Shown piece after piece: positions 1 through 64,000 of a stretch of 64,000 nucleotides of DNA. The stretch comes from Desulfotignum sp. (GTDB lineage Bacteria > Desulfobacterota > Desulfobacteria > Desulfobacterales > Desulfobacteraceae). The notes under the pieces were generated by a model. That model had not been told where the DNA came from. It was given only the letters and a program-made list of their open reading frames with translations, and ran no database searches. Position 1 is the first letter of the stretch. Every line of letters starts with the position of its first letter. Where the stretch lies: assembly GCA_011390635.1 (NCBI GenBank), contig JAABSA010000007.1:1-64000 (forward strand). Direction: 5' to 3'. The position numbers and the translations under genes were made by a program.

Positions 1-1628
1 GCACCGGCGGAAAAAGCCCCGGGCATGCCGCCGGCTTCGTTGCCGATCACCAGGCCTGCGCCGTTTTTGTCCACATAATCCAGGCCCTCGGCAATGGAGT
101 CCACGATTTCTGCATTGATGGCGTTCATCTTGGTATGGAACTCCAGGCAGAACACGTCGTCTCCGATATCCACCAGGGAGGCGGAACCGTTTTCCATGAC
201 TGTCTTGTTATTGCCCTTGGCTGCGGCAATGGAGACCAGAGAATCGGGTACAGGCACGGGTTTGTAGGCGGCTGAAACAAAGTCATAAAAATACCGGACC
301 CCGTTTTTCAGCTGGTAGAAACTGCTATGGCCGGCATCCAGCATGGCCTTGACATTGGCCGGAACTTCCAGGCCGTCAGCGGTCATTCTTTCCACGGCGT
401 CTGCCACACCATAGGCATCCCAGAGTTCAAAGGGTCCCATCTCAAAGTTATAGCCCCATTTCATGGCATTGTCGATTTCAACGATGGTGTCGGCAATTTC
501 CGGGATACGGTTGGCTGCATACTGAAAGGAGTTGGCTGCCAGTTTCCAGGCAAATTTGCCGGCTTTGTCATCGGCCTTGAGCACGATGTTGACCTTTTCG
601 GTGAGGGTGCCGGCTTTTTTGGCTGCATCCAGGCAGGGAAAGGTGGGCCGCTCCAGGTCCTCATATTCCAGGGTGTCCAGGTTCAGCACCTTGCGGATCT
701 TTTTCCACTCCGGGGTGAGTTCGGTTTTGTAGAACCCGGCCTTTGTCTTGTTGCCCAGCAGGTTTTTATCGGCCATTTTCTGTACAAAATCCGGCAGCTG
801 CATGATGTCGCGCTGCTCGTCATCTTTGCACAGGTCATAGGAGTTTTGGGCCACATGCATCATGATGTCCAGGCCCACCAGGTCCGTGGTCTTGAAGATG
901 GCGGTTTTGGGCCGTCCCAGGGCCGGGCCGAAAATGGCATCCACCTCGGGCACGGTGAGGCCGTCTTCCTGCATGAACCGCATGGCCGCGCTGATGCCCT
1001 GGATCCCGATGCGGTTGCCCACAAAGTTGGGGGTGTCCTTGGCCCATACAATGCCTTTGCCCAGGTTTTTCTCACCGAATTTGGCGATGAAGCCTAAGAT
1101 TTCCGGCAGGGTGTCCTGGCCCGGGATCAGCTCCAGCAGGTGCATGTACCGCACCGGGTTGAAAAAATGGGTGCCCATGAAATGTTGTTTGAATTCAGCG
1201 GAAAACCCTTCGGTGATGTCCTGGAGGGGAATACCCGAGGTGTTGGTGCTCACAATGGCGCCGGGTTTTCTGATCTTTTCCACCTTCTGGAACAGGTTGC
1301 GCTTGATGTCCAGTCTTTCCACCACCACCTCAACGATCCAGTCGCAGTCCGCCAGTTTTTCAATATCATCGTCCAGGTTGCCGATGGAGATCAATGCGGC
1401 ATCCTTTTTATTGAAGAACAGGGACGGAGATGATGCCAGGGCAGCGTCCAGTCCGGCTTTGACGATGCGGTTCCGGGCTGCCGGGTCGTTTTTTTCTTCA
1501 TCCTTCAGGTCAAACGGCACAATGTCCAAAAGCAGTACCTTTACACCGGCACCGGCCAGAAGCGCGGCAATTCCGCCTCCCATGATACCGGACCCGATGA
1601 CTGCGGCCTTTCTTATTTTTCTTACCAT
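1..1628 (-). CDS. 3-hydroxyacyl-CoA dehydrogenase / enoyl-CoA hydratase (FadN-like), 3' end cut by window
   Basis: The reading frame opens at the ATG at 1628, behind a strong AGGAGGAC ribosome site, and stays open for about 542 codons to the window edge. The N-terminus has a Rossmann NAD-binding fold (VIGSGIMGGGIAALLAGAG, residues about 9-27), followed by the hydroxyacyl-CoA dehydrogenase signature region (HFFNPVRYMHLLELIPG) and its C-terminal domain (VKDTPNFVGNRI-like). Near the window edge an enoyl-CoA hydratase segment begins (EFHTKMNAINAEIVDSI, then GLVIGNEAGGMPGAFSAG). Dehydrogenase before hydratase is the order of Bacillus FadN rather than E. coli FadB. The enzyme should hydrate enoyl-CoA and oxidise 3-hydroxyacyl-CoA in fatty acid beta-oxidation. 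A FadR-type operator lies just upstream. A thiolase would be expected beyond base 1; this is inferred, not seen. Confidence 0.9.
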   Translation of the reverse strand, partial: MVRKIRKAAVIGSGIMGGGIAALLAGAGVKVLLLDIVPFDLKDEEKNDPAARNRIVKAGLDAALASSPSLFFNKKDAALISIGNLDDDIEKLADCDWIVEVVVERLDIKRNLFQKVEKIRKPGAIVSTNTSGIPLQDITEGFSAEFKQHFMGTHFFNPVRYMHLLELIPGQDTLPEILGFIAKFGEKNLGKGIVWAKDTPNFVGNRIGIQGISAAMRFMQEDGLTVPEVDAIFGPALGRPKTAIFKTTDLVGLDIMMHVAQNSYDLCKDDEQRDIMQLPDFVQKMADKNLLGNKTKAGFYKTELTPEWKKIRKVLNLDTLEYEDLERPTFPCLDAAKKAGTLTEKVNIVLKADDKAGKFAWKLAANSFQYAANRIPEIADTIVEIDNAMKWGYNFEMGPFELWDAYGVADAVERMTADGLEVPANVKAMLDAGHSSFYQLKNGVRYFYDFVSAAYKPVPVPDSLVSIAAAKGNNKTVMENGSASLVDIGDDVFCLEFHTKMNAINAEIVDSIAEGLDYVDKNGAGLVIGNEAGGMPGAFSAG

Positions 1629-1669
1629 AATGTCCTCCTGTTGTAAGAGTGGTTAACCAGTTTGTTTTT

Positions 1670-1685
1670 ATGAATGAGTATTCAT
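1670..1685. promoter_or_regulatory. FadR-type (TetR family) operator 1
   Basis: ATGAATGAGTATTCAT is an inverted repeat ATGAAT-N4-ATTCAT. It matches the known operator of TetR-type FadR regulators of beta-oxidation (consensus TGAATGAnTAnTCATTCA). It lies between the candidate promoter and the start codon of the FadN-like gene. The regulator gene is not in this window. Confidence 0.65.
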
Positions 1686-1689
1686 TTTT

Positions 1690-1718
1690 GAATAACAGAA
1701 AAACCCCGGGGTTGTCAA
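1690..1718 (-). promoter_or_regulatory. Candidate sigma-70 promoter of the FadN-like gene
   Basis: On the minus strand TTGACA (1718-1713) is followed after 17 bases by TTATTC (1695-1690). The -35 is perfect and the -10 is weak. The FadR-type palindrome at 1670-1685 begins directly downstream, where a bound repressor would block transcription. Confidence 0.4.
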
Positions 1719-1832
1719 GGAAAATAATTTCCCGGGGTTCAAGGAATAATCCCATTCAATTTCAAAATGTTAGGGGGCAATTGTTTGCATATGCGGCCCT
1801 GGCCGATCCACGAATGAAAGGAAAAGCAAATA

Positions 1833-1848
1833 ATGAATTATCATTCAT
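1833..1848. promoter_or_regulatory. FadR-type operator 2
   Basis: ATGAATTATCATTCAT has the same ATGAAT-N4-ATTCAT architecture as the site at 1670-1685. It sits about 100 bases before the start of the toroid-protein gene. This suggests that both divergent units answer to one acyl-CoA-responsive repressor. Confidence 0.5.
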
Positions 1849-1951
1849 GTTTTCATGGGGAGGGTTCTTGAAAAATACAACAGGTTCTGATAAGTTGTTA
1901 CGGCAATGCAATCAGGATGTGAATATATCTAAAACAGGTGGAGACAGGTTG

Positions 1952-3013
1952 ATGCACCAGATACCGGCAAAGATTCAGGAATTTTTGGTTCTGAACATAG
2001 CTTCAGTTGCAGGGATGATCCGCACACTGCAGCGGCCATCGGGGGATATCCCCTGGCACACCGGCGGCAAAACAGATCCCTGGGACCTGGTGGAATCGGT
2101 GATGGGACTCAATACCGGGGGATATACCCAACAGGCCCGCCAGGCCCTGAAGTGGCTGGAGCAGCACCAGAACAAGGACGGCTCGTGGTTTTCTTCCTAT
2201 GTGAATGAGATCCCCGAAGACAGAACCAGAGAAGCCCATATGGCCTGTTATATTGCGGTGGGCATGCTTCACGCGTATCTGATCACCAATGACCGGTCCT
2301 GGCTGGAATTGTTCTGGGGCACCATGGAAAAGGGAGTTGACTATGCCCTGGGTCTGCAGGTGCCCACCGGCGAGATCCATTGGGCAAAAAGCCCTGAAGG
2401 CAATATCGATCCCATGTCGCTGCTCTCAGGCTCCTCTTCGGTGTTCATGAGCCTCAAGTGTGCGTTGACCATCTGCCATATCCTGGACCGGCCCCGGCCG
2501 GTATGGGAAGACGCATGGTCCAGGCTGTCCCGTTCCCTCAAGGAAAACCTGCACAGCTATAACGTAAGCAAATCCAGGTTTTCCATGTACTGGTTTTATC
2601 CGGTGCTGTGCGGTGCCCTTCAGGGGGAAAAAGCCCGGGCCCGCATGGAAAAATACTGGCATAAGTATATGATAGACGGACAGGGGGCAAGGTGTGTGTC
2701 GGATCAACCCTGGGTGACCATCGCGGAAACCTGTGAACTGGTCCTGGCCCTTAATGCCATGGGCAGCCGCCAGAAAGCCAGGATCGTATTTTCCTGGATC
2801 CAGGACCGGGTGTATGACGACAAGACCTTCTGGTGCGGCTATACCTATCCGGACATGGTGATCTGGCCGGAAGAAAAGATATCCTGGACCAATGCCGTGG
2901 CCCTTTTGGCGGCAGATGCATTGTATGATCTGACCCCGGCAGCCGGGCTGTTCACCCATGCCAACTGGGACGGTCCTTTATACAAAAGCAAGTACAAAGG
3001 CAAGATCCGGTGA
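1952..3013 (+). CDS. Alpha/alpha-toroid (prenyltransferase / squalene-cyclase-like) protein
   Basis: 353 residues from the ATG at 1952, chosen because GGTGGAG stands upstream; longer in-frame starts run into the operator region. The sequence is rich in Trp and has a QW-like repeat (HQNKDGSWFSSY, near residue 75), with further helix pairs such as EAHMACYIAVGMLHAYL. This fits the alpha/alpha-toroid fold of terpene cyclases and prenyltransferase beta subunits, often annotated as 'phenyltransferase domain'. The DXDD motif of squalene-hopene cyclases is not evident, so cyclase activity should not be assumed. There is no signal peptide. The stop overlaps the GTG start of the next gene, implying coupled translation. 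The specific function is unknown. Confidence 0.7.
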   Translation: MHQIPAKIQEFLVLNIASVAGMIRTLQRPSGDIPWHTGGKTDPWDLVESVMGLNTGGYTQQARQALKWLEQHQNKDGSWFSSYVNEIPEDRTREAHMACYIAVGMLHAYLITNDRSWLELFWGTMEKGVDYALGLQVPTGEIHWAKSPEGNIDPMSLLSGSSSVFMSLKCALTICHILDRPRPVWEDAWSRLSRSLKENLHSYNVSKSRFSMYWFYPVLCGALQGEKARARMEKYWHKYMIDGQGARCVSDQPWVTIAETCELVLALNAMGSRQKARIVFSWIQDRVYDDKTFWCGYTYPDMVIWPEEKISWTNAVALLAADALYDLTPAAGLFTHANWDGPLYKSKYKGKIR

Positions 3014-3738
3014 TACGCGATACCCGGCCCTATTACATCAAAAAAGCCTGGTACCGGCTCCAGCATCTGTATGTGCGCCATTATCTGTCACCCCAGCTCA
3101 CCTGCCTGGGGAAGTATCCGTTTATCATCAAGCCCTGGTATATTGAACTGTTCGGTGAACCCATCCGCATCGGCTCCCATGTGACCCTGCTGGGGTGTGC
3201 GGACAAAAAAACCCGGTTGACGGTCTGGTCCGATAAAAAAGAGATCCCGGGCATCACCATCGGGGACCATGTGCTCATCTCCCCGGGGGTGCGCATCAGT
3301 GCGGCCCACAGCATTACGATCAAAGATTCCTGTATGCTGGCAAGCCACTCATATATCACAGATTCCGACTGGCACGGCATCTATGACCGGTCTTTGCCGC
3401 CGTCCGACACCAGTCATGTGGTTCTGGAGGAAAATGTGTGGATCGGGGATTCCGCCATTGTGTGCAAAGGGGTCACCATCGGCGAAAACAGCATTGTGGG
3501 TGCCGGCAGCGTCGTGACATCAGACATTCCCGCCAATGTCATAGCCGCAGGCAATCCTGCAAAAATTATCCGCAGTCTGGATCCGGATAAAAAGATCATC
3601 ACCCGTAAAGATAGATACGGGGATACGGTACAGATGACCCGGTTTCTGGAAGCATCGGAAAAACAAAACCTGGACGGCAATACGTTTCTGGGGTGGCTGC
3701 GGTCCTGGATTTTTCCGGGAAAACACCCTCCCTTTTGA
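3010..3738 (+). CDS. Hexapeptide-repeat acyltransferase (WbbJ/CatB-like)
   Basis: 242 residues, GTG start at 3010 overlapping the preceding stop by four bases. The middle carries left-handed beta-helix hexapeptide repeats (ISPGVRISAAHSITIKDSC, then VWIGDSAIVCKGVTIGENS, then IVGAGSVVTSDIPANVIAAG and NPAKII). This is the classic end of maltose- or xenobiotic-type O-acetyltransferases. The family transfers acetyl or acyl groups from CoA to sugars or similar acceptors, as trimers with the active site between subunits. The N-terminal 60 residues are basic and aromatic and could associate with membrane. The coupled toroid protein suggests a shared lipid or polysaccharide modification, but the acceptor is unknown. 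Confidence 0.8.
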   Translation: MIRDTRPYYIKKAWYRLQHLYVRHYLSPQLTCLGKYPFIIKPWYIELFGEPIRIGSHVTLLGCADKKTRLTVWSDKKEIPGITIGDHVLISPGVRISAAHSITIKDSCMLASHSYITDSDWHGIYDRSLPPSDTSHVVLEENVWIGDSAIVCKGVTIGENSIVGAGSVVTSDIPANVIAAGNPAKIIRSLDPDKKIITRKDRYGDTVQMTRFLEASEKQNLDGNTFLGWLRSWIFPGKHPPF

Positions 3739-3740
3739 TG

Positions 3741-6074
3741 TCAGTGTGCATCCATGTTTTCCAGGACAGCCGTAACCTGTTCCAGGTACAGGGAAATTTT
3801 TTCAACATCAAAGGCCTGGGTGTGCTGGTGCAGTTTTCGGCCGAATTCTCTGAATGATGCCAGATCGAACTTTCGGGCCATCTCCATGAACTCTTCGGCA
3901 ATGCACCGGGCATCTGATATTTTCATTCCTTCCTGAATATCAGGCAGCAGGGGAATGATTTTGGATTTTACCAGGGGCAAAAGATCCGGGTGCTGCATCA
4001 GGGCCCTCTGGAAATCCGGTTTGAAAAGGGTAGATATTGTTTGTGTTTCCCCGGTATCTGTTGCGGCAAAAACCGATGGTTGGTCATTGGCAGAAGACGA
4101 CGCAGCAGGGTTTTTTGTATCGCTGATGGCCACTGCCGGCAGCAGGATTTCAAAGACACTGCCTTCTCCGGGCCGGCTGTCAAGGGTGATCTGGCCCTGC
4201 ATCAATTCCACCAGACGCTTTGTGATGGCCAGACCCAGGCCGGTTCCCCCGTATTTTCTGCTGATATCGGCATTTTCCTGTTCAAAGGATTCAAAGATCA
4301 GCTCATGTTTGTCCTTTGGAATCCCCATGCCGGTGTCTTCCACCCGGAGTACCAGGTCCAGATTTTTGGGATATTGTTTTGCATGAATTCGGGCACAAAG
4401 CCTGATGTGTCCTTTTTTTGTAAACTTGACAGCATTTTCAATCAGGTTGGTCAGCACCTGGCGAATGCGTATTTCGTCCAGGCACAGGTAGTCGGGCATA
4501 TCTGCATCGATCTGGATAAAAAACTGGAGTTTTTTCTGGGCAAGCCTGGTCTTGAACAGATGATGTGTTTCACTGAACAGGGTGTCCAGGGAAACCGGTT
4601 CCGTTTTAATGGTAAGCTTTCCAGCCTGTGTTTTTGACAGGTCCAGGATATTGGAAACAAGCCCCATCAGGTTTCTGCCGGCCATGGCAATGGCCTGGAT
4701 ATAGCTTTTCTGTTCGTCATCTTTGGCCATGGAAAACAGCACCTCGCTGAAACCGAGCACTGAATTCAGCGGGGTTCTGATTTCATGACTTACATTGGCC
4801 AGAAATTCGCTTTTTGCCTGGTTGGCTTTTTCCAGTTCAATCTCTTTTTGCTTCCTCACCAGAATTTCGGTGTTCAATGCCTGGTTCAGCAGTGTCAGGT
4901 TCCGGGTGCGCTCCTCCACCCGGGTTTCCAGCTCCTGGTGGGAACGCTGTAATGCCTGTTCTGCAATTTTGCGCTGGGTGATATTCCGGGAGTTGATAAC
5001 CACTCCCTGGATGGCGGGGTGATCCAGCAGGTTGTTGCTGATGGATTCCAGTGTGCAGTAATAATTTTCATGGTGTCTGAATCTCTGTTCAGTGGTCATG
5101 TCCGGCAGGGTTCCCTGGATACGCCTTTGAAACCGGGCATGGGCGGCATCACGGTCTTCAGGATGAAGAAAATCAAAGGCATTGGTTCCTATGAGAAATT
5201 CGGGCTCATACCCCAGTATCCTTTGGGTGGATGGGCTCACATACCTAAAATTTCCCCGGGCATCAAGGATCCAGATCAGGTCACTGGCATTTTCAATCAA
5301 CGCCCGGAAATGTTCTTCACTGTATTGCAGGGCAGTCAGGGTTTCCTTGAGCCGGAATGCCATTTTGTTGAATTCTTTTGCCAGACGTCCGAATTCATCA
5401 TCGGACTGGATGGGGATCCGGGTGTCCAGCTCTCCATTGCCGATTTTGCCCGCCCCCTGGACCAGGTCCTGCAAAGGCCGGGTCAGCCGGCGGGTCAGCA
5501 GCATCAGGGCCAGGGAGATAACAAGGGCGGCAAATGCACCCATGGCATACAGGTATGGCCGCATGCGGCTGGCAACCCCATAGACTTCTTCCATGGGATC
5601 CACCGCAAGTACATACCAGCCCCAGGGGTCGAAATAGGCAAATCTGGCAAGACTCTTCTCCTGGTTCATATCCAGTAACAGTCGGTTTGTTTCTTTTTGA
5701 AGGTCTTGAAACCAGACGTCTTTGCTCACGTCCGTATTGACCATGTATTTACTGGGATGAAAGATGATGGTGCCTTCTTTGTCCACACCAAAGATATATC
5801 CCAGCTCGCCCACGCCGATGTCGGCAATTTCCACGGCTGCATCCATCTTTGCTTTGGCAATGCTTGCGGCAATGGTTGCCAGTCCGTATTCATGCAGCAT
5901 CTCTTCCTGGGCGGTGACAATGACCATGGCTTCGGACAACCGGGTGTCCAGCCAGGTTTCCCCCAAATCAACAAGGGCGGTGCGGGAAAAATAATAGGTG
6001 GTTCCCACAATGGTGAACAGAGAAAAAATAACCAGAGGCAGGGTGGTCAAAAGTATTTTGGTGTAGGTATTCAT
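3741..6074 (-). CDS. Membrane sensor histidine kinase (Cache-HAMP-PAS-HisKA-HATPase, Hpt-like tail)
   Basis: 777 residues. TM1 lies at about 7-29 and TM2 at about 170-192, bracketing a Cache-like periplasmic sensor that contains the GYIFGVDKEGTIIFHP pattern. HAMP follows at about 193-247, PAS at about 255-370 (DLIWILDARGNFRYVSPS), then a coiled coil. HisKA has the phospho-acceptor His in ANVSHEIRTPLNSVLGFSE (about residue 430). HATPase_c has the N box (NLIENAVKF), G1 (VEDTGMGIP) and G2 (YGGTGLGLAITK). The last 80 residues form a small helical Hpt-like module with GRKLHQHTQAFD. There is no receiver domain and no response regulator beside it, so the kinase is an orphan. The ligand is unknown. 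Confidence 0.9.
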   Translation of the reverse strand: MNTYTKILLTTLPLVIFSLFTIVGTTYYFSRTALVDLGETWLDTRLSEAMVIVTAQEEMLHEYGLATIAASIAKAKMDAAVEIADIGVGELGYIFGVDKEGTIIFHPSKYMVNTDVSKDVWFQDLQKETNRLLLDMNQEKSLARFAYFDPWGWYVLAVDPMEEVYGVASRMRPYLYAMGAFAALVISLALMLLTRRLTRPLQDLVQGAGKIGNGELDTRIPIQSDDEFGRLAKEFNKMAFRLKETLTALQYSEEHFRALIENASDLIWILDARGNFRYVSPSTQRILGYEPEFLIGTNAFDFLHPEDRDAAHARFQRRIQGTLPDMTTEQRFRHHENYYCTLESISNNLLDHPAIQGVVINSRNITQRKIAEQALQRSHQELETRVEERTRNLTLLNQALNTEILVRKQKEIELEKANQAKSEFLANVSHEIRTPLNSVLGFSEVLFSMAKDDEQKSYIQAIAMAGRNLMGLVSNILDLSKTQAGKLTIKTEPVSLDTLFSETHHLFKTRLAQKKLQFFIQIDADMPDYLCLDEIRIRQVLTNLIENAVKFTKKGHIRLCARIHAKQYPKNLDLVLRVEDTGMGIPKDKHELIFESFEQENADISRKYGGTGLGLAITKRLVELMQGQITLDSRPGEGSVFEILLPAVAISDTKNPAASSSANDQPSVFAATDTGETQTISTLFKPDFQRALMQHPDLLPLVKSKIIPLLPDIQEGMKISDARCIAEEFMEMARKFDLASFREFGRKLHQHTQAFDVEKISLYLEQVTAVLENMDAH

Positions 6075-6202
6075 CTAAAAGCAAAATATCGGGGATGTAA
6101 ATTTTTTGCAAATGAAAAATTGATGATTACCATAGTTGACAGTTTAACTGCTGAAAACACCAGTCCGGCATGAGTATCACCGGGAAAAACAGGAGGAAGT
6201 GT

Positions 6203-8650
6203 ATGGCCCGCAAAAACCTGACCTTGCCCGTAACCGGCATGAGCTGTGCCAATTGTGCCGCCAGTATTGATAAAAACCTGTCCAATATGGCGGGTATTGT
6301 TGATGTCGGTGCCAGTTTTGCTACAGAAGGGGTGCGGGTGACATTTGATTCGGAAAAGACAGATCTGCAAAAAATAATCGCAAAAATCAAGGACCTGGGA
6401 TTTGATGTGCCTGTAGCCGCGGCAGATGTGCCGGTAACGGGCATGAGCTGTGCCAATTGTGCGGCCAGTATTGAAAAAACCTTGAATCACAAGACCGAAG
6501 GCGTGGTGGATGCATCCGTGAACCTGGCATCCGAGCGGGTCAGTATACGCTATATCCGCTCAATGGTAACCCTGGAGGAGATGGGGCGCAACATCAAAGA
6601 CCTGGGATTTGAATTGATCCTGACCGATGATGACACAGATGCCGCTGGTGTGGAAGAGATTGCCCGGAACCGGGAGATCAGGGATCAGACAAGAAAATTT
6701 GTCATCGGAGCTGCTTTTGCCCTGCCCCTGTTCATTTTGAGCATGTCCAGGGATTTTGGTTTGACAGGGGCCTGGAGTCATGCAGCCTTCATGAACTGGT
6801 TCTTTCTGTTTCTTGCCACCCCGGTGCAGTTTTATACGGGGATGGACTATTACATAGGTGCGTATAAGGCATTGAAAAACCGGTCCGCGAACATGGATGT
6901 TCTCATTGCTTTAGGGTCGTCTGTGGCCTATTTTTATTCGCTGGCCATCCTGGTGGTGCCCGCCCTCACAGGGCATGTATACTTTGAAACCGCTGCCGTA
7001 ATCATCGTGTTGATCAAATTCGGAAAACTGCTGGAAGCCAGGACCAAAGGAAAAACCGGGGGTGCCATAAAAAAACTCATGGGCCTTGCCCCGAGAAACG
7101 CCACCCGCATTGAAAACGGAGAAAAAATGGAAGTTCCCATCAGCAGCGTGCAGCAGGGGGATATGCTGCTCATCCGTCCGGGAGAACGCATTCCCGTGGA
7201 CGGTGAGGTGATGGAGGGAAAATCCACAGTGGATGAATCCATGCTCACGGGTGAGCCCATTCCCGTGGCAAAATCCAAAGGCGATATTGTGACCGGAGGT
7301 ACTGTCAATGGAGACGGCCTGCTGCAGATGCAGGCCACCCGCGTGGGAAAGGACACGGTCCTGGCCCAGATCATCCGCATGGTCCAGGAGGCCCAGGGCA
7401 GTAAAGCCCCGATCCAGGCCCTGGCAGACCGGGTGGCAGCGGTGTTTGTGCCGGCGGTCATTATCATCGCCCTGGTCACCTTCGGGATCTGGTGGATGGT
7501 CACGGGTGAATTTGTGCCCTCCATGATCCGCATGGTGGCGGTACTGGTCATTGCCTGTCCCTGCGCTTTGGGGCTTGCCACACCTACCGCCATCATGGCA
7601 GGCACAGGCAAGGGCGCGGAAAACGGGATCCTGTTCAAGCGCAGCCAGGCATTGGAAACAGCTGCCAAACTTACCACCATTGTGCTGGACAAAACCGGTA
7701 CCATCACCCTGGGAAAACCGGATGTAACAGATCTTTTGCCCGCATCCGATGCACAGATCTCTGCGGAAGAGCTGCTGGTTCTGGCAGCCTCTCTGGAACA
7801 GGGATCGGAACATCCCCTTGGCAAGGCAGTGGTACTCAATGCCCAAAAAAAGAAGCTGGTATTAACGGACCCAAAAGAATTTACGGCTTTTCGCGGGGAT
7901 GGTGTGCAGGGGATAATCAACGATCGACACCTTCGGCTGGGCAAACCCGGATGGTTTGAAGAGCGGGTGACCAAAGGTCTGGATAAACAGATCCGGCAGC
8001 TGCAGGACCAGGGCAAAACCGTGATGGTGCTGGTCCGGGAAGACCGGGCACTGGGTCTGGTGTGTGTATCCGACGTGGTCAAGCCCGAATCGAAGCAGGC
8101 CATTGCATCTTTGCAAAAAGAAGGACTGCGGGTGGTGATGCTCACCGGGGATAATGCAGCCACAGCCCGGGCCATCGGCTCCCAGGTGGGGGTGGATGAT
8201 ATTGCGGCCGATGTCCGTCCGGAAGAAAAAGCCGGCAAGATTGCAGAAATACAGCAGACCACCCCCTGGGTAGGCATGGTGGGGGACGGCATCAATGATG
8301 CGCCGGCCCTGGCCAAAGCGGATGTGGGATTTGCCATCGGTACGGGCACGGATGTGGCCATTGAGACCGGGGATGTGATCCTGTCTTCGGGAAAGCTCAC
8401 CGGCATTCCCACGGCCATTGCCATCAGCCGCCGCACCATCGGCACCATCCGCCAGAATCTGTTTCTGGCCTTTGTCTATAATATCGTGCTGATTCCCGTG
8501 GCTGCAGGCGTACTGGCACCTTTTGACATGTTCCCGCAATTTTTGCGCCAGCTGCATCCCATACTGGCGGCCCTGGCCATGGCAGCCTCCAGTATTTCGG
8601 TGGTGAGCAACAGCCTGCGGCTGTATACAGCAGATATAACCCGCAGATAA
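6203..8650 (+). CDS. copA: Copper-translocating P1B-type ATPase with two heavy-metal domains
   Basis: 815 residues from the ATG at 6203, chosen because AGGAGGAAGTGT precedes it; an ATG 33 bases upstream has no such site. Two N-terminal metal-binding domains each carry [11 protein letters not shown] (from about residues 11 and 79). The transmembrane core has the CPC metal motif ([13 protein letters not shown], about 450). The cytoplasmic part has TGEP in the actuator, DKTGTITLG (phosphorylated Asp, about 496), SEHPLG in the nucleotide domain and [16 protein letters not shown] in the hinge. CPC with GMxCxxC domains marks a Cu(I) exporter. The thiol-oxidoreductase gene follows after 13 bases and probably shares its transcript. 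Confidence 0.96.
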
Positions 8651-8663
8651 GAAAGGAGAAAAA

Positions 8664-9278
8664 ATGGACCCAAAACCGGTGCTGGAAATATTTTCCGATT
8701 ATGTCTGACCCTGGTGCTATTTCATTACCGGGCGTATTGAAAAACTGCAGCAAAATGTTGATATACAGATCATATGGCGGGCCTTTCCGTTGCATCCGGA
8801 CACCCCGGAACAGGGGATTTCGCTTGAAGAACTGTTTGCCAAAAAAAGAATGGATGTGGATGTGGACCAGGTGATGGCCCACCTGAAGAAAACCGCTTCC
8901 AAACTGGGCCTTCCCATGGGGGACCGGCGCAAAACCTATAACAGCCGCCTGGCCCAGGAGGTGGGGCTGTGGGCCCAGAGCCAGGGAAAAGGCCATGTAT
9001 TTCACGATGCCGCTTTCCGGGCCTATTTTGTGGACGGCAGAAACCTGGCACAAAAATCCGTACTCATGGGCCTGATACAATCGACAGGCCTGGATTTGGA
9101 TGCCGGAGAAAAGGTCATTGATGACCGGTTGTTTTCCGATGCCGTGGATGCGGACTGGCAATTGTCCGGGCAAAAGCAGGTCACTGCGGTGCCTACCTTT
9201 ATCATGGGCCTGGAAAAACTGGTGGGGGCACAGCCCTATGAAACCCTGGAAAAAATGGTTTCCCGGAACATGGCCTGA
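8664..9278 (+). CDS. FrnE/DsbA-family oxidoreductase, predicted selenoprotein (UxxC)
   Basis: 204 residues if the in-frame TGA at 8706-8708 (codon 15) is read as selenocysteine. AAGGAG stands just before the ATG at 8664. The frame reads EIFSDYV-U-PWCYF, which aligns with the SDYVCPWCY active site of FrnE/HCCA-isomerase-type DsbA proteins, so the TGA replaces exactly the first redox Cys and the second Cys is kept (C18). The rest is a full thioredoxin-fold protein with helical insert and the cis-Pro loop (VTAVPTFIMG). The frame is open to 9278 with normal codon use, arguing against a pseudogene. A hairpin follows the TGA. It should reduce or isomerise disulfides; linkage to copA suggests copper-stress repair. 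Without Sec insertion only a truncated 42-codon-shorter product from 8790 could be made. Confidence 0.85.
8709..8732 (+). promoter_or_regulatory. Putative bacterial SECIS hairpin after UGA
   Basis: Directly after the TGA, CCC (8709-8711) and GGT (8713-8715) can pair with ACC (8727-8729) and GGG (8730-8732), leaving a bulged U at 8712 and an 11-base loop. A bulged U in the upper stem is a feature of the E. coli fdhF SECIS. The loop is somewhat closer to the UGA than in well-studied examples, so the exact fold is uncertain. Confidence 0.4.
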
Positions 9279-9328
9279 GATATTTCAAAGACAATTGTGA
9301 AAACTACCGGGATCTGGTAAACAAACCC

Positions 9329-11032
9329 ATGACTTTTCATCTTGCAGATATCATGGACCTGGAATACCTGCTGGCCCTGGATGAACAGGTGGATACACCG
9401 GAACAAACCCGGGCTGTTGCAGCCCGGGACCGGGATATCTTCCGCCAGCTGGATGCGGCAGATATGTCCGATGCAGACCTGCTTTTGTCCTGGCTGTCAT
9501 TCAGGAAACTGGTTTTTTTCGACCAGGCCGGTCACAAGGGGCAGGCCCGGCTGCCCGGAAGGGTATATGCCGGTCTCTGGCGATGGATGGCCTATGGCCT
9601 GGCTTTTTTCGGGGGCTTGGCCGGTCTGGCCCTTTCCTATACATTTTTGGCCTACCATGGTGTCCGGCCGGTGAATGTGGCCTTGTTTTTATCCATTTTC
9701 ATCCTGGTGCCGGCGGTGTTGTTCCTGGTGACCCTGGCAGGACTGGTGATCCGCAGATTTCGGCGGTCCGGTCCAGGCCATGGCGTTTTTTATACCCTGG
9801 TGTCTGGTTTTTTGTTCAGGATGCTGCCGAGATTGCTGGAAAAGATATGGGCCAGAACCGGAAAAGTTGAGACCGGTAAAGACAAGGCTTTTTTGGATGA
9901 GGTCATTTTTTTTATCAACAGCAAAAAAAATGCCTATGGATTTTTATTTTTTTGGCCCGTTGTGATCCTGGTGTCCGTGTTTGCCCTGTTTTTTTCCTTC
10001 GGGGCCTTGGGGGGCACCCTGTTCCGGGTGGCAGTCAGTGATGTGGCATTCGGCTGGCAGTCCACACTGGCGGCCACCCCTTCTGTGGTGCATGATCTGG
10101 TGTCTTTGGTGTCCTTTCCCTGGGCCGCCTGGGTGCCGGATTATCTTTCCGGTCCCACCCCGGCACAGATCGAAGGGTCCCGGATTATCCTCAAACAGGG
10201 CATCGCTTCTCTGTCCACCGGCGACCTGGTTTCCTGGTGGCCGTTTTTATGCCTTGGCATGGTGTTTTATGCGGTTCTGCCCCGTCTGGTGTTGATCGCA
10301 GGGGCTGTGGCTGCCCAAAGGATGTGCCTGCACCGGTTTGATTTTCACCAGCCGCGATTCCGGCGCCTGCTCGTCAGGATGAAATCGCCGGTCATGGACA
10401 TCGGGTTCACCGAAACATCAGGGGATTTGCATGCGTTCAAACCTGTGCAGCCCCAAGAGCACAGGCCGCGCCAAAAACACCAGGATCACCAGGATCACCT
10501 GCCGGATCATCCAGGGCATGCGATCCATTATACGGCAGATTCAAACGCACAGCCCAGGCAGAATAAGACAGAAAACCAGGTATCCGGCACCGGAGCCGGG
10601 GTGGCCGCCGATATGGTCATCGGCACCCCTGCCGTGGTTCTGGCGCCGGCATCAATCTGGGACAAAGATGCCCTGGACCGGATTTTACAGCTGTTGCGCC
10701 GGCAGTTTTTACTGGATGTTCACACGGTGATTCCCATTGCCCTGGACCCTGATACAGATCCCGGGCTGCTGACACCTGCAATCCTGGATGGCGCAGATCC
10801 TGTGGTTCTGCTCCAGGAGGTATGGCAGCCTCCCATTCGCGGTCTGCTGCATTATCTTGTCCAGCTCAAGCAGGGGGTATTGCATGATAAAAATCTCTGG
10901 GTGCTGTTAACCCGGGCACCGGAAGAGGAAAATCCGGGCGTTGCCGACGGAGATATGGATTTTACGGTCTGGCAGACCAGTGTCGGCAAACTGGGATATC
11001 CGGATATTCTGGTGGAAAGGATACGTCCATGA
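9329..11032 (+). CDS. DUF2868 membrane protein, partner of DUF3482 GTPase
   Basis: 567 residues. The N-terminal third is soluble and acidic, followed by hydrophobic segments at about 88-110, 117-140, 205-232 and 305-330. A cytoplasmic C-terminal part has a hydrophilic His/Gln-rich linker (about 370-420) leading into a Rossmann-like end (VIGTPAVVLAPASIW). This is the DUF2868 layout, a family found next to DUF3482 GTPases, and the neighbour confirms it. The four-base overlap with the next gene implies coupled translation and probably a membrane complex. The biochemical role is unknown. An internal start at 9353 is possible because the ribosome site before 9329 is poor. Confidence 0.75.
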   Translation: MTFHLADIMDLEYLLALDEQVDTPEQTRAVAARDRDIFRQLDAADMSDADLLLSWLSFRKLVFFDQAGHKGQARLPGRVYAGLWRWMAYGLAFFGGLAGLALSYTFLAYHGVRPVNVALFLSIFILVPAVLFLVTLAGLVIRRFRRSGPGHGVFYTLVSGFLFRMLPRLLEKIWARTGKVETGKDKAFLDEVIFFINSKKNAYGFLFFWPVVILVSVFALFFSFGALGGTLFRVAVSDVAFGWQSTLAATPSVVHDLVSLVSFPWAAWVPDYLSGPTPAQIEGSRIILKQGIASLSTGDLVSWWPFLCLGMVFYAVLPRLVLIAGAVAAQRMCLHRFDFHQPRFRRLLVRMKSPVMDIGFTETSGDLHAFKPVQPQEHRPRQKHQDHQDHLPDHPGHAIHYTADSNAQPRQNKTENQVSGTGAGVAADMVIGTPAVVLAPASIWDKDALDRILQLLRRQFLLDVHTVIPIALDPDTDPGLLTPAILDGADPVVLLQEVWQPPIRGLLHYLVQLKQGVLHDKNLWVLLTRAPEEENPGVADGDMDFTVWQTSVGKLGYPDILVERIRP

Positions 11033-12474
11033 CATCAGGGTCCATGACAACAAAACCCATGGCCGTTCCGGAATTTGCCGTACTGGGACATCCCAATGAA
11101 GGCAAGTCCTCTGTGGTATCCACCCTTACCGAGGATGACCAGATCCGGGTCAGCCCTGTTCCCGGAGAAACCACGGTGTGCCGGACCTATACCGTTACAA
11201 TGGATGGCCGGGATATCATCCGGTTTGTGGATACCCCCGGTTTCCAGGTGCCCAGACAGACCCTTGCATGGTTCAGGGCATATGAAGGCGATCCTCATCG
11301 TATCCTGGAGCAGTTTGTCTTGACCCATAAATCTGACCCGTTTTTTGCCGATGAATGTGAGCTTTTCGCACCGGTGGCCGGGGGGGCGGGCATTATTTAT
11401 GTGGTCAACGGGTCCAGGCCGGTGCGGGAAGATGATCTGGCGGAAATGGAGATCCTGCGGCTCACCGGCAGGCCCCGCATGGCTGTCATCAATTCCAAGA
11501 ACAGTGAAAAAGACTATACCAGAGAATGGCGCCGGGAGTTCCGCAAACATTTCAATGCCATCCGGATCTTTAATTCCAACACCGCCAATTTCCATGAGCG
11601 GATCAGTATGCTGGAAAGCCTTACATCCATTGACCAGGAATGGGAACCCATCCTGAAGCAGGTGGTCCGGGCGTTTACACAGGAATGGGAAAAACGCAAC
11701 CGCCTGACCTGTGCCTATATCACCCATGCCATTGAAAAGAGTTTGGTTTTTTCCATATCCAGGACAGTGGATGACATGGCCGACCCGGTCCTGGCCAGGG
11801 AAAATCTGTCCAAAACTTACAGAGAAAAGGTCAGGGAAATTGAAACCTCCCTGTTTCACCATATTCGGTCGCTGTTCAAACACCAGGTGTATGAGGTGTC
11901 TCTTCCGGGATATTCCGTGCTCCAGCATGATCTGTTTGCACAACAGACCTGGGAGCTGCTGGGACTGACCGGAAAGCAGCTGGCCGCTGCCGGCGCCGTT
12001 TTGGGGGGTACCATGGGGATTGTGGCGGACACCGCGGCCCATGGCCTGAGCTTCGGGTTGTTCACCGCCATCGGCGGTATTCTGGGGGCGGGATCTGCGG
12101 TGATGGGCGGCAGGCGCATGGCCCGGCGCAATCTTGCCGGCATCCGTCTGGGCGGTGACCGGATCCGGGTGGGGCCCAATGAAAACCTGCAATTTTTGTA
12201 TATTCTTCTGGACCGGGCCCTGATCTACTATTCCCATATCATTAAACGCCCCCATGGTCGGCGGGATATGGGAAAACCCCCGGCAGGACAGGATGACCCA
12301 ATAGCCAAGCTGGGATTTTCCGCCCGGATGACACCGGCCCAGCGCAGGATATGCGTCCGGTATTTCAGGGCGGTCACCGGCCGCAGACTGATCCGGGATA
12401 AAAAAGCAGAGCTTGCATTTGCCGTGCTGGTGCAGACCCTGCTGGAAGAGATCGCAAAACAGACAATAACGTAA
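11029..12474 (+). CDS. GTPase with DUF3482 domain
   Basis: 481 residues. The N-terminal Era/TrmE-like G domain has G1 GHPNEGKSSVV (about 18-28), G3 DTPG (about 67) and an NSKN motif in place of the usual NKxD. The C-terminal DUF3482 region has a long helical part and two glycine-rich hydrophobic stretches (AAAGAVLGGTMGIVAD and GLFTAIGGILGAGSAVMGGRR, about 320-365) that may insert in membrane. It overlaps the DUF2868 gene by four bases. The family pairing is conserved but its process is unknown; the domain build resembles membrane-remodelling or ion-channel-associated GTPases. The altered G4 could loosen guanine specificity. Confidence 0.82.
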   Translation: MTSGSMTTKPMAVPEFAVLGHPNEGKSSVVSTLTEDDQIRVSPVPGETTVCRTYTVTMDGRDIIRFVDTPGFQVPRQTLAWFRAYEGDPHRILEQFVLTHKSDPFFADECELFAPVAGGAGIIYVVNGSRPVREDDLAEMEILRLTGRPRMAVINSKNSEKDYTREWRREFRKHFNAIRIFNSNTANFHERISMLESLTSIDQEWEPILKQVVRAFTQEWEKRNRLTCAYITHAIEKSLVFSISRTVDDMADPVLARENLSKTYREKVREIETSLFHHIRSLFKHQVYEVSLPGYSVLQHDLFAQQTWELLGLTGKQLAAAGAVLGGTMGIVADTAAHGLSFGLFTAIGGILGAGSAVMGGRRMARRNLAGIRLGGDRIRVGPNENLQFLYILLDRALIYYSHIIKRPHGRRDMGKPPAGQDDPIAKLGFSARMTPAQRRICVRYFRAVTGRRLIRDKKAELAFAVLVQTLLEEIAKQTIT

Positions 12475-12509
12475 GCAAGTTATGTAAAAAAAGGAGGGTA
12501 TGCCAGGCC

Positions 12510-14435
12510 ATGTTAACCCATCTGTTCAGCCCGATTCAAATAGGAAACCTCACCGTGAAAAACCGGCTGATGATGTCTGCCATGAGCATTAATTTCGGGG
12601 TGGATCAACACTGCCATGTGACGGATCAGCTCATTGCGTATTTTGTGGAACGGGCCAGAGGCGGTGCCGGCATGATGCTGGTAGGGGGCGGCAGTGTGCA
12701 CCCCGGTGGCCAGGAACTGCCGGATCTTCCCCAGATGTATGATGATTCCTGTATTCCTGGATTGAAAAACATGGTGGCGCAGGTGAAACCCCATGGGGCA
12801 AAGTTCGGGGTCCAGCTCATGCACGGGGGCCGCCAGTCTTATCTGCCTGAAAAAGTGGCCCCGTCCGCTATTCCTGCTCCGGCTGTGGTGAAAGGCGCGG
12901 TCCGTGCCCTGGAAATCGATGAGATCTCCCTTTTGACGCAATGTTTTGGTGAATCAGCCCGGCGGTGCCGGGAGGCGGGGTTTGACTTCATCGAGATCCA
13001 CGCGGCCCACGGATACCTCATCAACCAGTTCATGTCACCCAATGCCAACATCCGGACCGACCAATATGGCGGCAGCTTTGAAAACAGAACTCGGTTTTTG
13101 TTTGAAATTCTGGCGGATATCCAGAAGAAGGCAGGCAATGATTTTCCCGTGGGTATCCGCATCAATGGCAATGATTATATGGAAAACGGCTGGGATCTGG
13201 CCGACACCCTCAGGCTGGCCCCGCTGCTGCAGGCAGCGGGCGCCGCTTATCTGCATGTGTCCGCCGGGGTGTATGGGTCCACGGAATTGACCATTCCATC
13301 CATGTATACCCCCCAGGGATGTTTTGTGCATCTGGCCGAGGCGGTGAAAAAAACAGTGGATATTGCTGTCATCACCGTGGGCCGGATCAAGGACCCGGCC
13401 CATGCCGACCGGATCATTGGCAGGGGCCGGGCAGACATGGTGGCCCTGGGCCGTTCCTTTCTGGCCGATCCATGGTATCCGGAAAAGGCGAGAACCGGCA
13501 GGACCCATGAGATACGCCCCTGTGTGGGGTGCTGCCTGGGATGCATCCACGCGGTGCTGGCCAAGGAACCAGGGGGGTGTGTGGTGAATCCGGATGTGGG
13601 GCGCGAATATCTGCTTGCAAATGAAACCAGGTCCAGGAAAAAAGCAAAAATACTGGTGGCAGGGGCAGGTCCGGCTGGTCTGGCCGCAGCCAGAGAATTT
13701 GCCCTGGCCGGCCATGATGTCCTGGTGTGTGAGCAGGGCCCGGAATCCGGCGGACTGCTGGGCCTGGCTGCCAAAGCCCCCGGCCGGGGTGAGCTGGCGG
13801 ACATCCTCACGTTTTTCAATCGGGAAATAACGCGCCTCAACGTTGATATCCGTTATCATACCCCGTTGTCCAAAGAACTGCTGGCGCAGGAAAGACCGGA
13901 TCATGTGGTGCTGGCCACAGGGTCCCTGCCGGAAATGCCGGTGATCAAAGGGCTTTTTACCACCCGCATGTCCCTTGTAACCGGTGTGGACCTGCTCATG
14001 GGCAAAGAGATGGCCGGCGACATGGTCATTGTCCTGGGCGGGGGCATGTCCGGCCTGATTGTGGCGGATTTTTTGGCGGACCAGGGAAAAACGGTGGTGG
14101 TGCTGAACCGCAAAAAAAGTTTTGCCGAAGAAATGTCTTCCAATGACCGGTATTACCTTCGGGAACGCCTGAAAACAAACCGGGTCACCCTGTACAAAAA
14201 AGTGGCTGTCCAGGCCTTTACCCCTGATGGGGTGAAATTTACCTCCAACGGGAAAAAAGAGGCACTGCACGGATGGGACACCGTGGTGATTTCCGAAAAA
14301 CACCAGGCAGTGCGAACCGCAAAAATCCTGGAAAAAGAATCCCGGGCGCAGTTCCACCTGATCGGGGATGCAAAAACCCCCCGCCACCTGATGTACTGCA
14401 GCAGCGAGGCACAAGAGCTGGCCCGGTCCATGTGA
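12510..14435 (+). CDS. NADH:flavin oxidoreductase, Old Yellow Enzyme / 2,4-dienoyl-CoA reductase type
   Basis: 641 residues with AGGAGGG upstream. Residues 1-340 form the FMN TIM barrel (LFSPIQIGNLTVKNRL, then EIHAAHGYLINQFMSP and YGGSFENRTRF). A [4Fe-4S] cysteine cluster follows (RPCVGCCLGC plus a later Cys, about 333-355). Residues 370-640 hold an FAD and an NAD(P) Rossmann fold (LVAGAGPAGLAAAREFALAG; IVLGGGMSGLIVADFLADQG). This is the three-domain layout of FadH, trimethylamine dehydrogenase and BaiCD-like enoate reductases. The HAAHGYL segment keeps the barrel's catalytic His region. The substrate could be a dienoyl-CoA, an enoate or an amine; no neighbour decides it. Confidence 0.88.
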   Translation: MLTHLFSPIQIGNLTVKNRLMMSAMSINFGVDQHCHVTDQLIAYFVERARGGAGMMLVGGGSVHPGGQELPDLPQMYDDSCIPGLKNMVAQVKPHGAKFGVQLMHGGRQSYLPEKVAPSAIPAPAVVKGAVRALEIDEISLLTQCFGESARRCREAGFDFIEIHAAHGYLINQFMSPNANIRTDQYGGSFENRTRFLFEILADIQKKAGNDFPVGIRINGNDYMENGWDLADTLRLAPLLQAAGAAYLHVSAGVYGSTELTIPSMYTPQGCFVHLAEAVKKTVDIAVITVGRIKDPAHADRIIGRGRADMVALGRSFLADPWYPEKARTGRTHEIRPCVGCCLGCIHAVLAKEPGGCVVNPDVGREYLLANETRSRKKAKILVAGAGPAGLAAAREFALAGHDVLVCEQGPESGGLLGLAAKAPGRGELADILTFFNREITRLNVDIRYHTPLSKELLAQERPDHVVLATGSLPEMPVIKGLFTTRMSLVTGVDLLMGKEMAGDMVIVLGGGMSGLIVADFLADQGKTVVVLNRKKSFAEEMSSNDRYYLRERLKTNRVTLYKKVAVQAFTPDGVKFTSNGKKEALHGWDTVVISEKHQAVRTAKILEKESRAQFHLIGDAKTPRHLMYCSSEAQELARSM

Positions 14436-14442
14436 TTTATTC

Positions 14443-14482
14443 CGGCAGTGACTCCGGTTGTTTTCCACCCGGTTCACTGCCG
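14443..14482. terminator. Convergent hairpin, likely bidirectional terminator
   Basis: CGGCAGTGA (14443-14451) pairs with TCACTGCCG (14474-14482), and CCGG inside each arm extends the stem. It lies between the converging reductase and ammonium transporter genes. Confidence 0.5.
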
Positions 14483-14504
14483 TTATGAACATATCCGTTT
14501 GCGA

Positions 14505-15800
14505 CTATTCGATCTCAAAGCCCCGTTCCCCGTGCAGGGCGTTGTCCAGGCCGGCCTGTTCTTCCTGGGCATCCACCCGCAGGCCACTTGTGAGAAACCG
14601 GGTGACATATACCACCGCCAGGGTGGCTGTGGCGGAAAAGGCGATGGTGGCCAGGATGGAGACGAGCTGTATCCAGACCTGGCCCGGATTGCCGTAAAAA
14701 AGCCCTGCAGCGCCTTCGGTGACAGCAGGGGAGGCAAACAGCCCGGTGGCCAGCGCCCCCCACATGCCGCACAGCCCGTGGATCCCGAAGGCATCCAGGG
14801 AATCATCATACCCCAGTTTCTTTTTGAGAATCACCACGCCAAAATATCCGATGGCGCCTGACAAGGTACCGATGATCAGTGAGTAGGGAAGGGTGACAAA
14901 CCCGGCGGCCGGGGTAATGGCCACCAGGCCGGCAATGGCTCCGGATGCCATACCCAGCAGGGTGGGTTTCTGGCTCAGCTTCCACTCCAGGAACAGCCAT
15001 GCCAGTCCGGCAGAAGCTGCAGCGGTATTGGTGACCAGAAAAGCGGATGCAGCAACCCCGTCAGCTGCCAGCTCACTGCCGGCATTGAACCCGAACCACC
15101 CGAACCAGAGCAGGGCCGCTCCCAGGGCGGTGAATGCCACCGAAGACGGGATCATAGGCTCTTTGCCGTATCCGTTGCGTTTGCCCAGGACCAGGGCCAG
15201 CACCAGACCGGAAACACCGGCATTGATATGGACCACATTGCCGCCGGCAAAATCCAGGGCGCCCATGTTGTGCATCCAGCCCCCGCCCCATACCCAGTTG
15301 CATACCGGGGCATACACAAAGGTAATCCAGAGAATGGAAAAAACGATCCAGGCGGAAAATTTCATGCGGTCCACCACCGATCCCAGGATGATTGCCACGG
15401 AAATACAGGCGAATGTCATCTGGAACATGACAAATATCAGGGTGGGGATGGTGCCGGAAACAGATGCGGCATCAATCCCGTTCAGCATAAAATGCCCCAG
15501 GCTGCCGATGAACAGACTGCTGCTTTCCCCGAATGCCAGGGAATATCCCCATCCCACCCAGACCAGGCTGGCCAGGCAATAGGCGGCAAATGTCATGGCA
15601 ATGGTGTTGAGCAGGTTTTTGTACCGGGACATACCCCCGTAAAACAGCGCCAGACCCGCCGGGGTCATCATCATGACCAGGGCAGTGGACATGGTTACCC
15701 AGGCCGTATCTCCGGAATCAATGGTGCCGTCTGCGGCAAAACATGTGGCGGTACCTGTCAATAAAAGACCAATAGTCATGAGCCAGTATTTCGATCCCAT
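14505..15800 (-). CDS. amt: Ammonium transporter
   Basis: 431 residues from the ATG at 15800, where AAAGGAAAT stands upstream; the frame is open for 38 more codons but these look non-coding. A signal-like first helix ends near TATCFAADG, then about eleven membrane helices follow. Typical Amt motifs include TPAGLALFYGGMSRYKN near the start, FAGGNVVHINAGVSGLVLAL in the middle, and DAFGIHGLCGMWGALATGLF, which contains one of the twin pore histidines. It conducts NH4+/NH3 into the cytoplasm. A sigma-54 promoter lies upstream. The usual GlnK/PII partner is not adjacent: the next gene downstream is convergent and unrelated. Confidence 0.95.
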   Translation of the reverse strand: MGSKYWLMTIGLLLTGTATCFAADGTIDSGDTAWVTMSTALVMMMTPAGLALFYGGMSRYKNLLNTIAMTFAAYCLASLVWVGWGYSLAFGESSSLFIGSLGHFMLNGIDAASVSGTIPTLIFVMFQMTFACISVAIILGSVVDRMKFSAWIVFSILWITFVYAPVCNWVWGGGWMHNMGALDFAGGNVVHINAGVSGLVLALVLGKRNGYGKEPMIPSSVAFTALGAALLWFGWFGFNAGSELAADGVAASAFLVTNTAAASAGLAWLFLEWKLSQKPTLLGMASGAIAGLVAITPAAGFVTLPYSLIIGTLSGAIGYFGVVILKKKLGYDDSLDAFGIHGLCGMWGALATGLFASPAVTEGAAGLFYGNPGQVWIQLVSILATIAFSATATLAVVYVTRFLTSGLRVDAQEEQAGLDNALHGERGFEIE

Positions 15801-16171
15801 GGTGATTTCCTTTCTTTTGCAATGGTTTTTAAAAATTTCTGTAAAATTGTCCTTCAGTATTGAGCAAATCACATGCCAGAAATGGAAGTCCGTGGTAAAA
15901 AATATTGTAACCATCTGAATTTAAAATATATATGCGTATTTCTTCAAATTATATTTTTTATCAAAAAACAATAGCTTTGAAAATATAATTCATTTTTGTA
16001 ATTTATATTGCTATTTTTTTCTACAATATCGTAATAAAAATTATTGTGTACAAATTTTACATTTGATGCCAATCAAGGGAAGGACTTTTGTAACCAGGCA
16101 GCCGCAAGTGATTTTCAATGCAGAAATAGTAGTATGGCCAGATAAGTAGCAATTGTTACATTTTTGTTTTT
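15801..16171. other. AT-rich intergenic region upstream of amt
   Basis: Apart from the sigma-54 promoter near the amt end, this 371-base stretch is strongly AT-rich (15920-16060) and has no credible gene. It is suited to enhancer and bending sites for a sigma-54 activator, but I see no clear NtrC dyad. Confidence 0.5.
15863..15878 (-). promoter_or_regulatory. Sigma-54 promoter for amt
   Basis: The minus strand reads TGGCATGTGATTTGCT, matching TGGCAC-N5-TTGCW with GG and GC ten bases apart. It ends 62 bases before the amt start. Sigma-54 control of ammonium uptake under nitrogen limitation is well known in other bacteria. Confidence 0.75.
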
Positions 16172-19100
16172 TTATGGCACCAGCCGGGCGGTCTCCACGG
16201 TCAGGGTCACAGCTCCCCATTCAGACATTACGGTGCCGGTGAGAAAATAGGGCTTTTCATACCCCAGCATGTGGCAGAACCGGTCATATGCCTCGGGAAA
16301 GAACACGGTTTCCAGGATACCGGTCTCATCTTCAAAGGTACGAAAGGTCATGGGGTCCCCATGGCGGGTTTTCACCTTTTTGCCGGTGATGGGCCATCCG
16401 GCAAAGGTGATTCGTTTTCCCACATAGTGATGTACCTGTTCTGCCTTGATGGTGCCGATCCGGGCAATGATATCCTGGAACAATATGATGGGGTGGCAGG
16501 CACACAAAAATCCCAGGGCATGAAATTCTTTTCTCAGACGAAGCAGAGGTTTTTCCAGTGGCAGATCCGGTACAGGTACCTGCTGCGGGCCTGGGACCGG
16601 GTCAAATAATTGCAGGTCTTCCGACACCTGCATTTTTTGTTTTTGCCAGGCAGCCGCACCCCACAGCAGCCGTCCCCTGTTTGTGTCTTCCGGGGTATTG
16701 AAACAATCCAGGCTGCCGCTGTGAATCAAAGAGGGTATTTCATTTTCCCGGGGTGTCACCCGGTTCAGAAAATCGGCGAACCCGGTAAAAGGGGCGGTAT
16801 TCCGCTGGTGTAAAATTTTTTTCATGGTGGTTTCAGACAGGTCCCGAACCGCCATCAGTCCCACCTGCAGGGTCATCTCTTTTCCCTGCCAAAGGATGTG
16901 ACTGGTGCGCACATCCGGGGGCAGAATGGTCACCCCCATGCGCCGGGCTTCGGACACATAGGCAAAAGTGGAGTAGAACCCGCCCTGGTTGCTGATGACG
17001 GCAGCCATGAACTGGGCAGGATAGTGGGTCTTGAGATAGGCTGCCTGAAAAGATACCCGGGCATAGGAGGCGGAATGGGGTTTGCAGAAGGAATAACCGG
17101 AAAAGGAAAGGATCATCTGCCAGATTTCCTGCATAGTTTTTTCAGGCACGCCCTGACTGGCTGCTCCGGCTGCAAACTGCCGGTAATAGTGCTGTAATTT
17201 CCGGGTATTGTCTTTTTTGGACAGAATTTTTCTCAAGCCGTCTGCCTGGGTATGGCTGAACCCGGCCAGGGTCACTGCCACCCGGGAGACATCTTCCTGG
17301 AAAACCATAAGCCCCAGGGTCTCATGGAGCACATTTGCCAGCAGCGGATGAAGGGGCTGCCACTGCCCGGTGCGCAGCCGTCGGATATAATCATTGATGA
17401 ATCTGTTCGCTGCCGGCCGGATCATGGAAGAATGAATGACCACATGACGAAAATCCCCTTTTTTTGATTTTTGCTGGAGCAGGCGCATGGCCGGGCTTTC
17501 AATGTAAAAACAGCCCATGGTGTTGCCCCGGGCCACTGTCCGGCAGGTTGCGGGATCATCTTCCGGATCCTGTTTTTCAAAGTCATGGAACGGTCCCTGA
17601 CGGGTTTCAATGGCGGCAATGGTATCCCGGATCACCCCCAGGCTCCGGTTGCCCAGCAGGTCGATTTTCACCAGGCCGGCGGCCTGGGCCCCGTCCTTGT
17701 CCCACTGGATCACGGGGATGCCTTTGGCTGCGGTTTCCACCGGTACATAGGTATGAATGGGCTCCGGGGTAATGACCACCCCGCCCGGATGAACGGACAT
17801 GTACCGGGGGATGCCGATAATGGTCTGGGCAAGGGCCATGATCTCGGGCCATGGCGTCGAAAAATCCAGGTGCCGGCATTCTGCCTGATGCCGGATGTGG
17901 TCCAGCAGGTCCGGGGAAGCATCGGTCAGGCGCCAGAACCAGGGCAGGCGTTTGCACACCCGGGAGATTTCCCCTTCCGGCAGGCCGAACACCTTTGCTG
18001 TTTCCCGTACAGCCATTTTCGGCTGAAACAGGATATGACTGGATACCATGGCCGCATGCCCGGGATAATCTGCCAGTACCTGCTGCAGGATGCTGTCCCG
18101 TTCATCCCAGGCAAAGTCAATGTCGATATCCGGGGGATCCTGGCGGCCGGGATTGAGGAACCGCTCAAAATACAGATCAAATTTTATGGGGCACACATTG
18201 GTTATGCCCAGGCAATAGGCCACGATGGAAGCGGCTCCGGAACCCCGGCCGCAGGTGTGCGATGCCTGGCTGACGATCTTTTGCACCACCAGAAAATAGG
18301 CACAGAAGTTTTTTTGGGAAATAATGGCCAGTTCATGGGTGATGCGGTCCATGACTTTTCGGGGCAGAGGGGTGCCATACCGCCCGGCCGCTCCCTGGAG
18401 TGTCTTTTGCTGCAGCTGCAGGGCGGCATCGGCGTGACTGCCTGTAAACGGCGGCATGACCACCCCGAAATCCGGTTTATGGAAGCAGATCTTTTCTGCC
18501 AGCACATGGGTGACATCAACCGCTTCCGGAAATGTGTGAAACCGTTTGGCATACAGGGTTGGCCCGCCGAAAAATGCATTGGCAGGTGCCAGCTGGGCCG
18601 GGGACAACCGGCTGGTGCAGGTGTTGTTCCGGATGGCCCGAAGCAGGGTATGGGTGCGGATATCTTCGGGTGTTGAAAAAAAACTGCCGGGAGAGGCAAC
18701 CACGGGAATATTGTTTTCTCTGGCGGTCCGGCACAAGGGATGGTTTCGGGACATGGCCGTGCGGGGCATATGGGCGGCCAGATCCACGCCGTGACCATGC
18801 CAGGAGGCCAGCATGTCCGCAGATTTGGTCAATACCAGCAACCCGGTCTGGAATGCGGGCAGATCCTGTTTCAGACTGAATGTTTTGTCCTGGTGGCGCC
18901 GGGTCAAAAGCCGGGTCAGGCTGGCATATCCTTTTGCGGTTTTCACCAGGCACACGGCCCGGTCAGGTCCTGACCTGTCCGTGATTTCCGCCCCGATGAC
19001 CGGCGTGATGCCCGCCTTTTCACAGGCCGAAATGAACAGCCACATCCCATACAGGTTATCGGTGTCGGTGAGCGCCAGACAAGAATATCCAAGATCCCGT

Positions 19101-19177
19101 GCCTGTTCCGCCAACTGGTTTACCGAAGCGGTTCCCCACATGAGAGAATAATGGGACCTGGTGCACAAGGGGATCAT
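16172..19177 (-). CDS. dnaE2: Error-prone DNA polymerase III alpha subunit (ImuC/DnaE2)
   Basis: 1001 residues. The N-terminal PHP domain (residues 1-200, LCTRSHYSLMWGTASVNQLAEQA and ALTDTDNLYGMW) precedes the C-family polymerase core with the catalytic PPDIDIDF segment (about 345). Helix-hairpin-helix regions follow, and a C-terminal OB fold (ITFAGWPITGKK to FPEAYDRF). The length near 1000 fits DnaE2 rather than replicative DnaE1 (about 1150). It overlaps imuB by four bases and so is translated with it. In known systems ImuC extends past lesions and drives damage-induced mutation with ImuB. Regulation by the linked LexA is expected. Confidence 0.9.
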   Translation of the reverse strand: MIPLCTRSHYSLMWGTASVNQLAEQARDLGYSCLALTDTDNLYGMWLFISACEKAGITPVIGAEITDRSGPDRAVCLVKTAKGYASLTRLLTRRHQDKTFSLKQDLPAFQTGLLVLTKSADMLASWHGHGVDLAAHMPRTAMSRNHPLCRTARENNIPVVASPGSFFSTPEDIRTHTLLRAIRNNTCTSRLSPAQLAPANAFFGGPTLYAKRFHTFPEAVDVTHVLAEKICFHKPDFGVVMPPFTGSHADAALQLQQKTLQGAAGRYGTPLPRKVMDRITHELAIISQKNFCAYFLVVQKIVSQASHTCGRGSGAASIVAYCLGITNVCPIKFDLYFERFLNPGRQDPPDIDIDFAWDERDSILQQVLADYPGHAAMVSSHILFQPKMAVRETAKVFGLPEGEISRVCKRLPWFWRLTDASPDLLDHIRHQAECRHLDFSTPWPEIMALAQTIIGIPRYMSVHPGGVVITPEPIHTYVPVETAAKGIPVIQWDKDGAQAAGLVKIDLLGNRSLGVIRDTIAAIETRQGPFHDFEKQDPEDDPATCRTVARGNTMGCFYIESPAMRLLQQKSKKGDFRHVVIHSSMIRPAANRFINDYIRRLRTGQWQPLHPLLANVLHETLGLMVFQEDVSRVAVTLAGFSHTQADGLRKILSKKDNTRKLQHYYRQFAAGAASQGVPEKTMQEIWQMILSFSGYSFCKPHSASYARVSFQAAYLKTHYPAQFMAAVISNQGGFYSTFAYVSEARRMGVTILPPDVRTSHILWQGKEMTLQVGLMAVRDLSETTMKKILHQRNTAPFTGFADFLNRVTPRENEIPSLIHSGSLDCFNTPEDTNRGRLLWGAAAWQKQKMQVSEDLQLFDPVPGPQQVPVPDLPLEKPLLRLRKEFHALGFLCACHPIILFQDIIARIGTIKAEQVHHYVGKRITFAGWPITGKKVKTRHGDPMTFRTFEDETGILETVFFPEAYDRFCHMLGYEKPYFLTGTVMSEWGAVTLTVETARLVP

Positions 19178-20385
19178 AGGGGATGATTGACAGCATGACG
19201 GCAGGCCGGGTGCAGTGCGGATGCCGCCTGGACCGCCCCGGAGCCAAAGCGCTTTCGGATACTGTCCATTGCCGTGAGCACGGTGAGCTGTTTTTGTTCC
19301 CTGGCGGATTCTTCGAACAAAAGGAGCTGGGTTATGGCAGGAACCGGTTTCCGGCAGGTCAGGGCCAGATGGCGGATGCCGACCCGGCGGGTCTGGGCCT
19401 GGTTCAGCAGCCGGATTGCTGTTTTATACAGCACCATGTCATTGGCGGTGGGTGTCTGCATGGTCCGGCATGCCCGGGACTGGATGCCGTCGGTATAGGA
19501 CAGGTCAAGACATAGGTTGCCGGCCGCCAGGGCCCTGTGCCGCAGCCGGGCCCCTATTTTTCCGGACAGGGTGCAGACAATGTTTTGCAGCAGGCCGGCA
19601 TCATTGGTGTCTGTGCTGCATTCGTGGTCTGTCCGGATGGTATCGGTCCGGTCCGGAACCACCGGGTCCGTATCCATGCCCCGGACCAGATCATGGATGG
19701 TTTTTGCCCTGCGGGGAAATGGAATATACAGCTGGTCCAGGGTCAGCGCACGCACCTGGGAGATGGTGGTCAGGTTGAATGCGGACAGTTTTTGCAGGTC
19801 ATCATGGCCAAGACCCGGTATCAGATGCAGTGGCAGCGGGGCTAAAAAATCCGCTTCATCACCTGGTTTTACAATGTATTCTCCCCTGGGTTTGACCAGG
19901 CGGGTCGCAACTTTGGCCACCAGTTTGCCGGCGGCCAGGGACCAGATGGGATCCAGGCCGATGTGTTTGTGTATCCGGTTTTTCAGCTGTAAAGCCACGT
20001 CCGCAGGGGGGCCGTGCAGGCGGCTGGTGCCGGTGATATCCAGAAAAAAATGGCCGTCCCGGATGCCGGACTCAACCACCGGGGTCAGGGCCAGGGCCTG
20101 GTGACAGATGGCGGTCATGACCCGCTCATATCGGTTGAACCGGGGCGGCAGGATAGTGATGTCCCTGCACCGCTGCCGGGCCCGGGACAGGGGCATGCCT
20201 TTGCAGATGCCCTGGTTGAATGCCGTGTCATTCATGTCATAGACCACCGCCCTGGGCGTTCCCACCGGCGCGATGACTACAGGATAGCCTTTGAGGCCCG
20301 GTGACAGCAGGATTTCCACGGATGCGGCAAAATCCGCCACATTGAGATGGATGATGGACCGGTACCGGCGCATGATTTGCATCAT
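19174..20385 (-). CDS. imuB: ImuB-like catalytically degenerate Y-family polymerase
   Basis: 403 residues with the Y-family fold: palm and fingers (RAVVYDMNDTAFNQGICKGMPLSRARQRC), thumb HhH (HLIPGLGHDDLQKLS) and little finger. The acidic residues of active DinB are changed: DMDAF is HLNVADF (residues 13-19) and the SIDE-type motif is FLDITGT (about 110), so two metal ligands are lost. This is the hallmark of ImuB, a non-catalytic adaptor that brings DnaE2 to the beta clamp. No clear clamp-binding pentapeptide stands out; QLLLF near residue 340 is a candidate. It lies six bases after lexA and overlaps dnaE2. No ImuA/SulA-like gene is present. Confidence 0.82.
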   Translation of the reverse strand: MMQIMRRYRSIIHLNVADFAASVEILLSPGLKGYPVVIAPVGTPRAVVYDMNDTAFNQGICKGMPLSRARQRCRDITILPPRFNRYERVMTAICHQALALTPVVESGIRDGHFFLDITGTSRLHGPPADVALQLKNRIHKHIGLDPIWSLAAGKLVAKVATRLVKPRGEYIVKPGDEADFLAPLPLHLIPGLGHDDLQKLSAFNLTTISQVRALTLDQLYIPFPRRAKTIHDLVRGMDTDPVVPDRTDTIRTDHECSTDTNDAGLLQNIVCTLSGKIGARLRHRALAAGNLCLDLSYTDGIQSRACRTMQTPTANDMVLYKTAIRLLNQAQTRRVGIRHLALTCRKPVPAITQLLLFEESAREQKQLTVLTAMDSIRKRFGSGAVQAASALHPACRHAVNHPL

Positions 20386-20391
20386 CCGTGT

Positions 20392-21021
20392 TCAGTGGTC
20401 CATGGCCCGGGGCGGCCGGATAATCCCGATGACCTTGCCCTGGATCAATATGTCGTCAAATTTGTACATTCGGGATGTGAATTCCGGGTTTTCCGGCCGC
20501 AGTTCAATGGCATCCGGATGAAGAAAAAACCGCTTTACCGTGGCCTCTTCCCGGTGAATCAGTGCCACCACGATCTCCCGGTTCCGGGCATATTGCCGGG
20601 GCCGGCAGATGGCAATGTCCTGGTCCAGTATGCCGGCATTTCTCATGGATGATCCGACAATTTTCAGGGCAAACAGGTCCTTGCCCGGATATACGGCACT
20701 ATCCACCAGTATGGATCCTTCCCATTCCTGCTGGGCGTACAGGGGCAGGCCGGCGGTGATCCGGCCGATGATGGGCACCTGTTTGTGTAAGCCGGCCTGG
20801 TCACCGCCAGGATCAAGAATGTGCAGTGTCCTGCTGTATCGGCCCTGTCTGCGGATATAGTTTTTTTCTTCCAGCAGCGCGAGGGTCTGGGCCACGGCGG
20901 CATGGCTGATGCACAGATCTGCGGCTGCAGTGCGGAGCGTGGGAGCGGTGCCATATTTTTCCATGGCGGTTTTTACATATTCATAGACTTTCTGCTGCTT
21001 TTTGGTCAGTAATGGTTTCAT
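20392..21021 (-). CDS. lexA: LexA repressor (mutagenesis-cassette paralogue)
   Basis: 209 residues from the ATG at 21021, with AGGA upstream; an upstream in-frame extension is discarded because it crosses the operator. A winged helix occupies residues 1-65 (LTKKQQKVYEYVKTAMEKYG and APTLRTAAADLCISHAAVAQ). The self-cleavage Ala90-Gly91 pair is in GRITAGLPLY, catalytic Ser125 in VGSSMRNAG and Lys163 in ATVKRFF, so it should cleave itself on RecA activation. It heads the lexA-imuB-dnaE2 cassette and probably represses it. The recognition helix is unlike E. coli LexA, so the operator also differs. Confidence 0.92.
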   Translation of the reverse strand: MKPLLTKKQQKVYEYVKTAMEKYGTAPTLRTAAADLCISHAAVAQTLALLEEKNYIRRQGRYSRTLHILDPGGDQAGLHKQVPIIGRITAGLPLYAQQEWEGSILVDSAVYPGKDLFALKIVGSSMRNAGILDQDIAICRPRQYARNREIVVALIHREEATVKRFFLHPDAIELRPENPEFTSRMYKFDDILIQGKVIGIIRPPRAMDH

Positions 21022-21087
21022 GGGGATATCGGTTCCTGTTTTGGTTTGGAACAGGCTGCCAGACTTTGAAAACAATGTCAATGATAA

Positions 21088-21105
21088 TGTAAAGGTTATT
21101 GTACA
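21088..21105. promoter_or_regulatory. Candidate LexA operator
   Basis: TGTAAAGGTTATTGTACA is an inverted repeat TGTA-N10-TACA, 67 bases upstream of the lexA start in an AT-rich stretch. Its position suits autoregulation of the cassette. It does not match the E. coli SOS box or GGTT-type boxes, so the assignment is by position and symmetry. Confidence 0.4.
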
Positions 21106-21226
21106 TAAAAAATATGAACAAAACAACAGACAGAAATTTTTATATGGTTAAACCATTGGATACATGGATGGCGGATTGGGCCCGGTTATGGTGTGGCTTT
21201 GCCGAAAAATACGGCTTTTTTAGGGG

Positions 21227-21272
21227 TTGACAATCAAAAAATTATAGGCTACACAAAGCTACGAATAGGCTA
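21227..21272 (+). promoter_or_regulatory. Candidate livG promoter with direct repeats
   Basis: TTGACA (21227-21232) is followed 17 bases later by a weak TACACA. ATAGGCTA occurs twice, at 21244-21251 and 21265-21272, exactly 21 bases apart, that is two helical turns. This arrangement suggests a regulator bound on one DNA face, near the promoter of the liv operon. Confidence 0.35.
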
Positions 21273-21331
21273 TAGTAGCGCTTTTCGAGCGGTTTAAGGG
21301 GTTTTCACAATGTAACGGATTGTATTTTTGT

Positions 21332-22099
21332 ATGGCACGATTAGAGCTAAAAAACATCGGTGTGCGGTTTGGTGGCCTCAAGGCATTGTCAAAATTGAGT
21401 TTTACCATCGGAAACGGGCGGATAGTTGGATTGATCGGGCCCAACGGTGCAGGCAAAACAACGGTTTTCAATGTGCTCACCGGGGTGTACCAGGCATCTG
21501 AAGGGGAAGTGATCTTTGACGGGGAAAGCATTCTGGGCCAGCGGCCCTATGTGATTTTTGAAAAAGGCATTGCCAGAACCTTTCAGAATATCCGGCTTTT
21601 TTCCGCCATGACCGCTGTGGAAAATGCCATGGTTGCCAGACACTGCAGAGCCGGTACCGGGGTGTTCGGCTCTATCTTGCGCACCCCTTCCCAGAGGCGG
21701 GAAGAGGTTTTTATCCGGGAAAAAGCCATGGAAGCACTGACATTCATGGGGGTGGATACCTATGCCGATACAGTGGCCTCCAATCTGTCCTACGGCCTCC
21801 AGCGCCGGCTTGAGATCGCCCGGGCCATCGCATCGGAACCAAAAGTATTGCTCCTGGACGAGCCTGCCGCCGGTATGAACCCTGCTGAAACCTCAAGATT
21901 GATGAAAGATATTGCACGCATTAAAGACCTGGGCATTGATGTGCTCCTGGTGGAACATGACATGAAAGTGGTCATGGGTGTGTGTGATCATATTGTTTGT
22001 GTTGACCATGGTGTAAAAATAGCTGAAGGAAATGCCCAGCAGATCCAGAATGATCCCAAGGTCATTGAAGCATACCTTGGTCAGCCAGCCAACCAATAA
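21332..22099 (+). CDS. livG: Branched-chain amino-acid ABC transporter ATPase LivG
   Basis: 255 residues from ATG 21332; an in-frame TTG lies 12 bases upstream, and neither has a good ribosome site. Walker A is GPNGAGKTTVFN (about 36-47), Q loop ARTFQNIRLF, an ABC signature reduced to NLSYGLQRRLEIARAIA (LSYG instead of LSGG, normal for LivG), Walker B VLLLDEPAAGMNP and the H loop LLVEHDMKVV. It heads a five-gene operon. It energises import of leucine-type amino acids or related compounds; members of this family also take up urea, amides or aromatic acids. Confidence 0.93.
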   Translation: MARLELKNIGVRFGGLKALSKLSFTIGNGRIVGLIGPNGAGKTTVFNVLTGVYQASEGEVIFDGESILGQRPYVIFEKGIARTFQNIRLFSAMTAVENAMVARHCRAGTGVFGSILRTPSQRREEVFIREKAMEALTFMGVDTYADTVASNLSYGLQRRLEIARAIASEPKVLLLDEPAAGMNPAETSRLMKDIARIKDLGIDVLLVEHDMKVVMGVCDHIVCVDHGVKIAEGNAQQIQNDPKVIEAYLGQPANQ

Positions 22100-22115
22100 C
22101 TTTTAGGAGGAAAAA

Positions 22116-23255
22116 ATGAGGAAACGTATTGTATCAATTTTGGCCATGGGACTGATCCTGGTTCCATTTCTTCTCGTGGGCGCAGTTTCGGCAAAAACAT
22201 TGAAAATCGGTTCTCTGAGCCCCCTCACAGGCCCCTATGCCTCTGATGGAACCGATATCAAAAACGGTGTTCTTACCGCTATTTCAGTTTTTGAAGAGCA
22301 GGGCGGCATCCCCGGGTATGACAAGATCGAACTGTATGCCCAGGATACGGCCTGTGATCCGAGACAGGCGGTGGCTGCTGCCAACAAGCTGGTCAACCTT
22401 GAAGTTGCCGGTGCCATCGGGGCCTATTGTTCCTCCTCCACCATCCCTGCCTCTGATGTGCTGGATGAGGAAGAGATTATCATGATCACCCCGGCCTCCA
22501 CCCATCAGGACGTTACCGAACGGGGTCTTCCCTACATGTTCAGAATGTGCGGACGTGATGATGCCCAGGCCCCTGCCGCTGCCAGGTTCATCAAAGAAGC
22601 GCTGGGTGCTAAAACCATATTCATCGTGGATGACAAAACCACCTATTCCCAGGGACTGGCTGACGGCGTTAAAAAGGCTGCCGAGGAACTGGGCATAAAA
22701 GTACTGGGCCATGAACATGTCAACCAGGGGGACAAAGATTTTTCAGCGGTTCTCACCCGGGCAAAACAGGAAAATCCTGATGTTTTCTACATGTCCGTAC
22801 AGGGATTTTCTCCGGCAGCCATGATGACGCTCCAGGCAAAACGCCTGGGCATGGATTCCCAGATTGTTACCCAGGATGCGGTTTTCCAGCCGCGTTACAT
22901 GGAAGTTGCCAAAGAAGCTTCCCAGGGTGTTTTTCTGACCTATGGGTATACTGATCCCACCACCCCGGAATATAAAGCGTTTGAAGAGAGATATGTGCCC
23001 AAATACGGCAAAATTGCCGCATACGCCACCTATGCCTATGATGCGGCCTACACCCTGCTGACAGCCATCAAGGCGGCCGGTTCCACTGATCCTGCAAAGA
23101 TCAAGGCCGAGATGATGAAAATGGATTATCAGGGCGTTGCCAAACGTATCAAATTTCAAGAAAACGGTGATACCGGATCAAACTACATTGCGTTTAAAGT
23201 GGTTGACGATAAATTCGTCCCCTACTGGGATCCGGAAAAAGGACTGCTCAAATAG
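22116..23255 (+). CDS. livK: Branched-chain amino-acid-type periplasmic binding protein
   Basis: 379 residues, AGGAGGAAAAA ribosome site. A Sec signal peptide (MRKRIVSILAMGLILVPFLL, cleavage near VSA-KT) is followed by a type 1 periplasmic binding fold: IGSLSPLTGPYASDGTDIKNG, then CDPRQAVAAANKLV and GAYCSSSTIPASDVL. It captures the ligand and delivers it to LivHM. The CSSSTIPAS segment lies where Leu/Ile/Val-binding proteins contact the ligand carboxylate, favouring an amino-acid ligand, though the exact substrate is not readable. A stable hairpin after the stop should protect this message and raise its yield over the permeases. Confidence 0.9.
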   Translation: MRKRIVSILAMGLILVPFLLVGAVSAKTLKIGSLSPLTGPYASDGTDIKNGVLTAISVFEEQGGIPGYDKIELYAQDTACDPRQAVAAANKLVNLEVAGAIGAYCSSSTIPASDVLDEEEIIMITPASTHQDVTERGLPYMFRMCGRDDAQAPAAARFIKEALGAKTIFIVDDKTTYSQGLADGVKKAAEELGIKVLGHEHVNQGDKDFSAVLTRAKQENPDVFYMSVQGFSPAAMMTLQAKRLGMDSQIVTQDAVFQPRYMEVAKEASQGVFLTYGYTDPTTPEYKAFEERYVPKYGKIAAYATYAYDAAYTLLTAIKAAGSTDPAKIKAEMMKMDYQGVAKRIKFQENGDTGSNYIAFKVVDDKFVPYWDPEKGLLK

Positions 23256-23270
23256 ATCATGACGTCATAA

Positions 23271-23300
23271 GATGCGGCTGGACCCGGGTTCAGCCGCATC
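23271..23300 (+). terminator. Intra-operon hairpin after livK
   Basis: GATGCGGCTG (23271-23280) and CAGCCGCATC (23291-23300) form a perfect stem, extended by ACCCGGGT inside, followed by CTTTTAT. It can act as attenuator or 3'-end protector, giving more binding protein than membrane parts. Confidence 0.6.
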
Positions 23301-23334
23301 CTTTTATCCACCCAAATTTAAGAAATTATGCATA

Positions 23335-24246
23335 ATGGAATATTTTATTCAGCAGTTTGTTAACGGGTTGACCCTCGGCGGCATGTACGCATTGATCGCA
23401 TTGGGATATACCATGGTATACGGGGTTATTCAGCTCATCAACTTTGCCCATGGCGAATTTTTCGCCGCCGGCGGGTATGTGGGTGCCATTACGCTGGGAT
23501 ACCTTTCCGGCCTGGGGTATATGCAGACCCACCCGGTGCTCTGCCTGAGTGCTGCATTTGTTTTTGCCATGGCCTATTGTGCCTACCTTGCCGTGGGGGT
23601 TGAAAAAATCGCCTATAAACCACTGCGCAAGGAATCCCGGCTGGCAGCTCTCCTGTCCGCCCTGGGCATGTCCATTTTTCTGTCCAATGGTATGATGCTC
23701 ACCCAGGGGGTATATGACAAAATATATCCCGGAGAAATGTTCCAGGGGCGGTTTGATTTCGGCACGGTGGCGATTTCCTATCTGCAGATCATGATTATTG
23801 TCCTGACCGCTTTGCTGCTGGTGGGACTCAACATTCTGGTTTTCAAGACCAAAATCGGCATGGCCATGCGGGCCACGGCCCAGGACAAGACCATGTCCGC
23901 CCTGGTGGCCATCGGCAGCAACAAGATCATCTCTTTGACCTTTGCCATCGGTGCGGGTCTGGCAGCGGCTGCCGGCATCATGTACGGGCTCTATTACGGC
24001 TCTGTCCGGTATGACATGGGATTTGTCCCCGGTATCAAGGCGTTTGCCGCAGCTGTTCTGGGGGGTATCGGCAATATCACCGGTGCCATGATCGGGGGAT
24101 TGATCATCGGCATGGTGGAAGTTTTCGGTGCCGGATATCTGTCTTCCGAGTACAAGGATGTGTTTGCCTTTATTATTTTAATCGGCGTTCTTTATTTTAA
24201 ACCAACCGGCATTATGGGCGAGAATATCGATGATACAAGAGTTTAA
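23335..24246 (+). CDS. livH: Branched-chain amino-acid ABC permease LivH
   Basis: 303 residues from ATG 23335, chosen because MEYFIQQFVNGLTLGGMYAL is the usual LivH start; an upstream ATG lies inside the hairpin. About eight membrane helices, with NFAHGEFFAAGGYVGA and the EAA-like loop GMAMRATAQDKTMSALVAIG. The end overlaps livM by 17 bases. It forms the channel with LivM. Confidence 0.93.
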   Translation: MEYFIQQFVNGLTLGGMYALIALGYTMVYGVIQLINFAHGEFFAAGGYVGAITLGYLSGLGYMQTHPVLCLSAAFVFAMAYCAYLAVGVEKIAYKPLRKESRLAALLSALGMSIFLSNGMMLTQGVYDKIYPGEMFQGRFDFGTVAISYLQIMIIVLTALLLVGLNILVFKTKIGMAMRATAQDKTMSALVAIGSNKIISLTFAIGAGLAAAAGIMYGLYYGSVRYDMGFVPGIKAFAAAVLGGIGNITGAMIGGLIIGMVEVFGAGYLSSEYKDVFAFIILIGVLYFKPTGIMGENIDDTRV

Positions 24247-25456
24247 AAAAATCTGGAAACCATATGCCATCGGCATGCTGTGGCTGCTGGGTCTGTTGTG
24301 GCCCATGCTGGGCATTCATGCAGACGGCACCCTCACCATTCATGAAACCGTTACTGTCTGGAGTTATATCCTGGCAGGCACTGCTGCCTGTCTTCTGATC
24401 TATATATTCAAGAAAAGCGGGCACCTGGATTTTGCAGGGGACCCGGTGTCCCGGGCCGTTAGCCGTATAAAAGCCCGCACCACCACAATTCCCAACTGGG
24501 CCTGGTCCCTGGGTTTTATCGTTCTGGCCTGTTCCTATCCATTGTTTGCCGACCGGTATGGTACGGATGTGGCCATCAATGTGCTGATCTATATCTGCCT
24601 GGGCCTGGGACTGAACGTGATGGTGGGTTTGTGCGGACTGCTGGATCTTGGATATATTGCTTTTTACGGGGTGGGGGCCTATGCCTATGCACTGCTCAAC
24701 ACGGTTTATGGGCTGGGATTCTGGGTGTGTCTGCCGTTTTCCGCATTTTTTGCCTGTATTGCCGGCTGCATTGTGGGATATCCCACCCTGCGCATGCGGG
24801 GCGACTACCTGGCCATTGTCACCCTGGGGTTCGGAGAAATCATCCGGTTGATTCTCAACAACTGGATGGAATTGACCAACGGTCCCAATGGAATTTTGGG
24901 CATTGATCCCATCAGCATATATCTGCCGGTACTTGAAAACGGCCTCACCTTTGAACTTTTCTGGATGAAAAAACTGCATCTGCTTTACTATTTTGTGCTG
25001 GCCCTGGCGGTTTTCACCGCCATCGGGATCAGGCATCTCAACATCTCCCGGGTGGGCCGTGCCTGGGAATCCATCAGAGAAGATGAGACCGCAGCAGAAC
25101 TCATGGGGGTGAACACCTTTATCTACAAGCTGCTTGCTTATGTCATGGGCGCATTTTTCGCCGGACTGGCCGGGGCATTTTTTGCTGCCCGCATGCGGTT
25201 TGTAAGCCCGGAGAGCTTTACTTTCCTGGAGTCAGCCATGGTTTTGTGCATGGTGGTCCTGGGGGGCATGGGATCCATTCCCGGCATTATGCTGGGGGTA
25301 TTTGCACTGATTGTACTGCCCGAGGTGTTCCGGGAATTTGAAAATTACCGCATGCTGATATTCGGCTCCACCATGGTTATTATGATGCTTTTCCGGCCGG
25401 CGGGTCTCATACCGGCCAAGCGCATGGGAACCAGATCCGACGAAAGGGAGGGATAG
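24230..25456 (+). CDS. livM: Branched-chain amino-acid ABC permease LivM
   Basis: 408 residues. It has the family motifs GLGLNVMVGLCGLLDLGYIAF and YGVGAYAYAL in the first core helices and the EAA-like loop RVGRAWESIREDETAAELMGV. The first 100 residues are an extra N-terminal part with two helices, as in the larger LivM proteins. The start overlaps livH. No oddities in the core. Confidence 0.93.
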   Translation: MIQEFKKIWKPYAIGMLWLLGLLWPMLGIHADGTLTIHETVTVWSYILAGTAACLLIYIFKKSGHLDFAGDPVSRAVSRIKARTTTIPNWAWSLGFIVLACSYPLFADRYGTDVAINVLIYICLGLGLNVMVGLCGLLDLGYIAFYGVGAYAYALLNTVYGLGFWVCLPFSAFFACIAGCIVGYPTLRMRGDYLAIVTLGFGEIIRLILNNWMELTNGPNGILGIDPISIYLPVLENGLTFELFWMKKLHLLYYFVLALAVFTAIGIRHLNISRVGRAWESIREDETAAELMGVNTFIYKLLAYVMGAFFAGLAGAFFAARMRFVSPESFTFLESAMVLCMVVLGGMGSIPGIMLGVFALIVLPEVFREFENYRMLIFGSTMVIMMLFRPAGLIPAKRMGTRSDEREG

Positions 25457-25463
25457 TCATAAC

Positions 25464-26186
25464 ATGGGTACACAACCGATTCTCGAACTCGCAGACGTCC
25501 ACTCCGGATATGGGTCCATTAAAGCACTGAAAGGCATTTCCCTGAAGGTCATGCCCGGAGAGGTCGTGGCCATTATCGGTGCCAACGGGGCCGGTAAATC
25601 CACCACCCTCATGACCATCTGCGGGATTGTGACAGCAGAAAAGGGGGATATTTTTTATGAAGGGGAGCGCATCAACAAGGTGGCGCCGGAAAAACTGCCC
25701 ACCATGGGGTTGTGCCAGGTGCCGGAAGGCCGCCGGATTTTTCCCCGGCTGTCTGTGGAGGAAAACCTGATCCTGGGTGCCTTTCACCGCAATGACAAAG
25801 AAGGAGTACACCGGGATATCCAGCGGGCCTATGACCTGTTTCCCATACTGGGGGAACGCAGCCGGCAGGAAGGCGGGACCCTGTCAGGCGGTGAGCAGCA
25901 GATGCTGGCCATTGCCCGTGCCTTGATGACCAAACCCAGGCTCCTGCTGCTGGATGAGCCGTCCCTGGGGCTTGCACCCATTATTATCCAGCAGATTTTT
26001 GATATTATCAAAACCATTAACAAAGAAGAGGGGGTCACCATCCTGCTGGTGGAGCAGAATGCCACCCTGGCCCTTCAGGCGGCTTCCAGGGGCTATGTGG
26101 TGGAAACAGGGCAGATCACCCTGGAAGATTCCTCTGAAAACCTCATTGCCAATCCCAAAATCCGTGAGGCCTATCTGGGCGAATAA
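25464..26186 (+). CDS. livF: Branched-chain amino-acid ABC transporter ATPase LivF
   Basis: 240 residues. Walker A GANGAGKSTTLM (about 38-49), Q loop LCQVPEGRRIFPRLSVEENL, signature GTLSGGEQQMLAIARAL, Walker B LLLLDEPSLGLAP and H loop LLVEQN. The PEGRRIFP segment is typical of LivF. Last gene of the operon, followed 34 bases on by a strong terminator. Confidence 0.94.
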   Translation: MGTQPILELADVHSGYGSIKALKGISLKVMPGEVVAIIGANGAGKSTTLMTICGIVTAEKGDIFYEGERINKVAPEKLPTMGLCQVPEGRRIFPRLSVEENLILGAFHRNDKEGVHRDIQRAYDLFPILGERSRQEGGTLSGGEQQMLAIARALMTKPRLLLLDEPSLGLAPIIIQQIFDIIKTINKEEGVTILLVEQNATLALQAASRGYVVETGQITLEDSSENLIANPKIREAYLGE

Positions 26187-26220
26187 TTTTCATCAGCAAC
26201 AGCGGTATGCAATGATAAAA

Positions 26221-26257
26221 AACATCCGGTCCGGGAAATATTCCCGGACCGGATGTT
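26221..26257. terminator. Strong terminator at end of liv operon
   Basis: A perfect 17-base-pair stem (arms 26221-26237 and 26241-26257) with a three-base loop, A-rich before and T-rich after. It lies between converging units and should serve both strands. Confidence 0.85.
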
Positions 26258-26295
26258 TTGCGTTTGTAAAGACACAATGCACGGCATCAAACAGA

Positions 26296-27072
26296 TTATT
26301 TGCAGGAAAATCTTGCCACAAGCGGGTTGTGGTCGGAAAATACCCTGTTTTCCAGGGCATCCATATGCTGCAGTGTCAACTGCCTGTAATAGATGCGGTC
26401 CAGTTCAAACCCGAATATCTGTTTGACCAGACCGGGCCGTCCGGGCCGTGCCTGCCTGAGGGTGAGTGCCCGGGCCAGGTTGTGGAGAATCTGCTGTCTG
26501 GAGCGGTTCCAGCAGTTGAAGTCACCCGCCAGGATCAAAGGACCCTGATGGTGCTGCAGGGTTTTGAGCAGACGGGAAAACTCCCATTGATACCAGGCAC
26601 GGGAAGTGAAATTCACGGCATGGATGTTGGCCACCAGCAGCAGGTCACCGGAACTGAGCCAGTACCGGGTCATGAGGGCATTCTTCCGCGTGGCAACCAT
26701 GGTTTCCCTGGCCAGGGACATGATATCTGTTTTGGTGTGCATATCAGCCATGGCTGCGGTCAGTACCCCGAAATGAAACCTGCGGATTCTGATGTTGGCA
26801 GCCGCTGCATAGGACAGGCCGGCAACGGAAAACAGATTGTCCGGGAATACCGCTTCCTGGAACAAAAGAATATCCATGTCAAAAAGGCGTATCCAGTTTT
26901 TAACCATGGTGTCGAATTCCGGTCTCAGATTCTCCTTGTGCACATTCCAGCACAGAAGGCCGAAATCACAGGGAATGATTTTGTTCTCCAGAATTAATGG
27001 GGACCGCAATAATGGAATATCTGGTTTAAACATGGCTTTTATCGACAATTGCTTATTACAGCAGCGGGGCAA
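26296..27072 (-). CDS. Endonuclease/exonuclease/phosphatase-family hydrolase
   Basis: 258 residues. EEP motifs are in order: LLCWNVHKEN (metal-binding Asn), DILLFQEAVF (catalytic Glu), GDFNCWN and SDHNPLVARF (catalytic His). There is no signal peptide. EEP proteins hydrolyse phosphodiesters in nucleic acids, lipids or phosphoinositides. The start overlaps the end of the upstream phospholipase-D-type gene by 17 bases. That pairing, also seen elsewhere with cardiolipin synthases, hints at a lipid or membrane role rather than DNA repair, but the substrate is not known. Confidence 0.85.
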   Translation of the reverse strand: MPRCCNKQLSIKAMFKPDIPLLRSPLILENKIIPCDFGLLCWNVHKENLRPEFDTMVKNWIRLFDMDILLFQEAVFPDNLFSVAGLSYAAAANIRIRRFHFGVLTAAMADMHTKTDIMSLARETMVATRKNALMTRYWLSSGDLLLVANIHAVNFTSRAWYQWEFSRLLKTLQHHQGPLILAGDFNCWNRSRQQILHNLARALTLRQARPGRPGLVKQIFGFELDRIYYRQLTLQHMDALENRVFSDHNPLVARFSCK

Positions 27073-28444
27073 ATACGCTCATGAAGTTTTCACTGAGCCT
27101 GCGCCACCTGCCTGCCGGCTGCATATGGCATTCACACTTGTCCAGGAGCTGCGCCATCCATTCTTCACACTGGTCGATGACCGCCCTGGAATAGGCAAAG
27201 CTCACCACCTCGTAGTTGAGGAACAGGCTGCGCTGGTCAAAATTGGCTGAGCCCATTATCACACCCCTGCGGTCATACAGGATGGCTTTGGCGTGTATCA
27301 TGCCATGGGGATAAAGACATACCTTCACCCCTTTGCTGTCAAGGTCCCGCATGAACCCGGACCGGCTCAGATCGGCAATAAGATGGTTTGAGCTGGACGG
27401 GGTGATGAGCCTGACATCCACTCCCCTGTGGCAGGCAATGACCAGGGCCTGCATCAGGCTTTTATCCGGTACAAAATACGGGGTAACGATCCAGATGCGT
27501 TCCTGGGCTGAAAAAACGGCAGACAGCAGCGCTTCATACAGGGCATCATTCTGGATATCCGGGCCTGAGGGTACTACCTGGATATTGGTGTCACCGGCTG
27601 GTGCCGGCATAAAATCGGGCAGCGCCAGTTTGTCTGAGGCGGTATGGTTCCAGTCTGCAGTAAAAATTTCCAGGTAATGGAATACAGCCGGTCCCTGGAT
27701 GAAAAACAGCAGGTCCTGCCACCGGTTCCTGCAGGGTGACGGACCAATGTATTCCCTGGTGATGTTCATCCCGCCGGAAAGAACGGTTTTGTCATCAAAG
27801 ATGAAAATTTTGCGGTGGTTCCGCAGATTGATATAGTTCTGAAAAGGCCGGGTCAAAAGGGGCATGTAAAACGCCACCCGGCCCCCGGCTTTTTTCAGTT
27901 TCCGCAGGGGCAGCTGGTACAGATACAGGGGCAGGGACCCGATGCAGTCGATGAGCAGTTTCACCTGAATACCGCTTTCCGCTTTTTTCGTCAGGGCAGC
28001 CAGGATGTTTCGCCCCACATTGTCCGGCCGCAGTACATAGGTGGATATAAGAATGGACTGCTGGGCCGAAGATATCTGTTCCATAAGAATATTATAGGCT
28101 TTGACGCCGTCGGTATAGAAAAAAAACCGGTTGCCCCGGGTGGCACCGGCAATGCCGTTGTTCCGCAGCACCATGTCAATGCGGGTGGCGTCCTGATCCG
28201 GTATTTCGCCTTTTTTCGCCAGCTTGAAAACCGTTTTTTCCCGGCGTTTGAGCTTTCTGCTCCTGAAAATAAAATACAGGGGCACGGCAAAATAGGGCAG
28301 CAGGATGATGGCCAAAAGCCAGGCAATCATGCTGGGGGGTTCTCTGCGCTGATACACCATATGCCCCAGTACCCCCAGCACCAGGATGCCGGACATGATG
28401 GCGGTGCTCTGCACCAGGACAAAATAAAAAACATTCTCACTCAT
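27056..28444 (-). CDS. cls: Cardiolipin synthase-like phospholipase D protein
   Basis: 462 residues. Two N-terminal membrane helices (about 5-25 and 36-58) precede two PLD domains, each with an HKD motif: NHRKIFIFDDKTVLSGGMN (about 208) and IHAKAILYDRRGVIMGSANFD (about 387). This matches bacterial ClsA length and layout; it joins phosphatidylglycerol units into cardiolipin at the inner membrane. The ribosome site is weak. Confidence 0.9.
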   Translation of the reverse strand: MSENVFYFVLVQSTAIMSGILVLGVLGHMVYQRREPPSMIAWLLAIILLPYFAVPLYFIFRSRKLKRREKTVFKLAKKGEIPDQDATRIDMVLRNNGIAGATRGNRFFFYTDGVKAYNILMEQISSAQQSILISTYVLRPDNVGRNILAALTKKAESGIQVKLLIDCIGSLPLYLYQLPLRKLKKAGGRVAFYMPLLTRPFQNYINLRNHRKIFIFDDKTVLSGGMNITREYIGPSPCRNRWQDLLFFIQGPAVFHYLEIFTADWNHTASDKLALPDFMPAPAGDTNIQVVPSGPDIQNDALYEALLSAVFSAQERIWIVTPYFVPDKSLMQALVIACHRGVDVRLITPSSSNHLIADLSRSGFMRDLDSKGVKVCLYPHGMIHAKAILYDRRGVIMGSANFDQRSLFLNYEVVSFAYSRAVIDQCEEWMAQLLDKCECHMQPAGRWRRLSENFMSVFAPLL

Positions 28445-28615
28445 GCCATAATTGAACCATACTCCCTGAAAAATAGCAACCCGGTAGCAAACAGAAGAAA
28501 TATGATGCCGGTCTGGGTTTACAAATCCGGACCAGGAATATCAAAAAAGCTTGTGGTCATGTGAAATTTTGATTATTTTTATCTGTACACATATATTTTG
28601 GTAAGGAGGTAGCAC

Positions 28616-28888
28616 ATGGGACGGGAAACCATATTATTTAAAACAGAGGAAAAAAAATCTGCCCGGGAGGTCAGCGATACCCTCCGGTTAATTGCAGATA
28701 AGATTGATGCCGGTACCATGACCCTTGAACAAGGGGGTAATGAAGTTACTGTGACATTTCCGGCAGCAATGGAAATGCAGCTGAAATTGGAAGAAGAACA
28801 GGGTTCAAGATTGAAAAAGAAGTTTGAAGTGGAACTGGAATGGATCCCTGGAGAGGGAGCTTCACAGGGATCCACTCTGATTTCCTGA
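28616..28888 (+). CDS. Amphi-Trp domain small protein
   Basis: 90 residues behind a near-perfect ribosome site (AAGGAGGTAGCAC). It fits the amphi-Trp family: ETILFKTEEKKSAREVSDTL at the start, an amphipathic strand region, and FEVELEWIPGEG with the conserved Trp near the end. The family is widespread in archaea and anaerobic bacteria and its function is unknown. It is a single gene converging on the SYLF gene with 11 bases between stops. Confidence 0.8.
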   Translation: MGRETILFKTEEKKSAREVSDTLRLIADKIDAGTMTLEQGGNEVTVTFPAAMEMQLKLEEEQGSRLKKKFEVELEWIPGEGASQGSTLIS

Positions 28889-28899
28889 AATGTGACGTT

Positions 28900-29475
28900 T
28901 TATAGGGGAGTAAAATCGAATCTCTGGCCACCGATGGTTGCCTCATACATCAGGCCCCCCTTGGTATGAACAAACACGGCCACACCTTTTCTATACCCTA
29001 AGCTGGCCTGGGTTCCCGTGTCAGGGCCTGCGCTGGCACTGGCAGTGCCGCCTTCCGAGCCGGCCTTTGCCTGGGCCCCGGCGGTGATGACCACAGCAGA
29101 GGCAGAGGCATCAAATTCAAATATGCCGCTGGTAAACTCGTCATAGGCCCGCTTGTCCTGAAAAAAAATGATTTCGGAAAATGCCTGGCCCCCCAGCTGG
29201 AATCCTACGGTTACTTTGGACAGGGTTGCATGACCCGTGAGCGTACCCTGCCGGTACACCTTGCCTTTTCCAAAGGCCCCCCCCACAACAATACCGCCTT
29301 TTCCCACCGTGGGAAATACGGCATATCCATAGGCATTTTGAAAAAAAGGCTGCACCACCGATGATTTTTTGAATACGGAAATGGTCTGACTGTATTCATC
29401 GGCAAAAATCTGTGATCCGGTGCCGGCAATCCATAAAGCACACATTGTCAGCAAAAAAATTTTAAAAGATTTCAT
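28900..29475 (-). CDS. Lipid-binding SYLF/Ysc84-domain secreted protein
   Basis: 191 residues from ATG 29475, with CAAGGAGATAAC upstream. A signal peptide (MKSFKIFLLTMCALWIAGTG, cleavage near IFA-DE) precedes the SYLF domain: AYGYAVFPTVGKGGIVVGGA, GKVYRQGTLTGHATLSKVTV, GFQLGGQAFSEIIFF and the acidic YDEFTSG segment. SYLF domains bind phosphoinositides in eukaryotes; bacterial forms are periplasmic and of unclear function. Confidence 0.88.
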   Translation of the reverse strand: MKSFKIFLLTMCALWIAGTGSQIFADEYSQTISVFKKSSVVQPFFQNAYGYAVFPTVGKGGIVVGGAFGKGKVYRQGTLTGHATLSKVTVGFQLGGQAFSEIIFFQDKRAYDEFTSGIFEFDASASAVVITAGAQAKAGSEGGTASASAGPDTGTQASLGYRKGVAVFVHTKGGLMYEATIGGQRFDFTPL

Positions 29476-29539
29476 GTTATCTCCTTGGGGTGAATGATGC
29501 ATTTATCAAAAAAAACCTGTAGATTTTCGGTGTGTGGTA

Positions 29540-31357
29540 TCAGTGCGGTGCCATGGAAGGAAACCGGGTGGCTGCGGAAAACCGTTCCACAAACCCTGGT
29601 TCTGTGGCCAGCTCAAGGAAGTTGACCCTGGGGGCCATGTCCTGGACCTCCTTGAGCCTATTTTTATCAAGCAGGGCCATGACGGCGCCGGTGCCGGCCA
29701 GGTTTTCTGCTGCAATCATTTGATTTTTGCAGATGTCAGGGGGCAGCATACCGATATCCCTGGCATTTTCCCAGTCAAATTTGACGCCGAATGCCCCGGT
29801 GAGGATGGTGCGGTCCACCTCTACAACCCCGGCCTTGTCCAGCAGCATCTGGATGCCCACAAACAGGGCAGCTTTGGCCAGCTGTACCTGGCGTACATCC
29901 TTGAGAATGAACCGGACATCGGTGCCCGGCAGGGTGAATGCCCGGCCGATGCCTATGTCATCACAGGTCACCCCGGGTTTGTCCGGGTCAAAAGAGCCGT
30001 CTTCTCTGATGATGCCGGTTCTGCGCATGGCAGCCAGGATATCGATGACCCCTGTCCCGCAGATGCCGGCTGCCGGGGCATTGTTGATGGTTTCATGAAA
30101 AATGGTGCCGTCGTCAACCCATACCCGGCTTACAGCGCCGGTGGCGGCCCGCATGCCGCTGGAGATCTGGGCGCCTTCCAAAGCCGGACCGGTGGCACAG
30201 CTGGTGGCCCAGATTTTTGCGCCGGTACACAGCATGAGTTCGCCATTGGTGCCGATATCAATGATCAAGGTGGTTTCTTTTCTGGTATGGGAAAGATCCC
30301 CGAGACAGGCTGCCAGGATATCCCCCCCCAGAAATCCGGATATCACCGGAAAGATATAGACAGGTACATTTTCTCCGGCATTGATGCCCAGATCGCGGCA
30401 GGTGAAAAAAAGGGTATCATGGAATACGGGCAGATACGGGGAAATGCCCAGGGTGTAAGGATTGAGGCCTGCAATGATATGTTCCATGGTGGTGTTGCCC
30501 ACCATGGTGATCTGGTCAATGGCATCCCGGTCTCTGCCAACCGCTTCCAGGCAGGTGTCAATGAGGTGGTTTATGGCCCCGATTCCCAATGCCTGCTGGG
30601 CTGCCAGACAGGCGGTGTCCTGACTCACTGCGGAAATCCGGGAGATAACGTCTTCCCCGTACCGGCGCTGGGGGTTGACCATAGCCTTTGCTGCCAGGAT
30701 GGTTCCTGCCGTCATATCACATATATAGGCGGCAATGGTGGTGGTGCCGATGTCAAAGGCAATTCCCAGCCCGGTCGGGTGCCGGCCTTTTTGCACGGAT
30801 ATCACGCCGGCATCATTGTGGCATACCACGGTCATATCACTGTCATGGATGGCAGGATCAGAAAGCGCCGCTAAAGGGAAGCGGTCAGAAAACCATATCT
30901 TTTCGGCGTATACAGATGCCACTCCATGGCATATTTTTTGGACCAGGCTGGGGGGAAGATCCCTGGAAGCCGCTTTGATTTGGGCTTTTGTTAAAAAAAA
31001 CCGCTGGGCTGCCGGATCAGTGGTGAATGTTCCCTGGATACCGGTTTTGCCGAACACCTCATTTCCCTGAATCAGTTTTTCCGGTACAGTTGCCTGTAAC
31101 GGTCCTTCTAAAATTTTTGCCTGACAGGACAGACGGTGATCAGGCCCTTTTTTTTTCAGCAGTTTTTGTTCCTGTTCGGTTCTGGGGGCCAGCCGCCCGG
31201 GATGGTCCACGATTACCCGGCATTTGCCGCAGGTGCCTTTTTCTCCGCAATCTGATCGCAGCAGTATGCCTTTGGAAAGAGCGGCTTGAAACAGGGTGGT
31301 CCCAACAGGTACGGTGACGCGCCGGCCAAAGGGTTCAAAAATAATGGTGATGATCAT
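29540..31357 (-). CDS. RACo-like corrinoid-protein activator (2Fe-2S ferredoxin + ASKHA ATPase)
   Basis: 605 residues from ATG 31357, with GGGGAA upstream; an earlier in-frame ATG has none. The N-terminal 2Fe-2S domain has Cys at C-x5-C-x2-C (DCGEKGTCGKC, about 34-43) and a fourth Cys near 78 (HRLSCQAK). A linker follows, then the RACo/DUF4445 ASKHA domain with phosphate loops GIAFDIGTTTIAAYI (about 220) and LIIDIGTNGELMLCTG (about 360), and GIGRAFTLPG late. Such proteins use ATP to push an electron into inactive Co(II)-corrinoid protein. It stands near three MttB genes, but not in an obvious operon with them, and probably serves a corrinoid protein encoded elsewhere. Confidence 0.87.
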   Translation of the reverse strand: MIITIIFEPFGRRVTVPVGTTLFQAALSKGILLRSDCGEKGTCGKCRVIVDHPGRLAPRTEQEQKLLKKKGPDHRLSCQAKILEGPLQATVPEKLIQGNEVFGKTGIQGTFTTDPAAQRFFLTKAQIKAASRDLPPSLVQKICHGVASVYAEKIWFSDRFPLAALSDPAIHDSDMTVVCHNDAGVISVQKGRHPTGLGIAFDIGTTTIAAYICDMTAGTILAAKAMVNPQRRYGEDVISRISAVSQDTACLAAQQALGIGAINHLIDTCLEAVGRDRDAIDQITMVGNTTMEHIIAGLNPYTLGISPYLPVFHDTLFFTCRDLGINAGENVPVYIFPVISGFLGGDILAACLGDLSHTRKETTLIIDIGTNGELMLCTGAKIWATSCATGPALEGAQISSGMRAATGAVSRVWVDDGTIFHETINNAPAAGICGTGVIDILAAMRRTGIIREDGSFDPDKPGVTCDDIGIGRAFTLPGTDVRFILKDVRQVQLAKAALFVGIQMLLDKAGVVEVDRTILTGAFGVKFDWENARDIGMLPPDICKNQMIAAENLAGTGAVMALLDKNRLKEVQDMAPRVNFLELATEPGFVERFSAATRFPSMAPH

Positions 31358-31438
31358 GGTATTCCCCATAGTTCTGTGTTCGCCTTTGCATCCTAAAATC
31401 AGGGGTTTTGTTTGTCAAGGCATTCCCTTTTCAGGTTG

Positions 31439-32302
31439 TCAATTAAACCAGATATCATTTTCCAGGTAGGCCTGGTCCAGTTTTTCCTGGTGGCTTTTAA
31501 GCTGTTCTCCCATATCGGCAGCCAGGGTATGAAGCAGATAATGGATCAGGCTGATCATGGATACCGGGGTGCCTAGAAACGGAATGCTCTTCTGGGGGGT
31601 GATCAGGACATGGTCGCTGAATTGAACCAGAGGGCAGGCGGCGCTGTCCGTGATCAGGATCTGACACAGGCCCTGGCGCCGGGGTATTTTGCCCAGGCGG
31701 ATCAGTTCATTGGGGTAGCGGGATGTGGCAATGACCACCACCGCCGTACCGCCGGGGGCAAAAATCATCTGGTCCATGCTGGTTCTGTCACTGCCATTGA
31801 GAATGCACACGTTGGCCCGGATTTTTGACATGGTCCATCCCATGTAGTGGGCAGATGAATAAGACAGCCTGGAACCCATGACATACACGGCCGGCGCTTC
31901 TTTCAATACGCTGCGCACGGCCTGTACCGTTGCAGGATCAATGTTTTTGTGCATGGCCCTGATGCTGCGGATATCCTGGTTGATGAGACGGTCCAGTTCC
32001 GCATCTTCACTGCCTGTCACCAGATGGCTCATCCTGCCGCGCTCCACCAGGGTCAGATCCCGGTCGATGAGGTCCCGCAGGGTATTGATGAAGACAGCAT
32101 AGTTCTTGAACCCCAGCTGCCGCACAAACCGGACAACGGTTGCCTCACTGGTGCCCACTGCTGCTGCCAGCTGCCGGGTGGTCATGAAAACCGCCTTTTC
32201 CGGACTGGACAAGACAAAATCTGCCAGACGTCTGCCTTTGGAAGCCAGGGTATCGTATTTTTCATGGATGGTGGTTTGCAGAAAGCCGGGTTGTCTGGTC
32301 AT
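31439..32302 (-). CDS. RpiR-family transcriptional regulator (HTH + SIS)
   Basis: 287 residues. An N-terminal RpiR helix-turn-helix (about 15-90: KGRRLADFVLSSPEKAVFMT and TRQLAAAVGTSEATVVRFVR) is followed by a linker and a SIS domain (about 130-270) for sugar-phosphate-type ligands (VYVMGSRLSYSSAHYMGWTM, VVVIATSRYPNELIRL). It is divergent from the first MttB gene, and similar GATAG-TTTTGT-ACA motifs occur in the shared promoter region. It likely controls the MttB/GlmS-like unit. The nearby giant SIS protein makes a phosphosugar-like signal attractive, but this is inference. Confidence 0.9.
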   Translation of the reverse strand: MTRQPGFLQTTIHEKYDTLASKGRRLADFVLSSPEKAVFMTTRQLAAAVGTSEATVVRFVRQLGFKNYAVFINTLRDLIDRDLTLVERGRMSHLVTGSEDAELDRLINQDIRSIRAMHKNIDPATVQAVRSVLKEAPAVYVMGSRLSYSSAHYMGWTMSKIRANVCILNGSDRTSMDQMIFAPGGTAVVVIATSRYPNELIRLGKIPRRQGLCQILITDSAACPLVQFSDHVLITPQKSIPFLGTPVSMISLIHYLLHTLAADMGEQLKSHQEKLDQAYLENDIWFN

Positions 32303-32379
32303 GTATGGTCCGTTTGTAAAAGTTCCAGTGGTTTTGTTTCGTGTTTGCCGGGCAGGGCAACCATGCTCTGATTTTTAAC

Positions 32380-32444
32380 GATAGTTTTGTAACAAAAATT
32401 ATCAAAATATACAAGCTATTAAAAAAAAGATAGCTTTTGTTACA
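32380..32444. promoter_or_regulatory. Candidate RpiR operators in divergent region
   Basis: GATAGTTTTGTAACA (32380-32394) and GATAGCTTTTGTTACA (32429-32444) are near-identical, 49 bases apart. The first contains a perfect TTTTGT-A-ACAAAA palindrome (32385-32397) placed between minus-strand TTGATA (32405-32400) and TATCGT (32383-32378), a possible rpiR promoter. AGCTAT/ATAGCT also flank an A tract (32414-32435). Confidence 0.45.
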
Positions 32445-32450
32445 CTTTTC

Positions 32451-32481
32451 TTGACACCAGGGCCGGACCATGCCATAAAAT
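32451..32481 (+). promoter_or_regulatory. Candidate promoter of first mttB-like gene
   Basis: TTGACA at 32451-32456 and TAAAAT at 32476-32481, 19 bases apart, about 70 bases before the start codon. The second RpiR-type motif ends seven bases upstream of the -35. Confidence 0.45.
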
Positions 32482-32552
32482 AAACTAATTGTCCATAATT
32501 TGCCGGACAGAAACCAAAAATTACATGAAAAAAACACCCTGAGGAGAAAGAT

Positions 32553-34013
32553 ATGAATTTGATGGGATTGCAGGGCGGGCAGTACCAGCCGCTTTCCGCA
32601 CAGCAGATTGACACCGTACACAACGCTGCATTGACCATTCTGGAAAAAACCGGGATCACCTATGAATCCGGTCTGGAAAAAACAGTGGACATGCTGGAAA
32701 AAAATGGTGCTGCAGTGAACCGGGAAAAAAAACGGATCATGTTCCCTAAGGACCTGGTGACCGCATCCGTGAAAAAAGCACCCAAGGAGGTATTGCTCTG
32801 CGGCCAGAATCCCGAGAATGATCTTCATTTGACCGAAGACCGGGTACATCTGGGAACCGGCGGGGCTGCCATCAAAATTCTGGACCCGGACACCGGCGAT
32901 GTCCGGGCCACCACCCTGGATGATCTGCACAAGGTATCCCGCCTGGTGGACCAGCTCAACAACATCCATTTTCTGGTACGGCCGTGTATTCCCACGGATA
33001 TAGATGAAAAAGACTATGATATCAACATGTTCTATGCATGTCTGTCAGCGTCCGGTAAACATGTCATGTCCGGGGTAAACAATGAGGAGGGTCTTCACCA
33101 GGTCATGTTAATGGCTTCCATGATCGCCGGCGGCAAGGATAAACTGGCTGAGCGGCCCATTATCTCCGTGATCACCTCCTTTGCCATCAGCCCACTGAAA
33201 CTGTGCACCCAGTCCACCCTGATCATGCAGGAAGCGGTCAGAAACAACATTCCCGTGGCCCTGTCCTCGGCCCCCATGGCCGGGTCCACCTCTCCTTTAA
33301 CCATGGCCGGAACCCTGGCACAGCTCCATGCCGAGGAATTGGCCGGCATCACCATCTGCCAGCTGACAAATCCCGGGGCGCCGTTGCTGTACGGCGGTAT
33401 CCCGGGCATGGCCAACCTGGCCACCATGGGATATTGTGGCGGGGCCGTTGAGTGCGGCATGATGAATGCTGCCATCCACCAGCTGTCCCGGCATATAGAA
33501 GTGCCCAATTACAATTCATCGGGCCTGTCTGATGCCAAGGTTCCCGATGCCCAGGCCGGGTATGAAAAAGCCTTGACTTCGGTGCTGGCATCAATGGGCG
33601 GTTCCAATTATATCCACCACAGTGCCGGCATGCTGGAATCCATGCTCACCATTGCCCATGAACAGTTTGTCATTGATGATGAAATCATCGGCAACTGCTG
33701 CAAGGTACTCAAGGGCATTGATGTGGATGCCGAGCATCTGGCACTGGAAGTAATTGATTCCGTTGGGCCTGGCGGAAATTTCATGACCGCCCCCCATACC
33801 ATGACCCATATCCGCAGTGAATATTACAAAAGCAACGGGGTGACGGACCGCAAAAATCGGGATCGCTGGGCAGCAGAAGGTTCCCTGGATGCCCGTCAGC
33901 GGGCCCTTGCCATTGCAAAAAAGCTGCTGGCCAACAAGACCGCCTATATTTCAGAGGATGTGGATGCCCTCATCCGGGAAAAATTCACAATTCTCGTGCC
34001 GAAACAAAGCTGA
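32553..34013 (+). CDS. MttB-family (non-pyrrolysine) methyltransferase 1
   Basis: 486 residues, GAGGAGAAAG ribosome site. The N-terminal PLSAQQIDTVHNAALTILEK and GITYESG segments and the central SSAPMAGSTSPLTMAGTLAQ and GAPLLYGGIPG segments are typical of the trimethylamine methyltransferase TIM-barrel family. The frame has no amber codon, so it lacks the pyrrolysine of true MttB; the known relative MtgB demethylates glycine betaine. It should pass a methyl group from a quaternary or methylated amine to a corrinoid protein, none of which is adjacent. It is divergent from the RpiR regulator and upstream of the giant GlmS-like gene. The substrate is unknown. Confidence 0.9.
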   Translation: MNLMGLQGGQYQPLSAQQIDTVHNAALTILEKTGITYESGLEKTVDMLEKNGAAVNREKKRIMFPKDLVTASVKKAPKEVLLCGQNPENDLHLTEDRVHLGTGGAAIKILDPDTGDVRATTLDDLHKVSRLVDQLNNIHFLVRPCIPTDIDEKDYDINMFYACLSASGKHVMSGVNNEEGLHQVMLMASMIAGGKDKLAERPIISVITSFAISPLKLCTQSTLIMQEAVRNNIPVALSSAPMAGSTSPLTMAGTLAQLHAEELAGITICQLTNPGAPLLYGGIPGMANLATMGYCGGAVECGMMNAAIHQLSRHIEVPNYNSSGLSDAKVPDAQAGYEKALTSVLASMGGSNYIHHSAGMLESMLTIAHEQFVIDDEIIGNCCKVLKGIDVDAEHLALEVIDSVGPGGNFMTAPHTMTHIRSEYYKSNGVTDRKNRDRWAAEGSLDARQRALAIAKKLLANKTAYISEDVDALIREKFTILVPKQS

Positions 34014-34072
34014 CCGCTCTGGCAAAAAGAAAGGCCGTCCTGCCGGCAGCATAAATCCTTCCACCGGACCAT

Positions 34073-34095
34073 GAAAAAACTGGATCAGTTTTTTC
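34073..34095 (+). terminator. Hairpin between mttB-like gene and giant gene
   Basis: GAAAAAACTG (34073-34082) and CAGTTTTTTC (34086-34095) form a perfect 10-base stem with a 3-base loop and a T-run in the 3' arm. It may end or attenuate the mttB transcript before the next gene. Confidence 0.45.
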
Positions 34096-34160
34096 AATTG
34101 TGTGCTACATAAATGGCGGTATCGGCGTGATCAGGGAAAATTGTTGAAGGAGAGAATCAT

Positions 34161-37100
34161 ATGTGCGGTATTGTTGTCTACTATGGGGATGCCCAGAACC
34201 GGCTGACAAGGATTTTAACCGGTATGTGGGCCATTGTTTACCGGGCCCCGGACAGCACCGGTATCGGGCTGCAGGGCAGTGACCTGGAGCCCATCAAGAT
34301 CCGGCGGGAACTGGGGTCGGTGGAAAATCTCATCGACCACCTTATGATCCATCCGGTGTTTGAAGAAGGCGACCTGCAGGCAGCTGCCCTCATGGATGAT
34401 GACAAAGAACACCATGCCGGACTCATGGACCGGATCCAGAACAAACTGCGTGCCTCCGAAGGGTTTTCCGGCAAAAAAAACACCGCTTTTCCCACATGGT
34501 CCCAAATGACGGATACACAGGCCATCTTTCATGTGGAACCAGGAACCTGTGGAGATCCAAAGTTACACAATATTTTCATCATTGATTCCCCCAAAGCATT
34601 GAAGGCTGCAGTGGATTGTATGATCATGGAGTATGATCTGCCGGCAGCGGTGGTGGAAAAACTGATTAAAAAAGGATTCCAGGAGCAGGTGGAAAAGGCC
34701 GCAAGATTTTCGCCCCTGCCGGTGGAACCATCGGATCTCTTCCATGAATTTGCCCAGATTTTTAACCGGTTTGCCTATGATGAAACACCGGTCCGTCCCC
34801 GGCGTGTGGACACCAAACAGGGCCAGAAAAATCCCTTTGCCAGAAAATATGTCTGGCACTACCTGCGGCAGGTGATTGTCACATTGCCCGCAGATTATAG
34901 TACAGACGGTATTGCCAATCTTTTCAGATATCTGGATGCCTGGGTCATGGCCGGCCTGACCTGCGAGGCTTCTGACCGTATCCAGCTGATATTTGAAAAT
35001 TTCTGGACAGCATATACTGACCAGCCTGCCCGGCACTGGCAGATTCTTTACCGGATTGAAAGAACCTGTAATTTTTACGGTCTTGCTGCCACTGCTGTCC
35101 TGGCGTATTATCAGACACGGGTCTATATGAAACAGACATCCAAAAGCCAGGCCGGTATTTACCTGCCCCTGGGTCATGTGCCGGGCCCCACCCACCCGCT
35201 TTTGCTCAGATCCATGGTCCAGCCGGTAATCGGACAGGGACGCTGGGCCATTCAGTCCGCTATCTCCGTGCGTAACGCCCACCCGTTCATGGACGAAGAT
35301 AAAGTCCGGGCAGTGGTGTTAAACGGTCAGTTTGATTCAGATGTGGAATCCCGGATCAAACAATATATTACCCAGGTGGCCGGCATTGGTCTGCGCACGG
35401 ACAATTCCACGGAATTGTTTGCCATGCTCTGGGGACATTATTTTGATACCGCCTACAAAGAAAACCAGCGGTACAAAACCATTGAAGACCAGCACCGCCT
35501 TGAACTGGAGGACATGTCCATCTGCAGCCAGTCCCTCGATTATACGATCTTCAAGGCCCTGAGTAAAAAAAATATCCATGATATCGATGAAATGGCCTTT
35601 ATCAAGGCGGTACAGGCCATGATCCCGTCAGGCGGCCAGTTTGCCGTATCCGGCATCAGCCGGGTGTCACCGGACCGGCTTTTTGTTGCAGCCCACAACC
35701 GGCCGATATATATTGTCAAGCGCCGGGAAACATCCGACTTCATGGTGGTGTCTGATATCAATGCCGCGCTGGGTCTGTTTCCCCAGACATTGATCCAGTC
35801 CACCCGGGTCAAGCTGATGAAGCTGATGAAAAATTATTCAAAAAAATCCATGATTGTGGAACCGGATTTTTTTGATATGAAACCCCCGACAGAAGATGAC
35901 TGGTTCAGGCAGGAAAAAAAAGCCCTGCTTGCCCCATTTTCTGTGGATATTTATGCCCTGGACCAGCCACAGATATTTGCACGGATTCAGACAAAACCCG
36001 GCAAGGATGCGGTAATGCGCCACTTGCATTTCCAGGATTTTTCCGGCAAAATCAGAACCGATATCCGATCCGAGCAGACATATATCACCCCTGTGTCATA
36101 TCAAAAGGATTTCGGGAAAACCTTTTACGAAGAACATCTGCTGGAAACCCCCGGCCTGATGACTGATATTTTGAACCGGTATACAGATGCTTCCATGTCT
36201 CTGCCCCGGTTTGATATCCGGCGCCGTCTTTTGGAGAGGCGTTTCGGCAGTAATATGGCCAACCTTAACCGGATCATCCTGGTGGGTACCGGATTCAGCT
36301 ATCTGGTGGCAGAAATTGTGGAAAGAACCATGGAGCCTTTTTTTTCCGGGATCAATCTTGTTGTGACGACTCCTGCGGATATCAGCCATGTAAAAACCGC
36401 CATCAACCCGGACCGGGACCTGGTGGTCATGGTTTCCTGGTCCGGCACCACTTCGGATATGATAGATTTCGCCATGGTGCTCCTCCGGCAGAATATTCTC
36501 ATGGTGGGTATCACGGAAAAACCGTTTTCCGACATGGCTCTGGTGGTGAGAAAAAGTGCCGGTGTAATTCCGGTGCTCAGCGGTGAAGAGGTCACTGTGG
36601 CGCCATTGAAAAGTGCCATGTGCATGCTTCTGATCCTGGATCTTTTCTGTTTGTATCTGTGCAGGGCCAGGTCGGATCAATCTGATACCATAGCTGACCT
36701 GATGAGAGAAATGCATACCCTGCCTCAGCATCTGGATGCCCTGCTCACGGATGAATCAGTGCCCGCATTTTGCACAGAATCCACCAAATCGTTGCAAAAG
36801 ATCGTGCTTCACTATATCGTTGATGCGTTTCACGATGTGGGAGCCGCTAAAATAGGGGCCTTGAACCTGGAACTCAATGCCTGGACCTCCATGGGAACTG
36901 CGGTTGATTATTCAGAACTGGACCGGTTTCTCGAGATTCCCATGACGGAAAATGATTTTATACTGGTGCTTGCCACCAACAGACAGCGTCTGGATGAGGC
37001 AGTCCGGTTCATGCGGGCACTGCACAGACAAAACACACATTTTATAGCCATTACCTACCAGAACAGGGAGCAGGAAGAGATCAAAAAACTGGCAGACCGG

Positions 37101-38696
37101 ATGATCCTGTTACCCAAGGTATCTGCCTATTTTCAACCGTTCATGGATTTGCCGTTTCTGTTTTTACTGGGATTTTATTTTGGTCTTTCCCAGGGCAGGC
37201 TGGCAGGTGAAATGCCCAGAAACATGGCCAAGTCGGTCACAGCAGGCAGGACAAAGAACGGCAGTGACTGGTCATTTTCCGATATCCTGGATGATATGGA
37301 CCGAAAGCAGCAGGCGTTGGGGCTTGGTATCTATCCCATGGTGTACCGGCCGGTGCCCCTTTGCTGGATCAACCTGGCAAAAGACAGCATTGAAAAGCAC
37401 TATTACCAGGATCTTATTCTGCTGGGAGCCGCCCTGCATGAAAATGATCCGTTTTCTGCTGTTTTTACCTGTTCCGATGATAATGGGCCTGAAATGCTGT
37501 CCCACATGATTTTTTCTCACCTGGCAGAGGACGGGATGCTGATTTTTGTTCCCATGGACAAAATGGCGGAAGCCGGGTGCCGGAATTTCGCCCGGTTGTG
37601 GGAACCGTTTTTGGGGATCCCCATCCAGGTGGAATTTGCCGAAAAACTCAAAAGCATCAGCCCGAAAGATAATCTGGTGGTGATCGTTGCTTCACAGATA
37701 CCGGAGAAAGACAGGTTGTCCGGGGTATTTGACTTTCCCCGTGAAAATCTGCTCTGGATCGGTCCGGAAAACGATGCAGTATCCCAAACAGTATCTGCCG
37801 GTTTTCATGAAGGATATTATGTGAAAAACCCCCACCTTCTGTGCCGGTATGAACATACATATATGGCACTGTCCCTGTTTTTTTCCAAGGTGATGTCCTT
37901 TCGGTTTCCCGGGCGGGCAAAACGGTTTGATGCCCATCTTAAGCTGATGCTGCCCATGGTGCAGACGATTCTGGCCGATGCCGGTCTGCACCGGCAATTG
38001 CAAAATGCCGTCAAGGAAAATCAGGCGTATAAAAAACGATTGTTTCTGACCGGTATGCGGGGAAACTGTATTACCTGGAAAACCCATTTCAGGGGCCAGC
38101 AATCCCGGGGCATAGAGAGCGATCTCTTCGGCGTTTCCGCTTATTCACATCTGGTCATGGTGGATTATCGGGTGGGGGAAAAATTTGTGAAACTTGTGCC
38201 TGGAAAAAATATGAAAGCCCTTTTTGGAGAGAGCCTGGTCAAAGAATGGGAAGCCCGCTATCTGGGGGGCGCAGCAGTGGATGAATTTTTATGCGAAACC
38301 TGCATGCCGTTTTCACCGGATACGGTTCTGCCCTTTTTTGTTGACAGCCAGTGGTATCTGCCGGTACTCAGGCCGGAATATGATACAGACCAGGATTGTC
38401 TTATCATTATTGATGCCACCAGCGAAGCCCGGTTTGATGCTGCCCTGGATGAACTTGCCACCTTCGGCAGCCGGTATGCCCGGATGGTTGCCATAACCCA
38501 GAAGGGTTTTTCCAAAGATGCCAGGCTGTCCAATTTGAAAAAATATCCCTTAAGCCACATAATACTGGTGCCTGGAATAGCTGAAAATACCGGTGATACC
38601 GGGACCATATCCGACTATCTGCTGCCTGTGGCAGTGGGCCTGGTGGGTGCTGCCATGAAATTTTTGGCTGCCCCCGCTGCGACGAACCCGGAATAG
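34161..38696 (+). CDS. Giant GlmS-like glutamine amidotransferase / SIS protein
   Basis: 1511 residues, AAGGAGAGAATCAT ribosome site. It begins MCGIVVYYGD with the Cys nucleophile at position 2 and YRAPDSTGIGL (R-x-x-D-S-x-G), as in class II glutaminase of GlmS. The matching second half (GQGRWAIQSAISVRNAHPF, about 357; VVLNGQFDSD; RTDNSTELFAML) comes about 250 residues later than in GlmS, so the glutaminase is split by a large insert. A SIS domain follows at about 690-850 (RIILVGTGFSYLVAEIVERT, then VMVSWSGTTSDM, about 758), then a second SIS-like domain at about 880-1010. Residues 1050-1511 are unassigned, with alternating hydrophobic strands that may be further degenerate SIS modules. GlmS itself has about 610 residues. 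The reaction is unknown; ammonia transfer to a phosphosugar-like compound is a guess. Confidence 0.8.
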   Translation: MCGIVVYYGDAQNRLTRILTGMWAIVYRAPDSTGIGLQGSDLEPIKIRRELGSVENLIDHLMIHPVFEEGDLQAAALMDDDKEHHAGLMDRIQNKLRASEGFSGKKNTAFPTWSQMTDTQAIFHVEPGTCGDPKLHNIFIIDSPKALKAAVDCMIMEYDLPAAVVEKLIKKGFQEQVEKAARFSPLPVEPSDLFHEFAQIFNRFAYDETPVRPRRVDTKQGQKNPFARKYVWHYLRQVIVTLPADYSTDGIANLFRYLDAWVMAGLTCEASDRIQLIFENFWTAYTDQPARHWQILYRIERTCNFYGLAATAVLAYYQTRVYMKQTSKSQAGIYLPLGHVPGPTHPLLLRSMVQPVIGQGRWAIQSAISVRNAHPFMDEDKVRAVVLNGQFDSDVESRIKQYITQVAGIGLRTDNSTELFAMLWGHYFDTAYKENQRYKTIEDQHRLELEDMSICSQSLDYTIFKALSKKNIHDIDEMAFIKAVQAMIPSGGQFAVSGISRVSPDRLFVAAHNRPIYIVKRRETSDFMVVSDINAALGLFPQTLIQSTRVKLMKLMKNYSKKSMIVEPDFFDMKPPTEDDWFRQEKKALLAPFSVDIYALDQPQIFARIQTKPGKDAVMRHLHFQDFSGKIRTDIRSEQTYITPVSYQKDFGKTFYEEHLLETPGLMTDILNRYTDASMSLPRFDIRRRLLERRFGSNMANLNRIILVGTGFSYLVAEIVERTMEPFFSGINLVVTTPADISHVKTAINPDRDLVVMVSWSGTTSDMIDFAMVLLRQNILMVGITEKPFSDMALVVRKSAGVIPVLSGEEVTVAPLKSAMCMLLILDLFCLYLCRARSDQSDTIADLMREMHTLPQHLDALLTDESVPAFCTESTKSLQKIVLHYIVDAFHDVGAAKIGALNLELNAWTSMGTAVDYSELDRFLEIPMTENDFILVLATNRQRLDEAVRFMRALHRQNTHFIAITYQNREQEEIKKLADRMILLPKVSAYFQPFMDLPFLFLLGFYFGLSQGRLAGEMPRNMAKSVTAGRTKNGSDWSFSDILDDMDRKQQALGLGIYPMVYRPVPLCWINLAKDSIEKHYYQDLILLGAALHENDPFSAVFTCSDDNGPEMLSHMIFSHLAEDGMLIFVPMDKMAEAGCRNFARLWEPFLGIPIQVEFAEKLKSISPKDNLVVIVASQIPEKDRLSGVFDFPRENLLWIGPENDAVSQTVSAGFHEGYYVKNPHLLCRYEHTYMALSLFFSKVMSFRFPGRAKRFDAHLKLMLPMVQTILADAGLHRQLQNAVKENQAYKKRLFLTGMRGNCITWKTHFRGQQSRGIESDLFGVSAYSHLVMVDYRVGEKFVKLVPGKNMKALFGESLVKEWEARYLGGAAVDEFLCETCMPFSPDTVLPFFVDSQWYLPVLRPEYDTDQDCLIIIDATSEARFDAALDELATFGSRYARMVAITQKGFSKDARLSNLKKYPLSHIILVPGIAENTGDTGTISDYLLPVAVGLVGAAMKFLAAPAATNPE

Positions 38697-38708
38697 CCCA
38701 TACATGAA

Positions 38709-38754
38709 ATGGTGCCCGCAATCACCGGCATATAGCCGTGATTGCGGGCACCAT
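38709..38754 (+). terminator. Strong terminator after giant GlmS-like gene
   Basis: GGTGCCCGCAATCAC and GTGATTGCGGGCACC pair perfectly, extended by ATand CGGC/GCCG with one bulged C, followed by a short T run. It lies 13 bases beyond the stop. Confidence 0.75.
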
Positions 38755-38847
38755 GGTCTTTTACATAATTTCATGTGAAGCTATGTGCTTGTTTTGTTTG
38801 CTGCGGGCGCGCCCAAGAGCGGGTTTTCAGCAGCGATGCAGTTGTTG

Positions 38848-40278
38848 TTACAGGGTTGCCAGTGCCTCTTCCGCCCGGGAAGTCTTCTGGACCTCATGGG
38901 AAGAAAGCAGCGCTTTTGCCTTTTCATTGCACCGGGCGAACAGATCGGTATTACCCTGCTTTTCCCAGGTTTCAAACCTGGATCTGTCCATGAGTTCCGG
39001 CATGAGATGGGCTGTGCGGAAATGGGCAAAGGTATGGGGATCACTTAAAAATATGGCATTTTCAGAACTTTTGCTGACCCGGTCAATGACGTCCAGGGCC
39101 AGGGTTTGCTCGTTCACAGGGATGCCCTGGACAAAAAATTTGGCCATGGCCACCATTTCATCCGCCATGGTCAGCATTTCCAGACTGGAGGTGTGACCGG
39201 ATTCAATATACCCCACATCATGGATGACATTGCACCGGGACAGCATGGCCGTGATAATGGAAAGCATGCCTTCGGCCCCTGCCTGGGCATCAATGACCTT
39301 GGAATCGGTCGAACCGGCAAAGGACCAGATGGGAATCTGGTAGAGTTCATCACGCATGTCGGCAAAGGCGGCCTGGGTGAGGCTCCATTCCGTACATCCG
39401 TAAGACACCACCGTATGTTTCATGTCCAGAACAGAAACATTGGGAGCAAATAAAAACGGTGCGCCTTTGTTCGCCAGCTGGTGAATCACAAGTCCCACCA
39501 GGTTTTCAGCGATGCCCTGGGCCATGGCACCGGCAAGGGTCACAGGTCCTCCGCCCCCGGCATTGCACCCTGAAGGCAGACAGATGGGGATCTCTTTTTC
39601 AGCACAGAACACCAGTTTTTCCATGACGTTTTCCGGATAATGCAGCGGGCTGATGGCTTCGGAATAGTTGAATAAAAATGGTTTTTTGCGCAGCTCTTTT
39701 TCTCCGCCCATAACAGCGCAGGCGATGTCATATATCTGTTTTATGTCCCTGCCGCTGTCGGCAATAAAACAGATGGGTTTGTTGCTGTTGCGGACCATTT
39801 CCTCAAAAACCTGGACATAGATCTGTTCAATGTCCACATCTTCAGGGTTTCCCATGGACATGGAAAAATCCATATTGGGCAGCGCATCCACCAGCCTGGC
39901 AAAATTGCCGGTGTCTGCCAGTACCGGCCGTCTTCTTTCGCCGGTTTCAAGGTCAATGGTAAAAATCGTATCAGACCCTGTGCCAAAGAAAAAGTTTTCT
40001 CCTTCAAGGGGCATGGCCAGGTTTCCGGCCTGATCGTAGATATCAAATTTTTTGGGGGCAGACATGACCGCATTTTCCACCAGGGCTTCGGGCATGGTCA
40101 CGCGGTTGTCTTTATCCATGCTGCACCCGTTGTCCAGCAGCATTTCCAGGACCCCGTCATGTTCCATGCGGAACCCTGTGGTGGCTAGAATTTTCAAGGC
40201 GGCATCGTGGATGGCCATGGCTTGTTTTTTATTAAAGACCTTTAACCGGGGTTGAAAGGTCGTTACATCTTTTAACAT
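38848..40278 (-). CDS. MttB-family (non-pyrrolysine) methyltransferase 2
   Basis: 476 residues, GGGAGAAAA ribosome site. Family motifs include KQAMAIHDAALKILATTGFRM, ENFFFGTGSDTIFTID and LPSGCNAGGGGPVTLAGAMA, with GAPFLFAPNVSVLDMKH later. The frame has no amber codon. It differs clearly from the other two copies (GCNAGGGGPVTLAG against SAPMAGSTSPLTMAG), so they are probably not recent duplicates and may use different substrates. It is encoded 71 bases after a SAM-methyltransferase gene on the same strand and probably in one transcript with it. It should transfer a methyl group to a corrinoid protein not seen here. Confidence 0.9.
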   Translation of the reverse strand: MLKDVTTFQPRLKVFNKKQAMAIHDAALKILATTGFRMEHDGVLEMLLDNGCSMDKDNRVTMPEALVENAVMSAPKKFDIYDQAGNLAMPLEGENFFFGTGSDTIFTIDLETGERRRPVLADTGNFARLVDALPNMDFSMSMGNPEDVDIEQIYVQVFEEMVRNSNKPICFIADSGRDIKQIYDIACAVMGGEKELRKKPFLFNYSEAISPLHYPENVMEKLVFCAEKEIPICLPSGCNAGGGGPVTLAGAMAQGIAENLVGLVIHQLANKGAPFLFAPNVSVLDMKHTVVSYGCTEWSLTQAAFADMRDELYQIPIWSFAGSTDSKVIDAQAGAEGMLSIITAMLSRCNVIHDVGYIESGHTSSLEMLTMADEMVAMAKFFVQGIPVNEQTLALDVIDRVSKSSENAIFLSDPHTFAHFRTAHLMPELMDRSRFETWEKQGNTDLFARCNEKAKALLSSHEVQKTSRAEEALATL

Positions 40279-40349
40279 AGGTTTTCTCCCTTTTTTCTTT
40301 ATGTTTTTTGGTGCTGCTGTCCATGCTGCCGGTTTTTACCGGGACATAA

Positions 40350-41111
40350 TTACTGGTATTGCCGGAGCATCTTGCCTGAAATGGGTTCCTGTTTTTTCCC
40401 CACCACGGCATAATAGTTCAGCGGGGTTCCGTCCAGGCAAAGACGGTGCTGGTAGCGCTCTTTTTCAACGATTTTCATGACATCGGATTCCACCATATCC
40501 CCAATGAGTTTTGAAAATCCGGAGGGATGGTTTTCCTGGAGGAATTCATCCTTGATGTTAAAGGCGACCCAGCCGTCGTCCGCTATGAGATTATATGCGC
40601 TGGCAAAGGCTTCCGGCGGGATATCATCAAAGCCCAGAGCTGCCACAATGGACATGCAGTTGGGATTTTTTTCAACAATTTCAGACTCCACATCATCCGG
40701 CAGGGCGGTCAGATCTTCTATGTAATAGGCATCATAAATGCCGGGACGGTCTCGCTCGGTGGCCTGCAGGGCTTCTTCAATAATATCGATGCCCAGCACC
40801 GTGTCAAAACCGATCTGTGCCAGTTCTTCTCCCACCATGCCGTTGCCGGCCCCCACATCCAGGGCCACCAGTTCATCAGCCTCATATCTGGTGCCGTTGA
40901 TGGCTTTGTCCAGAAGGCCGCATACAACTTTGGGGGACTGGCAGGCCAGGGTGTCATAAAAGAGGTTCTCATACAGCCCGGGAATTTTGTAAATTTCCGC
41001 ATAATTATGGGTGAGCAGCTCTTTGGTTTTGCCTTTGTAGGTGACGATGATTTTTTCTTTTCCCTGGTCTGCTTTTTTTACTTTTGGTAAAATAAATGAA
41101 AAATTTTTCAT
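40350..41111 (-). CDS. Class I SAM-dependent methyltransferase
   Basis: 253 residues, AGGAGAAAGAG ribosome site. The Rossmann SAM-binding motif I is ALDVGAGNGMVGEELAQIG (about 83-101), the acidic post-motif is LGIDIIEEAL and motif IV lies near SIVAALGFDDIPPEAF. The N-terminal 60 residues hold helices that may choose the substrate. It is probably co-transcribed with MttB copy 2. Such an enzyme next to a demethylating MttB is unusual; it may methylate an amine or act on a small molecule linked to the same substrate. Confidence 0.82.
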   Translation of the reverse strand: MKNFSFILPKVKKADQGKEKIIVTYKGKTKELLTHNYAEIYKIPGLYENLFYDTLACQSPKVVCGLLDKAINGTRYEADELVALDVGAGNGMVGEELAQIGFDTVLGIDIIEEALQATERDRPGIYDAYYIEDLTALPDDVESEIVEKNPNCMSIVAALGFDDIPPEAFASAYNLIADDGWVAFNIKDEFLQENHPSGFSKLIGDMVESDVMKIVEKERYQHRLCLDGTPLNYYAVVGKKQEPISGKMLRQYQ

Positions 41112-41349
41112 GTCTCTTTCTCCTATATTCAGGTTAGGTTATGAACACCGGCCGCTGCACCGGACAAGAAAATGCCTGCAGACAAAGAAATTATCCGGAA
41201 GAACACCGGGTGCTGCAAGACAGTTGGTTTTTTTTAGAAAATTATTCTCATAGTATTTATGTAATAAAACATTTTCTATTCAAAATATATCTGTACATAA
41301 GTACCATTGCCAAAAAGGTATTGTCAAGTAAAAATTAAAAAATGGGGGA

Positions 41350-41862
41350 TTAAATATTGCCGTTGGGATCTGTCAGGTTTTCGTCCGGATGCATGACGTG
41401 TCTGGGTGGGTTCGGTGCGTTGGCTGCCGGGGCTGTCTGGTCCAGCATATCCACCAGCAGTTCCAGTCCCCACAGGAGCATCGAAACATCTTTGGCTTTC
41501 ATCTGTTCCAGTTTTTTCATAAACCGGTGGTGGATGGGGGTGGGGGCATCTTCCAGAAATGTGAGACCGGCCCGGGTGATTTCCACATGCACCTGCCTGC
41601 GGTCTTTGCTGATTCTGATCCGCTGGACCAGTTTGCGTTTTTCCAGGCGGTCGATGATGCCGGTGACAGTGGAGTTGTTGATAAAGACAATTTGTGTTAA
41701 CGCACCAATTGCAATGGGACCGTGGTCAGCAACCTCTTTGAGACAGATCAGCTGGGGAAGGGTGATGTTGTATTTTTCCTGAAGCTGTTTTGAGTGTCTG
41801 GACATTTCCTGAATGATCTGCCGAAGCCGCATCATGATCTGCATGCTGATGTTTTCTTCCAT
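41350..41862 (-). CDS. MarR-family transcriptional regulator
   Basis: 170 residues with the MarR winged helix: ITLPQLICLKEVADHGPIAI, then ALTQIVFINNSTVTGIIDRL (recognition helix) and the wing KRKLVQRIRISKDRRQVHVE. A Pro/Asn-rich C-terminal tail (about 145-170) is extra. It lies upstream of the SAM-methyltransferase/MttB pair on the same strand and divergent from the MTHF reductase gene, and tandem palindromes in the shared region are its likely operators. The ligand is unknown. Confidence 0.9.
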   Translation of the reverse strand: MEENISMQIMMRLRQIIQEMSRHSKQLQEKYNITLPQLICLKEVADHGPIAIGALTQIVFINNSTVTGIIDRLEKRKLVQRIRISKDRRQVHVEITRAGLTFLEDAPTPIHHRFMKKLEQMKAKDVSMLLWGLELLVDMLDQTAPAANAPNPPRHVMHPDENLTDPNGNI

Positions 41863-41996
41863 GGGGCAAAGAGACCTTATTATAATGTCAATAATGGGTT
41901 TATGCTTTATCTGGTGCGCAAATGTAACTGCTTTTATCTCCTGTCTGATTCGGCCAGAGCAGCTGCAGGCCCTTTGGTTGTGTTTGTCAGAAGCCT

Positions 41997-42024
41997 ATTT
42001 TACCCATAGAATGGCAATTGTCAA
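41997..42024 (-). promoter_or_regulatory. Candidate promoter of MarR gene
   Basis: On the minus strand TTGACA (42024-42019) is followed after 16 bases by TAAAAT (42002-41997), a good sigma-70 match about 135 bases before the MarR start. Confidence 0.5.
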
Positions 42025-42096
42025 ACAAATAAAAGGGATATGACCCGGCCAATGGCAAACAATTTTGGCGCAACCATATGGTACCATGTTTTTTGA

Positions 42097-42132
42097 CCTT
42101 GTTTTCAAACAAGGTTTTGTTTGAAAACAAGG
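42097..42132. promoter_or_regulatory. Tandem palindromes, candidate MarR operators
   Basis: CCTTGTTTTCAAACAAGG (42097-42114) is an 8-base inverted repeat around TC. The adjoining 18 bases (42115-42132) form a near-identical palindrome read in reverse, so the whole can also fold as a 14-base stem with an 8-base loop. The second palindrome overlaps a TTGTTT/TATATT promoter candidate (42117-42144), so binding would repress the reductase gene. Confidence 0.5.
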
Positions 42133-42189
42133 ATGTGATATATTTTATTTTTTGGCTGTATGCCTTTATCAGGACAAAAAGGAACGCCC

Positions 42190-43689
42190 ATGCTGAGAAT
42201 ATTCAAAGATGAGCTGCTGAACCCCAAAAATTTTGTGGTCACCCTGGAACTGGTGCCTGGCCGGGAATCAAAGGGAAGAAATATTGATACCCTCAAAGGC
42301 ATTGCCAGAGATGCGTTTGCCGACGGACGCGTCTCTGCGGTTTCCATTACCGATAACCCCGGTGGCAATCCTTCGTTGAGCCCTGATGTTCTGGGATCTG
42401 AAATTTTTGAATGCGGCCTGGATGTGATTGTACATTTCACCTGCCGGGACCTGAACCGGGTGGGCATGGAAAGCCGGGCACTCCAGCTGGCACGCATGGG
42501 CATGAAAAATATTCTGGCCTTGACCGGAGATTATTCCGGCAAGGGGTTCGGGGGTCAGGGCAAGCCGGTGTTTGATTTTGATTCCGTCATCCTGACCGCC
42601 ATGCTTCAACAGCTCAACCATCGACTGTATGCATCGGGTGATCCGGACGGTTTTTTTACCGGATGTGCGGTATCTCCGTTTAAAACCACGGAGGCGGAAA
42701 CCCATTCCCAGTACAGGAAACTGGATAAAAAACTCATGGCCGGCGCCTGCTTTGTTATTACCCAGCTGGGATATGATGTGGAAAAATTCAGGGAATTGAT
42801 AACCTACCTGACCTATCGCGGGGAAAACCCGGCAGTGATGGCATCGGTGTATTTATTGAGCCCCCGGTCCGCCAGGGCAATGAACCGGTCCCGGGTACCC
42901 GGGGCATATATCGGCGATGACCTGTTCAACCGGGTGATCAAGGAATGGGGTGATATGCATACCGGCCTGAAATACTCGATTGACCGGGCAGCCAGGCTGG
43001 GTGTCATGCTCAAGAAGATGGGATATAGAGGCATTCATATCGGCGGGATTCACAGAAGCTTCAATACGGTTGCCGCGATTCTGGACCGCATGGATGCCCT
43101 GGAAAAAGACAAATGGGAGCCCGGTGTGACGGAGTTTGCATCGGAAACCAGCGGCGGATTTTATCTGTACAACCCGCCTGCGCACCAAGCAGAAAAATCC
43201 CGTTTTCTGGACCGGGTGAAAGAGAACGTTACAGAGCATATCCCCCATGCAATGCTCAAAAAGGCCCATGCCCTGTTTTTTGAAAAAAGTAATACACTGG
43301 CACCTTTTTACCGGAAAGCAGCCCAAGTGATGGACAAAAATAACCGGGCCCGATGGGTAAAGCTGCTGTTGGAGGATCCGGTGAAAAAACCACTGCTCTC
43401 CTGTCAGAGCTGCGGGGACTGCGCCATCCAGCATCTGGCTTTTCTGTGTCCGGAATCGAGCTGCCCCAAGCATATCAGAAACGGTGCCTGCGGCGGCAGC
43501 CGCAACGGGTTCTGCGAGGTTAACACTGACAAAGAATGCGTCTGGGTCAGGGCATATAAACGCCTGGATCATTGCCAAAAAGCCCATACCCTGGCAAAGG
43601 ATTTTGTTCCCCCCCGCATGTGGGAATTAAACAAAACCTCCTCCTGGATCAATTTTCACCTGGGCAGGGACCACCAGAAAAAAAAATAG
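42190..43689 (+). CDS. metF: Methylenetetrahydrofolate reductase with C-terminal MTHFR_C Cys-rich domain
   Basis: 499 residues from ATG 42190, with AAGGAACGCCC upstream; an in-frame ATG ten codons earlier lacks this. Residues 1-300 form the MetF TIM barrel (FVVTLELVPGRE, AVSITDNPGGNPSLSPDVLG, NILALTGDYSG, GACFVITQLGYDVEKF). The last 110 residues are the Cys-rich MTHFR_C domain found in MetV-linked acetogen-type enzymes (LSCQSCGDCAIQHLAFLCPE and CPKHIRNGACGGS). It converts methylene- and methyl-THF, here perhaps in the oxidative direction for methyl groups from the MttB route or in the Wood-Ljungdahl pathway. It is a single gene with its own regulated promoter. Confidence 0.92.
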   Translation: MLRIFKDELLNPKNFVVTLELVPGRESKGRNIDTLKGIARDAFADGRVSAVSITDNPGGNPSLSPDVLGSEIFECGLDVIVHFTCRDLNRVGMESRALQLARMGMKNILALTGDYSGKGFGGQGKPVFDFDSVILTAMLQQLNHRLYASGDPDGFFTGCAVSPFKTTEAETHSQYRKLDKKLMAGACFVITQLGYDVEKFRELITYLTYRGENPAVMASVYLLSPRSARAMNRSRVPGAYIGDDLFNRVIKEWGDMHTGLKYSIDRAARLGVMLKKMGYRGIHIGGIHRSFNTVAAILDRMDALEKDKWEPGVTEFASETSGGFYLYNPPAHQAEKSRFLDRVKENVTEHIPHAMLKKAHALFFEKSNTLAPFYRKAAQVMDKNNRARWVKLLLEDPVKKPLLSCQSCGDCAIQHLAFLCPESSCPKHIRNGACGGSRNGFCEVNTDKECVWVRAYKRLDHCQKAHTLAKDFVPPRMWELNKTSSWINFHLGRDHQKKK

Positions 43690-43775
43690 CCGGCCTGCGG
43701 CACCCCGATTGCAGGCAGGGATTATACGTTCTGCCCCATTGCGGACACAAGGTTTGCAAGACACGGAGAAAGGAT

Positions 43776-45674
43776 TTATCCGGTGTCTGAAAACACCAAA
43801 CGTACCGTGGTCCCCCCGGAAGTAAAGCAGTCATCCGGTACTGTGCAGAAACGGCAGTGCCGGATGTTGCCGGGGCAGGTATCGGTGTCTGCAGGGATGA
43901 ACCGGCACCGGGTGGAATCAATGTCCAAGGTGAAGTGATACCGTTCGGAAAACAATTTGATGCGCAGCAGGTCAAATCCCCTGCCTCCGGCATTGAATGC
44001 ATAGGGGGTTTTGGTGGTGTATTCGGATGAGTCTGGCGGAGTGAAGTAATTTTCAAAAATCAGGTGCAGCTTTTCTTTGGTAAATCCGATGCCGTAATCT
44101 GTGATAGCCAGTGTCGGATGATGGTTTGTTTCCGTGACAAAAATGTCAATTTTACCGCCGTCCGGGGTATATTCAATGGCGTTTCGGATAAGGCCTGTGA
44201 TAATGATATCAAAAATTTCCCCGGGAATATGCACTGGCAGTGTGTTATCCATATTGGTCCTCACAGCGCACTGGCGGTGGGCAATGTCAGGTGTCAGTTT
44301 TTGGAGGTATTGTGAAATATACCCGGCAATGAAAATGGGCTGGCTGTCAAGCTGCACCGGCCCGAATAGCGTTTCAACCGTCCTTTGCACAGCATCCAGA
44401 ACCGCTGTGCTTTGGGTTCGGGTTTCAACCAGCAGTGAAAATTCATCAATGCAGGCATCCACCAGCCGGCTCAGGATATGATAGGCGGTAAATTCTTTTT
44501 TCTGGAGCAAGTCTTCGACTTCATATTGGATGTCCAGGATCCGGCCCAGATTTCGTCTGCCCCGGGAAATAATTTTTTCCATCTGGACGTCTTTGATGCC
44601 CCTGGCCGCCAGTTTTTTCGCCAGCAGTTTCATGGCAGCATCCACCACAGACACAGGGGTTTTGAGTTCATGGGCCAAATGGTTGATGACCTTGTCCTTT
44701 GCCTGGTTCAATATTTTGAGATCTGTATAAGACTGCTCCAGTTCTTCATGAATCCGGGTGTTCTCAATGGGCAGGGCAATGGTACTGGCCACCATCATCA
44801 GCTGCTCGGTATCAGTGCTGTCAAATCCGCCATGGCGTTTGTTTACCACGGACACCACTCCGATGACCCGGTCTTTGCGCTTGATGGGAACAGACAGCAT
44901 GTTTTTGGCCACCAGATCGGTTTCTTCATCCACCCTGCGCAGATAAAAATCGCATCGGGATACATCTGGAATCACCAGGGGGCTGCCGGTTTTGTAAACA
45001 TGGCCGGATACTCCCTGGTCTGCGGGAAACCTGAGTTTCTTGAATTTTTTGCCGGATGCCGCGCTTTTAAATTGGGCGGAAAAAAAATACAGTTCATCTG
45101 TGGCTTCATCCGCCAGGAGAATAAACGCCCCTTCCACAGACACCAGTTCCTGGATTTCCCTGGTTATGATCGCGATCAGATCCCCCAGTTTGTGATAGGT
45201 GTGCAGGGCATTGGAAATTCTGAACATGATCTGGTTGGTTTTTGCCATTCGTTTTTCAGCCGTCACATCCCGCAGTATCAATACCTGGCCCATGGGGGTA
45301 TCATCTTCATCATACAAGATTGAGCCGTTGATCATGATATCAAGAATCCGTCCGTCCCTGGTGTACCGCTGGGTTTCAAAATCCATAACGGTCCGGTTCA
45401 AAAACAGTTGTTTCATGCCCTGTTTTGCCTGGCCCAGCAGGTGCCGGGGAACAAAATGGATGTTTTTGCCTTTTATGTCATCCAGTTTCCATCCGAAAAC
45501 CCGTTCAAAGGCAGGATTGACATATTCCACGGTATTGTCCAGGGTAAAGGCGAACACCGGATCAGGCAGGAATTTGAGCAGGGTGTTGAGGCGTTTCTGG
45601 GCCAGGCGGCTTTCTTTGTAAAGCTTGCCGTATTCATCAGCTGTCGTGTCAGGGTCTTCAATCAAAGATGCCAT
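43776..45674 (-). CDS. Soluble sensor histidine kinase (PAS-GAF-HisKA-HATPase) with Cys-rich tail
   Basis: 632 residues, no membrane segments. PAS is at about 30-150 (DPVFAFTLDNTVEYVNPAFERVFG is the start), GAF at about 170-310 (FRISNALHTYHKLGDLIAII, PADQGVSGHVYKTGSPLVIP), HisKA-like at about 330-400 (HLAHELKTPVSVVDAAM) and HATPase_c at about 450-615 (NAIEYTPDGGKIDIF, ITDYGIGFTKEKLHLIFENY, GRGFDLL). The last 35 residues hold five Cys (TRCRFIPADTDTCPGNIRHC and RFCTVPDDC) between the G2 region and the final strand SGGTTVRLVF. That could bind a metal or FeS cluster and make the kinase redox-sensitive. No response regulator is adjacent. Confidence 0.88.
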   Translation of the reverse strand: MASLIEDPDTTADEYGKLYKESRLAQKRLNTLLKFLPDPVFAFTLDNTVEYVNPAFERVFGWKLDDIKGKNIHFVPRHLLGQAKQGMKQLFLNRTVMDFETQRYTRDGRILDIMINGSILYDEDDTPMGQVLILRDVTAEKRMAKTNQIMFRISNALHTYHKLGDLIAIITREIQELVSVEGAFILLADEATDELYFFSAQFKSAASGKKFKKLRFPADQGVSGHVYKTGSPLVIPDVSRCDFYLRRVDEETDLVAKNMLSVPIKRKDRVIGVVSVVNKRHGGFDSTDTEQLMMVASTIALPIENTRIHEELEQSYTDLKILNQAKDKVINHLAHELKTPVSVVDAAMKLLAKKLAARGIKDVQMEKIISRGRRNLGRILDIQYEVEDLLQKKEFTAYHILSRLVDACIDEFSLLVETRTQSTAVLDAVQRTVETLFGPVQLDSQPIFIAGYISQYLQKLTPDIAHRQCAVRTNMDNTLPVHIPGEIFDIIITGLIRNAIEYTPDGGKIDIFVTETNHHPTLAITDYGIGFTKEKLHLIFENYFTPPDSSEYTTKTPYAFNAGGRGFDLLRIKLFSERYHFTLDIDSTRCRFIPADTDTCPGNIRHCRFCTVPDDCFTSGGTTVRLVFSDTG

Positions 45675-45695
45675 GTGCCTGCCTATCCGTTTTTT

Positions 45696-46781
45696 TCAGT
45701 TGTCAAAAAGGGTGTAATTATACTGCACCAACGCCTTTTCGTGGGACATTTCAAACCGGGTATTCCCGGTCTGGATAAGTTCTGAGGGCATATACAGCTG
45801 CAAAAATTTTTCCTGGCTGGTGATCACCGGGAAACCATAGGGCTCATTCATGTGTTTCAACGGTTTTCCGGCCGCTTTTCGCTCTTCCACAAAGGCCAGG
45901 TGTCTGTGCAGGCGCTGGTTGATCACCTCTCTTGCCAGGGGCTGCAGGGCCTGGGCTGTCCGGGTGATGGCAGAGATCAGATCTGTGTCCCTGTCATACC
46001 CCATGCTGCTGCGGCCTGCGGCCATGGCTGCGGCCATGGTGGTGCCTGTTCCCATGAAAGGGTCCAGTACCAGGTCGTTTTGAACGCAAAACATGTTGAT
46101 CAGTCTGTGGGCCAGTGCAAAAGGAAAGGCGGCGCTGCGTTTTCTGTCCGCCACATCTGCTAGAGCCTGCACTGTGCCTTTGATGTCAAACCAGATATCT
46201 GAAAACCAGGCGTTGCGCTCTTCCCAGAAAACAGCACTTTCCCGGCGCAGCTGTTTTTCTTCCAAGGTCTTGAATTCCCGTTTGTCTTTTTTGCGTAAAA
46301 TCAGGATATACTCATGTTCCAGGGTGACATAGGCACCGGCCGGCAGCATGCCGGATCCCATGAACTTGTTGGGGGCATTGGTCTGCTTGCGCCAGATAAT
46401 GCAGGGCAGACTGGTGAAACCAATATCCCGGGCAGCGGACAGAATTCTGGCGTGATTGGTATACAGGGCGAACCGTGAGTTGATAGTCCGGGTGGCATCC
46501 CCGATATTGATACAGGCAAATCCGCCGGGTTTAAGCACCCGGAAGCATTCCTCCCACACCGGGTCCAGAATCTTATGCATGGCTTCGAACGCGGCCGGAC
46601 CGTTACGTTTGGACAAAAATCTGCCGACGTCCGGATTCATTTCTTCAAACAGAAGATCCCACATTTCGATCATGGGATAGGGCGGCGAGGTCACCACCAG
46701 GTCGATGCTGTTGTCTGCCAGAGCTTCCATGCGGCGGGCATCGTTGAAAATGATTTCATGCTGTGTTTTCAGTGTTTTCAT
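45696..46781 (-). CDS. DNA adenine/cytosine-N4 methyltransferase, beta class
   Basis: 361 residues from ATG 46781. The catalytic motif IV SPPY (VVTSPPYPMIEMWD, about 30-43) comes before motif I (LVLDPFMGTGTTMAAAMAAG, about 265), the beta-class order. FACINIGDATRT and the HEYILILRKKDK region lie between. No restriction endonuclease gene is near, so it may be an orphan regulator or part of a lost system. The open frame continues upstream to 47021, but that region is a palindromic element and codes poorly. Confidence 0.87.
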   Translation of the reverse strand: MKTLKTQHEIIFNDARRMEALADNSIDLVVTSPPYPMIEMWDLLFEEMNPDVGRFLSKRNGPAAFEAMHKILDPVWEECFRVLKPGGFACINIGDATRTINSRFALYTNHARILSAARDIGFTSLPCIIWRKQTNAPNKFMGSGMLPAGAYVTLEHEYILILRKKDKREFKTLEEKQLRRESAVFWEERNAWFSDIWFDIKGTVQALADVADRKRSAAFPFALAHRLINMFCVQNDLVLDPFMGTGTTMAAAMAAGRSSMGYDRDTDLISAITRTAQALQPLAREVINQRLHRHLAFVEERKAAGKPLKHMNEPYGFPVITSQEKFLQLYMPSELIQTGNTRFEMSHEKALVQYNYTLFDN

Positions 46782-47200
46782 AAAATTTTCTGGTATCTTT
46801 TGCCGTAAATGTTTTGATATTTGCCATATGAGTGCCGGTCTTTCGACCATCCCTGGTGTGTCCTGCTCACAGGCCCGCTCCCGGAGGTGTCCTGTACCCG
46901 GACCGAGATCCTGCGTGGGCCTGTATAATGAAGGGGATGGTTCGTGAACCGTCCGTATAGTATCCGGGGTGACATTCCGGCATATCGTACCGGCCCCCTT
47001 CGGCTCTGACGGTCCGTGCACAGGACACCTCCGGGAGCTCCCTTCACGTTCTCATAAAACGTATGCTTTTATAGCAGATATCCAGGTGAAAGTAAAAATG
47101 TTTCACCGCGCATAAGGTCGTTCAACTTGCATTTGCATGGGGCAGTGACTATAGTCAGGCAGTATGGATATAAATACAAAAGAGAAAACAGGAGCGGATC
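46782..47200. other. Intergenic region with long inverted repeat
   Basis: 419 bases between the methyltransferase and the DksA-like gene, mostly taken by the inverted-repeat element at 46877-47038. The rest (47040-47200) is AT-rich and probably holds the promoter of the DksA-like gene, though no clear elements stand out. Confidence 0.5.
46877..47038. repeat. 162-base inverted-repeat element, possible structured RNA or mobile remnant
   Basis: Arms GCTCCCGGAGGTGTCCTGT (46877-46895) and its complement near 47020-47038 match perfectly and extend with mismatches through CGGACCG to about 28 bases. The inside has a palindrome GGTTCGTGAACC (46939-46950) and other short repeats. A cruciform or long hairpin RNA is possible. 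On the minus strand the segment GAGCCG ... CGGACGGTTC recalls group II intron ends, but the match is loose. Only this copy is visible in the window. Confidence 0.5.
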
Positions 47201-47467
47201 ATGGCGGTGGGATGGGCGAAAGACGGGGCGGTTCAGGAACAGATTGATGCCAGTGTGGCCGATGCGGTCAAGCGGGCCAGAAACAGCCTGGCTGGCGGTG
47301 AAAGCAGAACCCATTGCGGAGTGTGCGGGGAACCAATCCCCGAACCCCGGCGCAAAGCGCTGCCCGGTGTGCGGTTGTGCATCGGATGTCAATCGGAAAT
47401 AGAAAAACACCAGACCATGTCCGGCCTCTTTAACCGGCGGGGCAGCAAAGACAGTCAGCTGAAGTAG
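47201..47467 (+). CDS. DksA/TraR-type C4 zinc-finger protein (YbiI-like)
   Basis: 88 residues, ACAGGAGCGG ribosome site. A helical N-terminus (QIDASVADAVKRARNSLAGG) is followed by C-G-V-C and C-I-G-C (HCGVCGEPIPEPRRKALPGV, then RLCIGCQSEIEK), the TraR/YbiI zinc ribbon. It lacks the long coiled coil of DksA, so it is a TraR-like short member. It may bind RNA polymerase's secondary channel; this is family knowledge, not shown here. Confidence 0.85.
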   Translation: MAVGWAKDGAVQEQIDASVADAVKRARNSLAGGESRTHCGVCGEPIPEPRRKALPGVRLCIGCQSEIEKHQTMSGLFNRRGSKDSQLK

Positions 47468-47576
47468 TTTGAAAAATCACGACCGCCCCGGTGGCTGCAG
47501 GATATCCACTGGGGATGGATACCTGCCGGATGGTATGAAATTTTACATGTGCTGGTCTTGGGGTGTCTGCCGGCAG

Positions 47577-48755
47577 TTATCGGACAGGCGTGGCCGTGTC
47601 ATTGATCACAGCCGTTTTGCGCCGGATCACCAGGGCGGTGATCACCAGAAGCACTGCCAGTCCGGCCAGGGCCGGGGTGAAATTATGATAGGTGTCAAAC
47701 ACAAATCCGGCCAGGATGGGAGACAGGGATGCCGGGATATTGGCGGTAAACAGCCACCCGTATACCTGGGAGATGTGGTTGCTGCCCCAGCTTCTGGAAG
47801 CGCTGGACACATAAATTACCAGGACCCCGCCATAATTGAATCCAGTCACAAGAGCGAATGCCAAGAATCCTGGTGCGGATCCGGTGAGCAGCGGGGCTGA
47901 TGCCAGGATAGCTGCCTGGCACAGCAGATTGGCCAGAATGGCGGTGGATGATTGCATCCGGTCAAACAGCCCCCCCCAGATGATCCGGCCGGCGGCATTG
48001 GCCAGGGCAAAGAGAGAGACGGCTGTGATGCCGATTTCTGCAGCATTGCCGTTGCCGTGAAACAGTTCCTTTAGATTGGCATTCACAGCAAATCCGGCCG
48101 CCAGTCCCATGAACATGGCCAGATACAGGATATAAAAATTTTCATGAGAGATCACCTGTACCGGTTTCAGGCGTAAGACAGGAATGTTTGGTATTTTTGC
48201 TTCTGGAAAGTGCATCACGCTGCCGGAAAGGACCACCAGGCAGAAAAACAGGATGCCGAAAACAAAAAAGGTCTGGAAAGGGGTATATCCCAGAGAATTA
48301 ATCAGAACCCCCCCCACCTGGCTGACCATGGCAGCGCCCCCGCCGAAACCGGCCACAGCAATGCCGGTGACAAGGCCTTTGGATTGTGGAAACCAGCGGA
48401 TGCATACGGCAATGGGTACGATATAGGCCATGCCGGCGCCTATGCCGGCAAGGCCCCCGATCCCCAGGATGGTGAGCACGAAACTGTGGCTGCCGAGGCC
48501 TGCCAGAAGCCACCCCCCGCCAAAAAGAACCCCTCCTGCCATGGCACTGATCCGGGGACCGATTTTAGGCAGAAAGCCCCCGGCAACCATCATGGTCAAA
48601 GGAAAGACAAAATAAAACACGGTAAAAGGGATCTGAACCGGCCCCTGGGATAGCCCGGTCAACCCTTTGAGAGGCTGAACATAGACACTCCAGGAATAGG
48701 TGGCCCCGAGGCAGAACTGCATGAGTACAGCTGAAACAAGGATGAGATATCTCAT
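47577..48755 (-). CDS. OFA-type major facilitator transporter
   Basis: 392 residues and about twelve membrane helices. It starts MRYLILVSAVLMQFCLGATY and SWSVYVQPLKGLTG, as in the oxalate/formate antiporter (OFA) group. GGLAGIGAGMAYIVPIAVCI and RWFPQSKGLVTGIAVAGFGG are the typical family segments. It would exchange or co-transport small carboxylates. It follows the peptide-type ABC genes by 93 bases on the same strand and may be part of that transcript, for example handling a product acid of methyl-compound breakdown. Confidence 0.88.
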   Translation of the reverse strand: MRYLILVSAVLMQFCLGATYSWSVYVQPLKGLTGLSQGPVQIPFTVFYFVFPLTMMVAGGFLPKIGPRISAMAGGVLFGGGWLLAGLGSHSFVLTILGIGGLAGIGAGMAYIVPIAVCIRWFPQSKGLVTGIAVAGFGGGAAMVSQVGGVLINSLGYTPFQTFFVFGILFFCLVVLSGSVMHFPEAKIPNIPVLRLKPVQVISHENFYILYLAMFMGLAAGFAVNANLKELFHGNGNAAEIGITAVSLFALANAAGRIIWGGLFDRMQSSTAILANLLCQAAILASAPLLTGSAPGFLAFALVTGFNYGGVLVIYVSSASRSWGSNHISQVYGWLFTANIPASLSPILAGFVFDTYHNFTPALAGLAVLLVITALVIRRKTAVINDTATPVR

Positions 48756-48848
48756 GGGTGATTGTACCGGTCAGGCCAAGTTTTTGCGGCCGGTCCTGTA
48801 AAAAGGTTTCAGGTCGGCAACAGGGTTTTCATGGTATATTTCCTTTTA

Positions 48849-51014
48849 TCAGGCAGTCGCCAGCATCATGCGTTCATCTCCCCGCTCCATGGCCAGTTCC
48901 GTGAGTTTGTCCGCAGGAATATGGCACAAAATTTTGTGCCCGTTTGGCAGCCGCTGAAATTCAGGTTTTTTCTGTTCACAGATTTTGCCGTTATCCGGCA
49001 GCACGGAACGTCTTGGGCACCGGGTATGAAAACAGCACCCCGACGGCCGGTTGGTGGGGCTGGGTACCTCCCCGGACAGGATAATGGACTGGCGCCGGGC
49101 CGAAGGGTCCGGGATGGGAACAGAGGACAAAAGCGCTTCGGAATAGGGGTGATAGGGTGGTGGATAAATGGCGGACACCGGTCCGAACTCCACGATTTCC
49201 CCCAGGTACATGACCGCCACAAGATCGGAAATAAACCGCACTACGCTCAGATCATGGGCAATAAAGATCATGGTGGAGCCCATGCTTTCCTTGATCTCAT
49301 TGAGCAGGTTCAGCACCGCTGCCGCCACTGATACATCCAGGGCGGATACGGGTTCGTCACAGATGACCAGAGACGGCCTGCTGGCCAAAGCCCTGGCAAT
49401 ACCGATGCGCTGTTTTTCTCCACCGGAAAGCTGCCGGGGATACCGGTCATAATAATAGTCTGCCAGTTTTACCGCCTTGAGGAGACGTTCCACTTCCTGG
49501 CGTACTTTCCTTTTCGGAACGGTTTTGAACTTGTGGATGGGCCGGGCGATCTGTGCCCCCACGGAATAGGAGGGGTTCAGGGTGGAATCCGGGTTCTGAA
49601 ATACCATCTGCAGTTCCCGGATCAACGACAGGTCCCGTTTCTGGGCCGGCAGGTTCAGGTCGATACCCATGAGTTCCACCGTGCCGCCTGTGAGTTCTTC
49701 CAGACCGATGATGCCTTTCACCAGGGTACTTTTGCCGCAGCCCGATTCCCCCACGATGCCCAGGGTTGTGCCCTTGAGAACCTTCAGGGAGATGTCATCC
49801 ACTGCTTTGACATGTGATTTTTTTTCCAGGCCCAGAATGGCCCGCAAAGAGGGATTTTGTTCCGGATAATACAGTTTCATGTTCCGGATATTCAGCAGTG
49901 TGTCCATGGAAGTGAAATCATCGTCCCCTTCAGCCATCTGAATGACGGAATCCTTCTGACCCCGGGAATAATCATCATAGGGTACCTTCAGGGTTTCTCT
50001 GCCCAGAAAGCAGCGGGACCAGTGATCTTCGGATATGGCCAGCAGCTCGGGGTGCTGTGAGGTGCAGTTGGCGGTGAGGCTTTTGTCCTCTAGGTGTGTG
50101 CCTTCCAGGCGCCAGTCGCACCTGGGGGCGAAGATACAGGCATCAAGGTCTCGTTCCGCCGGGTCCGGCACCCGTCCACGTATGGACCACAGACGGTTGT
50201 TGGACAAGCTGTCCCCCAGGCGGGGCACACAACACAAAAGTCCCCGGGTATAGGGATGGGCCGGGTTGGCAAACAGGTCCTTTATGGGGCCCTGTTCCAC
50301 CATTTCACCTGCATACATGACGCAAAGCCGGTCACTCACCTTGGCCACCACTCCCAGGTTGTGGGTGATGAAGATGATCCCGGTATTGAAATCTTTTTTC
50401 AGATCCTCTACCAGATCCAGGACCGCCGCTTCCACGGTTACGTCCAATGCCGTGGTGGGTTCGTCCATGATGAGCAGAGAGGGGTTGTTGAGCAGGGCCA
50501 TGGCTATCACCACCCGCTGCTGCTGGCCCCCGGATATCATGTGGACATACCGGTTCATCACATTGGCGGCATCCGGCATGTACACCCGTTCCAGCATGGC
50601 GATACACCGGTTTCGTGCCTCCTTCGACGTTATGTCGGTGTGGGCCGTGAGCACCTCTGTGAGCTGGGTCCCGATGGTCAAAGACGGGTTCAGGGCCTGC
50701 ATGGGATCCTGGTATACCATGGAGATGTTGTTGCCCCGGATTTTGCGCAGCTCCGCCTTGGGGGTGCCCACCATTTCCCTTCCCATGAACTTGATGCTGC
50801 CCCCCACTACTTTGCCGTTGGAACCTAAAAAATCAAGAATACCAAATGCAATGGTGCTTTTGCCGCATCCTGATTCCCCCACCACCCCCACGGTCTGTCC
50901 CTGCCTGACGGTGAAATTGACACCCCTGACCGCAGGTACCAATTGTTTGCGGGTCTGGTAGGAAATGGCCAGGTCCTTGACTTCCAATACCGGTATATCT
51001 GATGCATGTTCCAT
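48849..51014 (-). CDS. Fused peptide-type ABC transporter ATPase (DppD-DppF)
   Basis: 721 residues with two ABC domains. The first has Walker A GVVGESGCGKSTIAFGIL (about 37-54), signature ISGGQQQRVVIAMALL and Walker B LLIMDEPTTALD. The second has GIVGESGCGKSTLVKGII (about 410), LSGGEKQRIGIARALA and LVICDEPVSALD. Each ends with an oligopeptide-type C-terminal Cys region (FAPRCDWR, then CCFHTRCPRRSVLPDNGKIC). Fusion of DppD and DppF in one chain is common. It powers the importer with the adjacent permeases. A hairpin separates it from the permease genes. Confidence 0.93.
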   Translation of the reverse strand: MEHASDIPVLEVKDLAISYQTRKQLVPAVRGVNFTVRQGQTVGVVGESGCGKSTIAFGILDFLGSNGKVVGGSIKFMGREMVGTPKAELRKIRGNNISMVYQDPMQALNPSLTIGTQLTEVLTAHTDITSKEARNRCIAMLERVYMPDAANVMNRYVHMISGGQQQRVVIAMALLNNPSLLIMDEPTTALDVTVEAAVLDLVEDLKKDFNTGIIFITHNLGVVAKVSDRLCVMYAGEMVEQGPIKDLFANPAHPYTRGLLCCVPRLGDSLSNNRLWSIRGRVPDPAERDLDACIFAPRCDWRLEGTHLEDKSLTANCTSQHPELLAISEDHWSRCFLGRETLKVPYDDYSRGQKDSVIQMAEGDDDFTSMDTLLNIRNMKLYYPEQNPSLRAILGLEKKSHVKAVDDISLKVLKGTTLGIVGESGCGKSTLVKGIIGLEELTGGTVELMGIDLNLPAQKRDLSLIRELQMVFQNPDSTLNPSYSVGAQIARPIHKFKTVPKRKVRQEVERLLKAVKLADYYYDRYPRQLSGGEKQRIGIARALASRPSLVICDEPVSALDVSVAAAVLNLLNEIKESMGSTMIFIAHDLSVVRFISDLVAVMYLGEIVEFGPVSAIYPPPYHPYSEALLSSVPIPDPSARRQSIILSGEVPSPTNRPSGCCFHTRCPRRSVLPDNGKICEQKKPEFQRLPNGHKILCHIPADKLTELAMERGDERMMLATA

Positions 51015-51035
51015 AGGATCGCTTTCGTTGTCAGG

Positions 51036-51059
51036 GCCGGGCAGCAGGTGCTGCCCGGC
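51036..51059 (-). terminator. Hairpin between permease and ATPase genes
   Basis: GCCGGGCAGCA (51036-51046) and TGCTGCCCGGC (51049-51059) form a perfect 11-base stem with a 2-base loop. Lacking a T run, it is more likely a message-stabilising element than a terminator. Confidence 0.45.
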
Positions 51060-51065
51060 ACATGG

Positions 51066-51983
51066 TTACTGATATCTCATGGATTCTTCCCGAATCCCAT
51101 CTGCCAGGAGATTAAGCCCCACCACCAGCGAAGCGATGGCAAGGGACGGCCACAGGGCTGCATACGGGTTGCCTGTCAGGATAAAGGCCCGTCCTTTGGC
51201 AACCATGGAACCCCAGTCCGGTGATGGCGGCGGCATGCCAAGGCCCAAAAATCCCAGGGTTCCCATGGCAAAGATGGCATACCCGATCCTGAGCATGGCA
51301 TCGATGATGATGGGGCCCCGGGTGTTGGGCAGGATTTCCACAAACATGATGAACCAGGCGCTTTCCCCCCGGGTCTCTGCCGCCCGGATATATTCACGGG
51401 TTTTGATGTCCAGGGTCAGACTCCTTACCAGCCGGGCGATGCCCGGCACCCCCACAATGGAAATGGCGATGACCACATTGACTGCGGATGCACCGATAGC
51501 GACCACGATGATCAGATAGAGCAGGATGACCGGTATGGCCATCATGGCATCCAGAAGCCGCATGACAAGTTCGTCGAGCCATCCGCCCTTATAGCCGCCG
51601 ATCAACCCCAAAGTGGCACCGATGAGCAGGGCCACCACCACTCCCCAGATGGCGGTACCCCCGGGCAGAGATATGTTTTCCGATACCGGCAGCACCACCA
51701 GAACCACCCGGGCGCCATAGATCAGCCGTGTCCAAAGGTCTCTTCCCAGTTCGTCGGTGCCCAGGATATGCTGGGCAGACGGTCCCTGGTTGGGGGCTTT
51801 CCAGTCCTGTTCAAAAGGGGTGTACGGGGTGAGAAACGGGGCGAACAGGGCCACAAACACCCAGAACAGGACAATGACCAGTCCCACCATGGCGATTTTG
51901 GAACTGAGCAGGATGGTGAACATGTCCTTGAGCCGTATTTTTTTGGTTTTTGTTGTATTTTGGGTTTCAACTGTTTCAGGCAT
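51066..51983 (-). CDS. Peptide-type ABC permease (DppC-like)
   Basis: 305 residues, about six membrane helices. The start has the DppC TM1 (SKIAMVGLVIVLFWVFVALF) and the periplasmic HILGTDELGRDLWTRLIYGA motif. The coupling loop RSLTLDIKTREYIRAAETRG and GPIIIDAMLRIGYAIFAMG follow. It overlaps the DppB-like gene by eight bases and forms the translocation pore with it. Confidence 0.93.
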   Translation of the reverse strand: MPETVETQNTTKTKKIRLKDMFTILLSSKIAMVGLVIVLFWVFVALFAPFLTPYTPFEQDWKAPNQGPSAQHILGTDELGRDLWTRLIYGARVVLVVLPVSENISLPGGTAIWGVVVALLIGATLGLIGGYKGGWLDELVMRLLDAMMAIPVILLYLIIVVAIGASAVNVVIAISIVGVPGIARLVRSLTLDIKTREYIRAAETRGESAWFIMFVEILPNTRGPIIIDAMLRIGYAIFAMGTLGFLGLGMPPPSPDWGSMVAKGRAFILTGNPYAALWPSLAIASLVVGLNLLADGIREESMRYQ

Positions 51984-53274
51984 ACCGTATCCTCGGATTC
52001 AAAAAGGTGTAGATGATGTCGGCCACCAGCTGGGTGCCGACGGCCACCAGCACCATGATCATGGCACCGGCTTCCAGGGCGTTGAAATCTTTATACAGTG
52101 CTGATTCCAGCAGATAGGCCCCCAGTCCCGGGTATCCAAACACCACCTCCACGATGACGATCCCCCCCAGCAGCCAGTTGACATGGAGCATGATCACGGT
52201 GATGGGGGCGATGAGGGCGTTTTTCACTGCATGCTTGAACACCACTTTTTTATAAGGGAGCCCCTTGAGAAATGCGGTGCGGATATAGGGTGATTTCATG
52301 ACCTCCACCATGGAGGCACGGGTGATGCGCAGTATATATCCCAGTTCGATGAGGGTGAGGGTGAGCACCGGCAGGATCAGCATCATGGGCTTTTCCCAGG
52401 GCGCAGACGTGCCCAGAACTGCAGCACCCGGCAGCCATCCCAGCCAGACGGAAAAGATCAGGGTCAGAAAAATACCGGTGGCAAACTCCGGCACCACGGA
52501 AAACATCATGCCGCCCACCGATAAGAACCGGTCCTTGACAGATCCTTCCTGAAGTCCGGCAATCAGCCCCAAAAGCAGGGCCAGGGGCATGACAATGACA
52601 AAGGCGGTGCCTGCCAGGACCACGGAGTTGCGTAATCTGGTCCACAGGCTTTTGTTCACCGGCCGGCCGGTGCGGAAAGAAACACCGGGATCACCTCTGA
52701 CAAATCCTTTTTTCAAAGGGATGTAGTCTTTGGGGCCGCCGGAACTTTCCATCCACCCCTTGCCCATGACAAACACAAACATGGTTTCGGTTTCACCCTT
52801 GACCCAGCGAACCGCATGGTTCTGGCGGTCAATCCCCCAGAATTGCTGTTTGCCGTCTTCGATTTCCTGCCACCGGCCATTGTCCACATATTCTGTTTTT
52901 TCACCGTCCTCGGTAATAACAATGGCCACCAGATCATCCCCGTCCACTTTCCAGCGGATCAATGCCCCGTCTTTTCTGACGGCCCACCACTCCTCAAAAT
53001 CTTCTTCCGTGGTGATCCGCTTCAGGGGCATGCCGATTTGTTTTTCAGCGATCCAGTCGTTGCCGGCGATCCAGTGCAGGTACCGCACATACATGGGCTG
53101 GTCCAGGCCGTTCTGCCGTATAAAGGCGGCTTCCTGTTCCGGGGTGATAAAGGCCCCCAGCACATTTTTGGCAATGTTGCCGGGGGAGGATTCGGCAATG
53201 ACAAAAACCGCCACTGACACCAGGATCATGGTCAGCAGCAACAGGAAGAACCTTCGGAGAATAAAGACAATCAT
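51976..53274 (-). CDS. Peptide-type ABC permease (DppB-like) with large periplasmic insert
   Basis: 432 residues; DppB proteins usually have 305-340. TM1 (FILRRFFLLLLTMILVSVAV) and the PGN segment near residue 30 are normal, but about 120 residues are inserted between YLHWIAGN (about 70) and the usual DPGVSFRTGRPVNKSLW (about 197). The insert has repeated Trp- and Asp-rich strands (GALIRWKVDGDDLVAIVITE, GRWQEIEDGKQQFWGIDRQN). It should lie in the periplasm where the binding protein docks. The C-terminal membrane core and coupling loop (MKSPYIRTAFLKGLPYKKVV) are typical. Confidence 0.9.
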   Translation of the reverse strand: MIVFILRRFFLLLLTMILVSVAVFVIAESSPGNIAKNVLGAFITPEQEAAFIRQNGLDQPMYVRYLHWIAGNDWIAEKQIGMPLKRITTEEDFEEWWAVRKDGALIRWKVDGDDLVAIVITEDGEKTEYVDNGRWQEIEDGKQQFWGIDRQNHAVRWVKGETETMFVFVMGKGWMESSGGPKDYIPLKKGFVRGDPGVSFRTGRPVNKSLWTRLRNSVVLAGTAFVIVMPLALLLGLIAGLQEGSVKDRFLSVGGMMFSVVPEFATGIFLTLIFSVWLGWLPGAAVLGTSAPWEKPMMLILPVLTLTLIELGYILRITRASMVEVMKSPYIRTAFLKGLPYKKVVFKHAVKNALIAPITVIMLHVNWLLGGIVIVEVVFGYPGLGAYLLESALYKDFNALEAGAMIMVLVAVGTQLVADIIYTFLNPRIRYA

Positions 53275-53300
53275 AAAATTCCCTGTCCCTTGGTTTCAGG

Positions 53301-53332
53301 TGCCCGCACGCAGAAAATCTGCTGTGCGGGCA
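53301..53332 (-). terminator. Intra-operon hairpin after solute-binding protein gene
   Basis: TGCCCGCACGCAGA (53301-53314) pairs with TCTGC-T-GTGCGGGCA (53318-53332) with one bulge and a three-base loop. It sits just after the binding-protein stop and would raise its level over the permeases. Confidence 0.55.
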
Positions 53333-53346
53333 GCACAGGTTTTTAT

Positions 53347-54990
53347 TTATGCAAACGAGACATCATTGAACAGCATGAATCCGTTGGGATGCCCTTCCAG
53401 GCCCTTGACATTGCTCCTGGATACCATCCAGACAGCCCGCCAGTAACCGATGCCGATGGAGCCCCTTTCATACTGGATTTTCTGGAGTCTGCAGAACAGT
53501 TTTCTGCGTTCATCAACATCCAGGGTGCCGTTGGCTTTTTCCAGGATCTGAGAAAATTCCTCATCCACCCACCGGCTTTCATTCCAGGCCACAGGCTTGC
53601 CGTCTGTGTCAGCCTTGTACGCCAGGTTCAGGACCATGGTGCCCAGGGGACGGTGGGTCCAGGGGGTGATACCGAAATCCACTTCCGTCCATTTTTCCCA
53701 GTACTGGCTGTTGGGCATGGTCTGCAGGTTGATCTTGAATCCGCCGGCAATGGCATCCTGCTTGAGAATTTCCGCATACCGCACCACATCCGGCCATCCG
53801 GAACCAACCGCCAGGGTGACTTCCAGGCCGTCGGGATACCCGGCTTCGGCCAGCAGCTTTTTGGAAGCTTCAGGATCATATGCCGGAATGGGCATTTCAC
53901 AGTATTCAGGGTGCAGCTGGTACACATGGAAATCCTGGCCTTCAAGTCCCTGTCCCATGTATGCCAGTGCCAGAATTTTTTCATGGTTGTGGCATTTTCT
54001 CATGGCCAGTCTGACTTTTTCATTGTCCCAGGGCTTTAGATCCACCCGCATGCGCAGCACCCGTGCAGAGGCAGTGGGAGCCGCCAGAATGCTGATTTTG
54101 GGGTCATCCTTGAGCGCCCGGAAAATGTCGGTGCCGCCGATATCGGACAGGTCGATAAAATCGATGTCTTCACTCTTGATGGCGGAAATCATGGGGGCGG
54201 TTTCGGTTCCCATGTCAAGAAAATGCATCGCATCCAGATAGGGCAGGGGTTTGCCGTCTACCCCTTTCTGCCAGTAGTCGGACCGGGCCTTGACCACTGC
54301 CAGTTCGCCTTCTCTGTAGGTTTCAAGGGTATAGGGGCCGGTGCCGTGGGGCGCCTTGAGAAAATCCCCTTCAAAGGTTTTGTGGTTGAGTACCTGTGCC
54401 GGATACTGGAAGAAGTCTTCCGGGATCGAGATGGAGGGAACCCTCAAGTGCAGCTTGATTTGATAGTCATTTGTTTTTTCAATATCGTTGGCACTCAGAT
54501 ATCCTCCCACCAGGCCTTTCATGGAGGAGCCCACACTCTCATCCAGCCACTGGTTTATAGTGAAGATCACGTCATCTGCGCTAAAGGTATCGCCGTTGTT
54601 GAATTTGACGTTTTTTCTCACGTTCAGTGTCCAGGTTTTCAGGTCGTCACTGGCATCCCAGCTTTCCAAAAGATAGGGATGCGTAATGTTTTTTCCGTCT
54701 GTGAGGGTCAGATACTCGGCCACCTGGCGGGTTACGTTGGATGCAGCGATCCAGGAATAGGTGGCGGGATGGGCGATTTTCTGAAGCGCGGTGGCAACCT
54801 TGAGGGTGCCGCCGCGTTTTACATTGCCGGCAAAGGCTTTCGTGGTCCAGGAAAGCCCTGCCATCTGGGTTGCCGTAAACGCAGACACCCCCAGCAGGGT
54901 AGAATACCGCAAAAATTCTCTTCTGGAAAGTTTGCCTTTCTCCATGTCATTTTTCATGTCATGTACTGCCGGATGAATTCTTTGTTTCAT
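53347..54990 (-). CDS. Tat-exported peptide/opine-type solute-binding protein (SBP_5)
   Basis: 547 residues from ATG 54990, with AAGGAGGCAAGC upstream. A twin-arginine signal ([20 protein letters not shown], cleavage near KAFA-GN) replaces the usual Sec signal, so it is exported folded by Tat. The SBP_5 core is seen in [40 protein letters not shown] and later [20 protein letters not shown]. Family ligands include peptides, opines, nickel and modified amino acids. The next gene upstream encodes an MttB homologue, suggesting a methylated amine-type ligand. The ligand is not known. Confidence 0.9.
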
Positions 54991-55124
54991 GCTTGCCTCC
55001 TTTTTTTTTATGGTGGATGATACAGTATTTTTATACAAATCCCTGGTCCGTTGAATCTGTATGGTTATTACATGCCAGGCTGTTTAATGCAATTTTTTTT
55101 ACTTGTTTTTTTAATAAAGGTGCT

Positions 55125-56594
55125 TCAGCCTTTTTCCAGTTTTGCCAGAATTTCTTTTTCTCCCGCAATTTTCAGCCGTTCCAGTTCCGCCGTTACCTTG
55201 TCGCTCAGGGGATCGGGCTTGTGGCTTTCCATGATGGATCTGATTTCTTCTTTGACCCGCTGGTCCATGGTGGGTTGGCCCGCGTTTTTCCAGGCATCGA
55301 TATTCTGCCGGTTGAGCAGCCTGGAAACCGACAATTCATGTTTAAAATGGTCCAAAGTGTGTTTCTGGGTGATGAAGTGTCCGCCGGGCCCGACATCTTC
55401 CAGGATCTGTCTTGCCAGGGTTTCGCGTGTGACGGTAATACCTTGGACAAACCGCTTGGTCATACCCACAATTTCATTGCCCATGACCAGCTGCTCCAAA
55501 GAACAGGCCATGCCGGAGGCCATATACCCGACATCATGGATCAGGTTTAAACCGGACAGTCCCTGGGCCAGGATGGAGAAGGTGCCTTCCAGGCCTGCCT
55601 GGGCATCCAGAATCTTGGAGTCCGTCGCACCGGCAAGGCCCCAGGTGGGCAGGTCGAATGATTTGGCGATCTCTGCCTGGGCTGCAATCCCCAGGCTGTT
55701 TTCCGGCGCCCCCATGGTCATGAGAGCGGTTTTCATATCCAGTATCCCTACATTACCGCTCATGGCCACCGGACATCCGGTTTTGCGCAACTGGGCAATG
55801 GTGATGTGGATCAGGGCTTCGGCCGTGATCTGCACCAGCATGCCGGCCAGGGTGACAGGCCCGGTGGCACCGGCGGAAACCGTGGAGCCGGGCAGCTGGG
55901 GCATGAACCGGTCGGCGGCAATAAGAATTCTGTCCACTACGTCATCGGGAAAAAACAACGGCGCAATGGCTTCCGGGTACAGGATGAGAAAGGGTTTTTC
56001 CCGCAGATTGTCCTGGCCCCCGGCAATGACCGCCGCCATTTCATAGACATATTCACACCCCAGGGGCGAGTACCCGATAAAGGCGGCCGGTTTGGTGGTA
56101 TTGGCAAACATGGCCGGAATTTCATGCACTTCCGCAGCAGCACCCGGTACATCCTGGGAGGAGCCCATGGGCATGACAAAATCGATGTGGGCGCATGCAT
56201 CCGCCACTTTGGCGCCCAGGGCGATGTCCTTTATGCTGGTGGGCCGGATCTCTCCGGTAAAGGCATCCCGGTGGTTGGGGCTGGCAGTGGAGGTGCCGTA
56301 ATGGCTTTTTTCTCCTTCCACCTCCAGTGCCCGCCGGCCGTTTCGGTCATAAATGGTCCAGCCTTTGGGTGCGGTGGCCACACACCCCTGGACAATGTAT
56401 CTGGGAATCTTGATACGCTCGTCCTTTACCCAGGCTCCGGCCTGATCCATCATTTTATGTACCTGTTTGTGCCGGCACTTGAATCCCACTTTTTCAATAA
56501 TATCAAATGCCGCCTGCTTGATTTCCCAGATCTGGTCGTCTGTTAAAATCCGCATGCTCACTGAACGGCTTTTGGTGCTGGATGACTGAATCAC
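55125..56594 (-). CDS. MttB-family (non-pyrrolysine) methyltransferase 3
   Basis: 489 residues from GTG 56594, with AAGGAACGCAC upstream; an in-frame TTG 15 bases earlier is less likely. Family motifs include EIKQAAFDIIEKVGFKCRHK, EKSHYGTSTASPNHRDAFTG and LPGSTVSAGATGPVTLAGML, then TGCPVAMSGNVGILDMKTAL. The frame has no amber codon. It starts 18 bases after the AOR gene and precedes the binding-protein and permease genes, so import, demethylation and oxidation appear linked. It should move a methyl group to an unlinked corrinoid protein; the substrate is unknown. Confidence 0.9.
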   Translation of the reverse strand: MIQSSSTKSRSVSMRILTDDQIWEIKQAAFDIIEKVGFKCRHKQVHKMMDQAGAWVKDERIKIPRYIVQGCVATAPKGWTIYDRNGRRALEVEGEKSHYGTSTASPNHRDAFTGEIRPTSIKDIALGAKVADACAHIDFVMPMGSSQDVPGAAAEVHEIPAMFANTTKPAAFIGYSPLGCEYVYEMAAVIAGGQDNLREKPFLILYPEAIAPLFFPDDVVDRILIAADRFMPQLPGSTVSAGATGPVTLAGMLVQITAEALIHITIAQLRKTGCPVAMSGNVGILDMKTALMTMGAPENSLGIAAQAEIAKSFDLPTWGLAGATDSKILDAQAGLEGTFSILAQGLSGLNLIHDVGYMASGMACSLEQLVMGNEIVGMTKRFVQGITVTRETLARQILEDVGPGGHFITQKHTLDHFKHELSVSRLLNRQNIDAWKNAGQPTMDQRVKEEIRSIMESHKPDPLSDKVTAELERLKIAGEKEILAKLEKG

Positions 56595-56612
56595 GTGCGT
56601 TCCTTTCAAAAG

Positions 56613-58556
56613 TTATGGTCTTTGGATTTTTATTTCATGATCACTATTTTCCGGTTCCGGCGGGACCCCGTTTTTGTCCCAGCCCATGGCCTCATAGAAC
56701 TCAGCCAGCATGGCAATCAAAGAATTTCTGGTAAGTCCGGATGGGTTGCTGTCGCGAGTAAAAAACATGTCCGGCAGGTCGTCGATCAGGGGGCTGTCCG
56801 CATGACGCAGGTTGAATTTTCTTTCCAGGCCGGCTATTTTTTTCCCGGCATCAAACAGTTCCTGTCGGGTAAAATTTGTGCCGGCCAGTACGTTCACCAA
56901 CGCTATTTCCGGTTCCAGGTTGAATGATTTGAGCAAAGACAGGACCGGTACCTTGCACAGACCCAGGCAGTCCACCAGGATATTGGTGACAACCGCTTTT
57001 TTGATGAGCCACCCTTTGGCAGTTGTAGAATGAATATTCACCGCTTCTGCCGTACCGAATTCCGCGATGGCCTGGTCTTTTGACCAGCTGTATTCCAAGG
57101 AGGCATAGACATTGTTGTAATCTCCGCCCCTGCTGGACACGGCATATCCCAGGGCCGTTCCCATGATGGCATTGGGGTGATAGGCAGTAAGTTCCAATCC
57201 TTTGACGTGGGCCGCATATGCCGCCGCCCGGCCGCCGATCTTTTTTGCTGCATACCTGACCCCCCGGCCCAGAACTTTTCCCAGGCCGACCCCTTGCGCT
57301 ATCTGGTGTATCAAGGTTTCCATTGTGCGGGCATTGCCCCAGGACAGGTCCAGCGTGCCCTTGAGATCTTCGGGCATCAGGCCTTTTTCTTCCAGGTCCA
57401 TGGCAAAGGCAATGACCGATGCCGCAGAGGTGGTATCCAGCCCCAGCCGGTTGCACAGATTGTCCAGTCTGACAATGGCGGTCATGTCCGTAAGGCCGCA
57501 TTTGGGGCCGAAGTTGATGACCGGCTCGAATTCAGGCCGGGTGGAAATCTCATCCGGTTTTGCGGGATCCATCACAAGATCTGCCTTGCACTGTATCGGG
57601 CACTTGAAACACCCGGAAGTGCGGATGATTTTTTTTTCCAGCTGCCGGCCGTCAATGGGGCTGATATCCCGGACCCCTACCTCATTGTAATTTTTTGCGC
57701 CCATGATACCGAAATCATTGACCCACTGGACATATCCCGCACCGCCGTACCGGGAAAAAAAGGGAAATTCCGTTGCATCCCGCACCAGGGAGGCATAGGT
57801 TTTCACGGCCTGTTTTTTTCCGGGTGTATCGGCGGGCAGGTGTTTGTGGCTGCCTTTGGCAATGACAATGGCTTTAAGGTTTTTGGCCCCCATGACAGCA
57901 CCCATGCCTGTGCGGCCTGCGGCATGGTCTTTTCCCGTCATGACGGCGGCAAATCCGACCTGGTTTTCTCCCCCCGGTCCGATGGTCAGGACACGGATTT
58001 TTTCAGGGGCATGTATCTGTGCCAGACGATCCTGGACCGCAAATGCATCCATCCCCCAGAGATCCCGGGCGGCTTTGAGTTCTGCGCCCTGTTGATGGAC
58101 ATACAGGTACACGGGTTCTGCTGCGGCACCTGTCACCACAATGGAGGCCAGACTGCAGGACCGCAACCATGCACCGGTGTAGCCGCCGATATTGGAGCTG
58201 CCCAGAATCCCGGTCAAAGGGGACAAGGCGTTGATATGGAGTCTGGCGCCGCAAGGGGCGGCAGATCCGGTGAGAAGTCCGGTGGAAAAAAGCAGTATAT
58301 TGCCGCGTCCCAAAGGGTCTGTATCCGGTTTCAGGTGGTGGTACAGAAACCAGGCATTGAATCCCCTGCCCCCCAGAAAAGGTCGTGCCGGGTCTGGAAA
58401 TGACTTGATACGGCAGTTTTTCCCTGTCAGATCCACCATCAGAAATTGCCCGAACCGGTCTGACGGGATCATGGATGTTTCGGTCTGGTTTTTTGGAAGA
58501 TTTCCTGGCGGTGAGCCGCCTGCTGCTGCCGTATTCATGGGTAAAACTTGTATCAT
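56613..58556 (-). CDS. Aldehyde:ferredoxin oxidoreductase family (tungsten/molybdopterin)
   Basis: 647 residues from ATG 58556; a start at 58472, nearer the usual AOR N-terminus (FGQFLMVDLTGK), is possible and no start has a strong ribosome site. Pterin-binding motifs are GGRGFNAWFLYHHLKP and CGARLHINALSPLTGILGSS. The [4Fe-4S] ligands are C-x2-C-x3-C (CFKCPIQC, about 312) with the fourth in VDCLGLCK (about 530). AORs oxidise aldehydes to acids with ferredoxin and carry tungsten. Translational proximity to MttB copy 3 suggests oxidation of an aldehyde from the same substrate. A MOCO/tungsten supply gene is not in the window. Confidence 0.9.
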   Translation of the reverse strand: MIQVLPMNTAAAGGSPPGNLPKNQTETSMIPSDRFGQFLMVDLTGKNCRIKSFPDPARPFLGGRGFNAWFLYHHLKPDTDPLGRGNILLFSTGLLTGSAAPCGARLHINALSPLTGILGSSNIGGYTGAWLRSCSLASIVVTGAAAEPVYLYVHQQGAELKAARDLWGMDAFAVQDRLAQIHAPEKIRVLTIGPGGENQVGFAAVMTGKDHAAGRTGMGAVMGAKNLKAIVIAKGSHKHLPADTPGKKQAVKTYASLVRDATEFPFFSRYGGAGYVQWVNDFGIMGAKNYNEVGVRDISPIDGRQLEKKIIRTSGCFKCPIQCKADLVMDPAKPDEISTRPEFEPVINFGPKCGLTDMTAIVRLDNLCNRLGLDTTSAASVIAFAMDLEEKGLMPEDLKGTLDLSWGNARTMETLIHQIAQGVGLGKVLGRGVRYAAKKIGGRAAAYAAHVKGLELTAYHPNAIMGTALGYAVSSRGGDYNNVYASLEYSWSKDQAIAEFGTAEAVNIHSTTAKGWLIKKAVVTNILVDCLGLCKVPVLSLLKSFNLEPEIALVNVLAGTNFTRQELFDAGKKIAGLERKFNLRHADSPLIDDLPDMFFTRDSNPSGLTRNSLIAMLAEFYEAMGWDKNGVPPEPENSDHEIKIQRP

Positions 58557-58735
58557 GTTATGGGGCCGGGATCAAATCGTTTTTACCGGTTTTTCCCATG
58601 ACTCTCTGTTTATAGATGTTTTCTGCCTGACGATTTTCCACTAAAAAACTTGTATCTAAAAAAGTTTCATCATACTATTTAGTTGATAAGGGAAACCAGT
58701 ACAGAAAAATATTTATCCGGAACCAGGAGATATGC

Positions 58736-60322
58736 ATGAATCGAGAGCAAGCCATTCAGGAACTGGAAACCTTTGAGGGCTACTGGGACATGATCGTCAT
58801 CGGCGGCGGGGCCACCGGCCTGGGCGTGGGCGTGGATGCCGCATCCCGGGGGTGTAAAACCCTGCTGCTGGAACAGCACGATTTTGCCAAGGGAACCTCC
58901 AGCCGTTCCACCAAGCTGGTGCACGGCGGGGTGCGATACCTGCGTCAGGGAAATATCTCTCTGGTTCTTGAAGCGCTTCATGAGCGGGGCCTTCTCATTC
59001 GCAACGCTCCGCACCTGGTGAGCAACCAGGCATTTGTCGTTCCCAATTACGAGTGGTGGGACGGGCCGTTTTACGGGGCCGGCATGAAAGTATATGATAT
59101 GCTGGCAGGTAACCTGGGGCTGGGGCCGTCCAGACACCTGTCCAAACAAGAAACCCTGAAACGCATACCCACCCTGGAACCGGAAAAACTGCGGGGCGGG
59201 GTGGTCTATTACGACGGCCAGTTCGACGATGCCCGTCTGGCTGTCAACCTGGCCCAGACCATGGTTGACAACGGCGGCACCCCGGTCAATTACATGAAGG
59301 TTATCGGGTTTACCAGGGCCGGGGAAATGATCGACGGGGTTGCGGCTACAGATATGGAAACCGGTACATCTTATGAAATCCACGCCAGAGTGGTGGTGAA
59401 CGCCACAGGGGTTTTCACCGACAGCATTTTGCAAATGGAAAATCCACTGGCAAAGCCCATCATTTCCGCCTCCCAGGGGATTCATCTGGTGCTGGACAAG
59501 GAATTTCTGCCCGGAGAAGCCGCCATCATGGTGCCCCAGACTGCTGACGGCCGGGTGTTGTTTGTGGTGCCCTGGCATGACAAGGCTGTTGTGGGAACAA
59601 CAGATACCCCGGTTTCGGACATCAGTCTGGAACCTTGCCCTTTTAAGGAGGAGATCGACTTCATCCTGGAACATGCCGCCATTTACCTGTCCAAAGATCC
59701 CGAACCAAAGGATGTCAAAAGTGTTTTCGCCGGCCTTCGGCCCCTGGTCAACACCGGCAATGATAACAACACCGCCGCCATTTCCCGGGACCATTTTCTG
59801 GTGATTTCGGAGTCGGGCCTTGTGACGATCACCGGCGGCAAATGGACCACTTACAGGAAGATGGCTGAAGATACCGTCAACCAGGCCATTCTGGTGGCAG
59901 GTCTGAACGAAAAAGAATGTGTGACCAAAAAACTGCGGATCCACGGGTGGCTCAAACATTTTGATAAAAACGACCCCCTCCATTATTACGGGTCTGATGC
60001 CATCTACATCAAAAAACTGATATCAGCAGATCCCGGACTGGGAAATAAACTCCATAGGGATCTGCCCTACATAAAGGCCGAGGTGGTCTGGTCCGTGCGC
60101 AGGGAAATGGCCAGGACCGTTGAGGATTTTCTGGCCCGCCGGAGCCGTGCCCTGGTGCTGGATGCCCGGGCTGCCATGGCGATGGCCCCGGCGGTGGCAC
60201 ATCTCATGGCCCGGGAACTGGGATATGATGCTGCCTGGGAAAACCGTCAAATATCCGATTTTAATGACCTGGCAGGAACCTATCTGCTGGGCGGCTGTGT
60301 GCATCAAGGAAAAGAAGCATGA
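58736..60322 (+). CDS. glpD: FAD-dependent glycerol-3-phosphate dehydrogenase
   Basis: 528 residues, CCAGGAGATATGC ribosome site. The N-terminal FAD fold is MIVIGGGATGLGVGVDAASR (about 18-37), followed by the GlpD signatures GTSSRSTKLVHGGVRYLRQG and HLVSNQAFVVPNYEWW. RPLVNTGNDNNTAAISRDHF is in the catalytic domain and the C-terminal DAO_C helical domain begins near residue 390. It oxidises glycerol-3-phosphate and feeds electrons to quinone. It is divergent from AOR and overlaps the next gene by four bases. No glycerol kinase or facilitator is near. Confidence 0.9.
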   Translation: MNREQAIQELETFEGYWDMIVIGGGATGLGVGVDAASRGCKTLLLEQHDFAKGTSSRSTKLVHGGVRYLRQGNISLVLEALHERGLLIRNAPHLVSNQAFVVPNYEWWDGPFYGAGMKVYDMLAGNLGLGPSRHLSKQETLKRIPTLEPEKLRGGVVYYDGQFDDARLAVNLAQTMVDNGGTPVNYMKVIGFTRAGEMIDGVAATDMETGTSYEIHARVVVNATGVFTDSILQMENPLAKPIISASQGIHLVLDKEFLPGEAAIMVPQTADGRVLFVVPWHDKAVVGTTDTPVSDISLEPCPFKEEIDFILEHAAIYLSKDPEPKDVKSVFAGLRPLVNTGNDNNTAAISRDHFLVISESGLVTITGGKWTTYRKMAEDTVNQAILVAGLNEKECVTKKLRIHGWLKHFDKNDPLHYYGSDAIYIKKLISADPGLGNKLHRDLPYIKAEVVWSVRREMARTVEDFLARRSRALVLDARAAMAMAPAVAHLMARELGYDAAWENRQISDFNDLAGTYLLGGCVHQGKEA

Positions 60323-62496
60323 CAATTTTACTGGTGGATAATGATGCAGCATCAAACCTGATTCTGGCAGATTTCCTTGACAACAAAGGGTATGCCTGTC
60401 TTCGGGCCGCTGATGCCGAACAGGCCCTTGATTATGTTACAAAACATGCAATACGTATTGTCGTATACAACCGGCAGGCATCTGACACTGACGGCCTTGA
60501 TTTGTGCCGCAGTATCCGCAGCCGGAAAACCGGTCATTATATCTATTTTATCATGGTTGCTCAAAAGGATAATAAAAACGAAAAACTGGAAGGTTTCAAA
60601 CAGGGTGTTGATGCATTTATTACAGCACCTGTGGACGTTGATAAACTGGAGGCACTGGTGCATGTGGGTCTGCGGATATCGGGATTCACCATGCCGAAAA
60701 CCGTGAAAACAAACCTCCCCGGAAAAGATACTGAAAAAAAACAGATTGTTCCTGATTATGATATCCCCTTTGCCAGAATTGCCCTCGAGAAAAATTTTAT
60801 CACAAAAGAGCAGTTGGCAAAGGCGTTTTCCTTCCAGAAAAAAGAACAGTTGGCCGGCGGCAGAAAATGGATCCCAAAAGACAGTACCATAACGCTCCAC
60901 AAACAAACGGCGGATATTCTTGTGGCCCAGGGGGCCATCACACAAGAACAGCGGGATATGATCCGCCGTGAAATGGAAAAAAAATCTGAGGCAGTTTCTG
61001 ATGCTTCACAAATGAGAGACATATCCAGTGAAGCCCCGTTTCAGGTCGTGATCTCCAAAGACAGGCTGGAAGCCCGGCTGGTATTCAATCCGGCCTTTTT
61101 GGAAAAAATTACCCCCGATGCGGTGGCAAAGGCCCTGGCAGGGAAAGATATTCAGTTCGGAATGGCAGATATCGAAACACAGATCAACACCTTGAAATCA
61201 GCTTTCAAAGAAACCCTGTCATTTGTTGCCGCAAAAGGCCGGCCGGCCGTTCCCGGTAAAGATGCTTTCATTGTATTTCATTTTGATACAAATTATTTAA
61301 AGCCCGGAAAAATTGATACTGACGGCAATATGGACTACAGAGAGCGCGGGCGCATCCCCAAGGTGCAGGCCGGTGATTTGCTGGCAGCCAAAATACCCAT
61401 GAAAACAGGGGAGCCTGGCATAGATATTTATAACAATCCCATACCGGCGCCTGAAGCACAGGATGTCCAGCTCCAGTGCGGACAGGGTGCAAGGCTGTCT
61501 GATGATGGTATGGAACTGTATGCCCAGATTGATGGCCAGCCCCATGTTGCCGTGGGGGGCGCTGTTTGTGTTTTTGCAGAACTTACCATTGACGGGGATG
61601 TGAATTTTACGACCGGAAATATTGATTTTGACGGCAATGTGATTGTCAAGGGCAGCGTCAAAAACGGGTTTTCCGTAAAATGCGGGCATCTTTTTGCAAC
61701 GGAAATCAGTGGCGCAGCCATTTTTGCTCTGGGTGATGTGATTGTTTCCGAGGGCATCAGCAATGCAGATATCAAGACGGAAGGGGATGTGAAAGCCAGG
61801 TTTGTTACCGGTTCCAACATCAAATCCTTTGGCAGTGTTATGATTGACAAAGAAATCATTGATTCAAAAATTCGCTCCAGCGCAAAATTTCTATCTGAAC
61901 GGTGTAAAATCATCTCTTCTTTTGTCTCTGCCAAAATGGGGATTGCAGCAAAGCAGATCGGCACGGATGTCTCCAGTGCCTGCCGCATTCATGCGGGTAT
62001 GGATGAAAATGTCAAAAAACGCATCCAGGCTTTTGGCCATGCCATTAATGATAAAAAAAAGATCCTGGAAACCGTGCAGAAACGGTATGAAAAACAATCA
62101 AAAAAGCAACGGGCCGTTCACCGCAAAATTTTTGAACTGGCCCAGCATCAGGAACGTTCGGCATCAAACACAGAGGCTGCCAACGCACTGGCCAGGGAAC
62201 TGGACCTGTGTTTCAGGGACCAGGAAATCCTGGAAGAGCAGATTGCACAGGATCTGGCCGCCATTGAAGCATTGGTTGCAGAGATTGAAACCATCGGCAA
62301 GGAAAAAGAAGCCATACTGATATGGTCCAGAGAAGAAAAAGGAGACCCGGTCATCACGGTCAGCGGTCCTGTTATCCAGGGCACACAATTATATGGAATA
62401 TACACCTCTTTTATCCCCAAAGAAACCATCCGCAATGTTACCATAAGGGAAATAAAAGACCCGGAAACCGATACCTGGCAGATGATCATTCAGTAA
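60319..62496 (+). CDS. Pseudo-receiver plus FapA (DUF342) protein
   Basis: 725 residues. Residues 1-120 are a CheY-like fold (ILLVDNDAASNLILADFL), but the phospho-acceptor Asp is Asn (VVYNRQASDTDGLDLC) and the conserved Lys is absent (FITAPVDVDKL), so it cannot be phosphorylated in the normal way. Residues 145-230 have a helical ITKEQLAKAFSFQ module. Residues 240-725 are FapA/DUF342: a beta-helix of repeated Gly-Asp strands (ELTIDGDVNFTTGNIDFDGN, VIVKGSVKNGF) followed by a coiled coil (about 575-660). FapA-type proteins are linked to polar motility and surface sensing. It overlaps glpD by four bases. Confidence 0.82.
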   Translation: MTILLVDNDAASNLILADFLDNKGYACLRAADAEQALDYVTKHAIRIVVYNRQASDTDGLDLCRSIRSRKTGHYIYFIMVAQKDNKNEKLEGFKQGVDAFITAPVDVDKLEALVHVGLRISGFTMPKTVKTNLPGKDTEKKQIVPDYDIPFARIALEKNFITKEQLAKAFSFQKKEQLAGGRKWIPKDSTITLHKQTADILVAQGAITQEQRDMIRREMEKKSEAVSDASQMRDISSEAPFQVVISKDRLEARLVFNPAFLEKITPDAVAKALAGKDIQFGMADIETQINTLKSAFKETLSFVAAKGRPAVPGKDAFIVFHFDTNYLKPGKIDTDGNMDYRERGRIPKVQAGDLLAAKIPMKTGEPGIDIYNNPIPAPEAQDVQLQCGQGARLSDDGMELYAQIDGQPHVAVGGAVCVFAELTIDGDVNFTTGNIDFDGNVIVKGSVKNGFSVKCGHLFATEISGAAIFALGDVIVSEGISNADIKTEGDVKARFVTGSNIKSFGSVMIDKEIIDSKIRSSAKFLSERCKIISSFVSAKMGIAAKQIGTDVSSACRIHAGMDENVKKRIQAFGHAINDKKKILETVQKRYEKQSKKQRAVHRKIFELAQHQERSASNTEAANALARELDLCFRDQEILEEQIAQDLAAIEALVAEIETIGKEKEAILIWSREEKGDPVITVSGPVIQGTQLYGIYTSFIPKETIRNVTIREIKDPETDTWQMIIQ

Positions 62497-62605
62497 CCAT
62501 GAATGCTTCCGACCGGCGCGGTTTCCCTGTTTTCTGCCTGGTTGATGGCTGTCAGTTTGATGCAGTTTAGGAAAAAACCTGTTCCATGAAAGGCAAGGTA
62601 AAACA

Positions 62606-63532
62606 ATGGGTGACAAGGTTGAAAAAAAATCGGATCTGATACCCGTACGAAAATCCCACATAGCGGCTTATAAGGACTTTCCTCTGTATTATATTTCCGA
62701 CAGCGGTGAACCGGTTTTATTTCGAAAAGTGGAATTACTGACAGAGAAGCTGCAAGCCAATTCTTTTCAGGAATTTTATATTCGAAAAGAAGATGAAAAA
62801 ACCGTTGTCAAGGTGTTGATGTCCCTGTTGAACATGCGTCTGGCAAAGGCTGTTGCATCAAAAGGAATACAAGCGATCAGGCAAAGTATCGGTCAGATTG
62901 TTGAAGAGGTTTTGGAAAATCCGGAGCACATCATGCCGGCGCTGCCTGAGACGATAGAAATTTTATTTTTCAATGCAAAAAAAACACCGGAATTGTTGGA
63001 TGCTTTGGTTTCCATGAATAACACCAGTCCCAAAATTATCGATCATATAATCAATGTACTGGCGCTTACGGGTCGATACTGTTTTTTTAAAGAGATGCCC
63101 GATGATGATGTCAAAAGATTCGGGTTGTGTGCGTTGCTGCATGATGTCGGGTTGTCGCAAATTGAAACCCGAATAATTGAAAAAGAGCAGAAACTGACCC
63201 AAAGTGAATTTGACATGTATAAAACCCATCCCGATAAAAGTTATACTTTTATCATATCCCATCCAGTGTTTGATAAAACCATTGCCCATGCCGCACGTGA
63301 GCATCATGAATGTCTGGACGGAAGTGGGTACCCGAAAGGGATACATGACATTTCATTCGAGGGTCAGGTCATTGGCTTGATCGACAGTTATGAGGCCCTC
63401 AAGTATCGTGAAAAAGCATACCGGAAAGGGTTAAAATCTTATGATGCTCTGCAGATTATCAAAAGCGACGTTGTTCAGGGGAAATACAATAAACAGGTTT
63501 TTGTTGATCTGTGCAAATGCCTGATCAAATGA
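62606..63532 (+). CDS. HD-GYP domain protein
   Basis: 308 residues, CAAGGTAAAAC ribosome site. The C-terminal domain (about 150-305) has HD (LLHDVGLSQIE) and HHECLDGSGYPKG, the HD-GYP metal and substrate motifs, followed by GLIDSYEALKYREKAYRKGL. The usual HDIGK Lys is Leu here, which may reduce c-di-GMP hydrolysis. The N-terminal 140 residues are an unassigned helical input. It lies 110 bases after the FapA-like gene and may be part of the same surface-signalling group. Confidence 0.85.
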   Translation: MGDKVEKKSDLIPVRKSHIAAYKDFPLYYISDSGEPVLFRKVELLTEKLQANSFQEFYIRKEDEKTVVKVLMSLLNMRLAKAVASKGIQAIRQSIGQIVEEVLENPEHIMPALPETIEILFFNAKKTPELLDALVSMNNTSPKIIDHIINVLALTGRYCFFKEMPDDDVKRFGLCALLHDVGLSQIETRIIEKEQKLTQSEFDMYKTHPDKSYTFIISHPVFDKTIAHAAREHHECLDGSGYPKGIHDISFEGQVIGLIDSYEALKYREKAYRKGLKSYDALQIIKSDVVQGKYNKQVFVDLCKCLIK

Positions 63533-63575
63533 CTGCCAGGGTTGTTTTATGACGAAACCCGGCTGGTAGTGTTTG

Positions 63576-64000
63576 TCAGGCGAAAAACGCATCCGCTGTT
63601 CTGACTGCATCCAGATAGAAATCGGGAAGTTTTTTTTCTGCCGGGATGTCGGATATGACGGTATGAAAATCGGCTTCCCAGTTTCCCTGTTCAAAGCAGG
63701 TCACAATATGCAAAATTTTTGTAAATTCTTTGTTTTTTTGGAGCAGTGCGGCTTTGATTTTTTCAGAAAAACCGATCTTTTCCAAAAGCGCTTTCATCGG
63801 CCTGTCCAGTAAAGCATCCATCAAAGAAAAAAGTCCGAGCGTAAACAGTTCCTCTGTGGAAAACCCGGTTCTCAGGACCGTGCCGCAAAGCTCGCACATT
63901 CTGGCCCGGACAACTGACGTTCTGATTAATTCATCGGGCTTGTTTTTGCCCAGGTCCGCCACCGTCACAATACGGATGAATTTTTTCAGTTCATCAGCAC
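63576..64000 (-). CDS. HDOD-domain signalling protein, 5' part outside window
   Basis: About 141 C-terminal residues, open to the window edge. The sequence (ADELKKFIRIVTVADLGKNK and PDELIRTSVVRARMCELCGT, then FTLGLFSLMDALLDRPM) matches the C-terminal HDOD half of YuxH-type EAL-HDOD proteins. The EAL half would lie beyond 64000. It converges on the HD-GYP gene and may act in cyclic-di-GMP or related signalling. Confidence 0.75.
   Translation of the reverse strand, partial: ADELKKFIRIVTVADLGKNKPDELIRTSVVRARMCELCGTVLRTGFSTEELFTLGLFSLMDALLDRPMKALLEKIGFSEKIKAALLQKNKEFTKILHIVTCFEQGNWEADFHTVISDIPAEKKLPDFYLDAVRTADAFFA

Follow-up and report, generated by a model that had tools for sequence, protein, structure and literature searches.

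The locus and its reading frame

The window, meaning the whole 64,000 nt stretch analyzed here, is positions 1 to 64,000 of contig JAABSA010000007.1 from Desulfotignum sp. (assembly GCA_011390635.1). Within it, a gene for a putative selenocysteine (Sec)-containing oxidoreductase lies directly downstream of a copper ATPase gene. The features of the region are:

6170..8650, + strand: copA-type copper P1B ATPase with two HMA domains (Pfam); its stop lies 13 nt upstream of the Sec-gene ATG
8664..9278, + strand: predicted Sec-containing FrnE/DsbA-like oxidoreductase gene (translation; Pfam DSBA 9.6e-35; best PDB match FrnE 5cp1/5cnw; fold Z 26)
8706..8708, + strand: in-frame UGA, predicted Sec codon, residue 1 of the UPWC active site (92 of 100 loci; six natural Cys replacements)
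8715..8717, + strand: TGC codon of the resolving Cys18 (invariant in alignments)
8721..8741, + strand: bacterial SECIS-type hairpin UUCA-U-UAC cgggc GUA-U-UGAA, within the coding sequence (covariation; synonymous-site suppression)
8729..8733, + strand: apical loop CGGGC, 5 nt, with G at the second position (fits described bacterial SECIS)
9329..11032, + strand: DUF2868 protein, the downstream neighbor (Pfam and NCBIfam)
11029-12474: GTPase, after the DUF2868 gene (Pfam and NCBIfam)
12510-14435: OYE/FadH flavoenzyme, after the GTPase gene (Pfam and NCBIfam)

The Sec gene begins at ATG 8664, which is preceded by a Shine-Dalgarno-like AAGGAG, and has 204 codons with a single internal TGA, codon 15. 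A preliminary description of this DNA had proposed that this TGA replaces the first redox Cys of a DsbA-type active site in an otherwise intact frame, and translation confirms it: 189 codons follow before the stop TGA at 9276-9278, and both Cys18 and the cis-Pro loop (AVPTF, P177) are preserved. Reading the TGA as U gives a 204-aa protein that begins MDPKPVLEIFSDYVUPWCYF and has a UPWC motif where DsbA/FrnE proteins have their first active-site Cys. It contains a PF01323 DSBA domain (E 9.6e-35) with a UxxC-type active site, and its redox residues are U15 and C18 only, there being no Cys other than C18 across the frame. The sequence 3' of the TGA is under purifying selection (dN 0.12-0.25, dS 0.50-0.80). 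As the same description had predicted for ordinary gene calling, the earliest start past the TGA in a mechanical ORF list is TTG 8790, which opens a frame of 162 aa. On the minus strand, an antisense ORF at 8427-9284 spans the entire Sec gene, and a simple ORF finder might call that frame instead. A scan of the window for a second selenoprotein gene with a single readthrough TGA, judged by eye, gave no convincing candidate.

Conservation of the UGA and of the hairpin

The in-frame TGA is a shared property of the homologues. For example, a search of same-family genomes found matches in 61 of 86, and in most of these matches, which range from 83% down to 48% in identity to the protein of the window, TGA is the sole internal stop. 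At the class level, 122 of 291 genomes have a homologue at E < 1e-20; 12 of the ~140 matched stretches, fragments included, are without TGA. The relatives that carry a name are Desulfotignum, Desulfobacula, Desulfobacter, Desulfospira, and a Syntrophus MAG. The active-site codon was read base by base at 100 loci, and the U/C pairs that were to be looked for are there: TGA at 92, a Cys codon at six, TGG at one, and TAA at one. Throughout the class, almost every homologue thus retains TGA, even at identities below 50%, and, judged from these alignments, its recurrence at one column is far beyond what chance would produce. Homologues on plasmids are distant ones (<60% identity).

Position 15 was masked for a tree of the homologues, on which the non-U rows require five changes. 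One Cys row, L197, clusters with a U row from the same genome, L196; the U group around them is well supported, but the exact placement of L197 only weakly so. Because of this grouping, the tree suggests that certain Cys forms arose from Sec forms. Three individual loci are of separate interest. L171 (G295 C333:2143-3324) is a close homologue with TGG at the Sec codon; its hairpin stem is kept, with one loop change. L211 (G164 C95:20498-21664) is a distant homologue with TAA at the active-site codon and no hairpin, which could reflect an error, a pseudogene, or something else. L092 (10686-10790; G073 C17) carries a partial second copy of the Sec gene (35 aa at 80% identity), situated ~3 kb away from the intact one.

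The hairpin noted earlier after the TGA is present at 8721-8741, spans +15 to +35 counted from the T of the TGA, and contains a U-U mismatch. Its loop reads CGGG[A/C] in most homologous sequences; a guanosine in a small apical loop is a described trait of bacterial SECIS elements (PMC1088965). Across 51 distinct versions, the stem pairs in 97.5% of cells, and five of the seven pairs show changes on both sides, including U-A to C-G, A-U to G-C, and C-G to A-U. Double-sided cells number 24, versus 3.9 in shuffles, and the observed pairing or covariation was reached in 0 of 500 shuffles, counts that are not probabilities, since the rows are related. Sliding the hairpin partners abolishes the signal, in controls that retain the relatedness. 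Synonymous change is suppressed about five-fold in the hairpin codons (+5 to +12), where diversity is 0.18 of expected versus 0.89 over 111 other columns (permutation p < 1e-5). The six Cys homologues retain 6, 5, 5, 4, 2, and 2 of the seven pairs; the TGG homologue retains all seven. Folding of the single sequence 8700-8765, a check of the kind originally suggested, gave an MFE of unremarkable stability (z -1.0), and an Rfam search returned no SECIS match. Hence, it is the comparative evidence, rather than single-sequence MFE, that makes the predicted hairpin convincing.

Decoding of the UGA

Can the organism make Sec? The genome that contains the window encodes SelA (526 bits), SelB (342 bits), and SelD (370 bits). 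Its selD (L018, G000 C26:12486-13409) carries a UGA of its own, in GAGUAAK, and is itself a selenoprotein gene; the genome therefore has another gene, besides that of the oxidoreductase, that requires Sec. The fourth component that was to be looked for, selC, is present in same-genus relatives, but searches for it in the draft (96.4% complete, 98 contigs) came up empty. An Rfam model search detected no tRNA-Sec above the cut-off in the draft, and a loose DNA pattern for it was uninformative there. ARAGORN confirmed tRNA-Sec in three same-genus genomes (G062, G065, and G072), and the flank next to it is ~80% conserved among them. The gene adjoining tRNA-Sec in G062 is, from a reading of its sequence, what we take to be an M20 peptidase. 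Neither a relative's selC DNA with 3.1 kb of surroundings nor, in a protein search, a close copy of the adjacent peptidase was found in the draft. Because the neighboring peptidase gene is missing along with tRNA-Sec, the absence is probably an assembly gap. Besides tRNA-Sec, G062 has a second tRNA with a UCA anticodon (L071 1501-1592; C1:529912-529999), which scores 55.8 bits to the tRNA-Sec model and is perhaps a tRNA-Sec-like variant.

A TGA is one base away from either Cys codon, and homologues with TGT or TGC exist, so the codon could in principle be a nonsense mutation or a sequencing error in an ordinary Cys gene. The identical TGA in dozens of independently assembled genomes, the purifying selection 3' of it, and the covariation of the hairpin make this vanishingly improbable; conservation has already refuted it. 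It is also very improbable that translation begins past the TGA, at TTG 8790, giving a shorter protein that lacks the active site. The 162-aa frame is open, but the segment it would leave out (8664-8789) is conserved as protein (LEIFSDYxUPWCYFxTG), has normal synonymous change before the TGA, lies behind a ribosome-binding site, and makes the first strand and helix of the predicted fold. There is similarly little chance that a suppressor or a tRNA-Sec-like tRNA inserts another residue, such as Trp or Cys. The TGG codon of L171 and the second UCA-anticodon tRNA in one same-genus genome would fit such decoding, whereas the UGA sits at a redox-site Cys position and is followed by a SECIS-type hairpin, selA, selB, and selD are present, and the Sec gene also uses TGA as an ordinary stop. 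Decoding of UGA-15 as Sec is close to certain, and the original proposal of Sec in a FrnE/DsbA-like protein is strongly supported by the conserved TGA, the covarying SECIS hairpin, and selA/selB/selD.

Fold, neighborhood, and probable function

What kind of enzyme does the gene encode? An AlphaFold2 model of the protein (pLDDT 93.9, pTM 0.89) finds its best solved-structure matches in Deinococcus FrnE (Z 25.6-26.4 over ~200 residues, 28-30% identity), followed by SCO1869 and then by remoter DsbA-fold reductases. The FrnE of D. radiodurans (DR_0659; 5cnw, 5cp1) is the best match both by sequence (E 5e-21) and by fold (Z 26.4, rmsd 2.1 over 203 residues); compared with 5cnw/5coh (Z 26, 29-30% identity), the protein shares the FrnE fold with a CxxC-type site near the N terminus. 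Unlike D. radiodurans FrnE, it has Sec for the first Cys and no C-terminal CX4C, the frame ending at residue 204. That CX4C, present in many FrnE proteins and missing from some, has been proposed to regenerate the active site (PMC8945050). FrnE proteins are predicted to be cytoplasmic, and the D. radiodurans protein is reported to be cadmium-inducible, with disulfide isomerase and insulin-reduction activity (PMC8945050). The 2-hydroxychromene-2-carboxylate isomerases and kappa-class GSTs (2imd, 1r4w) belong to the same wider fold group but are far less similar than FrnE, and the UxxC pair of the Sec protein is as in disulfide oxidoreductases. From the FrnE matches, we infer membership in COG2761. 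The protein opens directly with the DsbA core, and no signal peptide was seen by eye. The gene is almost certainly a true selenoprotein gene, for a cytosolic FrnE-type disulfide oxidoreductase of the UxxC kind that lacks the C-terminal CX4C.

The best overall explanation, to which we give a probability of about 0.88 on sequence and model evidence, is a cytosolic FrnE-type oxidoreductase in which Sec would be the attacking residue; a role as a cytosolic reductase or isomerase is probable. By analogy with Sec insertion as known from bacteria, SelB carrying Sec-tRNA-Sec would bind the hairpin and decode the UGA as Sec. By analogy with the family, the U15 selenolate would attack a substrate disulfide, persulfide, or other thiol adduct, and Cys18 would resolve the mixed selenosulfide. 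Since the protein has no further Cys, an outside reductant would be needed, and the resulting selenenylsulfide may be reduced by an external dithiol such as thioredoxin.

The preliminary description had also read the copA neighbor as a sign of a copper-stress enzyme, which the wider comparison does not support. In this reading, the selenoprotein would be co-transcribed with copA and dedicated to protecting or repairing Cu(I)-damaged thiols. It draws on the 13 nt between the copA stop and the Sec-gene ATG on the same strand, on the sharing of this adjacency with four close relatives, and on DsbA-fold copper-sensitivity proteins, such as ScsC, that rank lower by Z among the fold matches. However, across 40 loci compared, copA sits immediately upstream of the Sec gene in just the window and the four relatives closest to it, and is a few kb off in five more; the available flanks of the remaining loci, some of them short, do not contain it. 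Other same-genus relatives have the Sec gene without adjacent copA, in the genus and family copA is elsewhere absent or several genes off, and in other lineages the Sec gene is conserved amid quite different neighbors. Moreover, Salmonella ScsC has been described as periplasmic, in contrast to a protein without an evident signal peptide. With the adjacency so narrowly distributed, the copper reading carries little weight and a dedicated copper-stress role is unlikely; a general copper role for the gene was rejected on the neighborhood evidence, which yields no common functional partner. The order DUF2868, GTPase, OYE-type flavoenzyme (9329-14435 in the window) is kept in many relatives, more widely than copA.

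A DsbA-like UxxC selenoprotein of COG2761 was reported in 2005 from a Sargasso Sea survey, with nine sequences (PMC1088965), and DsbA-like selenoproteins were listed for some deltaproteobacteria by 2006 (PMC1794560). The family is also listed in a later review (PMC9312934) and, as "DsbA-like protein form 1" (PF01323, UxxC), in a 2026 list (PMC13188914). Calling the enzyme little studied was thus fair for its function, but the DsbA-like UxxC family of COG2761 is a listed one (PMC1088965, PMC13188914). The protein shares with that family (COG2761/PF01323) the DSBA domain, UxxC, and a SECIS hairpin after the UGA, a likeness drawn from published descriptions of the family. The gene is a well-supported addition to a family known since 2005; what is new, as far as the sequence comparisons reach, is the dominance of the Sec form with its hairpin across the Desulfobacteria and the detailed covariation of the SECIS.

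A broader proposal is that the ancestral FrnE-type reductase of the Desulfobacteria was a selenoenzyme, that Sec and a strictly constrained SECIS have been kept in almost every lineage for a distinct selenium-dependent cytosolic reduction in sulfate reducers (disulfide, persulfide, or metal-thiol repair), and that the gene was joined to a copper-export operon in the Desulfotignum clade; this is speculative, and we consider it unlikely. Gene calling that treats UGA as a stop skips such genes or strips them of their active site; annotation may therefore under-represent the redox enzymes of sulfate reducers. With nearly all homologues in the class in the Sec form and natural Cys versions beside them, this family is well suited to asking why a disulfide oxidoreductase of the cytosol would need selenium.

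Follow-up and report, generated by a model that had tools for sequence, protein, structure and literature searches.

The locus described here raises the question of what a giant GlmS-derived protein does among genes of corrinoid-dependent demethylation. It lies in a 64,000-nucleotide stretch of Desulfotignum sp. (contig JAABSA010000007.1 of assembly GCA_011390635.1, positions 1–64,000), referred to below as the window, in which a gene for a RACo-type corrinoid reductive activase (29540..31369, minus strand; PF14574, 4e-68) is followed by rpiR, mttB1, the gene of the giant protein, mttB2, a gene for a SAM-dependent methyltransferase, which travels with mttB2 (10 loci; 40350..41111, minus strand), and a gene for a MarR-family regulator adjoining mttB2 (41350..41862, minus strand). 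The giant (34161..38696, plus strand), present as a single copy in its own genome, was confirmed to be one stop-free open frame of 1,511 codons (1,511 aa), with the coordinates and frame given in the initial annotation, and the Cys2 glutaminase start (MCGI) and SIS motifs (SIS match 2.5e-13) read there were also recovered.

The protein begins with an Ntn glutaminase-like domain, the N-terminal part of which (residues 1–65; 34161..34355, plus strand; dN/dS 0.02–0.07) carries Cys2 (34164–34166, plus strand), corresponding to Cys1 of GlmS, as well as R28 and D31, whose equivalents are invariant. Between the region after its DSTG motif and its GRWA motif, this domain is split by an insert (residues about 66–345; 34356..35195, plus strand) and it resumes with a C-terminal part and a linker (residues 346–620; 35196..36020, plus strand), carrying R361 and W362, H374, N388 and G389, and S416, which replaces Asp123 of GlmS. 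The tandem isomerase-like SIS domains (residues 690–1030; 36228..37250, plus strand) contain the phosphate loop (S759, W760, S761, and T764), E810 and K1024, the counterpart of Lys603, and terminate in a PRNxAKSVT tail. The SIS-pair profile of the family matched human GFAT1 with an E-value of 1.3e-30, GFAT1 and GlmS being matched over the whole SIS length, and that of the second glutaminase half matched GFAT1 at 9e-5; judged from these profiles, the GlmS relationship proposed initially is far above chance. The giant shares with GlmS/GFAT (TIGR01135; E. coli GlmS, human GFAT1) the order of an N-terminal-Cys Ntn glutaminase-like domain and tandem SIS domains, the phosphate loop S-x-S-G-x-T, and the lysine of the C-terminal AKSVT, but it differs by the insert and by its additional C-terminal residues. 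The tandem SIS fold of glucosamine-6-phosphate deaminases of the NagB-II type (8eol) is likewise related to GlmS; however, these enzymes are devoid of an Ntn domain and the giant profile aligned with them more weakly (2.6e-8 versus 1e-30).

Both additional regions had been noticed before, yet they are larger than was estimated: the insert within the glutaminase is nearer 280 than 250 residues long, and the C-terminal region comprises about 480 residues (1031–1511; 37251..38693, plus strand) instead of 450. Neither of their profiles matched anything among the Pfam and PDB profiles. The AlphaFold model of the insert was all-helical and of low confidence (pLDDT 42). For the C-terminal region no Pfam SIS match was obtained in 21 members, and its profile aligned collinearly, though weakly, with the giant's own SIS pair and with canonical GlmS (E-values from 6.6e-5 to 2.2e-4, probability 45–64%). 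Since this alignment was collinear and the reversed profile, used as a control, matched nothing, the region can tentatively be interpreted as a degenerate second SIS pair, a reading for which the two-sequence AlphaFold models (pLDDT 42 and 34) were too weak to be informative.

A search for proteins of the same full-length architecture, as suggested in the initial annotation, revealed relatives of the giant in 27 of the 86 family genomes, in 54 of the 389 class genomes, and in four more from elsewhere in the phylum sample. Where the contig permits, most of them are full length, and their full-length identity drops to about 31%. Longer giants, of about 1,810–1,850 aa, also exist, and their extra C-terminal stretch resembles the end of a 1,240-aa GlmS-like protein from the same order (profile E-value 3.7e-7, probability 93%). 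No relatives were found in viral contigs or in plasmids, and the scan of a separate collection of genome contigs gave just one, the copy of which is without the GRWA-to-NGQF stretch. Every segment of the window giant, including the insert and the C-terminus, is under purifying selection (dN/dS 0.02–0.23). No description of the family was found in the papers searched, a coverage outside which most subscription journals lie.

Active-site residues were mapped in 46 giant homologues using E. coli GlmS numbering. Cys1, R26, D29, R73, H86, N98, G99, E396, and K603 are kept in every readable homologue: the equivalents of Cys1, R26, and D29 are invariant in 45/45 readable sequences, and the N98/G99 oxyanion hole as well as the Schiff-base lysine K603 in 46/46. 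In the phosphate loop, S347 is retained in 45/46, S349 in 45/46 (one Thr), and T352 in 44/46 (two Ser). As read from these residues, a Cys-nucleophile Ntn domain with an intact oxyanion hole is joined to tandem SIS domains with an intact phosphate loop and K1024.

Against this background, three positions differ uniformly from GlmS (G27A, H77Q, and D123S, the last in 46/46 homologues), Asp123 being the residue with which GlmS binds the alpha-amino group of glutamine. Q348 is replaced by Trp in 45/46 homologues, and one may speculate that this near-invariant tryptophan could hold a quaternary ammonium group. In GlmS, H504 is responsible for ring opening, E488 serves as the base, and K603 forms the Schiff base. 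H504 is lost from the giants (its column is occupied by Phe, Ala, Thr, Tyr, Gln, and others); at position 488, Glu is retained in 28 giants and replaced by Leu in 14, including those of the window genus (Leu905 in the window). The giant also scores below the curated GlmS thresholds of TIGR01135 (112 versus 418 bits) and NF001484 (135 versus 381 bits). As the substitutions are uniform and the nucleophile and the Schiff-base lysine are retained, this pattern argues for a changed substrate rather than for decay. The D123S and H77Q changes, together with the loss of H504 and the Leu at position 488 in the window genus, make GlmS chemistry in the strict sense unlikely, and the isomerase chemistry of the window-genus giant appears doubtful because of the same Leu. 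The amide-nitrogen or amino-sugar chemistry envisaged in the initial annotation, which had asked for a comparison of the catalytic residues with GlmS, is upheld in part: amide-nitrogen transfer is plausible as a hypothesis, and its specificity for glutamine would be a further assumption. The giant family is conserved, GlmS-derived, and clearly non-canonical.

The genes named initially as neighbors of the giant, encoding an MttB and a SIS-containing RpiR regulator, were both verified. The product of mttB1 (32553..34013, plus strand; PF06253, 3e-107) belongs to the MttB superfamily (358.9 bits against a cut-off of 25) and is a non-pyrrolysine homologue akin to MtcB, MtyB, and MtgB (2qne, 9yce; E-value 2e-76 to 2qne). 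However, it shows 33% identity to MtgB and is placed in the tree outside the MtgB clade, in a distinct, giant-associated subclade. Glycine betaine was set aside as the leading candidate for its substrate because the same genome encodes another, MtgB-like protein, whose identity to MtgB is 49%. To our knowledge, many MttB-superfamily proteins have no assigned substrate. The second superfamily member, mttB2 (38848..40278, minus strand; PF06253, 4e-83), forms its own clade in the tree and is convergent with the giant gene, from which it is separated by a terminator-like, perfect inverted repeat of 17 nt (38709..38754).

The rpiR gene (31439..32302, minus strand) encodes a 287-aa transcriptional regulator with HTH_6 and SIS domains, both above the Pfam cut-off, and is divergent from mttB1. 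The promoter region between them contains an operator-like pair (32385..32444), TTTTGTAACAAAA (32385–32397) and TTTTGTTACA (32435–32444), followed by TTGACA; 0 such pairs were expected from 100 shuffles, and the conservation of the pair extends over the genus and, in part, to another genus. The operator-like repeats previously thought to be shared within the locus were thus reduced to this one conserved pair, as no copy was present upstream of the giant. The giant starts 147 nt downstream of mttB1, and co-transcription of the two is probable from this arrangement. The role of RpiR as regulator of the whole locus had to be narrowed: RpiR stays with mttB1 in genomes in which the giant is absent, so it is tied to mttB1 and is not specifically the regulator of the giant.

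The MttB genes located upstream of giants on the same strand represent one main subclade and a second, short and divergent one, and of the members sampled, a single one does not adjoin a giant, its distance from the nearby giant gene being 24 kb. With a working membership limit of about 57% identity or more, the main MttB1 subclade and the giant co-occur in 30 of the 389 genomes (odds ratio 12.7, p 3e-14), and outside the family, where about 330 genomes were assumed, the p-value of the co-occurrence is 4e-4. The two genes are not obligate partners, since mttB1 is found without the giant in 30/60 genomes and the giant without mttB1 in 24/54. In many genomes, mttB1 loci that are free of the giant keep RpiR, OpuC, PrpD, MtgC, or SoxA neighbors.

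Outside the genus, 19 of 38 genomes have MttB genes near the giant (0.9 expected) and 16 of 38 have genes for OpuAC-type (betaine-type) binding proteins there (0.5 expected), where the counts were made within the fetched stretches and the expected values were derived from genome-wide gene counts at random positions; the genomes are not independent, and hence the argument lies in the size of the excess and not in an exact p-value. C1 or betaine genes, one or more per locus, accompany the giant in 32 of these 38 loci and are absent from the remaining six. In 13 loci the giant is immediately preceded by a gene for an MmgE/PrpD protein, and MtgC-type corrinoid proteins, MtgA-type methyltransferases, RACo (at the loci L041, L042, L061, L064, and L072), and SoxA/SoxG recur in its vicinity, as do uptake systems of the OpuC and Dpp types. 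The association of the giant family with quaternary-amine uptake and with corrinoid demethylation greatly exceeds what chance would produce. This bears out the connection with demethylation that was proposed at the outset; of the two adjacencies about which the initial annotation had asked, that of MttB was observed, whereas RpiR follows mttB1 rather than the giant.

The giant is most likely a neofunctionalized GlmS paralogue acting in quaternary-amine catabolism, and we see about an even chance that it serves specifically the import and demethylation of a betaine-like quaternary amine. In such a pathway, an OpuC-type or Dpp-type transporter would import the amine and MttB1 would demethylate it, the methyl group passing to an MtgC-type corrinoid protein and then, via MtgA, to tetrahydrofolate. 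The giant would probably act as a pathway enzyme on an amide and an open-chain phosphorylated carbonyl compound. Its Ntn domain may release ammonia or the amine moiety of an amide, presumably one without a free ammonium group at its alpha-nitrogen, because the Asp that holds this nitrogen in GlmS is Ser in the giant. The S-W-S-G-T-T loop and K1024 would hold an open-chain phosphorylated carbonyl compound that either receives the released group or donates it, and no ring opening by His504 would be required. The product would then feed or complete the catabolism of the demethylated amine. RpiR would bind the operator between rpiR and mttB1, switching mttB1 and, by read-through, the downstream giant, possibly in response to a phosphorylated intermediate. 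A more far-reaching proposal, which we regard as possible but doubtful, is that of a new enzyme class, i.e., a split Ntn amidohydrolase with a large insert and four SIS-type domains, which would transfer or remove the amide nitrogen of a quaternary-amine conjugate and would constitute, together with MttB1, MtgC/MtgA, an MmgE/PrpD enzyme, and an OpuC transporter, a so far undescribed anaerobic route for a sediment osmolyte.

Several other explanations were considered. An unlikely one is that the giant is a catabolic amidase combined with a deglycase or deaminase, which opens a quaternary-amine conjugate (an amide or amino-sugar derivative) for MttB1. The OpuC-type and Dpp-type uptake systems nearby and the deaminase activity of related GlmS-type SIS proteins (8eol) are consistent with it, and an unrelated CN-hydrolase-like gene is located near three MttB1 loci without the giant and in 0/48 giant loci. 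However, replacement by another amidase is a weak hint when it is seen in three loci, two of them from one genus, and when the CN-hydrolase-like family call depends on the start motif; moreover, we know of no natural quaternary-amine conjugate that would be a substrate of this kind.

A non-enzymatic role of the giant, as a regulator or scaffold, is rather improbable; in this case, its decayed GlmS domains would sense an amide and a sugar phosphate, allowing it to control the demethylation proteins. SIS domains frequently serve as sensors, RpiR itself being one, and the loss of H504, the variability of E488, and the degenerate C-terminal SIS-like pair would fit such a role. On the other hand, all homologues, including those with about 31% identity, possess the nucleophile Cys, the oxyanion Asn and Gly, and the Schiff-base Lys, none of which binding alone would need.

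That the giant is a second, stress-regulated or substrate-regulated GlmS, producing GlcN6P from glutamine and fructose-6-phosphate, we consider quite unlikely. The domain order and the retained Cys1, N98/G99, phosphate loop, and Lys603 would agree with this, and canonical GlmS above the curated cut-off was found in 93 of 118 genomes of a phylum-wide sample but in none of the 86 family genomes. Nearly every family genome, however, has a GlmS-like protein of about 1,240 aa (large GlmS; the own copy is G000:C39:59722-61431, L102), in which E488 and H504 are kept and, judged by eye, also D123 and the tail lysine; its ends were misplaced in the joint MAFFT alignment, and the Cys, D123, and tail Lys were therefore read by eye. 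The giant is, in addition, patchily distributed within the family (27/86), and the changes at D123, H504, and E488 speak against the synthase reaction. The large GlmS is likewise GlmS-derived and enlarged, and its C-terminus resembles the end of the giants of about 1,840 aa, but its Cys lies within an internal CGI[CS]A-type motif, preceded by a propeptide-like stretch, and its inserts are placed elsewhere. In trees of the SIS and Ntn parts (the latter tree being rough), the giant, large GlmS, and canonical GlmS form three separate clades. Given this separation and the large GlmS with its D123, E488, H504, and tail lysine in the order, a housekeeping role of the giant is unlikely.

An action on the corrinoid machinery, e.g., the amidation or maturation of the cofactor or of a carrier protein, seems very unlikely, even though in L058, L061, and L064 the giant directly precedes MtgA, a MetH-activation-like protein, or RACo, with no adjacent MttB: the giant is most often accompanied by uptake proteins, MttB, and PrpD, and known corrin amidations are carried out by unrelated CobB/CobQ-type enzymes. 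Finally, an incidental neighborhood can practically be dismissed, as the abundance of MttB genes (up to 29 per genome) is already included in the expected values and yet 19 were observed against 0.9 and 16 against 0.5, and in G141 and G712 the only MttB or OpuAC gene of the genome adjoins the giant.

For the interpretation of the giant as a neofunctionalized paralogue in quaternary-amine catabolism, the significance is threefold. GlmS appears to have been enlarged and repurposed more than once within one phylum. The presence of a large conserved partner whose active site can be read restricts the range of substrates to be sought for one widespread MttB subclade. The locus may also represent a previously unrecognized route by which sulfate reducers break down quaternary amines and hence release methyl groups and ammonia.

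A second quaternary-amine-type locus lies at window positions 48849-58556 and encodes a Dpp-type ABC transporter with a binding protein, a further MttB (55125-56609) and, judging from its sequence, an aldehyde ferredoxin oxidoreductase-like protein; transporter genes related to those of this locus were found close to the giants of loci L049 and L067. Elsewhere in the genome of the window organism, contig C71 carries an mttB of the pyrrolysine type (G000:C71:43737-45152), whose reading frame contains a single in-frame TAG.

A gene with a CN hydrolase-like start (nitrilase/amidase type) was found near mttB1 in three giant-less genomes (L163:7114-8022, L167:9550-10461, and L170:5398-6306), and in none of the 48 giant loci. 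At L047:17235-18158 and in seven other loci, a protein of about 308 aa, having no Pfam or NCBIfam matches, is encoded close to the giant and the OpuC genes, often along with a metallophosphoesterase.

The copy of the giant at L031:1218-5585, originating from a MAG, lacks about 56 residues, from the GRWA through the NGQF motif, with the frame still open, which may reflect either an assembly error or a real deletion. In the giant at L075:7279-12156, both the insert and the C-terminal region contain tandem peptide repeats of low complexity, which are NKDNGDQGTV-like or TPDCKGFTPM-like.

Canonical GlmS scoring above the curated cut-off was found in 0 of the 86 genomes of the window organism's family. 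Of this family's GlmS-like enzymes, the ~1,240-aa protein alone has both parts intact (own copy L102, G000:C39:59722-61431; further copies L103-L115). Its catalytic Cys is preceded by a propeptide-like N-terminus, and the order may rely on this protein as its housekeeping GlmS.
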